From an uncultured Roseburia sp. (GTDB taxonomy: Bacteria; Bacillota; Clostridia; Lachnospirales; Lachnospiraceae), in the NCBI GenBank assembly GCA_947246475.1, contig CAMXSH010000027.1, positions 1-33,263 on the forward strand: a DNA stretch of 33,263 nucleotides, written 5' to 3'. Below, one piece after another: positions 1 through 33,263 of this stretch; position 1 is the stretch's first letter, and the number at the start of each line of letters is the position of its first letter. Under the pieces are notes generated by a model. That model was not told the origin of the DNA and made no database searches. It saw only the letters and a program-made list of their open reading frames with translations. The translations under genes were made by a program, and so were the position numbers.

Positions 1-3
1 TAT

Positions 4-74
4 GGCGACATAGCCAAGTGGTAAGGCGTGGGTCTGCAACACCCTGATCACCAGTTCGAATCTGGTTGTCGCCT
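4..74 (+). tRNA. tRNA-Cys (anticodon GCA)
   Basis: The cloverleaf can be folded by eye. The acceptor arm is GGCGACA (4-10) with TGTCGCC (67-73), discriminator T74. The T arm is ACCAG/CTGGT around TTCGAAT, and the anticodon loop CTGCAAC carries GCA, which reads cysteine codons. The outermost anticodon-stem pair is T-T. CCA is not encoded. The window starts three bases before the gene, so its promoter and any upstream tRNA genes are not visible. Confidence 0.93.
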
Positions 75-84
75 TGAAAAAGAA

Positions 85-123
85 ATGCTTTCATCTGTAT
101 ATTACAGGTGAAAGCATTTTTTC
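85..123 (+). terminator. Rho-independent terminator after tRNA-Cys, probably bidirectional
   Basis: A 14-bp inverted repeat (85-98 with 104-117, one G-T pair, 5-nt loop) is followed by six T on the plus strand. Upstream of the stem the plus strand is A-rich (77-84), which gives a T-rich tail when read from the other side. It can therefore also end the dedA-like transcript converging from the right. Confidence 0.9.
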
Positions 124-129
124 TATTCT

Positions 130-726
130 CTAAGCCTCTTCCTCTGTCTCCGTCTTCCGGGAGAACAAAAGCAGAAGGATCAAAAGAAGTCCAATGATTA
201 GAATAAAGGTTTTGTATTTATCGAAGTAATGGAAAAAGACATCCCGGTAATTATAAAAATAGTAACCCAGGCAGATGAGCAGTGTGTTCCATATCGTGAT
301 GCCAATGGAAGAGAAGATCACATAGGCGGGAAAGCTCTGCCCGCATGCCCCGGCCACGAAGGCTATGTAAGTCCGGCAGATAGGGATAACTCTTCCCACA
401 CAGACTGCGAGCCTGCCCCGGTCTCCAAAGGTGCGGTAAGATGCCAGAATTGGTTTTTTGCTGGAAGGAAACCGCGCCATGATCTTTTCCAGCAGGGGGG
501 AACCGCCGTAGCGGCCGATGGCATACGTGAGACTGGTACCCGCCAGACCGGCAGCGCTGCTATAGAGGATAAGAAGGGGAAGGGAAAGTCCGATACCTGC
601 CCCAAAGGCGCCGGCAAAGGGGAGAACGAGTTCACTGGAGATGGGAAAGCATGCATATTCCAATGCGATTAAAAGGATGATAGCTGGTGTGCCATAAGAT
701 TCGATCCATTGTAACAGCTGATCCAT
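130..726 (-). CDS. DedA/VTT-family membrane protein
   Basis: This 198-residue protein has the DedA (SNARE-associated/VTT) pattern: an N-terminal amphipathic stretch, an acidic re-entrant segment near residues 18-40 (EYACFPISSELVLPFAG), the small-residue segment GLAGTSLTYAIGRYGG, and the conserved GRVIPICRTYIAFVAG region with its arginines, followed by C-terminal membrane helices. DedA proteins sit in the cytoplasmic membrane; some act as undecaprenyl-phosphate or phosphatidylethanolamine flippases. The substrate here cannot be read from sequence. The start is an ATG behind GAGG in the minus-strand leader. It is a single-gene unit, divergent from the L,D-transpeptidase gene and converging on the tRNA terminator. 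Confidence 0.88.
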   Translation of the reverse strand: MDQLLQWIESYGTPAIILLIALEYACFPISSELVLPFAGAFGAGIGLSLPLLILYSSAAGLAGTSLTYAIGRYGGSPLLEKIMARFPSSKKPILASYRTFGDRGRLAVCVGRVIPICRTYIAFVAGACGQSFPAYVIFSSIGITIWNTLLICLGYYFYNYRDVFFHYFDKYKTFILIIGLLLILLLLFSRKTETEEEA

Positions 727-773
727 AATACCTCATTCTGCGCACAGGGAAGGCGTGCGCCAAATTACATCGT

Positions 774-802
774 TATTAATATATATGGAGGCGCACTGTC
801 AA
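774..802 (-). promoter_or_regulatory. Probable promoter of the dedA-like gene
   Basis: On the minus strand a perfect -35 TTGACA (plus 797-802) is followed by an AT-rich -10 zone. The best hexamers are TATTAA at 15 bp or TTAATA at 17 bp. The leader then contains a small GC hairpin (740-760, GCGCAC/GTGCGC). The -10 assignment is uncertain. Confidence 0.45.
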
Positions 803-840
803 AAATGCTAATGGTTTCCGAAGAAATAAGGGCGCCTGCG

Positions 841-869
841 TTGACGAAGTGAAATTAACTTGGTATAAT
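841..869 (+). promoter_or_regulatory. Sigma-A promoter of the L,D-transpeptidase gene
   Basis: TTGACG (841-846), a spacer of exactly 17 bp and a perfect TATAAT (864-869). Transcription would start near 876, giving a leader of about 30 nt that contains the ribosome site GAGGAGG at 891-897. One of the strongest promoter matches in the window. Confidence 0.85.
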
Positions 870-906
870 AAATTTCAAAAGTTTTCTAAAGAGGAGGTAG
901 AGCAGG

Positions 907-1833
907 GTGCGTTGGAAACTGGTATATGCTGTTGTGACCATATGTCTCACATTAGGGCTATGTGTTATTCCGGCAGACGCAAAGGCAGCTTCGACCTATG
1001 AGATAAAGATTAATAAACAAAAAAATACGGTGACAGTTTACCGGTATGAAGATGGGGCGTATGAGCCGTACAAAGCATTTGTGTGTTCGACGGGAAAAGC
1101 CACTCCCCTTGGAAGGTTCCGGATCTATCAGAAACACCGCTGGCGGGCATTGGTAGAGAATACATATGGTCAGTATTGTACCCGTTTTAAAGGACCGTTT
1201 TTATTTCATTCTGTGTGGTATCATAAACTTAATCCGTCAACGCTGCCAAATGGGGAGTACAACAAATTGGGGACTGCGGCATCCCATGGTTGTATTCGTT
1301 TGAGCGTGCAGGATGCCAAGTGGATCTATGACCATTGCGGCTGGGGGACTCCGGTCATCGTGTATCGTTCTAAAAATCCTGGTCCCCTTGGAAAGCCGGA
1401 GACGATCAGGCTGCCGAAGGGGGTGGGTTATGATCCGACAGACCGCTGGAGCCGTGGAAATCCATATAATAAAAAGAAACCGGTAATACTGGGGGCGAAG
1501 GATCAAACCATTGCTTATGATGACCGTGCCTACGATGTTCTAAAGGGGGTTCGTGCAAAAAACACGACAGGATTCCGTATCGATGAAAAGATCCGTACTG
1601 CAATCCGGTTTCGGAAGAATCGAGGGGATCTGTACCAGAAAGTAAAGAAGGTGGATACGAAGAAACCAGGGTGGTACCGGATCACATATCAGGTGGTGGA
1701 TGAGATTGGCAGAAAAGCGAAGGTTACAGTGACACACCATATTAAAAAGAAGCCGATTGATACAGACCAGTCCCTGCCGGTTCCAATGCCGCCGGATATC
1801 GAGAGCGGAACGAGTGTGCAGGGAGCGCCCTAA
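907..1833 (+). CDS. Secreted L,D-transpeptidase (YkuD domain) with C-terminal Ig-like domain
   Basis: 308 residues. Residues 1-28 form a signal peptide ending ADAKA. Residues about 30-155 are a YkuD catalytic domain with H101 and the signature SHGCIRL at 126-132, where C129 is the nucleophile. Such enzymes form 3-3 peptidoglycan cross-links, or anchor proteins, outside the membrane. Residues about 190-285 look like a DUF5011/Ig-like beta domain (segments around [14 protein letters not shown] and [11 protein letters not shown]), probably for wall binding or spacing; this part is inferred. The start codon is GTG, chosen because GAGGAGG lies 9 nt upstream and the signal peptide begins there. Transcribed alone from the promoter at 841-869. 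Confidence 0.9.
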
Positions 1834-1937
1834 AATGGCAGCGGGCTGCTAGCAGAGGGACTTCCGGCTGTGTTCAGGATTATATTGTTATTTTTAATAG
1901 AGGAAATGAAGACTTGTTGAATCAGGAGGAAAAAATT

Positions 1938-4349
1938 ATGAAATCATTATACAATCCGAAAGAGATTGAGAAGAAATGGCAGAAAATTTGGGAAGATGAG
2001 AAGGCATTTGTGGCGACAAATGATTTTTCCAAGCCCAAATACTATGCTCTGGTAGAGTTCCCTTACCCGTCGGGACAGGGACTTCATGTAGGACATCCCC
2101 GCCCTTATACAGCACTGGATATTGTGGCACGTAAAAAGAGAATGCAGGGCTACAATGTACTTTATCCTATGGGTTGGGATGCATTCGGGCTTCCAACCGA
2201 AAATTATGCGATAAAGAATAAGGTTCATCCCAAGGAAGTAACTAAAAATAATGTAGCTAAATTCAAGGCACAGCTGCAGTCACTGGGCTATTCCTTTGAC
2301 TGGGAGAGGGAGGTAAATACAACGGATCCTGATTATTTTAAATGGACCCAGTGGATCTTCCTAAAATTGTTTAAGGCGGGGCTGGCTTACAAATCAGAGA
2401 TGCCTATTAACTGGTGTACTTCCTGTAAATGTGGTCTTGCCAATGAGGAGGTCGTAAACGGTGTATGTGAGCGCTGTGGCAGTGAGGTTGTCCGCCGGGT
2501 AAAGAGCCAGTGGATGTTAAAGATCACGAAGTATGCGGATAAACTTATCGATGATCTGGATGGCGTGGATTACATCGAGAGAGTAAAGGTTTCCCAGAAA
2601 AACTGGATCGGCCGTTCCAATGGCGCTGAGGTGGATTTTCAGCTGAAAGATAAGGAAGAGAAGCTGAGGATCTATACCACACGCCCGGACACACTTTTTG
2701 GCGTCACTTATATGGTAGTATCCCCAGAGCACCCTTATCTGGATAAGTACAAAGATGAGATCAAAAACTGGGATGAGATCCTGGCATACCGGGAGATGGC
2801 GGCGAGAAAGTCTGATTTTGAGAGGACAGAGCTTGCTAAGGAAAAGACTGGTGTAGCTATTGATGGACTGTCAGCAGTCAACCCGGTAAATGGAAAAGAG
2901 ATTCCGGTGTGGGTATCGGATTACGTTCTTATGAGTTATGGTACTGGTGCCATCATGGCAGTACCTGCCCACGATGAGCGTGACTGGGAATTTGCCAAAA
3001 AATTTGAACTTCCAATAATAGAAGTCATCCAGGGTGGAGATGTGGAAGAAGCAGCTTATACGGACGTTGCTACAGGAACTCTTGTGAACTCTGGCTTTCT
3101 GAGTGGCAAATCCGTAGCGGAAGCGAAGCAGGCGATCATAGAGTGGCTGGAAAAAGAGGGGGTCGGTACCGCGAAGACAAACTTTAAGTTTCGGGACTGG
3201 GTATTTTCGAGACAGCGTTATTGGGGAGAGCCGATCCCTATCATAAAATGTGAAAAATGCGGATATGTACCAGTTCCGGAAGACCAGCTTCCCCTGGAAC
3301 TGCCGGAAGTAGATAACTATATGCCTACTGACAATGGGGAGTCCCCAATCGCGAATATCCGTTCCTGGGTGGAGACCACCTGTCCGTGTTGTGGCGGAAA
3401 GGCAGAACGGGAGACGGATACTATGCCCCAGTGGGCGGGATCTTCCTGGTATTTCCTGAGATATATCGATCCGGATAACTCTGAGGCGCTGGCCAGCCGA
3501 GAGGCCATGGAGTACTGGCTTCCAGTAGACTGGTACAACGGCGGCATGGAGCATACAACCCTTCATCTTCTGTATTCCCGGTTCTGGCATAAGTTTTTGT
3601 ATGATCAGGGAGTGGTACCTACAAAGGAGCCTTATCAGAAAAGAACTTCACATGGAATGATCCTTGGGGAAAATGGCGAAAAAATGAGTAAATCCAGGGG
3701 AAATGTAGTAAACCCCGATGATATTGTCAATACTTATGGTGCGGATACCCTTCGTACTTATGAGATGTTTATTGGTACTTTTGATGCGGCTGCGGCATGG
3801 TCCGATGACGGTGTCAAGGGCTGCCGGCGTTTCCTTGACCGTGTGTGGAAACTTCAGGATATGGTTGTGGACGAGGAAGGCTATTCCAAAGACCTGGAGA
3901 CGAAGATCCATCAGACGATCAAAAAGGTAAGCAATGACTTTGAGACTCTCAAATACAATACAGCGATCGCGGCGATGATGGCACTGATCAATGAGTTCTA
4001 TAAGGCGGAAAAGCTGACGAGAGACGATTTTAAGACACTGATTCAGCTACTGAATCCGGTAGCGCCTCATATGACAGAGGAGCTCTGGGAGATCATGGGA
4101 TACGAAAAGCGTCTGTTTGAAAATTCCTGGCCGGAGTATGAGGAAGAGAAGACTGTGGAAAAAATGCAGGAGATTGCTGTCCAGGTCAACGGAAAGGTGA
4201 GAGCCGCGGTGAGACTTGCCATCGATGCTGACAAGGATACGGCGATTGCTGCCGGAAAAGAAGCGGTGGAAGAAAAAATTGCTGGCAAAGATATTGTAAA
4301 AGAGATCTATGTGCCAGGAAGGATCATTAATATCGTAGTGAAAGGCTGA
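1938..4349 (+). CDS. leuS: Leucyl-tRNA synthetase
   Basis: 803 residues, normal bacterial length, class Ia synthetase that charges tRNA-Leu in the cytoplasm. The HIGH-type motif is HVGH (50-53) after PYPSGQGL, and KMSKS lies at 582-586. A zinc-type knuckle with paired CxxC follows [13 protein letters not shown]. The CP1 editing domain includes [16 protein letters not shown] and an [19 protein letters not shown] segment, so proofreading is probably intact. I chose ATG 1938, with AGGAGGA at 1924-1930, over an in-frame TTG at 1914. The 104-nt gap to the previous gene holds no T-box that I can recognise. The stop codon overlaps the beginning of the MATE gene, so the two are probably co-transcribed. 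Confidence 0.97.
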
Positions 4350-4354
4350 TGATT

Positions 4355-5710
4355 ATGACGAACGAAGAAAAACTGGGCTCTGCCCCGTTGTTTCGATTAA
4401 TGATGAGTATGGGTATTCCTACCCTGGTGGCTCAGATTATTAATCTTTTGTACAATATCATAGACCGGATCTATATTGGACATATTCCAGAAGTGGGGGC
4501 AACTGCGCTGACCGGGGTGGGACTGGCGCTGCCCATGATCGTGATCATTTCAGCATTTAGTGCATTTGTTGGAGCGGGCGGAGCCCCGCTCTCTGCTATT
4601 GCGCTGGGAAGAGGAAAGAAAGAGGAGGCGGAACGGATCCTGGGAAACGGATTTTCTCTTCTTCTTATATTTTCTGCCTTCCTTATGGTTCTATTTTTTA
4701 TCATAAAAAAACCAGTTTTATTCCTGATCGGGGCCAGTGATGCTACCTTTCCTTTTGCGGATGAGTATATGACCATTTATATATTTGGTACGCTTTTTGT
4801 GCAGATCTCTCTGGGAATGAATCCTTATATCACAGCCCAAGGATGTTCCCGGACAGCGATGCTGTCAGTTTTGATCGGTGCGGTGCTGAATATTGCGCTG
4901 GATCCTTTGTTAATCTTTGGGTTTGGCATGGGAATCCGAGGAGCAGCGCTTGCTACGGTGATCTCACAGTTTGTCAGTGCAGTCTGGGTTCTTCGGTTTT
5001 TGACGAGAAAAGAACGGGCGATGGGAATCCGGAAAAATTATTTGAGAATTCAGGGAAAGATTGTGGCAAAGATCATGTCCCTTGGCATCGCGCCCTTTAT
5101 CATGCAGGCGACGGAGAGTTTTATTTCCATCGTGATGAACAGTGGTCTGCAGCGTTATGGCGGAGACATGTATGTAGGGACGCTGACCATTATGCAGAGT
5201 GTGATGCAGTTTGTAAGTATTCCGGTCAGCGGGTTTACCCAGGGAGTCCAGCCCATTATGAGTTATAATTTCGGCGCCGGAAATACAGAACGGGTAAAGA
5301 AGACATACTTTACCATGCTGGGTATCGTTATGACTTATACCATTCTGCTCACCATATCGATCATGGCGATACCAGGGATATTTGCCAGAATGTTTACGGA
5401 CAGTTCAGAACTGATCCTGTTGGTAGAAAAGATCATGCCGATTTTTGTCTGTGGAATGTTGGTATTTGGTGTGCAGATGTCCAGCCAGACCACCTTTCTT
5501 GCGCTGGGGCAGGCGAAGATATCATTGTTTATCGCTCTTTTGCGAAAAGTGATCCTTTTGATCCCCCTGGCGATCATACTGCCGAAGCTGACAGGAGATG
5601 TAATGTTTATCTATTATGCGGAGCCGATCTCTGATGTGACATCGGCGCTGACCTGTGGTATTTTATTTGCCTGTCTCTTTGGAAAAATATTGAAGAGAAG
5701 TAAATCCTAA
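4355..5710 (+). CDS. MATE-family multidrug/cation exporter
   Basis: About 451 residues with twelve predicted membrane segments. The typical MATE beginning is LFRLMMSMGIPTLVAQIINLLYNIIDRIYIGHIPEVG. The second half starts near IMSLGIAPFIMQATESFISIV and contains the GFTQGVQPIMSYNFGAGN segment typical of this family. MATE proteins use Na+ or H+ gradients to export cationic drugs and metabolites; the substrate is unknown here. An ATG at 4349 overlaps the leuS stop by one base. I prefer the in-frame ATG 4355 because AAAGG (4341-4345) then has a 9-nt spacing. The gene converges on the FliK-like gene, with a hairpin cluster between them. Confidence 0.92.
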   Translation: MTNEEKLGSAPLFRLMMSMGIPTLVAQIINLLYNIIDRIYIGHIPEVGATALTGVGLALPMIVIISAFSAFVGAGGAPLSAIALGRGKKEEAERILGNGFSLLLIFSAFLMVLFFIIKKPVLFLIGASDATFPFADEYMTIYIFGTLFVQISLGMNPYITAQGCSRTAMLSVLIGAVLNIALDPLLIFGFGMGIRGAALATVISQFVSAVWVLRFLTRKERAMGIRKNYLRIQGKIVAKIMSLGIAPFIMQATESFISIVMNSGLQRYGGDMYVGTLTIMQSVMQFVSIPVSGFTQGVQPIMSYNFGAGNTERVKKTYFTMLGIVMTYTILLTISIMAIPGIFARMFTDSSELILLVEKIMPIFVCGMLVFGVQMSSQTTFLALGQAKISLFIALLRKVILLIPLAIILPKLTGDVMFIYYAEPISDVTSALTCGILFACLFGKILKRSKS

Positions 5711-5717
5711 GGTGTAT

Positions 5718-5745
5718 AGAGGGCTGCGGTTCTCAGTCAGCCCTT
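5718..5745 (+). repeat. 28-nt direct repeat with terminator-like hairpin, copy 1
   Basis: An exact 28-nt sequence that recurs at 5806-5833. It contains AGGGCTG and CAGCCCT separated by 11 nt, so it can fold into a 7-bp hairpin right after the MATE stop codon. The T tail (TTGTTCT) is weak. A related element with a strong T tail lies at 17730-17760. Confidence 0.8.
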
Positions 5746-5780
5746 GTTCTCCAGCTGGTAAAGTTCTTTGTTTGCGGAGC

Positions 5781-5805
5781 GGAGAATCAGCTTTGCGGAT
5801 TCTCC
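5781..5805. other. Perfect hairpin between the two repeat copies
   Basis: GGAGAATC (5781-5788) and GATTCTCC (5798-5805) form an 8-bp stem with a 9-nt loop. The left arm could instead pair with TTCTCC just upstream (around 5747), so two exclusive folds are possible. There is no T tract, so it is not a canonical terminator. Confidence 0.55.
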
Positions 5806-5833
5806 AGAGGGCTGCGGTTCTCAGTCAGCCCTT
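5806..5833 (+). repeat. 28-nt direct repeat with terminator-like hairpin, copy 2
   Basis: Identical to 5718-5745. It abuts the palindrome 5781-5805 and touches the first base of the stop codon of the convergent FliK-like gene. The pair probably provides transcription ends between convergent genes. Confidence 0.8.
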
Positions 5834-7608
5834 TAAGCCCTCAGGTCAAAGTTATATCGCTTTACAGCTGCCGCTGGGGCAGGAGAATCGTTTTCTATGA
5901 AGTCATGGACCAGGTCGATGTCTTTTTCTTTCGCGAGGAATTCGGAAGTGAAGCTGTAGCCCTGTTCATTTATGGCATCTTTTAATAATTCCACATTTTT
6001 TTCTAATAGCTTTCGTGCCGCTTCTTTTGCGGTATAAAATTGAGTGGAAATGCTGGTGTGATCTTTTGTGATATGGATGTCCAGTGTTCCCAGGGAATCC
6101 ATCTCCAGGTGAAGCAGGACCTTGAGATTGTCCTTGGATTTTTTCAGGGCGTTCTTCCGCGTCATTACATAGAGGTCACCGTGGGCATTCTGCTGGGATA
6201 ACTTCAGCGGAAGCTGCATATAGGCAAATTGTTCGTTTAACATCTTCATAAAAGCAAGATTCTGCTGTAGATCCGAGGTGGTGTTAAGGATCTGTTCGCC
6301 GGAATTTCGTGTGGCAAACATCCGGCTTAGGTTCGTGAGATCGGAAAACTGCTGCTGCATCCGGTTGTAGAGGGTATCTATGCTTCCTTCTTCTTTCAGT
6401 CCCTCAGGAGAAAGAGTCCACCCTGATAAAAACTGACCTTTGACTACCTTTTGGAACGCCTTTTGTGACACTAGCTGATGAAGTTCTTCATCGGGGAGTA
6501 TGGCAAGGGTGTTTTTTATATTTGTCAACAGTTCTCTTGCCGTTAGGTCTCCTTTTTCCAAAGCCGTAAGGAGTTCTTTGTTTTCTGTATGTTTTTCCAG
6601 AAGATCAGACAGGGCGCTGCGTTCTTCCGCGGTGAGCAGGTGGCCGGTCTGTTCAGGGATAAATTCAGTGGGTTTTGCCTCGGCGTCTGTCAGAGAAGAG
6701 GTACGGTCAGTAATACCGTTCAGAAGCTGCTTCATCCGGGCAAAAGGCGACGTGGCAGTCTGTCCGGCAGCCTGGCTGTCCTCTGCTGCTTCTGGGGAAA
6801 TTTCCTGGTTTTCTTCTCCGGTAAGAAGTTCAGTACCTTCTGCTGCTTCGGCTTCCGGGGCTGCGGAAAGGTTTGTCTGGAGCTGTGTGGCGGTGAGTTT
6901 CTGTTCTTCTAAGGAAGGAAGGGACTGAAGAACCGTATCCAGCACTGCCCCTGTGGCATACCGGGCGATGGATGGATTTTCTTCCGTGAGCCCGATAAGA
7001 AGTTCGTTGACGGAGTCCGCCAGGGCATCCATCCGGGTCAGCAGCTGGTGCGTCTGCTTGTTGTACTGGTCAAACTGGGTTACGGTTGCCATGTCCATCG
7101 GCATGCCCAGCCGCTTCATCGTGATCACAGAATTGACATCCGCATCCGGATATCTGGCACAAAGCTGCAGGGATTCTGCAATATTTTCCCGGCTGATGGA
7201 TTGCTGGTTCAAGAGAAGGCTTCTGACAATTTCCAGATTTCTTGGGCTTTTCGGGAGACCTGCCTCTTCAAGTGCCTGTTCGATGGTGTCCTCCATCCCC
7301 AGAAGATATGCCTGGGATATCGCTTTCATGTAGATGGTGCCGCTGTCCAGCGCTGTGATCTGGAAGGCCGCTTTTTGACCGATGGAATATTGGGAGGCTT
7401 CTGGAAGTTTTCCCGTAAAAGAAGAACCGTCTTCCATAGAGATGGTAATCTCGTTGCCATGAATATCGCTTACCACGCCTTTCAGGGTCTCTCCTTCTCT
7501 CACTGTGATGGTGCCCCCCCCGGAACGAAAAGTACGTTTGGCAGAGGCAGTGTTCATACTGCCGGACTGATTTTGATTGTTGTGTACGCTGTTGCTTGAA
7601 ATAGGCAT
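5833..7608 (-). CDS. FliK-like protein (flagellar hook-length control C-terminal domain), orphan
   Basis: 591 residues. The N-terminal part has a small beta region (about 30-95, TITVREGETLKGVVSDIHGNEITISMEDG), then a helical part, then an acidic Glu/Ala-rich linker (about 240-300). Residues about 473-557 match the Flg_hook domain pattern: a leucine-rich strand (LKVLLHLEMDSLGTLDIHI), an STQFYTAKEAARKLLEKN helix, and LLKDAINEQGYSF. In flagellar systems FliK measures hook length and switches export specificity through FlhB. No flagellar gene is nearby, so this resembles orphan FliK-like proteins such as Bacillus YlqG (from memory). The ATG has AAGGAG (plus 7617-7622) 8 nt upstream. Probably read through from dinB, since no terminator separates them. 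Confidence 0.72.
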   Translation of the reverse strand: MPISSNSVHNNQNQSGSMNTASAKRTFRSGGGTITVREGETLKGVVSDIHGNEITISMEDGSSFTGKLPEASQYSIGQKAAFQITALDSGTIYMKAISQAYLLGMEDTIEQALEEAGLPKSPRNLEIVRSLLLNQQSISRENIAESLQLCARYPDADVNSVITMKRLGMPMDMATVTQFDQYNKQTHQLLTRMDALADSVNELLIGLTEENPSIARYATGAVLDTVLQSLPSLEEQKLTATQLQTNLSAAPEAEAAEGTELLTGEENQEISPEAAEDSQAAGQTATSPFARMKQLLNGITDRTSSLTDAEAKPTEFIPEQTGHLLTAEERSALSDLLEKHTENKELLTALEKGDLTARELLTNIKNTLAILPDEELHQLVSQKAFQKVVKGQFLSGWTLSPEGLKEEGSIDTLYNRMQQQFSDLTNLSRMFATRNSGEQILNTTSDLQQNLAFMKMLNEQFAYMQLPLKLSQQNAHGDLYVMTRKNALKKSKDNLKVLLHLEMDSLGTLDIHITKDHTSISTQFYTAKEAARKLLEKNVELLKDAINEQGYSFTSEFLAKEKDIDLVHDFIENDSPAPAAAVKRYNFDLRA

Positions 7609-7692
7609 GAAATCGACTCCTTTACCATCTTATTATTAATACATCGAATATTAAGTGATTGACATATTTACTTGTTTAATTATCCAGCTAAC

Positions 7693-7728
7693 TGCATCGT
7701 TTCCAAATTTTTTAGGAATTTGGTCTAC
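7693..7728 (-). repeat. Partial duplicate of the dinB 3' coding end, downstream remnant
   Basis: 36 nt matching 7781-7816 with three mismatches. Read on the minus strand in the polymerase frame it gives VDQIPKKFGNDAV against VDDIRKKFGNDAI in the intact gene, continuing to a stop after about 12 unrelated residues. It overlaps the final codons of the present gene and lies mostly beyond its stop. It looks like the 3' end of a second, lost dinB-type gene. Confidence 0.75.
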
Positions 7729-8935
7729 CTTTATTATCGTTAAAAACAACTGGTTTTTCAAGAGAAGATGCGCGGAAAATTGCATCGTTTCCAAATTTTT
7801 TACGAATATCGTCTACTGCTTTTTCTAATTGTCCCTGTTTCATATAATATGAGCTGTCAGTGAGATTAATCTGACGGAGACATTCTCTGGTGAGCTTTGA
7901 GGTAGACACACCGAGCAGGCGGATGGGAGAACCATCCCACGATTCATCAAAAAGTCCGCAGACAGAACTGTATAATTCACTGGTGGTATTGGTGGCAGAA
8001 GGCAGGGTGCACTGATGGCTGATGTGGCGGAACTGGCTGTCTTTGATCGAAACAGCTACTACCTGTGCCATAAATTCATCTGCCCGGAGGCGGCTGCCAA
8101 CGGATTCGCATAGTTTTAACAGGATATTTTTGGCTTCACCAGCATCGGTAACATCCCGTGGGAGTGTGGTGGAATTGCCACAACCCTTGGCGTCTGCCTG
8201 TTCGCTCAGTACCGGGGAGATGTCGATGCCATTGGCATAGTCGTGGATGGTGGCACCGTGCTTGCCCATATGGGACTGTAATATTGCCTTGTCTGTCTGA
8301 GCCAGTTCACCGATGGTGCGTATTCCCAGATTGTATAGTTTTCTGGCAGAGGCGCGCCCGACAAAAAACAGGTCCCCCACCGGAAGATGCCACATTTTTT
8401 CTTTTATTTCATTGGGAAAGAGACTATGGACCTTGTCCGGTTTCTCAAAATCCGATGCCATCTTTGCCAGAAGCTTGTTGGTGGATACGCCGATATTTAC
8501 GGTATATCCAAAACGATCATGGATCTCCTGCCGGATCTGTTCCGCCGCCTCTGTTGGAGAATACCTGCTCAGAAGTGGGCAGCCGGTCATGTCGGCAAAA
8601 GCTTCGTCTATACTGTATTGTTCTATTACAGGGGTGACTGTTCTGAGATAGGCGATGAGTTCATTGGAAAATATCCTATATAAATGGTGTCTGGGAGGTA
8701 CGATGAGAATATCCGGGCATTTTTTTCTGGCATCTGCCAGTGTTTCCGCAGTCTTGATACCGAATGCCTTGGCAGGCATGCTTTTAGCGAGAACGATGCC
8801 ATGGCGGTTTTGTTCATCGCCTCCCACCACGGAAGGGATCGTTCGCAGATCCAGGGTTTCATTTAGTTCCGTAAGACGGTAAACCGCTTCCCAGCTCAAA
8901 TAAGCGTTATTTACATCAATGTGAAAGATGATCAT
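7712..8935 (-). CDS. dinB: Y-family DNA polymerase (Pol IV/DinB-like)
   Basis: 407 residues. The catalytic carboxylates are D7 (in FHIDVNNAY) and D110-E111 (QYSIDEAF), with Y12 as the likely steric gate. A helix-hairpin-helix region (VGRASARKLYNLGIRTIGELA) and a little-finger domain follow, and QINLTD near residue 365 resembles a beta-clamp motif. It would copy damaged DNA at low fidelity. I chose ATG 8935, with AGGAGG 9-10 nt upstream, over an in-frame TTG at 8974. Expression is probably LexA-controlled (promoter 9058-9086). Both ends of the gene are partly duplicated outside it. The tail past FRASSLEKP (KGRPNS) differs from the usual ending and may come from recombination. Confidence 0.9.
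   Translation of the reverse strand: MIIFHIDVNNAYLSWEAVYRLTELNETLDLRTIPSVVGGDEQNRHGIVLAKSMPAKAFGIKTAETLADARKKCPDILIVPPRHHLYRIFSNELIAYLRTVTPVIEQYSIDEAFADMTGCPLLSRYSPTEAAEQIRQEIHDRFGYTVNIGVSTNKLLAKMASDFEKPDKVHSLFPNEIKEKMWHLPVGDLFFVGRASARKLYNLGIRTIGELAQTDKAILQSHMGKHGATIHDYANGIDISPVLSEQADAKGCGNSTTLPRDVTDAGEAKNILLKLCESVGSRLRADEFMAQVVAVSIKDSQFRHISHQCTLPSATNTTSELYSSVCGLFDESWDGSPIRLLGVSTSKLTRECLRQINLTDSSYYMKQGQLEKAVDDIRKKFGNDAIFRASSLEKPVVFNDNKGRPNS
8881..8933. repeat. 53-nt direct repeat, copy inside dinB
   Basis: The first codons of dinB (residues 1 to about 18, IIFHIDVNNAYLSWEAV). Identical over 53 nt to 8995-9047. Confidence 0.92.
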
Positions 8936-8970
8936 ACTGCCATCTCCTCCTGACTTAAAAAACGTTAAAA

Positions 8971-8990
8971 ACATCCATGTGAAAGATGAT
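8971..8990 (-). repeat. 20-nt degenerate third copy of the dinB start
   Basis: Matches 8913-8932 with one mismatch. On the minus strand it reads IIFHMDV in place of IIFHIDV, then runs to a stop. It lies between the two 53-nt copies, in the dinB leader. Confidence 0.7.
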
Positions 8991-8994
8991 TATA

Positions 8995-9047
8995 AAACCG
9001 CTTCCCAGCTCAAATAAGCGTTATTTACATCAATGTGAAAGATGATC
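8995..9047. repeat. 53-nt direct repeat, copy in the dinB leader
   Basis: Exact copy of 8881-8933. It carries dinB codons but lacks the ATG, since the bases before ATCATC are CGG on the minus strand. It begins only a few bases after the predicted transcription start, so it would be transcribed as untranslated leader. Confidence 0.92.
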
Positions 9048-9057
9048 CGATAAAATG

Positions 9058-9086
9058 ATTTTATCACAAGAACAAATGTTTGTAAA
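9058..9086 (-). promoter_or_regulatory. dinB promoter
   Basis: On the minus strand: -35 TTTACA (plus 9081-9086), 17-bp spacer, and -10 TAAAAT (plus 9058-9063) preceded by TG to make an extended -10. The -10 lies in a perfect palindrome, GATAAAAT-G-ATTTTATC (9049-9065). The spacer contains the SOS box. Confidence 0.75.
9069..9082. promoter_or_regulatory. LexA (DinR) SOS box
   Basis: AGAACAAATGTTTG matches the Gram-positive consensus CGAACRNRYGTTYG at 13 of 14 positions. It sits in the spacer of the dinB promoter and overlaps its -35 by two bases, where LexA would block RNA polymerase. It is also 11 bp upstream of the dapL -35. Confidence 0.8.
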
Positions 9087-9093
9087 GAAGGAC

Positions 9094-9122
9094 TTGCATA
9101 AAATGGGGGAGAATGATAGAAT
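9094..9122 (+). promoter_or_regulatory. dapL promoter
   Basis: TTGCAT (9094-9099), 17-bp spacer and TAGAAT (9117-9122), preceded by TG (9114-9115) as an extended -10. Start expected near 9129; the ribosome site AGGAGG is at 9142-9147. Confidence 0.72.
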
Positions 9123-9154
9123 AAGTGCATACTTTAATGCTAGGAGGTTTTATT

Positions 9155-10366
9155 ATGTACCAAATAAATGACAATTATCTGAAATTACCAGGCAGTTATC
9201 TGTTTTCTACTATTGCTAAAAAGGTGAATGCGTATACAGAGGCAAATCCGGACAAGAAAGTGATTCGTCTCGGAATCGGTGATGTGACCCTTCCTCTGGC
9301 ACCTGCGGTGATCGAAGCGATGCATAAGGCGGTAGATGAGATGGCGGATGCTGCTACCTTTAAGGGCTATGCGCCGGATCTGGGGTATGAATTTTTGAGA
9401 AATGCCATTGCGCAGAGAGATTATAAAGCCAGAGGGGTGGATATTGCCATCGATGAGATTTTTGTCAGTGATGGTGCAAAGAGTGACTCCGGAAACATTG
9501 GAGATATCTTTTCCCAGAATAACCGAATCGCAGTGTGTGATCCGGTATATCCGGTGTATGTGGATACGAATGCCATGGCGGGCAGAACAGGTGATTACCT
9601 GAAGGATAAAGAGTGCTGGTCCAATGTGATCTATATGCCATGTACGGCAGAGAATGATTTTGTGCCGGAGATCCCGAAGGAGATCCCGGATATGATCTAC
9701 ATCTGCTGTCCGAACAATCCTACGGGAACGACATTAAAAAAGGAGCAGCTGCAGAAGTGGGTTGACTTTGCTTTGACAAATGGTGCTGTTATTATATATG
9801 ATGCAGCTTACGAAGCATATATTTCAGAGGAGGATGTTCCGCATTCGATCTTTGAATGTGATGGCGCGAAAAAATGTGCCATTGAGATGAGAAGCTTTTC
9901 TAAGAATGCAGGTTTTACAGGAACCCGTTTAGGATTTACCGTAATTCCAAAAGAGCTTGTATGTGACGGCGTATCTTTGAACAGCCTCTGGGCGAGAAGA
10001 CATGGTACGAAGTTTAACGGTGCCCCTTATATCATACAGAGAGCCGGAGAGGCGGTGTACAGCGATGAGGGACAGAAACAGACGAAAGACCAGATCGCCT
10101 ATTATATGAACAATGCAAAGATTATCAGAGAAGGGCTCACAAGTGCCGGTTATACGGTATTTGGCGGTGTAAATGCGCCGTATATCTGGCTGAAGACGCC
10201 AGATCAGATGACTTCCTGGGAATTCTTTGATCATTTACTGGAAAACCACAATATTGGGGGAACTCCGGGAAGTGGTTTTGGACCGAGCGGGGAAGGATAT
10301 TTCCGGCTTACTGCTTTTGGATCTCTTGAAAACACCAAAGAGGCGATGGAGCGGCTGAAAAAGTAA
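9155..10366 (+). CDS. dapL: LL-diaminopimelate aminotransferase
   Basis: 403 residues, PLP-dependent fold type I. It converts tetrahydrodipicolinate directly to LL-diaminopimelate for lysine and peptidoglycan synthesis, bypassing the succinylase and acetylase routes. Visible features are the N-terminal [28 protein letters not shown], the PNNPTGT loop (186-192), D216 in [10 protein letters not shown], and the Schiff-base lysine K250 in [13 protein letters not shown] chose ATG 9155, with AGGAGG 7 nt upstream, over an earlier in-frame ATG at 9125 that lacks a good site. It has its own promoter and is divergent from dinB. No terminator is seen before the DUF1002 gene 78 nt downstream. Confidence 0.95.
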
Positions 10367-10444
10367 TACGCAACATCATTTTAATTGAAATTATGAAAAG
10401 CGATATGTGCGTGCGTAGGATGACGCGCAGGAATAGGGGGAAAT

Positions 10445-11353
10445 ATGAGTAAATGGAAAAAGGTTCTGGTGGGGATTGTTGCACTGGGGATGGTTTTGAT
10501 GCCGGTCTCTGTCTCAAAGGCAGATGCGGTAGAGGGAGATGAAAAGCCCTATATATCCCTGGGAGCGGACCTTACGAAAGAACAGAAAAATACGGTTCTT
10601 TCTCTTCTGGATTTGACAGAAGAGGAACTGGCAGATTATGAAGTGATCCAGGTAACCAACGAGGATGAACAGGACTATCTGGATGAATATCTCTCGGATT
10701 CGGTGATCGGGACAAAAGCACTTTCGTCTGTCCGCATCGAAAAGACAGAAGAGGGAAAAGGGATCAGTGTTGTCACAAAAAATATTACTTATTGCACCAG
10801 TGGCATGTATACCAATGCCCTGATCACGGCGGGGATCAATGACGCAAAAGTGACGGTGGCAGGTCCTTTTAATCTGTCGGGAACGGCGGCCCTGGTAGGT
10901 GCCATGAAGGCATACTCTACAATGACCGGCGAGGATCTGAAAAAGGAAAATGCAGATGCCGCTACGAATGAGCTGGTGCTGACCGGAGAGCTGGGTCAGG
11001 AGCTGGGTGCAGAAAAAGCGGAAGAACTGGTAGCTTTAGTAAAACAAAGGGTACTTGACGGTGATGTGGAAACGGTGGAGGAGGTCAAAGAGATCATTAA
11101 GGAATCTGCCGGAGAATTGGATGTAAAGCTGACAGCGGAGCAGGAACAGAGGCTGGCGGCGCTTCTGGAGAAGATCAAGGACCTGGATCTGGATGTAGAT
11201 AAACTCAAACAGCAGGCAGAAGACGTGTATAACCGTCTCAAAGAGCTGGACATCGATCTGGATCAGGCAAAAGGAATTTTTGAAAAGATCATCCAGTTTT
11301 TTACTGAGATTGCTGATAAAATCGCGAACTGGTTTGCCGGATTGTTTGGGTGA
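10445..11353 (+). CDS. Secreted DUF1002 (YpuA-like) protein
   Basis: 302 residues. A signal peptide (1-27, KKVLVGIVALGMVLMPVSVSKADA) is followed by a domain of the DUF1002 type: YISLGADLTKEQKNTVLSLL, VTNEDEQDYLDEYL, SVRIEKTEEGKGISV, and ITAGINDAKVTVAGPFNLSGTAALVGAMKAY. The C-terminal third is strongly helical and acidic, with a near-repeat of leucine/aspartate segments (LDLDVDKL and LDIDLDQA), and ends in an amphipathic FTEIADKIANWFAGLFG tail that could touch the membrane. Function is unknown; Bacillus YpuA has been linked only loosely to the cell envelope. The ribosome site is a run of G just upstream. It may be read through from dapL and ends at the terminator 11425-11469. Confidence 0.85.
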   Translation: MSKWKKVLVGIVALGMVLMPVSVSKADAVEGDEKPYISLGADLTKEQKNTVLSLLDLTEEELADYEVIQVTNEDEQDYLDEYLSDSVIGTKALSSVRIEKTEEGKGISVVTKNITYCTSGMYTNALITAGINDAKVTVAGPFNLSGTAALVGAMKAYSTMTGEDLKKENADAATNELVLTGELGQELGAEKAEELVALVKQRVLDGDVETVEEVKEIIKESAGELDVKLTAEQEQRLAALLEKIKDLDLDVDKLKQQAEDVYNRLKELDIDLDQAKGIFEKIIQFFTEIADKIANWFAGLFG

Positions 11354-11424
11354 TCGCAGCTTTTCAGGTACCATTTGGCGTTGTCGGGCTTCCCTGCGCG
11401 GATGCCTGTCCAAAGTATTAAATG

Positions 11425-11469
11425 CCTGTATTTTCCGCAGATAAGTGTGGAAAGTACAGGTACTTTTTG
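11425..11469 (+). terminator. Rho-independent terminator after the DUF1002 gene
   Basis: A 15-bp stem (11425-11439 with 11446-11460, two G-T pairs, 6-nt loop) followed by TACTTTTT. Confidence 0.88.
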
Positions 11470-11512
11470 TAAAAGAGGGGTAAACTTGTACTATATCCAG
11501 GCATTTTATTTC

Positions 11513-11542
11513 TTGCCACACAGGATATACATGTGATAAAAT
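11513..11542 (+). promoter_or_regulatory. Promoter of the teichoic-acid-type gene cluster
   Basis: TTGCCA (11513-11518), 18-bp spacer and extended -10 TGA-TAAAAT (TAAAAT at 11537-11542). It implies a leader of about 180 nt before the GTG at 11730. With the terminator at 11425-11469 it accounts for much of the 376-nt gap 11354-11729; no gene is seen there. Confidence 0.6.
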
Positions 11543-11564
11543 AAGTCCTGTCGGAATTATCCAT

Positions 11565-11701
11565 AAGTTTTTAGTAAAACTTAATATGTGCAGAAGGCGT
11601 GCACATCTGCAAGTTGATTGTGCAAATTATGAGGCACAAAAAACATGCGCAGAAATTCTTTTTAAATTTAGAAACAATAGGCCGGGTATCTGTATGATAC
11701 C
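11565..11701 (+). promoter_or_regulatory. Structured 5' leader with several inverted repeats
   Basis: Inverted repeats lie at 11565-11582 (AAGTTTT/AAAACTT, loop 4), 11586-11606 (ATGTGCA/TGCACAT, loop 7) and 11685-11701 (GGTATC/GATACC, loop 5). Several TGCA/GTGC segments around 11607-11640 could pair alternatively. No known riboswitch class is recognised. The first repeat could also be a repressor operator just after the start site. Confidence 0.4.
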
Positions 11702-11729
11702 TTATTATATTATGCTGGAGGAATGATCA

Positions 11730-13916
11730 GTGAAGATAAGTGTAATTATAGCTTATCACGATGAAAAGAACTATATCCGGGACTGCCTGGGAAGTCTGGC
11801 AGAACAGAGTTACCATGATCTTGAGGTGATTATGGTATGTGACGGATGTGATAAACCAGATGTGAGTGAATGGGACGGGCTGCAGATACTTTTTGCCCAC
11901 ACGAAAGGTACAGGCGGCGTGGCAGCGGCGAGAAATGCCGGACTTGAAAAGGCTGCCGGGGAGTATATCTTTTTTATGGATGCAGATGATTATCTCGCTC
12001 CGGATACGCTGGAAAGGCTTGTGGAAAAAGAAGTGCCTGACGGATTGGTATACAGCAGGCTGCAGAGTACATGGTATAGCCGCAAGGTATATTTTGACAA
12101 CGGAGAGGAACTGGACCGCCAGAATGGTGTGGAACATACAGGGTATGGCGGGGATACGGAGAATGCCTATGAATACCTTCCCATGCGGGCTAAAAGCCTT
12201 CAGGGGATTACAGTTCTTGGAATGCTGATCTCCAGAAAGGTGATCCAGGAACATTCGATCCGGTTTTGTGAGGACCTGCATTATTTTTCAGACCTGCCCT
12301 TTTTGCTGCAGGTGCTTTCCCATGCAGAAAAAACGTTGTTTTGTGAAGACGGTTTATATATAAAGAGAAAACATAATGATCCGGTAAACCTGCCCTCGCT
12401 GCTACAGGCCAAGGATGATGAGAAAAAAGTGTTTGAGGGTATGGAGGCTTATCAAAGGGCAAAGGAGTTTATCCCTGCCCAGGATGACAATAAGAATCAG
12501 TACCTGGATTATAAATTTGTTATGTGGCTTGTGACCAGGATCGCTTCTTTTGTGGTGGAGGCAAAGCCGGCGAAACAAAAAGAGACAGTGATCGTTCTAA
12601 AGGATACCTTAAAGCTGCTGGGAAAAGGTGTATACCCCATGCTGAAGCACCATCCCAAAAAGCTGATCCGGTATGGAATGGCAGGGGATGCGGCAGGACT
12701 CGCAAAGAAGACCAGAAATCATGCAAGAAAACAGACGTTGTTCCGGATCTGCACCAGCCGTGCCAAGATGAAGCGTTATCTGTATGAGAAGGTATTTTCT
12801 AAGATGAAGATGCTGGAGGATACGGTGATTTTTGAGAGCTTTTTTGGGAAAAGCTATTCTGACAGCCCGAAGTATATTTTTGAATATCTAAACGAAAAAT
12901 ATCCAGGGAAATATAACTATATGTGGGTGAATGCGGGGAAGAAGCTAATGCTTCCGTATCCCTCCCGCCAGATGAAGCGCTTTAGTTTTAAGTATTTCTT
13001 TTATATGGCCAGGGCAAAGTATATCGTATTCAATGGAAGACAGCCCCAGTATTTTATAAAACGGAAGGGCAATGTGTTTTTGGAGACCTGGCACGGAACG
13101 CCATTAAAGAAGCTGGTATTTGACATGGAAGATGTGACCACAGCTTCGCCGTTGTATAAGGAGCAGTTTTATATCCAGACCCGTTCCTGGGATTATCTGG
13201 TGGCGCCCAATCAGTTTTCAGAGGATATTTTCCGACGTGCCTTTATGTACGATGGCCAAATGCTGGAGACGGGTTATCCGAGAAATGATATTTTGTACCG
13301 GGAAGATAAAGAACAGCTGATGAGGCAGATCAAGGCAGAGCTTGGCATACCAGAGAAGAAGAAAGTGGTCCTCTATGCGCCGACCTGGCGTGATGATGAA
13401 TTTTACGGTCATGCCCAGTATAAATTTACACTGAAACTGGATCTGGAGCAGATGAAAAGAGAACTGGGAGAAGAATACGTGGTGATCCTTAGAACTCATT
13501 ATTTTATCGCTGATTTTCTGGATCTGAGCCAGTATGCGGGATTTGCGTGGAATCTGAGTAAATATGATGATATCGCCAGACTTTATCTGATATCAGACAT
13601 TCTGATCACGGATTATTCTTCGGTCTTTTTTGACTATGCAAATCTAAGGAGACCTATGCTGTTTTTTACCTATGATCTGGAAAAGTACCGCAGCGTACTC
13701 CGGGGATTTTATATGGATGTGGAAGAGGAGCTTCCAGGACCTATGCTTTTTGAGACTGGAGAGGTCATAGAGTCCATACGCCGTATTGATGCGGTAAAAG
13801 AGGAATATAAGGAAAAATATGATCGTTTTTGCAAAAAATACTGTTCCTGGGAAGACGGACATGCCACAGAAAAGGTGGTAAATGCTGTGTTTGGTCTGAC
13901 CGGACAGGAGAAGTAA
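11730..13916 (+). CDS. GT2 glycosyltransferase fused to CDP-glycerol glycerophosphotransferase (TagF/TagB-type)
   Basis: 728 residues. Residues 1 to about 230 are a GT-A family 2 domain: SVIIAYHDEKNYIRDCLGSL, VAAARNAGLEKAAGEY, and the metal-binding DADDYL at 84-89. A basic helical linker follows. From about 365 to the end is a Glyphos_transf domain: FESFFGKSYSDSPKYIFEYL, ETWHGTPLKK near 453, YAPTWRDDEF, LRTHYFIAD, and ITDYSSVFFDYANLRRP near 626. These domains transfer glycerol-phosphate from CDP-glycerol onto a lipid-linked wall polymer at the inner face of the membrane, while the GT2 half would add a sugar. Start is GTG with GGAGGA 7 nt upstream. First of three adjacent paralogues. Confidence 0.9.
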   Translation: MKISVIIAYHDEKNYIRDCLGSLAEQSYHDLEVIMVCDGCDKPDVSEWDGLQILFAHTKGTGGVAAARNAGLEKAAGEYIFFMDADDYLAPDTLERLVEKEVPDGLVYSRLQSTWYSRKVYFDNGEELDRQNGVEHTGYGGDTENAYEYLPMRAKSLQGITVLGMLISRKVIQEHSIRFCEDLHYFSDLPFLLQVLSHAEKTLFCEDGLYIKRKHNDPVNLPSLLQAKDDEKKVFEGMEAYQRAKEFIPAQDDNKNQYLDYKFVMWLVTRIASFVVEAKPAKQKETVIVLKDTLKLLGKGVYPMLKHHPKKLIRYGMAGDAAGLAKKTRNHARKQTLFRICTSRAKMKRYLYEKVFSKMKMLEDTVIFESFFGKSYSDSPKYIFEYLNEKYPGKYNYMWVNAGKKLMLPYPSRQMKRFSFKYFFYMARAKYIVFNGRQPQYFIKRKGNVFLETWHGTPLKKLVFDMEDVTTASPLYKEQFYIQTRSWDYLVAPNQFSEDIFRRAFMYDGQMLETGYPRNDILYREDKEQLMRQIKAELGIPEKKKVVLYAPTWRDDEFYGHAQYKFTLKLDLEQMKRELGEEYVVILRTHYFIADFLDLSQYAGFAWNLSKYDDIARLYLISDILITDYSSVFFDYANLRRPMLFFTYDLEKYRSVLRGFYMDVEEELPGPMLFETGEVIESIRRIDAVKEEYKEKYDRFCKKYCSWEDGHATEKVVNAVFGLTGQEK

Positions 13917-13946
13917 AATATTGCAGAGGAAGGTTTGGAGGATAAA

Positions 13947-16325
13947 ATGTCAAAGGTAAGTGTTATCGTCCCTTATCTGAAGGGACCGTCCTATTTGGAA
14001 GAATGCATTCAAAGTATTGAGGATCAGAATCTGCCTGATTTTGAGATCATTCTGGTAGATGACAAGGATGGGCATGAGGTTCCAGAACAGGTGCTGGCTA
14101 TGAAAAATGTAAAGCATATTGTGATGGATGACGAAATTGATGCGGATGAGTATTTTGATAGGAAACATCAGTTTTTTCAAAATAGAAAAAGAATGTCGCT
14201 GGGCATGACAGAGGAAGAATATGAGGCCTATAAGAAAGAGCGGGAGAGGTCCAGGACAGCCGGTGAAGACGATAATGATATGGATGATTCTGAAAGTGCG
14301 GCAGTGAGCGTGGATACACCTTTTGAGGGAGAGCTGGAGATCCCGCTGCGCCCCTTTGGCGTGGCAGCTGCAAGAAATATGGGCTTGAAATATGCAGAGG
14401 GTGAGTATATTTACTTTCTGGATGCGGATGATTATCTGTGGGAGGACGCGCTGGCGAAGCTGGTAAAACTGGCAGAGGAGAAGAAGGCTAAGGTTGTCAC
14501 TGGCAATCGCTGGAGTTCCTGGTTCCGCCCGGTGAGTTTTGATTTTGAGAAGGCAAAACCGGATTCCGAGATCGAGGGGATATGTCCTCTTGAGGGAGAG
14601 GGATTGGAGCAGATCCTAAAGAAACGTTTCACTATACAGCACTTGTTGATCCGGCGAGATTATTTTGACAGCCTGGGACTGACCTTTGATGAATACAATA
14701 CATTTTACTCGGATATGCCTGTGGTGGCAAAGGTTCTTGCCGGGGCAGACGGAGAGATGTGGGTGGATGGCAGCAGTATCTATGTGTGGAGGCATCGAAA
14801 TGATCCGATCCATCTGCCGGCACTGTGCCAGAAAAAGAGAAAGCGCAGGACTCGTGAGTACATAGAGAGTCACGAGCAGGCGTATGAAATTCTTGCCCAG
14901 GCAGATGAACATCTTCGTTATGCGTTGTACCGCTGTCTCTGTATGTATACCATTGGTAAGTTCCCAGGCAGCCTTAAGGGGAAGAAGAGTGTCAGGTATA
15001 CACAAAATCTCCAGAAGATCCCGCAAGAGGATTTAAGGCGTATTAAGAAGGATCTTAAGTTTTTCAGGCGCCGTGAACTGGAGTTTATCGTGAAGGGAAA
15101 ATACCGTCTGGCGAAACCGATGGGACGGCTCGCATATGTCTTTAAAAAGAAAAGAGGGCTTATTGGAAAACCTATTCAGTACTGGAGATTTTTAGATAAA
15201 CGTTTTTTCAGGAAAATGCCGACCAAAGAAAATTGGGTTTTTGTGGAAAGCTTTTTTGGGAAGAGCTATTCGGACAGCCCAAAGTATCTGTATGAATATC
15301 TGTATGATACTTATGGTGATAAATACCGTTACATCTGGTGTCTGAATAAGAGGGCACCAGAGATGAAAGGACACCCTTCCATCTGTAAGAGGCATTCCCT
15401 GAGGTATGTATACTATACCTCCCGGGCTAAATATTTTATTTGTAATACAAGGCAGCCGGCATGGTTTAAAAAACGGGAGGGTGTCGTATTTCTGGAGACC
15501 TGGCATGGAACGCCGCTGAAAAAGCTTGCTTTTGACCTGGATGATATCCATGCAGTGAGCCAGGATCATAAGAAGTTATTTTACCGCCAGAGTAAGGCAT
15601 GGAATTATCTGATCTCTGCAAACCGTTTTTCCACGGATGTATTTGAGCGTGCATTCTGCTATCCGAGGGAGCAGATCATTGAGGTGGGATACCCGCGGAA
15701 CGATATTCTCTATTCGGAACGTGCTGGGGAGATCGCGAAAGAAGTAAAACGGGAGTTTGGTATCCCGGAGGACAAACGGGTGATCCTGTATGCTCCGACA
15801 TGGCGTGACAATCAGTTTTATGGCAAGGCAAAATATAAATTTACCCTTGCCATGGATCTGGAGCGGATGCGCCGGGAATTTGGAAAGGACAGCGTTCTGC
15901 TTTTAAGGACCCATTACTATATCGCTGATATTCTTGATCTCACGGGGCTTGAGGATTTTGTATATAACGGAAGCACATACAATGACGTGTCCAGGCTGTA
16001 CCTGGCTTCGGACATTTGTATTACGGACTATTCCTCTGTCTTTTTTGATTTTGCAAACCTGAGACGGCCGATGCTGTTTTTTGCTTATGATTATGAGGAT
16101 TACAAAGGAGAGATCCGGGGGATGTACTTTGATATGAATACAGAGCTTCCGGGACCGATCCTTCAGACAAATGATGAACTTGTGGAGGCACTTCATAATA
16201 TCGATAAAGTTACGGAACAGTACAAAGAACGCTATGAGCAGTTTTATGAGAGATTCTGCAGTGTGGATGACGGTTTTGCTTCCCAGCGTGCCATTGATAT
16301 TGTTTTCGGGAAGGAGCAGACATGA
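13947..16325 (+). CDS. Second GT2 + glycerophosphotransferase fusion, with an insertion in the GT2 domain
   Basis: 792 residues, same two-domain plan as its neighbour. GT2 features are VSVIVPYLKGPSYLEECI, VAAARNMGLKYAEGEY and LDADDYL (158-164). The C-terminal domain has VESFFGKSYSDSPKYLYEYL, ETWHGTPLKKLAF, YAPTWRDNQF and ITDYSSVFFDFANLRRP. About 75 extra residues (roughly 62-128), highly charged with an acidic run EDDNDMDD, separate the nucleotide-binding DD pair from the VAAARN segment. The insert is probably a disordered or helical surface loop. I chose ATG 13947 (GGAGG at 13937-13941) over TTG 13935. It follows the previous stop by about 30 nt and overlaps the next gene by 4 nt, so the three are one operon. 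Confidence 0.88.
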   Translation: MSKVSVIVPYLKGPSYLEECIQSIEDQNLPDFEIILVDDKDGHEVPEQVLAMKNVKHIVMDDEIDADEYFDRKHQFFQNRKRMSLGMTEEEYEAYKKERERSRTAGEDDNDMDDSESAAVSVDTPFEGELEIPLRPFGVAAARNMGLKYAEGEYIYFLDADDYLWEDALAKLVKLAEEKKAKVVTGNRWSSWFRPVSFDFEKAKPDSEIEGICPLEGEGLEQILKKRFTIQHLLIRRDYFDSLGLTFDEYNTFYSDMPVVAKVLAGADGEMWVDGSSIYVWRHRNDPIHLPALCQKKRKRRTREYIESHEQAYEILAQADEHLRYALYRCLCMYTIGKFPGSLKGKKSVRYTQNLQKIPQEDLRRIKKDLKFFRRRELEFIVKGKYRLAKPMGRLAYVFKKKRGLIGKPIQYWRFLDKRFFRKMPTKENWVFVESFFGKSYSDSPKYLYEYLYDTYGDKYRYIWCLNKRAPEMKGHPSICKRHSLRYVYYTSRAKYFICNTRQPAWFKKREGVVFLETWHGTPLKKLAFDLDDIHAVSQDHKKLFYRQSKAWNYLISANRFSTDVFERAFCYPREQIIEVGYPRNDILYSERAGEIAKEVKREFGIPEDKRVILYAPTWRDNQFYGKAKYKFTLAMDLERMRREFGKDSVLLLRTHYYIADILDLTGLEDFVYNGSTYNDVSRLYLASDICITDYSSVFFDFANLRRPMLFFAYDYEDYKGEIRGMYFDMNTELPGPILQTNDELVEALHNIDKVTEQYKERYEQFYERFCSVDDGFASQRAIDIVFGKEQT

Positions 16326-17503
16326 GAAATTTCATTCGGTTTCTCGTAAAAAAAATAGTGATCATCATATATCGTATCATGTGTGTTGTGCTTCCAGTAA
16401 ACAAAAGACGGATTGTTTTTGATTCCAGTCTGGGAAAGAGCTATTCGGGAAATCCAAGGCATATCTTTGAATATATGGTGGAAAATGGTTATCAGGAGAA
16501 GTGGGAATGCACCTGGTTTTATGAAAGCATTCCCTATCCGATCCCTGGAGACGGCTATCAGTTCCGCTATGGACGGCTGCGTTACCTCTACTATATGGCG
16601 ACAGCAAAGGTATGGGTATTTGACTGCCGTCAGCCAGAATGGCTCATAAAGCGGAAAAACTGTTTTTATATCCAGACCTGGCATGGAACCCCGTTAAAAA
16701 AGCTGGTTCTTGATATGGATAATGTATTCATGATGAATGAGACAGACATTGGCACTTATCAGAAGGGCTTTGTGAAAAATGTACAGATCTGGGATTATCT
16801 GATCTCCCAGAATCCATTTTCCACGGTAACATTCCGGCGCGCCTTTGCCTTTGATAAAGAGATGTTGGAGATCGGGTATCCGAGAAATGACCTCCTGCTT
16901 TCTAAAAACAATGAAGAGGATATCTGGCTGTTGAAAAAACGGCTGGGACTGCCTCTGGATAAAAAGATCCTTCTCTATGCGCCCACCTTCCGTGACGATG
17001 AGTTTGAAGAGAATTCCAGCTATAAGTTCAGCCCAAAGCTCTCTTTTGACCTTCTTATGGAGAGACTGCAGGAGGACTATATACTGATCGTCAAGTATCA
17101 TTATCTGATCATGGATTATATTGACTGGTTTCCCTATAATGGATTTATTTATCATTTTGACCAGAGCCATGACATAGCCGAGCTGTTTCTTGTATCAGAT
17201 ATGCTGATCACGGACTATTCTTCTGTCATGTTTGATTACAGCATCCTGAAACGGCCGATGTTTTTCTATGCCTATGATCTGGAAAAATACAGAAATGACT
17301 TGAGAGGATTTTATTTTGACTATGAGGGAGAGATGCCAGGACCGATTTCATCGGACACGGAAGAGCTCATAGGTAATATACTGAATTACGATCCGAAAGA
17401 ATACGAAGAACGCTTCGAGAAATTCCATGAAAAATATAACATCTGGGACGATGGAAGAGCATCGGAAAAGGTGGTGAAGCTCATTGAGGAGCTGATCGGG
17501 TAA
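16322..17503 (+). CDS. CDP-glycerol glycerophosphotransferase family protein (single domain)
   Basis: 393 residues. A short hydrophobic, basic N-terminus (FLVKKIVIIIYRIMCVVL) could bind the membrane. The Glyphos_transf domain then has FDSSLGKSYSGNPRHIFEYM, QTWHGTPLKKLVLDMDN, YAPTFRDDEF, VKYHYLIMD and ITDYSSVMFDYSILKRP. It lacks the GT2 half of its two upstream paralogues. ATG 16322 overlaps the previous stop (ATGA), which suggests translational coupling. It probably primes or extends a poly(glycerol-phosphate)-type polymer; which of the three genes primes and which polymerises cannot be read from sequence. The operon ends at the terminator 17525-17553. Confidence 0.9.
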   Translation: MRNFIRFLVKKIVIIIYRIMCVVLPVNKRRIVFDSSLGKSYSGNPRHIFEYMVENGYQEKWECTWFYESIPYPIPGDGYQFRYGRLRYLYYMATAKVWVFDCRQPEWLIKRKNCFYIQTWHGTPLKKLVLDMDNVFMMNETDIGTYQKGFVKNVQIWDYLISQNPFSTVTFRRAFAFDKEMLEIGYPRNDLLLSKNNEEDIWLLKKRLGLPLDKKILLYAPTFRDDEFEENSSYKFSPKLSFDLLMERLQEDYILIVKYHYLIMDYIDWFPYNGFIYHFDQSHDIAELFLVSDMLITDYSSVMFDYSILKRPMFFYAYDLEKYRNDLRGFYFDYEGEMPGPISSDTEELIGNILNYDPKEYEERFEKFHEKYNIWDDGRASEKVVKLIEELIG

Positions 17504-17524
17504 AAAAGATAATATTAACGGAGA

Positions 17525-17553
17525 AAAGATGGTTGTCTGCAGCCATCTTTTTT
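17525..17553 (+). terminator. Terminator of the glycerophosphotransferase operon
   Basis: An 11-bp stem (17525-17535 with 17540-17550, one G-T pair, 4-nt loop) running into a T tract of six. Confidence 0.9.
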
Positions 17554-17580
17554 CTATGTTCCCGACTGCCCCTTTTTGTA

Positions 17581-17729
17581 AGCGGGGTGAAGATTGGACT
17601 GATCTCTACGAATCTTGCGGAAATGATCGCCCTGACAGTTACGGTGTCACTCTACTGGACAACGGAGGACATCATCAGCCAGACCTGCGGGCAGAGCTTC
17701 CGTGTCCAGGGAGTGTGGAACACAATTCT
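17581..17729 (+). pseudogene. Possible coding remnant between convergent genes
   Basis: In one plus-strand frame from the GTG near 17587 the translation is KIGLISTNLAEMIALTVTV, then SLYWTTEDIISQTCGQSF, then RVQGVWNTIL. It is a hydrophobic, membrane-helix-like stretch that looks coding but has no true start region and runs into the terminator and the antisense of the ATPase gene. It might be the end of a lost membrane transporter. I do not recognise the family. It could equally be chance. Confidence 0.2.
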
Positions 17730-17760
17730 AAGGGCTGCGCTTTTCAGCCAGCCCTTTTTT
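17730..17760 (+). terminator. Terminator-like hairpin overlapping the end of the Ca2+-ATPase gene
   Basis: AAGGGCTG and CAGCCCTT flank an 11-nt loop and are followed by six T. The stem overlaps the last codons of the convergent ATPase gene. The sequence closely resembles the two 28-nt repeats at 5718 and 5806, so the same hairpin family occurs three times in the window. Confidence 0.72.
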
Positions 17761-20302
17761 CGAGTTCCACCAGCGGTACTGGCATCAGTGCCAGTATTCC
17801 CACCAGGATCCATTGCGATACTGACAGGGAGGTGGTGTGGAAGATCATCTGCAGTGTGGGAACGGATATGGCGGCGCACTGCAGGGCAATGCAGAAGATC
17901 ACGCTGAACAGAAGCTTTTTATTGGTGAAAAATCCGATCTGGAAGATGGAGTGGGTGTTGCTTCTCATGTTCAGTGAATGGATCAACTGGGACAGGGAGA
18001 GCACAGCGAAGCACATTGTACTTCCTGCGGCGTCTCCGCCCAGCATGTAGGCGAACAGGGCGAGGGAGCCGATGAACATGCCCTCGACGATGATGGTAAA
18101 CATGCCGCCGCCTCCAAAGAGTCCCTTTGCAGCAGAGACTGGGGGATGCTTCATAATATCGTTTTCTGGTGGTTCCAGTCCCAGGCAGATGGCGGGAAAA
18201 GAATCCGTAACCAGATTGATAAACAGGAGCTGCACTGGGAGCAGCGGTGCAGCTCTTCCCAGCAGGATAGCGACAAAGATCGTCATGATCTCTCCAATGT
18301 TGCAGGAAAGAAGAAAATGAACAGCTTTTTTTATGTTCTGGAAGATTCCCCTGCCCTCTTCTACTGCATCCACAATGGTGGCAAAATTATCATCCATCAG
18401 GATCATATCAGCGGCATTTTTTGCCACGTCAGTTCCAGATCTGCCCATGGCGCAGCCGATATCCGCCTTTTGGAGAGCCGGGGCGTCATTGACGCCGTCT
18501 CCTGTCATGGCGACCACCTCTCCATTATTCTGGAAGGCTTTTACCAGACGAACCTTGTGGGCAGGAGAGACTCTGGCGAAGACAGGGTACTGATAGATGA
18601 CACGGGAGAGCTCGGCGTCGCTGATCTGATCCAGCTGGGCGCCGCTCATGACCTGGTCGTGATGCCGGCAGATCCCCAGTTTATGGGCAATGGCGGAGGC
18701 AGTGACCTGATGGTCGCCAGTGATCATCACTGGGCGGATTCCCGCGTGACGGCATTTTGTGACAGCAAATTCGGCTTCCTTTCTGGGAGGGTCCATAAAA
18801 CCTGCGAGGCCGACAAATACCATATTTTCTTCATAGACGGATTTATCATGTTTCAGGTGGGTGCCGATGTCTTCCCGGCAGGCCAGGGCGAGTACCCGCA
18901 GGGCATCCCTGGCAAATTCCTGGCAGATCTGTTCAATATTTCTCCGTATGCTGTGGGTGATGGGTTTCTTTTCTCCGTCGATCAGGATATGGCTGCAGTG
19001 CTTGAGGATGATTTCTGGTGCGCCCTTGGTGACACTTATAAGTCCTTTTGAGGTTTCATGGAATGTAGTCATTCGTTTACGTTTGGAGTCAAAGGGAAGT
19101 TCGTCTTTTAGATGTCTTTTTTTCTGTTCTGCTTCCATGTTTATGGAAAGAGTATCGGCGTATTCCCACAAGGCTTTTTCCATAGGATCAATACCATGGC
19201 TGCACAGGCAGAAATAAGTAAACAGCCGCTGGGCGGTGTCCATGGTATAGGTTTTTACAACCGTCATTTTGTTTTCTGTGAGAGTTCCGGTTTTATCAGA
19301 ACAGATCACAGTGGCGCTTCCAAGGGTTTCCACGGCGGGAAGCCTGCGGATGATAGCACGTTTTTTCGCCATCCGCTCCACCCCCAGGGAGAGCATGATC
19401 GTGACCAGGGCAGGAAGGCTCTCAGGAATAGCCGCCACCCCCAGGCTGACGGAGGTCATAAACATGGAAAAGACGGGCTGTTTTTTATATATTCCAAGAA
19501 CAAACAGGACAAGGCAGATGATCAGTGCCAGTGTCCCCAGAAGTTTCCCTGTATGGTTTAATTTTTTCTGGAGAGGGGTATCCGGCGGCGTTTCAGAAGA
19601 GATCATTCCGGCGATATGCCCCAGCTCGGTATTCATGCCGGTGGCAGTCACGATGGCAAGACCGTGACCGGAGATGACAAGTGTTCCAGAAAATGCCATA
19701 TTGGCCTGCTCTGCCACCGGAAGATTTTCCTGGTGGAGGGGAGAGGTGGATTTTTCTATAGGATTTGTCTCGCCGGTCAGGGTGGATTCCTCGATGGAGA
19801 GTCCCATGACAGATATGATCCTCGCATCTGCTGGAACAAGATTTCCTGCCTCTAGTACAATAAGATCCCCAGGAACCAGAAGAGAGGAATCGATCTGCTT
19901 TAATTCACCGTCCCGGTATACCAGCGCCAGCGGTGCAGAAAGGTTTTTAAGCGCTTCCAGGGAACGTCTCGCCTTTGCTTCCTGGACAACACCCAGAATC
20001 GCATTGATGATCACGATAGCAAGTATGATGGAGGGCTCGATTAAGTCCATCCGGTGTTCCAGACAGGAGACAGCAAAGGAGATCCCGGCAGCGATCAGAA
20101 GGGTTATAATCATAAAATCCTTAAACTGGTCGATAAAATTTTTCAACATGCTGTCTGGTTTTTTATGAGCCAGCTGGTTTTTTCCATATTTTTGAAGATA
20201 TGCCTCCGCTTTTTTCTGGTGTAATCCGTTCTCTAAATCTGTGTGAAAATGTTTTTCCATCTCTTTTGCAGATGTGTTGTACCAGTCGCTTTTATTTTTC
20301 AT
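17744..20302 (-). CDS. Calcium-translocating P-type ATPase (SERCA/LMCA-like)
   Basis: 852 residues, type II P-ATPase. The actuator loop TGET is at 176-179, PESLP in M4 at 293-297, the phosphorylated D336 in DKTGTLT, and the hinge TGDGVND at 601-607. Residues matching the SERCA calcium ligands are present: E294 in M4, N669 and E672 in M5 ([13 protein letters not shown]), and N697, T700 and D701 in M6 ([18 protein letters not shown]). This supports Ca2+ export from the cytoplasm. The ribosome site before the ATG is poor; GGGAC is the nearest purine run. It is transcribed alone, divergent from the MntP/YtaF-like gene, with a TATAAT on the minus strand at plus 20354-20359. Confidence 0.93.
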
Positions 20303-20414
20303 CCCTGTTGTCCCGAATCTGTTTTACATCATTTTTATGACTTTAAATCTGGAATTATAACTTTTCCCCAGGATAATCATAAGATAAAATAAATAAGTCG
20401 GATTTTAGGAGAAT

Positions 20415-20963
20415 TTGGAGAACGTGATCAAGATAGTATTGCTTGCTTTATCCGCCAGCATTGATTCCTGGGCGGTGGGAGCTGCTTACCGGGCCGGGGA
20501 CATCCGTATCCCATGGTACACGAAAGCGGTCGTCGCACTGGTCTCAGCCATCACATCCATGGCATCAGTTTTTTTGGGAAATGGCATGGGTCATTTTATC
20601 GATACGGCTTATATCCAGATGGCAGGAGGTTTTGTGCTGTTTGTGATCGGTGTGCGGTCGGTCTGGGGGGTTTATCACCACCGGGAAGAAAAGAATTATG
20701 ATGCGGATTCCTCTAAGACTATCGATCCATGGGAGGGAGTCCTGCTGGGAGGCGTTCTTGCCTCGGATTCCTTCTGCGGCGGCCTCAGTCTGTGCGCCAT
20801 GGGGACAGAAGCCTATATATTTCCTATTGTTGTAGGGATCCTCACCTATGGATTTTTGCTGCTGGCAGATAAAAGGGTAAAATGTATCGGAGTTTCCCAC
20901 TATTTTGCCGGGATCGCCCTGGCTGTCATCGGAGTCATGCAGCTGGCAGGAGCACTGCATTAG
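20415..20963 (+). CDS. MntP/YtaF-family membrane protein (DUF204)
   Basis: 182 residues, six predicted membrane helices arranged as two repeats. Each repeat has a conserved aspartate in a small-residue helix: ALSASIDSWAVGAAYR near the start and GVLASDSFCGGLSL in the second half. Relatives include the Mn2+ exporter MntP and the sporulation membrane protein YtaF; the RAGDIRIPW segment fits YtaF-like members better. The start is uncertain between TTG 20415 and GTG 20424, with the ribosome site AGGAGA at 20407-20412. It precedes the unknown-function locus by about 115 nt and may or may not share its transcript. Confidence 0.8.
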   Translation: MENVIKIVLLALSASIDSWAVGAAYRAGDIRIPWYTKAVVALVSAITSMASVFLGNGMGHFIDTAYIQMAGGFVLFVIGVRSVWGVYHHREEKNYDADSSKTIDPWEGVLLGGVLASDSFCGGLSLCAMGTEAYIFPIVVGILTYGFLLLADKRVKCIGVSHYFAGIALAVIGVMQLAGALH

Positions 20964-21077
20964 TGAAGGGAAAGAATGAACTGGAATTTCCTATTTACAA
21001 AACCGCTGTATTTATATACAATTATAATAGAATACGGATATAGATCCAGGGACTTTCAGAGAAAGGCGGATATATGT

Positions 21078-22049
21078 ATGGACGGGGCAGCACAGTTTTT
21101 TATGGGTGCAGGCGGTGTACTGGCAGGTTATATCATCATAGGAATTGCTGCCGCTATCGGCAGGATCGTGGGGGGATTATTGTTACATTTCAGATTTGAT
21201 CACTTTATATTTTTTATGATAAAAATCAGTAAGAAAAACAAAGGATTTTCTATCGGGCTGTGTGATCCACAGCCTTACATAAAGTGCCGTATGACAGATC
21301 CGAAAGATACCCGGATGAGAAATCTGATCTATGGTGCATTTTCCATGGCGGTGGCGCTGTTTTTTACGGAGACAGCCTGTTTTCAGATCTGGGGGACAAA
21401 ACTTATGCCTAAAAATGTCTTTACAGTTCCGATGGCTGTTGTAATGGTGGGGTATACATTTGTACTGATGGTGCATCTGGCGTTCAATCAGAAGCAGAAA
21501 GCAGGCACCGGGGCAGCCGGGGTCATGAGGCGTGAGTACGAGCGGTGCTATGCCGCGATCCGGGAGGGAAGGGCGCCGGCAGAACTGGAAGTCCAGACGG
21601 TGTCTTATACCGGAAAGCTGACGGATCTGTCTGTTTACAAAAAATATCTTCTGATGCTGTATTATCATTTTCTGGACAGGGGTGACTATGACAGTCTTCG
21701 GAAAGTCATGGACGAGATGGAGGATCATGTGCCGGATAAATGGTCCCGGGGTGAGATGCCCAGTTTATGTGAATTTGTATTTTACAATGTGATCATTCAG
21801 CCCAACGAGGGAAAAGCACATTTTTATGGAAAATCTTTTCTGGCAAAAATGGAGGGCAATGAAGAGGCGAATATCAAGAGAGTCTTCGCCTATTGGCTTT
21901 ATTTTGTCCAAAAGGATAAGGGAGCGGCTCTCCAGATCGCCATGGAGGCGATGAAAGCGGTGGGGAATTATTCCCTGACGGGATGCCGCGATATGGAGAT
22001 GCGTTTTATCGAGGCACTAATCAAACGCATCGAGCAGACACCATCATAA
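21078..22049 (+). CDS. Membrane protein of unknown function, first gene of the scaffold locus
   Basis: 323 residues from ATG 21078, which has AAAGGCGG 9 nt upstream. A longer reading from ATG 20976 (AAGGG 5 nt upstream) would add 34 residues, but that stretch contains a TATAAT (21023-21028) and reads poorly as protein. A glycine-rich membrane helix (about 13-36) is followed by a basic cytoplasmic loop, then two more helices (about 85-104 and 117-139). The remaining 180 residues are soluble and helical, in TPR-like pairs (YKKYLLMLYYHFLDRGDYDSLRKVMDEM). No catalytic motif is seen and I do not recognise the family. It is 16 nt from the next gene, so they are co-transcribed and it may anchor that protein at the membrane. 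Confidence 0.75.
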   Translation: MDGAAQFFMGAGGVLAGYIIIGIAAAIGRIVGGLLLHFRFDHFIFFMIKISKKNKGFSIGLCDPQPYIKCRMTDPKDTRMRNLIYGAFSMAVALFFTETACFQIWGTKLMPKNVFTVPMAVVMVGYTFVLMVHLAFNQKQKAGTGAAGVMRREYERCYAAIREGRAPAELEVQTVSYTGKLTDLSVYKKYLLMLYYHFLDRGDYDSLRKVMDEMEDHVPDKWSRGEMPSLCEFVFYNVIIQPNEGKAHFYGKSFLAKMEGNEEANIKRVFAYWLYFVQKDKGAALQIAMEAMKAVGNYSLTGCRDMEMRFIEALIKRIEQTPS

Positions 22050-22065
22050 CCGGGGAGAAAATGCG

Positions 22066-25000
22066 ATGAGAGAGAAAGTCATGTCACTGGCTCAGGGCAG
22101 ATTTACATATGAGCAGCCTGAGATCGTCTGTTCCACAGACTGTCTGAAGCTGGAAGTAGTTGAGGGAGGGGAAGCTGCCTCCTCTTTTACAGTATCCAAT
22201 TCTGCCGGGACGAAGATCAAGGGCTTTGGAGCGGTGGATCATTTCAATATAGAATTTCTGCCGGTTTTTGACGGGAAGGAAAATGAAATTACGGTAAAGG
22301 TATATGCTGCCAATAAAAAAGCGGGGGAAGTCATGGCGGGTGATCTCTGCATCGTGACGGACTGCGGTGAATACATGATGCCATATGAGGTCAAAGTATT
22401 ACCACGCTGCCTGCGCAGTTCTGATGGGGAGATCCATTCCTTTGAAGAATTTGTAGAGCTTGCCAGGGAAAACTTTGAAGAGGCAGTTATGATCTTTTAT
22501 CATGATAAATTTAAAAAGATTTATCTTAAGGAGTGGGGAGAAAAAAGATTATATCAGAATTTGACAATGAAAAATCCAAAGAAGCAGGCGTTGGAGGAGT
22601 TTTTAGTGGCTCATGGCGATAAAAAGCCAGTGCGGTTTGCGGCAAATAAAAGACAGATTTCTTTTGAAGTAGGGGAAGAAGATATCGAAGGAGAGATCCT
22701 GATCGCACTGGACAGCTGGGGAGTGGCGGGGATCCGGGTGAGCACGGGAAGCCCTTGCATCGCATTGCAGAAAAACAGCCTCAGCAATAAGGATTTTGTG
22801 CAGAATCGGGCAGTACTTGCTTTTTATATTCAGGCTTCCGAAGTTCCAGAGGGGATCCACCGATGTTCGATCCTTCTGGAAAATGTGTACCAGAAACTGG
22901 AGATCAGGGTGAGGCTTCACGGGGTGCAGGGAAGGAAGGAAAGGGCGAAAAAGCGTAGTCTGGACAAGCTGATGGGACTGCTGGCAAAATATCATATTCA
23001 GTACATGATGAACAGCAGTTTGAAAGACGTGTGGCTTCGGGTGCTGGTGGAGAACCGGGAAATGATCGGCAGCCTGGGGAAGGGAAATGATGTTCTCCTG
23101 GAGGGCTACATGGCGGTCTTAACCAGGGAAGAGAGGAAAATGGCTGCTTTTGTCAATGCAGTGACAGGGATGCCGGCGCCGGCTCTGGGGGACAGTATAG
23201 AAAAAGTGTACTGTTATCTGACCACTATGTATATACGATGTCTTGCCCTGGGGTCCCTTGAGGAAAAAAGCATGTTGTGCCGGAAGATCAGGGAATATTA
23301 TGACAACGGCTGCCATCACTGGCGCCTTCTTGTTATGCTGGAGAGGCTGGGGTATTTTCAGGGAAGTTCCCAGGGGCTGATGGAGGAGCTGGATCTGCTT
23401 TGCAAGGAGGGGGCTTTCAGTCCGTATCTGCATTTATACCGGATGTTACTGTTGCTGCAGGAGCCGGAGCTGTTGAAGAAATTGGACAACAGTACAATAG
23501 GAACTCTCAGATTCGGCTTAAAACACGATTTAATTACCGAAGATCTGGCGATTGCAGTATCTTTTCTGGCGGTACGGGAGAAGAAATGTACTCCTGCGCT
23601 CCTGTCTGTACTGCAGGGCTGCTATGAAGTATACGGCAGTAAAGATACTCTTCATAGTATCTGCGCCCTGCTGATCCGGACGGAGAAAATGGAGACCAGA
23701 TATTTCAAATGGTTCCGTCTTGGAGTGGAGAAGCGGCTGCGTCTCACGGAACTTTTTGAATATTATATGTACACAATGGACAGAGAGCGTTATGATGAAG
23801 CGCTGCCAATGGTCACATCCTATTTTCAGTATGAGAATCATCTTAGAGATTCCGTACGGGCGGGGTTTTATGCAAGTATTGTCAGGAACCAGGAGAGATA
23901 TCCGGAGTATTACCAGAGTTATCATGAGGCGATACGGGAATACACGCTCCGTCAGCTGTATGATCATCGAATCAGTCCGCAGCTGGCAGTGTTGTATGAG
24001 GAATTTCTCAGTGTGGAAAATTGTAAAGACAGGATCGCCAGAGAGCTGCCGGGGGTTTTGTTTGTCCACCGCCTTCACTGCGATAACAGGAATATGGAAC
24101 GGGTAGCAGTTCTCCATGATGAGGGTGGCGGAGAGATGGTCTATAACCTTGTCAATGGAGAGGCAGATATCAGCATTGGGACATCAAATTTTAAATTGTA
24201 TTTCGTAGATAAGAACGGATATTATCATGGGGATACGGTGTCATATACGCTGACAAAGGTATTAAATCTGGAAAGTACAGCACAGGTCTGTTACGAAAAT
24301 GGTTCCGAGAACCCGGTGCTTCTGCTCTATTTATTTTCAGAGACTTTGAAGAAGAAAGACATCGGGGCAAAGGACGCCATTCTCCTGCACACCATGATCC
24401 GCCGGAAGGTGCCCGGAGTGGAGTACAGGCAGAAAGCCCTGCTTATTTTATATGATTATTACAAAGCTATCGGGGAGGATCTGCTGCTGGAAGAGGTAAT
24501 TCATCGCATTGATTTCCAGTATCTGACCCAGGAGAGGCGCGCTGGGATCCTGCAGACGATGATTCAGCACGAATGGAAAGATGAAGCGCTGAGCCTGCTG
24601 AAAAAGTACGAGATCACCAGCTGCAGCCTGAAACTTCTTTTGCTTCTGATCACCTGGAAACTTGAGGAGAACCGGGAGCATTTTGAGCCGTACTATATGA
24701 AACTCTGCAGTTTCTTATACCGGAGAGGCATAAAAAACAATGAGACTCTTTCTTATCTGGCAGATTTTTATATGGGGAGCATTTCTGTGCTTTATGATAT
24801 ATATCAGACTGCCCGGAAGAACGGAGCAGAGATATCGGACGGCGGGACGGAACGGCTTCTTGGCCAGGCATTGTTCGTGGAAGATGGTCTGGAAAAATAC
24901 GCGGATATTTTCCTTGATTATTATGAGTATGGTGCAAACCGGATCCTGGTAAAAGCCTTTTTGGGAAGTATTTCTTATGGGTATCTGACGGAGAGATGGC

Positions 25001-25614
25001 AGATGCCGGAGGGGATCTGGGAAAAGATCCGCAGAGAAGGGCTTTCTGAGGAGAATCAGAGTATGATACTGGCTTCTCTGCGTTTTTATGCTGGAATGGA
25101 TGAGTATACGGAAGCGGAGAAGGAGTATATCGCTTACCACCTGTCTCATTTTGCTTCCACTGGGAAGATATTTTCCTTTATGAAGGGATTTGTTGGAAAA
25201 GTGGAGGTTCCTTTTGAGGTACTTTATGGAAGTATTATCCAGCTGTGCTATTCCCGCAGTAAAGACATCTATATCGAGCTTTCTTCTGAGGATGGAGAAA
25301 AAGAGATCTGTAGGATGAAACCGGTATTTGAGGATATCTATGTATATGAGACCTTATTATTCCGGGGAGAGACGGTTCATTATCAAATTTTTGCCGGGAC
25401 AGAATCCAGCCCTGTCAGGCAGGGGGTAATCTGTGCCGAGGATAAAATATTTGGGGAGATGGCAGAACCGGGAAAAGCGGCAGCTGCCTTTTATGAGATG
25501 GTGAACCAGATGATCCTGGCGCGGGAGAATGGGGAAGAAGAAGTATTGCGCCAGCTGGTCCGGAAGTACCGTTCCATGCAGGAAATTTCCGGAAAGCTGT
25601 TTGCTCCACTTTAG
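22066..25614 (+). CDS. Large beta/helical scaffold protein (resembles DUF5717)
   Basis: 1182 residues, no signal peptide, no membrane helix. Residues about 15-112 form a beta-sandwich of the pattern SFTVSNSAGTKIKGFG...GDLCIVTDCGEYMMPYEVKV, as in the DUF5717 N-terminal domain (from memory). After a short helical part (125-182, SFEEFVELARENFEEAVMIFY), a second beta domain lies at about 188-286. Residues about 300-1040 are a long helical solenoid without a recognisable catalytic motif. Residues about 1046-1120 are a last beta domain, then a helical tail. Such a layout suggests a protein-protein scaffold. ATG 22066 has GGGGAG 8 nt upstream. It sits between a membrane protein and an actin-fold protein. 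Confidence 0.75.
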   Translation: MREKVMSLAQGRFTYEQPEIVCSTDCLKLEVVEGGEAASSFTVSNSAGTKIKGFGAVDHFNIEFLPVFDGKENEITVKVYAANKKAGEVMAGDLCIVTDCGEYMMPYEVKVLPRCLRSSDGEIHSFEEFVELARENFEEAVMIFYHDKFKKIYLKEWGEKRLYQNLTMKNPKKQALEEFLVAHGDKKPVRFAANKRQISFEVGEEDIEGEILIALDSWGVAGIRVSTGSPCIALQKNSLSNKDFVQNRAVLAFYIQASEVPEGIHRCSILLENVYQKLEIRVRLHGVQGRKERAKKRSLDKLMGLLAKYHIQYMMNSSLKDVWLRVLVENREMIGSLGKGNDVLLEGYMAVLTREERKMAAFVNAVTGMPAPALGDSIEKVYCYLTTMYIRCLALGSLEEKSMLCRKIREYYDNGCHHWRLLVMLERLGYFQGSSQGLMEELDLLCKEGAFSPYLHLYRMLLLLQEPELLKKLDNSTIGTLRFGLKHDLITEDLAIAVSFLAVREKKCTPALLSVLQGCYEVYGSKDTLHSICALLIRTEKMETRYFKWFRLGVEKRLRLTELFEYYMYTMDRERYDEALPMVTSYFQYENHLRDSVRAGFYASIVRNQERYPEYYQSYHEAIREYTLRQLYDHRISPQLAVLYEEFLSVENCKDRIARELPGVLFVHRLHCDNRNMERVAVLHDEGGGEMVYNLVNGEADISIGTSNFKLYFVDKNGYYHGDTVSYTLTKVLNLESTAQVCYENGSENPVLLLYLFSETLKKKDIGAKDAILLHTMIRRKVPGVEYRQKALLILYDYYKAIGEDLLLEEVIHRIDFQYLTQERRAGILQTMIQHEWKDEALSLLKKYEITSCSLKLLLLLITWKLEENREHFEPYYMKLCSFLYRRGIKNNETLSYLADFYMGSISVLYDIYQTARKNGAEISDGGTERLLGQALFVEDGLEKYADIFLDYYEYGANRILVKAFLGSISYGYLTERWQMPEGIWEKIRREGLSEENQSMILASLRFYAGMDEYTEAEKEYIAYHLSHFASTGKIFSFMKGFVGKVEVPFEVLYGSIIQLCYSRSKDIYIELSSEDGEKEICRMKPVFEDIYVYETLLFRGETVHYQIFAGTESSPVRQGVICAEDKIFGEMAEPGKAAAAFYEMVNQMILARENGEEEVLRQLVRKYRSMQEISGKLFAPL

Positions 25615-25646
25615 CTCGAGAGGTCAAATTTGCGCTGTCGGGCTAA

Positions 25647-25676
25647 GACAGATACTGCCACTCAGAGCGGTATGTC
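25647..25676 (+). other. Intergenic hairpin within the scaffold locus
   Basis: GACA, a 2-nt bulge, then TACTGC pair with GCGGTA-TGTC around an 8-nt loop. There is no T tract. It occupies the only sizeable gap (89 nt) between the scaffold gene and the actin-like gene. It may be an mRNA processing or stability element; no promoter is evident there. Confidence 0.4.
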
Positions 25677-25703
25677 AGTATGTTTGGAAAGGTTTGATTA
25701 GCT

Positions 25704-26912
25704 ATGAGCCAGCGAAGGCTGTATGTAGGCTTGGATATTAGAAATGATATTTCCCAGATCGCAGTTCTGGGACCGATGCATCAGGAACTGGAGATATTGA
25801 GTCCTGGAGATGAGAATGGGATGGATTATCCTACCAGGGTGGCAGTTCCGGGAACAAAGGAGTATATAGAGGGATTTCTGGAGAAGATCTGCTGCCAGGA
25901 GCCAGTGATGGCGGCTGGCAGGGAGACGGATCCAGTAAATATCATGGCCACATTTTTTCGTAAGATACTGTCTAAGACGCGGAAAAAGTATCCCAACGAA
26001 TCCATCCGGCAGCTGGTAATCACTACGGAGTACCGGGATTATCGGCTTATCGGCATTATCTACCAGGCTTTATCAAAAATCGGGATACATCGGGACCGGG
26101 CAATGGTCATCGACCGACGCCAGAGCTTTATTTATTATGTGCTGAGCCAGAAGAAAGAACTTTGGATCAATCATGTAGGTGTTTTTGACTATATGAAGGA
26201 CAGGCTGATGTATCTTCAGATGGAGACGGACCGTTATAAGCGGCCGATGTTAGCCACTGTGGAAGAGAGGGATTACAGCGATTATATTCCGATGTTCCAG
26301 GAGAAAGACAGTACCGAAGAGGAAAAGAATGCGATCTTTGAGGGTATGGTCCAGGGCGCCATCCATGGGAAGATCATCACAACTCTTTATATGACAGGAT
26401 CTGGGTTTGAGGGGGGATTTGCAGAAGCTGTCATGAAGAAGCTCTGTGTGGGACGCCATCTGTTTCAGGGAAATACTCTGTATGTGAGCGGGGCATGCTA
26501 TTGTGCCAGGGAAATGTCAGAGGAACGCAGGCTGGATGAGTTCGTGTATCTGGATGAGGATACGGTGGAAGTCAATATTTCCATGAATGTTTATGCAGAT
26601 GGGCAGCCCCAGGAAATTCTTCTTGCCAGGGCGGGAACTCCCTGGTATCAGATTGACCATGAGATCAATCTGATACCCGATGGGGACAGGGAACTGGAAC
26701 TAAATGTGAAGAATGTGCGTACGAAGAATAAGTCTAAACAGTGTATCCCGATGGAGGGAATTCCCGGAAGGACAAATAGAAGGGCGAGGATCGGTCTTCA
26801 GCTGAGATTTGCCGGGAAAGAAAAGTGCATTGTCACAGTCAGGGACAAGGGGTTCGGAGATTTTTTCCCATCCTCCTGCCGGATCTGGGAAAAGACCATC
26901 ACCATTGAATAA
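25704..26912 (+). CDS. Degenerate actin/Hsp70-fold protein (resembles DUF5716)
   Basis: 402 residues. The N-terminus RRLYVGLDIRNDISQIAVL copies the first phosphate loop of the Hsp70/FtsA superfamily (GxDxG...xAV), but with R-N where G-T is usual. The middle VGVFDYMKDRLMYLQM takes the place of the second phosphate loop without the glycines. TLYMTGSGFEGGFAEAVMKKL resembles the adenosine loop, followed by QGNTLYVSGACYCARE at the place of the usual GAA helix. The C-terminal 120 residues are beta-rich. Nucleotide binding may be weak or absent. Start ATG, with GGAAAGG 10 nt upstream. Possibly a membrane-associated structural partner of the scaffold protein. Function unknown. Confidence 0.7.
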   Translation: MSQRRLYVGLDIRNDISQIAVLGPMHQELEILSPGDENGMDYPTRVAVPGTKEYIEGFLEKICCQEPVMAAGRETDPVNIMATFFRKILSKTRKKYPNESIRQLVITTEYRDYRLIGIIYQALSKIGIHRDRAMVIDRRQSFIYYVLSQKKELWINHVGVFDYMKDRLMYLQMETDRYKRPMLATVEERDYSDYIPMFQEKDSTEEEKNAIFEGMVQGAIHGKIITTLYMTGSGFEGGFAEAVMKKLCVGRHLFQGNTLYVSGACYCAREMSEERRLDEFVYLDEDTVEVNISMNVYADGQPQEILLARAGTPWYQIDHEINLIPDGDRELELNVKNVRTKNKSKQCIPMEGIPGRTNRRARIGLQLRFAGKEKCIVTVRDKGFGDFFPSSCRIWEKTITIE

Positions 26913-26926
26913 AGGAAGCGATTTAA

Positions 26927-27730
26927 ATGTTTATTTTGTGCAAGGGAGAGCTGGCAAAAGAGCCTTATATCATTCCAGTCTCAGAGACGCTGGTGTATTC
27001 GCTGGAGGAACTCTGTTATTATATGTATCATCATATATACAGCGTTACAGAGGATTTTTTTGACGGGAAGCTGGTTCAATGGCTCGGCGAGCAGGCGGGA
27101 TTAGAAGAACTGGCAGAAAAAATGCGTGTGCTGGTTCAGAAAAAGAATGACCTCAAAGATCTGGTAGTTACATTGATGTGCTCCTGCGATTATTATAAGG
27201 AGGAGGAAATCCTGCAGCTGGTAACAGTGATGAAGAAGATTGAAAATCTCCCCTCCCATGAGAAGAACAAGATAAAGGCGGATAATTATCTTCGCGCCGG
27301 CAAGTACGGCAAGAGCCTGATGGAGTATAAACAGCTTCTCTATGGAGAGATGGCAGAACAGTTTTCTACGGAGGAGTATGGGAATCTCCTTCATAATCAG
27401 GCGATTGCCCTGTTTCATGTATCCTCCTTCCGGGAGGCTGCCAATGGCTTTAAGGAAGCGTATGCCAGAAATCACAGTGAACAGTCACTTAATCAGTATC
27501 TGTATGCGTTGCTGCTCAATGGTCAGGAGGAGCAGTTTGTCCAGGAAGGCAGTTCTTTTGGAAAGACGGAGGAAGAATTACAACAATTAAGACAGAATTA
27601 TATCGATGCGCAAACCGGGGGGAAGGATGACGGTGGTGAGGAGGAGTTTATCAGCTGCTGTAAAAATGAGCTTCGGTCAGCTTATTCAGATGGGGGTGTA
27701 AATGATGGGATTCCGATTGTTTCGCAGTAA
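26927..27730 (+). CDS. TPR-like helical protein of unknown function
   Basis: 267 residues, soluble and all-helical. The first 60 residues (GELAKEPYIIPVSETLVYSLEELCYYMYHHIY) form a compact domain with aromatic residues. From about 115 to 205 there are TPR-like helix pairs (KADNYLRAGKYGKSLMEYKQLL; NLLHNQAIALFHVSSFREAANGFKEAY; LNQYLYALLLNG). The tail is acidic and low in complexity. The ribosome site AAAGGA precedes the ATG, 14 nt after the previous stop, and the 3' end overlaps the next gene by 29 nt. No family recognised; presumably a protein-interaction module of the same complex. Confidence 0.72.
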   Translation: MFILCKGELAKEPYIIPVSETLVYSLEELCYYMYHHIYSVTEDFFDGKLVQWLGEQAGLEELAEKMRVLVQKKNDLKDLVVTLMCSCDYYKEEEILQLVTVMKKIENLPSHEKNKIKADNYLRAGKYGKSLMEYKQLLYGEMAEQFSTEEYGNLLHNQAIALFHVSSFREAANGFKEAYARNHSEQSLNQYLYALLLNGQEEQFVQEGSSFGKTEEELQQLRQNYIDAQTGGKDDGGEEEFISCCKNELRSAYSDGGVNDGIPIVSQ

Positions 27731-28934
27731 GAAAAAAGATAAGGGAGATCAGCAGCTGGCGGCAGAAGCTGAGATGGAACACGGAGCAGAGGCGGAAGGT
27801 GTGGAAAAAGACCTGGAAGATGTGCCAGAGCAGATAAAGCTGGAAAAAGAGAAAGTAGATCTGACGAATAAGCCGATCCGGCTGGATTATATCCAGAGAT
27901 TATGGGATGGGATCCAGGAGGCAAAACGGCAGTGCGGGGACATCAAGGCGGAGTATGGACAGGTCACTTCTTATCTGAAAGATATCCAGCTGATGGACCA
28001 GGCATTAGAAGAAGAAAAAACGGTGCTTAAGGATACGGCGTCTGCCATTGTGGAACTGACGGCAGAACGGGAAAAGCGAAAGGGACGCCGTTATAAATTT
28101 ACAGACGCCCAGAGGGCAGCCATGGAAAATTTTGAGCCCAAGTTAGAAGGCGACATCTCAAAATTAAAGGAATTTGAGGATTATCAGATTAAAATCAAAC
28201 ACGATATGCGGCAGCTGGATGGGGAAAAAAGGATGCTGCTGAGGGATAAGAGGGATATCATCCGGAAGCAGAGTACGTTACAGCTGGTAAGTAAGGTGCT
28301 TGGTTTTATGCTGGCAATGTTTGGCATCCTTCTTGTGACGATACTGGTGGTTTTTGAGACCGACATTCGTGTTCCTTTTATCGCCACAGCTGCATTTGCC
28401 TTTGTAGTGACGCTCATTATCGTTATAGAGGCTGGAAAAAACCGAAGGGACATGGTTCTCACTGAGAGAAGATGCAACCGTGCCATTTCTTTTTCAAACC
28501 GGGTCAGGATTAAGTATGTGAACAACACAAGAACCATTGATTATATGTGTACCAAATACCGTGTGCGGAATGTGACGGAACTGGAATTTGTTTACGATCA
28601 GTACCGCAAGGCAAAACGGGAGTGGGCGAGGCAGCGTGAAGATGCCTTTCTTCTAAACGAAAAAAATGAGATTCTTCTGGCAGAGCTGAAAAAGATCGGT
28701 GTCAAAGACCGGGACCTTTGGCTTGGCAGGGCGAATGCCATTGTCGATCCGAGAGAGATGGTTGAGGTCCGGCACGAACTCAATGAGCAGCGTCAGAAAC
28801 TCCGGGCACAGATCGATTATAACAATGGGATCATGCAGGATTTCATTCAGGAACTGGAACGGATCCGGAACAAAAAGCCGGAGTATGCGCAGGAGGTCGA
28901 AGATATTTTGAAAGACAGGGATTTGGAGGGATAA
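27702..28934 (+). CDS. Coiled-coil protein with two central membrane helices, unknown function
   Basis: 410 residues. A basic start (GFRLFRSKKKDKG) leads into an acidic stretch and long charged helices (about 65-190) suggesting coiled coil. Two adjacent membrane helices follow (about 195-218, VLGFMLAMFGILLVTILVVF; and 225-245, FIATAAFAFVVTLIIVIEAG), then another long charged helical region to the end. This gives a hairpin in the membrane with both coiled-coil arms in the cytoplasm. ATG 27702 or 27705 (GGGGG about 6 nt before the second). It overlaps the upstream gene and is 4 nt before the CBS gene, hence one operon. No family recognised. Confidence 0.72.
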   Translation: MMGFRLFRSKKKDKGDQQLAAEAEMEHGAEAEGVEKDLEDVPEQIKLEKEKVDLTNKPIRLDYIQRLWDGIQEAKRQCGDIKAEYGQVTSYLKDIQLMDQALEEEKTVLKDTASAIVELTAEREKRKGRRYKFTDAQRAAMENFEPKLEGDISKLKEFEDYQIKIKHDMRQLDGEKRMLLRDKRDIIRKQSTLQLVSKVLGFMLAMFGILLVTILVVFETDIRVPFIATAAFAFVVTLIIVIEAGKNRRDMVLTERRCNRAISFSNRVRIKYVNNTRTIDYMCTKYRVRNVTELEFVYDQYRKAKREWARQREDAFLLNEKNEILLAELKKIGVKDRDLWLGRANAIVDPREMVEVRHELNEQRQKLRAQIDYNNGIMQDFIQELERIRNKKPEYAQEVEDILKDRDLEG

Positions 28935-28938
28935 ATGT

Positions 28939-29370
28939 ATGAATATACTTTTTTTGCTGAAACCGAAAAAATCAGTTGCTTACTTATATGATGACGATAC
29001 TATAAGACAGGGGCTGGAAAAGATGCGAAGCCACAGCTATACAGCGTCCCCGGTGCTCTCCCATGAGGGGGTCTATGTAGGAACCATAAATGAGGGTGAT
29101 TTTTTGAGGGGGATTTTTCGCAACAATGAAGGTGACCTGAAACATCTGGATGAGGAACTGGTAAGGGATATTTTGCGAAAGGACTGGAACCATCCGGTGA
29201 AGGTCAGCGCCACTGTAGAGGATATGCTTGAGCGCGTTCTCAATCAGAATTTTGTTCCAGTGGTGGACGACCGTGGCTTGTTTGTGGGGATCATTACCAG
29301 ACGATCAGTGCTAAAGCATTTTAGGGACCGGATACTGGAATTAAAGAAAAAGGTGGAGGAAAAGGAGTGA
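28939..29370 (+). CDS. Tandem CBS-domain protein, DarB/CbpB-like (possible cyclic-di-AMP sensor)
   Basis: 143 residues, two CBS motifs and nothing else. The first is DDTIRQGLEKMRSHSYTASPVLSHEGVYVGTINEGDFL; the second is ATVEDMLERVLNQNFVPVVDDRGLFVGIITRRSVLKHF. The last segment closely resembles the FEGIFTRRVVLKEL end of Bacillus DarB (YkuL), a cyclic-di-AMP receptor that acts on Rel and pyruvate carboxylase (sequence recalled). Ligand binding here is inferred. ATG 28939 has GGAGGG 8 nt upstream. The stop overlaps the possible GTG start of thiE. Its place after the coiled-coil membrane gene ties a nucleotide sensor to the unknown locus. Confidence 0.82.
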   Translation: MNILFLLKPKKSVAYLYDDDTIRQGLEKMRSHSYTASPVLSHEGVYVGTINEGDFLRGIFRNNEGDLKHLDEELVRDILRKDWNHPVKVSATVEDMLERVLNQNFVPVVDDRGLFVGIITRRSVLKHFRDRILELKKKVEEKE

Positions 29371-29378
29371 CACAGCAT

Positions 29379-30014
29379 ATGAAACCACGAGTGGATTATA
29401 CTCTTTATCTCTGTACAGACAGAGAACTTATGACTACAGATACTATTGAAGAGGCGGTGGAGCTTGCCATCAAAGGGGGAGCGACGGTTGTACAGCTGAG
29501 GGAGAAAGACTGTTCTGGCAGAGAATTTCTGGAGATCGCCCATAGTGTAAAAGAGGTGACAGATGCCTATGAGATACCGCTTATTATAAACGACCGGATC
29601 GATATTGCCCTGGCAGTGGATGCAGACGGTGTTCATCTGGGACAGAAGGATATTCCGGCTATGACGGCAAGAGAACTTCTCGGTCAGGACAAGATCATCG
29701 GGGTATCTGCCTTTAATGCAGAACTGGCACTTCAGGCACAAAAAGATGGTGCAGACTATATCGGTGTGGGAGATGTGTTTGGCACATCTACCAAAGCAGA
29801 TACCCATCATGTATCCATAGAGGAGCTTATGAAAATAAGAAACGCCGTAAAGATCCCGATGGTGGCGATCGGTGGCGTAAACCACGGAAACGTGGAAAAA
29901 CTCCGGGGTACCGGTGTGGATGGTGTGGCGGTGATCTCTGCTCTGATCGGAGCAAAGGATATCACCGGCGCAGCAGAAAAAATGGCGGGTAAACTGGAGG
30001 AGATAAAGAGGTAG
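29379..30014 (+). CDS. thiE: Thiamine phosphate synthase
   Basis: 211 residues, TIM-barrel. It joins the hydroxymethylpyrimidine and thiazole phosphates into thiamine monophosphate. Motifs: YTLYLCTDRELM, VVQLREKD (pyrimidine pyrophosphate site), IINDRIDIALAVDADGVHLGQKD, YIGVGDVFGTSTK, VAIGGVNHGNV and GVAVISALIGA. I chose ATG 29379 (AAAGGAG 11 nt upstream) because ThiE proteins normally begin close to the first strand; GTG 29367, overlapping the CBS stop, is also possible with GGAGGA 6 nt upstream. No other thiamine gene and no TPP riboswitch lies in the window, so it seems to travel with the CBS operon. Confidence 0.93.
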   Translation: MKPRVDYTLYLCTDRELMTTDTIEEAVELAIKGGATVVQLREKDCSGREFLEIAHSVKEVTDAYEIPLIINDRIDIALAVDADGVHLGQKDIPAMTARELLGQDKIIGVSAFNAELALQAQKDGADYIGVGDVFGTSTKADTHHVSIEELMKIRNAVKIPMVAIGGVNHGNVEKLRGTGVDGVAVISALIGAKDITGAAEKMAGKLEEIKR

Positions 30015-30036
30015 CACGAGCGCACCGCCCAGTGGG

Positions 30037-30888
30037 TTATCTCAAGTTTTCCAACAGCATGACTGGTATCCTCAGATTTCCAGTGCCAGTACCCATCTCA
30101 ATATCTGGTTTGTTGTCGCCGTGGAAATCAGACCCGCCGGTGATAAAAAGACCATATTCATCTGCCAGCTTGCGTACAAATGCCTCATCGGTCCCGTGAT
30201 TTCGGGAGTAGAGGGCTTCAATCCCGCGGATGCCATAGGTTTTAAGTGTTTCAAGCATCGTTCGGATCTGGCTGACGGACAGCTTATACAGAAGGGGATG
30301 TGCTAGTACCGGGATACCGCCCGCATCCTGAATGAGCTGAATGGCGCCTTCTGGTGTCAGATATTCACGGTTTACAAAATAGGGGCTGTCTGTGGCAAGA
30401 CAGGTCTTAAAGGCAGCGTCCATAGAGGGGACACCACCATTTTCTAATAATAATTTAGCGAAATGGGCTCTGGTCAGTATCATATCACCAAATTTCTTTG
30501 TCAGTTCCTGGTAGGTAATGGGATATCCAGCATTGTGTAGATTTTCACACATTTTTTTGTTGCGGTTATCCCGTTCTTCTGCCACTTTTTTTAAGGTGGA
30601 GACCAAAGCAGGGTTTGTATGGTCTATGTTATAGCCCAGTATGTGGATCTCTACATTCTGGCTGGGGGCAGCAGGATACTGGCAGGATAGTTCTACGCCT
30701 GGGATCACCTGGATATGCTGATCCAGTTCCTCTGCCTTTCGGATTGCCCGGCCGACGCCGTCTACCGTATCGTGGTCAGTGAGGGCGAATGCCACAAGAT
30801 CATTTTTTATTCCCCGCAGCACCAGTTCTTCCGGCGTAAGCGTGCCGTCTGAGCAGGTGGAGTGTACGTGTAAATCTATATATCTCAT
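30037..30888 (-). CDS. PHP-domain phosphoesterase (RNase AM/YciV-like)
   Basis: 283 residues. The four PHP metal motifs are visible: DLHVHSTCSDG, ALTDHDTVDG, IPGVELS, and the final GGSDFHGDNKPD; the inserted helical domain carries RAHFAKLLLENG and VLAHPLL. Homologues hydrolyse 3',5'-nucleoside bisphosphates or trim short RNA 5' ends in the cytoplasm. Good AGGAGG 6 nt before the ATG. Transcribed from an extended -10 promoter (30929-30937). It converges on thiE with only 22 nt between the genes and no obvious terminator. Confidence 0.9.
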   Translation of the reverse strand: MRYIDLHVHSTCSDGTLTPEELVLRGIKNDLVAFALTDHDTVDGVGRAIRKAEELDQHIQVIPGVELSCQYPAAPSQNVEIHILGYNIDHTNPALVSTLKKVAEERDNRNKKMCENLHNAGYPITYQELTKKFGDMILTRAHFAKLLLENGGVPSMDAAFKTCLATDSPYFVNREYLTPEGAIQLIQDAGGIPVLAHPLLYKLSVSQIRTMLETLKTYGIRGIEALYSRNHGTDEAFVRKLADEYGLFITGGSDFHGDNKPDIEMGTGTGNLRIPVMLLENLR

Positions 30889-30911
30889 TTTAAACCTCCT
30901 ATATATCGCTC

Positions 30912-30937
30912 TTTGTTTTCAACAAACTATTATAGCA
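30912..30937 (-). promoter_or_regulatory. Promoter of the PHP gene with an operator-like palindrome
   Basis: Minus strand TGC-TATAAT (plus 30929-30937) is a perfect extended -10 without a clear -35. TTTGTT-ttc-AACAAA (30912-30926) is an inverted repeat over the expected start site and could be a repressor site. Confidence 0.5.
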
Positions 30938-31005
30938 TAAGCATATTAGAATTGGTAGACTCATATAATAAAAAATAATAAAGTTTGGGATATGGGGAGA
31001 TGAAA

Positions 31006-31380
31006 ATGAATATGAAAACAAAAGCTGTAAAGATGCTGAAAAGTATTCTGGTGGCGTATGTTCTGACTGCGGTGGTGCTGCTGGTGCTGTCTTTTATCAT
31101 GTATAAATGCAAGATGTCCATGGCAGGGGCCAATGGTGGGATTTTGTTTACATATGTGATCTCCTGTCTGGCAGGGGGATTCCTTTTCAGCGGAGGGCTG
31201 GAAGAAAAAAGATATCTGGGCGGCGGTCTGCTGGGGCTTGTATATTTTGCCGTGGTATACTGTGTCAGTGCCATCTGGAACCAAAGTGTGGCAGCGCAGA
31301 TGCCGGGCATGCTCACGGCATTTCTGGTTTGTATATTTTCGGGAATGCTGGGAGGAATGATCCGGTCCGGAATAAAATAG
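31006..31380 (+). CDS. TIGR04086 (YrzE-like) membrane protein
   Basis: 124 residues, four membrane helices with a glycine-rich core: VLTAVVLLVLSFIMY, ILFTYVISCLAGGFLFSGG, GLLGLVYFAVVYCVSAIW, and LTAFLVCIFSGMLGGMIRSGIK. The length and the FSGMLGGMI ending fit the TIGR04086 family, which in many Clostridia is found next to the SCIFF genes (recalled context). Function unknown. I chose ATG 31006 (GGGGAGA 5-6 nt upstream) over ATG 31000, which touches the ribosome site, and TTG 30985. A plus-strand TATAAT lies at 30964-30969 without a good -35. Confidence 0.82.
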   Translation: MNMKTKAVKMLKSILVAYVLTAVVLLVLSFIMYKCKMSMAGANGGILFTYVISCLAGGFLFSGGLEEKRYLGGGLLGLVYFAVVYCVSAIWNQSVAAQMPGMLTAFLVCIFSGMLGGMIRSGIK

Positions 31381-31392
31381 CGTGATTCTTAG

Positions 31393-31421
31393 TTGAAATC
31401 CCGTTTTTTTTGTGATATACT
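31393..31421 (+). promoter_or_regulatory. Promoter of the SCIFF precursor gene
   Basis: TTGAAA (31393-31398), 17-bp spacer and TATACT (31416-31421) preceded by TG (extended -10). Expected start near 31428, giving a leader of about 35 nt. Confidence 0.78.
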
Positions 31422-31462
31422 AATGATAATATTGGAAACGTATCGAAGAAAGGAAGACGATC

Positions 31463-31603
31463 ATGAAAAGAATTCAGACACTTACATCAAAAAATCTCAA
31501 AGATACTGTAAAAAAAGGCGGCTGCGGCGAGTGCCAGACCTCTTGCCAGTCTGCATGCAAGACATCTTGTACCGTTGGGAACCAGAGCTGTGAGAACAAA
31601 TAA
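31463..31603 (+). CDS. scfA: SCIFF ranthipeptide precursor (six Cys in forty-five residues)
   Basis: 46 residues. The leader part is MKRIQTLTSKNLKDTVKKGG and the core has six cysteines at 21, 24, 28, 32, 36 and 43 (CGECQTSCQSACKTSCTVGN). It is a ribosomally made peptide modified by the radical-SAM maturase encoded next to it. In the Clostridium thermocellum homologue a thioether joins Cys32 to Thr37 (recalled); both residues exist here at the same numbers. AAAGGA lies 8 nt before the ATG. It has its own strong promoter and is followed by an attenuator-like hairpin. Confidence 0.96.
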   Translation: MKRIQTLTSKNLKDTVKKGGCGECQTSCQSACKTSCTVGNQSCENK

Positions 31604-31627
31604 TTGACATAAGAATCTGAGCAATAG

Positions 31628-31668
31628 AGGACTTGTTTGGTTTGCAAAAATCAAGCAAAGTCCTTTCT
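31628..31668 (+). terminator. Attenuator-like hairpin between SCIFF precursor and maturase
   Basis: The outer stem AGGACTT/AAGTCCT and, after a small internal loop, the inner stem TTGGTTT/AAATCAA enclose a short loop. The tail TTTCTT is imperfect, so partial read-through into the maturase gene is expected. This would keep the peptide in excess of the enzyme. Confidence 0.65.
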
Positions 31669-31725
31669 TGCGTTGGTGCAGTCGGGATATGATTGGAAAG
31701 ATGGAAGATAGCGGGGACGAAAGAA

Positions 31726-33099
31726 ATGATTCATCAATATAAAAATAATGGATATAATATAGTTCTGGATGTAAATAGTGGCTCTGTTCATGTGGTAGAT
31801 GATGTGGCATACGATGTGATCAGTATGTATGAAGAAAAGGGAAAAGAAGAGATTACGGAGATCATCTGCAGAAAGTATAGCGATGAAGGGATCACAGAGG
31901 AAGAGATAAGGGAATTATTTAACGATCTTGAGCAGTTGAGAGAAGAGGGAACTCTATTTACAGAGGATACCTATAAAGATGGTGTAATTGATTTTAAACA
32001 GCGCCAGACAGTAGTGAAGGCTCTCTGCCTGCATATTGCCCATGCCTGCAACCTTTCCTGCCGTTACTGTTTTGCCGGAGAAGGAGAGTATAAGGGAGAC
32101 CGCTCTCTGATGAGTTTTGAGGTGGGGAAAAAGGCTTTGGATTTTCTTGTGGAGAATTCTGGCAGCAGACGGAACCTGGAAGTGGATTTTTTTGGCGGCG
32201 AGCCGTTGATGAATTTTGAAGTGGTCAGACAGCTGGTAGCATATGGCAGAAGCCTTGAGGAAAAATTTGACAAGCATTTCCGCTTTACACTGACCACGAA
32301 TGGGGTGCTGCTGAATGATGAGATCATAGAATTTGCAAATCAAGAGATGGATAATATTGTTCTCAGTATCGATGGCAGAAAAGACGTACACGATCATATG
32401 CGTCCCAATAAAAACGGAGATGGCAGTTACGATCTGATCCTCGATAAATTTAAAAAGGTAGCGGAGAGCCGTAATCAGCAGAAATACTATGTGCGGGGGA
32501 CATTTACCCACTACAATCTGGATTTTGTAGAGGATGTGCTGCATTTGGCGGACCAGGGGTTTGAACAGATCTCTGTAGAGCCGGTGGTGGCTGGACCAGA
32601 GGAGCCCTATGCCATCCGTGAAGAAGATATACCAGCAATCTGCGAGGGATATGACAGACTGGCGCAGGAAATGATCAAAAGAAAAAAGGAAGGCAGAGGT
32701 TTTCATTTCTTTCATTACATGATCGATCTGACAGGAGGTCCCTGCGTTTACAAGAGATTATCCGGCTGCGGATCCGGGACGGAGTATCTGGCAGTTACTC
32801 CCTGGGGAGACCTGTACCCCTGCCATCAGTTTGTGGGAAATGAGGATTTTCTGCTGGGAAATGTGGAAGATGGGATTGAAAATACAGAGATCCGGGATAA
32901 GTTTAAGCTCTGCAATGTGTATGCCAAAGAGGAGTGCCGGAATTGTTTTGCCAGGTTTTACTGCAGCGGAGGATGTGCCGCCAATGCATTTAATATGCAT
33001 CAGGACATTAATAAGCCTTATGAGATCGGCTGCCAGTTACAGAAAAAAAGGATCGAGTGTGCCCTGATGATACAGGCTGCTCTTTCGGCAGAGGATTAA
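31726..33099 (+). CDS. scfB: SCIFF radical SAM maturase (thioether-forming, SPASM domain)
   Basis: 457 residues. The N-terminal part (1-95, MIHQYKNNGYNIVLDVNSGS) is the peptide-binding region of the family. The radical SAM cluster is C108-x3-C112-x2-C115 (CNLSCRYC), followed by FFGGEPLMNF. The C-terminal SPASM region supplies auxiliary Fe-S ligands: GSGTEYLAVTPWGDLYPCHQF, then CNVYAKEECRNC, FYCSGGCAAN and IGCQ. It uses S-adenosylmethionine to make Cys-to-alpha-carbon thioethers in the ScfA peptide. I chose ATG 31726, preceded by GGGGA and matching the family start, over TTG 31693. The last codons (AED, stop) lie in a 55-nt repeat found again at the window end. Confidence 0.96.
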   Translation: MIHQYKNNGYNIVLDVNSGSVHVVDDVAYDVISMYEEKGKEEITEIICRKYSDEGITEEEIRELFNDLEQLREEGTLFTEDTYKDGVIDFKQRQTVVKALCLHIAHACNLSCRYCFAGEGEYKGDRSLMSFEVGKKALDFLVENSGSRRNLEVDFFGGEPLMNFEVVRQLVAYGRSLEEKFDKHFRFTLTTNGVLLNDEIIEFANQEMDNIVLSIDGRKDVHDHMRPNKNGDGSYDLILDKFKKVAESRNQQKYYVRGTFTHYNLDFVEDVLHLADQGFEQISVEPVVAGPEEPYAIREEDIPAICEGYDRLAQEMIKRKKEGRGFHFFHYMIDLTGGPCVYKRLSGCGSGTEYLAVTPWGDLYPCHQFVGNEDFLLGNVEDGIENTEIRDKFKLCNVYAKEECRNCFARFYCSGGCAANAFNMHQDINKPYEIGCQLQKKRIECALMIQAALSAED

Positions 33100-33142
33100 A
33101 AGCGGGTGATGTTACAGAGGTTATTAGATAATGGATACATTC
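33088..33142 (+). repeat. 55-nt direct repeat covering the scfB stop, copy 1
   Basis: Includes the last three codons and stop of scfB. Identical to 33209-33263. Confidence 0.95.
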
Positions 33143-33172
33143 GCTTGTCTGATTGTCCAGCTGCACAAATGT

Positions 33173-33190
33173 AAATTAAATATTAATTTT
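33173..33190 (+). other. AT-only inverted repeat after scfB
   Basis: AAATTAA/TTAATTT with a 3-nt loop and four T. Too weak to be called a terminator with confidence. Confidence 0.3.
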
Positions 33191-33208
33191 GCAAAAAAAC
33201 CTTTGAAA

Positions 33209-33263
33209 GCAGAGGATTAAAAGCGGGTGATGTTACAGAGGTTATTAGATAATGGATACATTC
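33209..33263 (+). repeat. 55-nt direct repeat, copy 2, at the window end
   Basis: Exact copy of 33088-33142, 121 nt further on. It stops exactly at the end of the window, so its true length is unknown. Confidence 0.95.

Follow-up and report, generated by a model that had tools for sequence, protein, structure and literature searches.

The genes g2, g3 and g4 described here encode a DUF5717 protein, a diverged Hsp70 of the DUF5716 family and a TPR protein, and they may well be what remains of a multi-Hsp70 chaperone operon after its reduction to an ATP-independent binding scaffold. They lie in a 33,263-nucleotide stretch of DNA from an uncultured Roseburia sp. (GenBank GCA_947246475.1, contig CAMXSH010000027.1), hereafter the window. 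Six co-directional open reading frames, g1 to g6, are present there on the forward strand, spaced in order by 16, 89, 14, −29 and 4 bases. The first, g1 (21078–22049), encodes a membrane protein with two hydrophobic segments and is a local companion only. The conserved unit begins with g2 (22066–25614; 1182 aa), the proposed scaffold, which matched DUF5717_N (PF18984, E 1.7e-196) and DUF5717 (PF18983, E 1.7e-50) in Pfam, and g3 (25704–26912; 402 aa) matched DUF5716_C (PF18980, E 3.9e-99). An earlier sequence-only reading of the window had named these two families, and correctly so. The Ig-like ends that it proposed for g2 found no Pfam support in the 40 g2 members scanned, and a profile search of the PDB with g2 returned nothing below E 0.5. 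For g1, g4 and g5 of the window, no Pfam match above cut-off was obtained.

Spacing cannot delimit the six genes, because the chain continues on both sides: an Mntp-family reading frame (20415–20963) ends 12 bases ahead of the longest g1 frame, which has an alternative in-frame ATG at 20976, and thiE (29367–30014) overlaps g6 by 4 bases. Two of the five close relatives (L009 and L010) have a g1 frame that opens only at the 21078-type start. Between 20300 and 30200, promoter-like sites occur at chance level (14 versus 14.1 expected); terminator-like sites number 12 versus 6.9 expected, none of them in the gaps between the six genes, and Rfam models matched tRNA only.

The conserved unit is g2-g3-g4, often with g5, and the six genes are not one conserved set. 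We compared 60 loci from other genera, one per genus, chosen from high-scoring matches on long contigs among the matches listed (about 170 of 293), so that diverged cases are under-sampled. The g2, g3 and g4 genes adjoined each other in all 60, with g3 and g4 fused into a single reading frame in three, and g5 lay downstream of g4 in 37, whereas homologues of g1 and g6 were found in none of the 60. The expectation that all six genes stay together across genera thus held for g2-g3-g4, partly for g5, and failed for g1 and g6; the scattering of homologues that would have counted against a common function was not seen for the trio. DUF5717_N was detected in 293 of 299 genomes of the Lachnospiraceae, the family of the window, and the unit is single-copy and near-universal across them. 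Three genomes seem to be without it (G426, 93% complete; G488, 98%; G621, 89%), and it is therefore not strictly essential. The g2-g4 genes evolve fast, with median identities of 26–28% versus 72% for valS across 18 loci. Genes for HtpG and a PPIC-type relative lie upstream in the same 8 of the 60 loci, which favors a chaperone role, though the HtpG linkage could be inherited synteny.

The sequence-only reading had taken the six genes as a single assembly at the membrane, in which nucleotide sensing would fall to g6 (28939–29370; 143 aa), a local companion with two CBS domains (E 5.4e-16) that resembles CbpB. Tight spacing and this resemblance speak for the view, as does the presence of g1 and g6 in the same arrangement in five close relatives. 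However, mntP and thiE are linked to the locus equally in those relatives, and g1 was detected in only 2 of 150 family genomes, namely the window's own and one with a weak match (24.9 bits); it was not found in the same-genus genome G505. The CbpB model gave g6 79.3 bits, below its curated cut-off of 125 bits, which leaves g6 outside the CbpB/DarB assignment. The absence of g1 and g6 from the loci of other genera and the rarity of g1 in the family make a six-gene assembly very unlikely, and nucleotide sensing would be a local feature at best.

Alignments were built from 58 of 61 g3, 53 of 61 g4, 38 of 38 g5 and 40 of 61 g2 sequences, leaving out the g3-g4 fusions and some others. The g4 protein (26927–27730; 267 aa), a likely partner of g3, had been described as TPR-like, and this was confirmed at the level of the family: TPR_2 was matched at E ≤ 0.1 by 39 of the 53 aligned members, and the PDB profile matches of g4 are TPR proteins. 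The window sequence itself has no TPR match above cut-off, so its assignment derives from its relatives. The membrane hairpin suggested for g5 (27702–28934; 410 aa), a facultative coiled-coil-type protein and proposed tether, also held up, with hydrophobic stretches at residues 192–246 of the window protein and one or more of them in every one of the 38 aligned sequences. No PDB relative of g5 was found at E ≤ 0.01. For the 23 loci without g5 downstream, a genome-wide search, run without a positive control, detected it in 0 of 23. Because g5 is the only predicted membrane part and is missing from 23 of the 60 loci, a membrane tether is not general.

Judging from profile comparisons, g3 is almost certainly a diverged Hsp70. 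The profile of the Lachnospiraceae g3 sequences retrieved six DnaK sequences from the PDB at E 1.1e-6 to 9.8e-5, and 17 of the 19 sequences up to E 1 were Hsp70s. None of the 19 was an actin relative, so that of the degenerate actin/Hsp70 fold proposed earlier the Hsp70 part stands and the actin part does not. In profile-profile comparisons, the family g3 matched DnaK (E 6.9e-7, 385 columns, probability 92), DUF5716 of other families (2.9e-66) and Hsp70-B of the large operon described below (3.1e-25), compared to 0.33–0.57 for unrelated profiles. The DUF5716 protein of L139, a locus from another family, matched both DUF5716_C (1.8e-25) and HSP70 (1.9e-16). The curated HSP70 model had no match above cut-off for the window g3, and for the 58 family g3 sequences it was absent among the matches listed (25 of 41 Pfam families).

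The domain plan of g3 is a shortened nucleotide-binding domain (NBD) and an SBD-beta, without a lid. The nucleotide motifs phosphate-1, connect-1 and phosphate-2 are lost. All 58 family sequences are missing the counterpart of residues 201–260 of the L106 DnaK, and the Lachnospiraceae g3 is without most of NBD lobe IIB; the lobe lost is the one gripped by GrpE in DnaK. The SBD-beta-like block (residues 346–385; 26739–26858, forward strand) aligns to DnaK 414–461 and BiP 445–494. On its own the block was weak in the PDB search (i-E 3.4 to 17; BiP whole-sequence E 0.08–0.15). It closes with a D-x-G-F-G motif in which D381, G383 and G385 are invariant in the 58 sequences.

Within the order, 12 further families carry a larger locus, whereas the small form, g2-g3-g4 with or without g5, was met here in a single family. 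Genes of the larger locus run in the order DUF5717, Hsp70-A, X, DUF5716, Hsp70-B, an Hsp70-VWA fusion (Hsp70-C), TPR and sometimes g5, and the full order was present in 14 of the 18 genomes read (9 families). X is a protein of 560–645 aa that ends in a GrpE domain, which in the two scanned scored above the cut-off of 25.8 bits (L139, 1.4e-14, 54.6 bits; L152, 1.2e-10, 41.7 bits). Hsp70-A and Hsp70-B end after SBD-beta, without a lid, and Hsp70-C carries a VWA domain (1.2e-10) in place of the DnaK lid. The MIDAS motif reads DTT(G/S)SM in the 10 sequences listed, and the pattern DxSxS occurred in 0 of 16. ATP motifs are intact in A, B and C and lost in g3 of both the large and the small form; the motif table behind this has a B group of 18, into which one fragment of Hsp70-C (L136) and one reading frame of type A (L154) are mixed, and an ancestral g3 group of 19 that contains a single Lachnospiraceae sequence (L155). 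On the L139 proteins, equalogue models for DnaK and HscA scored far below cut-off (268 of 648, 210 of 709 and 350 of 648 bits).

In Lachnospiraceae, X was detected in 0 of 11 genomes and in 0 of 187 good genomes, with a weak match in G595 (18.9 bits). Matches to the HSP70 model in the window's genome were limited to one DnaK and two reading frames of about 340 aa; the three intact operon Hsp70s are absent from it. Extra Hsp70s in L119 and L120, of the same genus, were considered as operon members and rejected, being nearer to DnaK than to A, B or C. The ancestral g2 profile gave weak matches outside the order in 5 and 6 genomes; the two inspected among these 11 (L177 and L178) had no Hsp70 or other operon gene adjoining and were put down to chance or to a beta domain in common.

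The Lachnospiraceae unit and the large operon are very probably a common locus, and loss in Lachnospiraceae is the probable history as opposed to later gain elsewhere. The direction of change rests on parsimony, because the tree node joining the family g3 to the remaining g3s has a support of 0.0. In the large form, A, B, C, X, DUF5716, TPR and DUF5717 would probably form one ATP-driven complex acting on particular clients. Lachnospiraceae would then have lost X together with the intact Hsp70s and retained the degenerate DUF5716. Without its ATP loops and most of the GrpE-gripped lobe, DUF5716 most likely works without ATP and may hold a client or partner via SBD-beta. Adjacency and gene fusion suggest that g4 is its standing TPR partner; DUF5717 would be the scaffold of the complex, and g5, where present, would anchor it to the membrane. 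Near-universality and the g5 hairpin suggest that the client is probably an assembly of the membrane or envelope, one that Lachnospiraceae almost always need. That the remaining unit is an ATP-independent, membrane-linked scaffold is a possibility somewhat short of even. More tentatively still, the locus would represent an undescribed membrane-linked hetero-Hsp70 machine with its own GrpE and VWA, which in Lachnospiraceae has become an ATP-free pseudo-chaperone serving a core task, perhaps envelope or division-site assembly.

The unsupported node at the base of the g3 clade, and the strong predominance of the small form within Lachnospiraceae, would also suit a reversed history, with an old small form and a large operon that arose later through duplication of a DUF5716-type gene. 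We consider this improbable, since the ATP motifs are lost from g3 of both forms and kept in A, B and C, and intact Hsp70s seldom arise from a dead one; the wider family distribution of the large form also argues against it. An unlikely but somewhat better alternative is a cytoskeleton-like machine, in which lidless Hsp70s co-assemble like actin relatives on DUF5717 and the Lachnospiraceae g3 is a static, nucleotide-free element of shape or division. The missing lids of A and B, the g5 hairpin and the single-copy near-universality agree with such a machine, and in L139 the MreB_Mbl model gave matches to A, B and C as well (8.2e-8, 6e-12 and 1.6e-18). Their HSP70 scores are far higher, however, SBD-beta is retained, the GrpE domain of the operon points to chaperone cycling, and the PDB matches of the g3 profile are Hsp70s of the DnaK/BiP type.

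A conflict or defence role, which the sequence-only reading had left open, would place the locus beside published GTPase-centred systems that combine HSP70 and GrpE with FNIII-TPR/DnaJ proteins and sometimes a second HSP70, as far as the available part of that account goes (PMC7159879). The fast evolution of g2-g4 would fit. Yet a Pfam scan of one large operon (L139) revealed no GTPase among its nine proteins, PADLOC returned 0 families at E ≤ 0.01 for the six window proteins, and the near-universal occurrence with constant partners is unlike the patchy distribution of defence loci. We therefore regard this role as very unlikely, and favor the reduced chaperone operon.

Lachnospiraceae are among the most abundant families of the human gut. 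Occurrence in 293 of 299 genomes, fast evolution and a literature search that found no paper on the unit make it a strong candidate for a lineage-defining function, and two Pfam families of unknown function gain a concrete origin. The GrpE gene and the GrpE-binding lobe appear to be absent together. The two forms provide a natural series, from three intact Hsp70s with GrpE and a dead paralog to the dead paralog alone, which makes the role of a pseudo-chaperone without ATP directly testable. If the proposal is true, a core cell-biological task of a common gut family runs on a dead Hsp70.

Pfam attaches no function to DUF5716 or DUF5717, and a search for the two names turned up a single paper, which mentions DUF5716 once and, as far as its accessible text shows, is unrelated. 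Compared with the DnaK-GrpE, HscA and HscC machines, in the portion of the source available (PMC8215388), the locus shares the NBD and SBD-beta, the ATP motifs in A, B and C and the GrpE domain in X. It differs in having four Hsp70-type paralogs in the large operon, with A and B lidless and VWA on C; GrpE forms the end of a protein of 560–645 aa, and the family g3 is without ATP motifs. The GAP1-N2 systems (theme 2; PMC7159879, in part) resemble it in their HSP70 and GrpE, second incomplete HSP70 (in some, one lacking the peptide-binding domain), FNIII-TPR/DnaJ fusion and membrane link. They are built around a GTPase and GAP1 and span several phyla, whereas neither a TRAFAC GTPase nor GAP1 was matched beside the HSP70 genes among the nine L139 proteins. 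CoCoNuT CnuD, too, contains an Hsp70-like NBD/SBD that is degenerate, and belongs to a multi-gene system in which helical repeats occur; as the available sections describe them, CoCoNuTs are restriction systems with a McrB-type GTPase and nucleases (PMC11090510), none of which was seen at the present locus. The partners of StkA-StkB-StkC of Myxococcus xanthus differ, and the accessible part of the paper (PMC4319316) describes no set of DUF5717, GrpE or TPR proteins, but there, too, a small locus with an Hsp70 homologue acts on a surface trait, exopolysaccharide.

The six ORFs at 21078–29370 (+ strand; g1 to g6), on contig C27 of a 2.66-Mb assembly, have the coordinates assigned to them in the sequence-only reading. 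Pfam matched g2 to DUF5717_N and DUF5717, g3 to DUF5716_C and g6 to CBS; no family exceeded the cut-off for g1, g4 or g5. The neighboring mntP and thiE genes are spaced as tightly as the six ORFs themselves, and spacing therefore provides no boundary for a six-gene set. Upstream of g1, a cation P-type ATPase gene (17744–20302, −) and a Mntp-family ORF (20415–20963, +) lie back to back, a pair retained in five close relatives (L007–L011).

We compared 60 loci, one for each of 60 other Lachnospiraceae genera, a sample biased towards high-scoring matches on long contigs. The conserved unit is g2-g3-g4, often with g5. The first three genes were adjacent, in one order and one direction, at all 60 loci, with a single ORF spanning g3 and g4 at three (L076, L078 and L081), and g5 followed g4 at 37; a g5 profile search, run without a positive control, detected no g5 in the remaining 23 genomes. 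The earlier proposal that all six genes stay together across genera thus held for g2-g3-g4 and in part for g5, but failed for g1 and g6: homologues of these two genes, and of thiE and mntP, were found at 0 of the 60 loci. All four are kept in L007–L011. Of 150 family genomes searched, two contained g1: the window's own genome and another with a weak match. A hydrophobic hairpin was present in 38 of 38 g5 proteins. At eight of the loci (L044, L050, L051, L056, L061, L072, L086 and L093) a gene for the Hsp90 protein HtpG lies upstream of DUF5717 (g2), 1 to 3 genes away, with a relative of PPIC-type PPIases nearby (two short, one reversed; assigned by Pfam at L044 only). This linkage may reflect a folding role for the unit, with which it fits, or inherited synteny. 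At 11 of the 60 loci (e.g. L046:15914–17479), a TPR protein whose N-terminus resembles a zinc ribbon was observed downstream of g2, at a distance of 4 to 9 genes.

A profile built from 58 family g3 sequences matched 19 distinct PDB sequences up to an E-value of 1. Seventeen are Hsp70s, with six DnaKs at 1.1e-6 to 9.8e-5; the two others scored 0.35 and 0.42. The start of the nucleotide-binding domain and the SBD-beta of g3 are collinear with the PDB Hsp70s, and the SBD-beta block taken alone was non-significant (i-E between 3.4 and 17 for the three PDB alignments listed). In profile-profile comparison, family g3 matched DUF5716 of other families at 2.9e-66 (426 columns), Hsp70-B (described below) at 3.1e-25 (407 columns) and DnaK at 6.9e-7 (385 columns), versus 0.33 to 0.57 for three unrelated profiles. 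A point against Hsp70 membership is that no HSP70 model was among the best 25 of the 41 Pfam families matched by the 58 sequences. Compared with DnaK, only G and D remain of phosphate-1, connect-1 and phosphate-2 can no longer be recognised, and the adenosine loop retains its G. The counterpart of DnaK residues 201–260 (L106 numbering) is missing from family g3 (occupancy 0.00) and mostly kept in g3 of other families (0.73 to 0.95). The lost stretch makes up most of subdomain IIB, which in DnaK is the lobe that GrpE grips. In the SBD-beta, D381, G383 and G385 did not vary across the 58 sequences. Judged from these alignments, g3 is almost certainly a diverged, degenerate Hsp70; it had been described as a degenerate actin/Hsp70-fold protein, and the PDB and profile-profile matches bear out the Hsp70 side.

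In a genome set that includes many draft assemblies, DUF5717_N was found in 293 of 299 family genomes and in 244 of the 246 of good quality. Three genomes without it still carry g3 (G668, G417 and G595; 77, 67 and 70% complete), and neither was detected in G426, G488 and G621 (93, 98 and 89% complete); a weak g3 match in G621 proved to be DnaK. A phylum-wide sample contained DUF5717_N in 5 of 398 genomes, all five from this family, with just one of the other 393 representing another family of the same order. At 18 loci with valS, the three proteins proved fast-evolving: median identities of g2, g3 and g4 were 26, 28 and 26%, versus 72% for valS. The distances of the three correlated beyond the valS effect (partial r 0.76, 0.73 and 0.53). 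These correlations are consistent with a complex and are no proof of one.

Across the order Lachnospirales, DUF5716_C was found in 59 of 116 genomes: all 11 from the family and 48 of the 105 others, in which the matches are usually two neighboring ORFs. In G694 and G695, the two of these 48 also searched with HSP70, that model matched the same stretches. We fetched 19 stretches covering 18 of the 48 non-family genomes (12 families), plus a further stretch of family genome G594. In 14 of the 18 genomes, from nine families, the genes stood in one place in the order g2 (one or two ORFs), Hsp70-A, X, g3, Hsp70-B, Hsp70-C, g4; contig ends interrupt the operon in three. In the L139 operon, Pfam assigned HSP70 to A, B and C (1.8e-77, 2.5e-57 and 2.2e-95), a terminal VWA domain to C (1.2e-10), a C-terminal GrpE domain to X (1.4e-14), DUF5716_C and HSP70 to g3 and TPR to g4, with g2a and g2b jointly covering DUF5717. 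GrpE was also assigned to X of L152 (1.2e-10); X of L136 is short with its GrpE end kept, and C and g4 there are two ORFs each. The G695 operon lies on three contigs (L131, L137 and L138) as g2-A, X-g3 and B-C-g4, which may be sub-modules. We saw g5 in 3 of the 19 fetched stretches. In a distant genome, an ORF of 1047 aa (L177:6838–9981) weakly matches the C-terminal part of DUF5717 (5e-05), possibly through a shared beta domain.

A reversed class I/II aminotransferase gene is found upstream of the small form (g2-g3-g4) at about 21 of the 60 family loci and valS downstream at 19 to 23, their identities resting on Pfam for one of each. By eye, L146 and L152 have the former, and L136, L139 and L152 the latter, next to the large form as well. 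Since the flanks are common to both, small and large forms very likely occupy one locus. The large form is cleanly marked by the N-terminal part of X, found in 45 genomes of the 116 from the order; all but one of the 45 also have DUF5716. G694, G705, G734 and G741 have DUF5716 without this marker and G696 shows the reverse. The marker was found in 0 of 11 family genomes in that search, and a wider family search gave one weak match in 230 genomes and none in 187 good ones. HSP70-model matches in the window's genome are one DnaK and two of about 340 aa; the absence of A, B and C applies to this genome and to the position in the 60 family loci.

The large form occurs in 12 families and the small form in this family alone; both carry a degenerate g3. 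The simpler history is therefore loss in an ancestor of the family, and the small form probably arose by such loss from the large form rather than the large form by later gain elsewhere. Both observations speak against the opposite course, an older small form and a large form built up late, which is unlikely; in its favor, a tree of 95 sequences (20 of the 58 family g3s among them) joins all g3s at a node with support of 0.0. The same tree places family g3 and one other g3 in a clade with support of 0.995. Family genome G594 carries g2 (853 aa), g3 and g4.

Gene content and order, homology, the lost ATP motifs and lobe, the g5 hairpin and the g3-g4 fusion are direct observations; the mechanism that follows is proposed. 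The large form would be a complex assembled on a DUF5717 scaffold, driven by ATP and assisted by GrpE. After loss, the small form would act as an ATP-independent holder composed of a dead g3 subunit and its TPR partner g4, with a tether to the membrane wherever g5 is present. An ATP-independent, membrane-linked scaffold is a tentative reading of the small form, to which we give slightly less than an even chance.

Elsewhere in the window, 31693–33099 (+) encodes a radical SAM protein that has a SPASM domain and matches PqqD below the cut-off, a layout frequent in peptide-modifying enzymes. Three ORFs at 11730–17503 (+) with CDP-glycerol glycerophosphotransferase domains, two of them also with glycosyltransferase-2 domains, are a teichoic-acid-like cluster. 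A FliK-type hook-length domain (5833–7608, −; 3.4e-11) was the sole flagellar match among the window ORFs scanned, and 10445–11353 (+) encodes a DUF1002 protein (3.5e-77).

Among the matches listed in the open-access literature searched, we found no description of this operon. The prokaryotic Hsp70s recognised in a review are DnaK, HscA and HscC (PMC8215388); the DnaK and HscA cut-offs lie far above the scores of L139 A, B and C. Clostridia and Lachnospiraceae are unmentioned in the main text of a DnaK-duplication survey (PMC11019930). Of the published systems found, theme 2 of the GAP1-N2 systems comes closest (PMC7159879); the GTPase that defines it was not detected in L139. CnuD of CoCoNuT is another degenerate bacterial Hsp70, like g3 (PMC11090510), and StkA provides an example of an Hsp70-like protein acting on a surface trait (PMC4319316).
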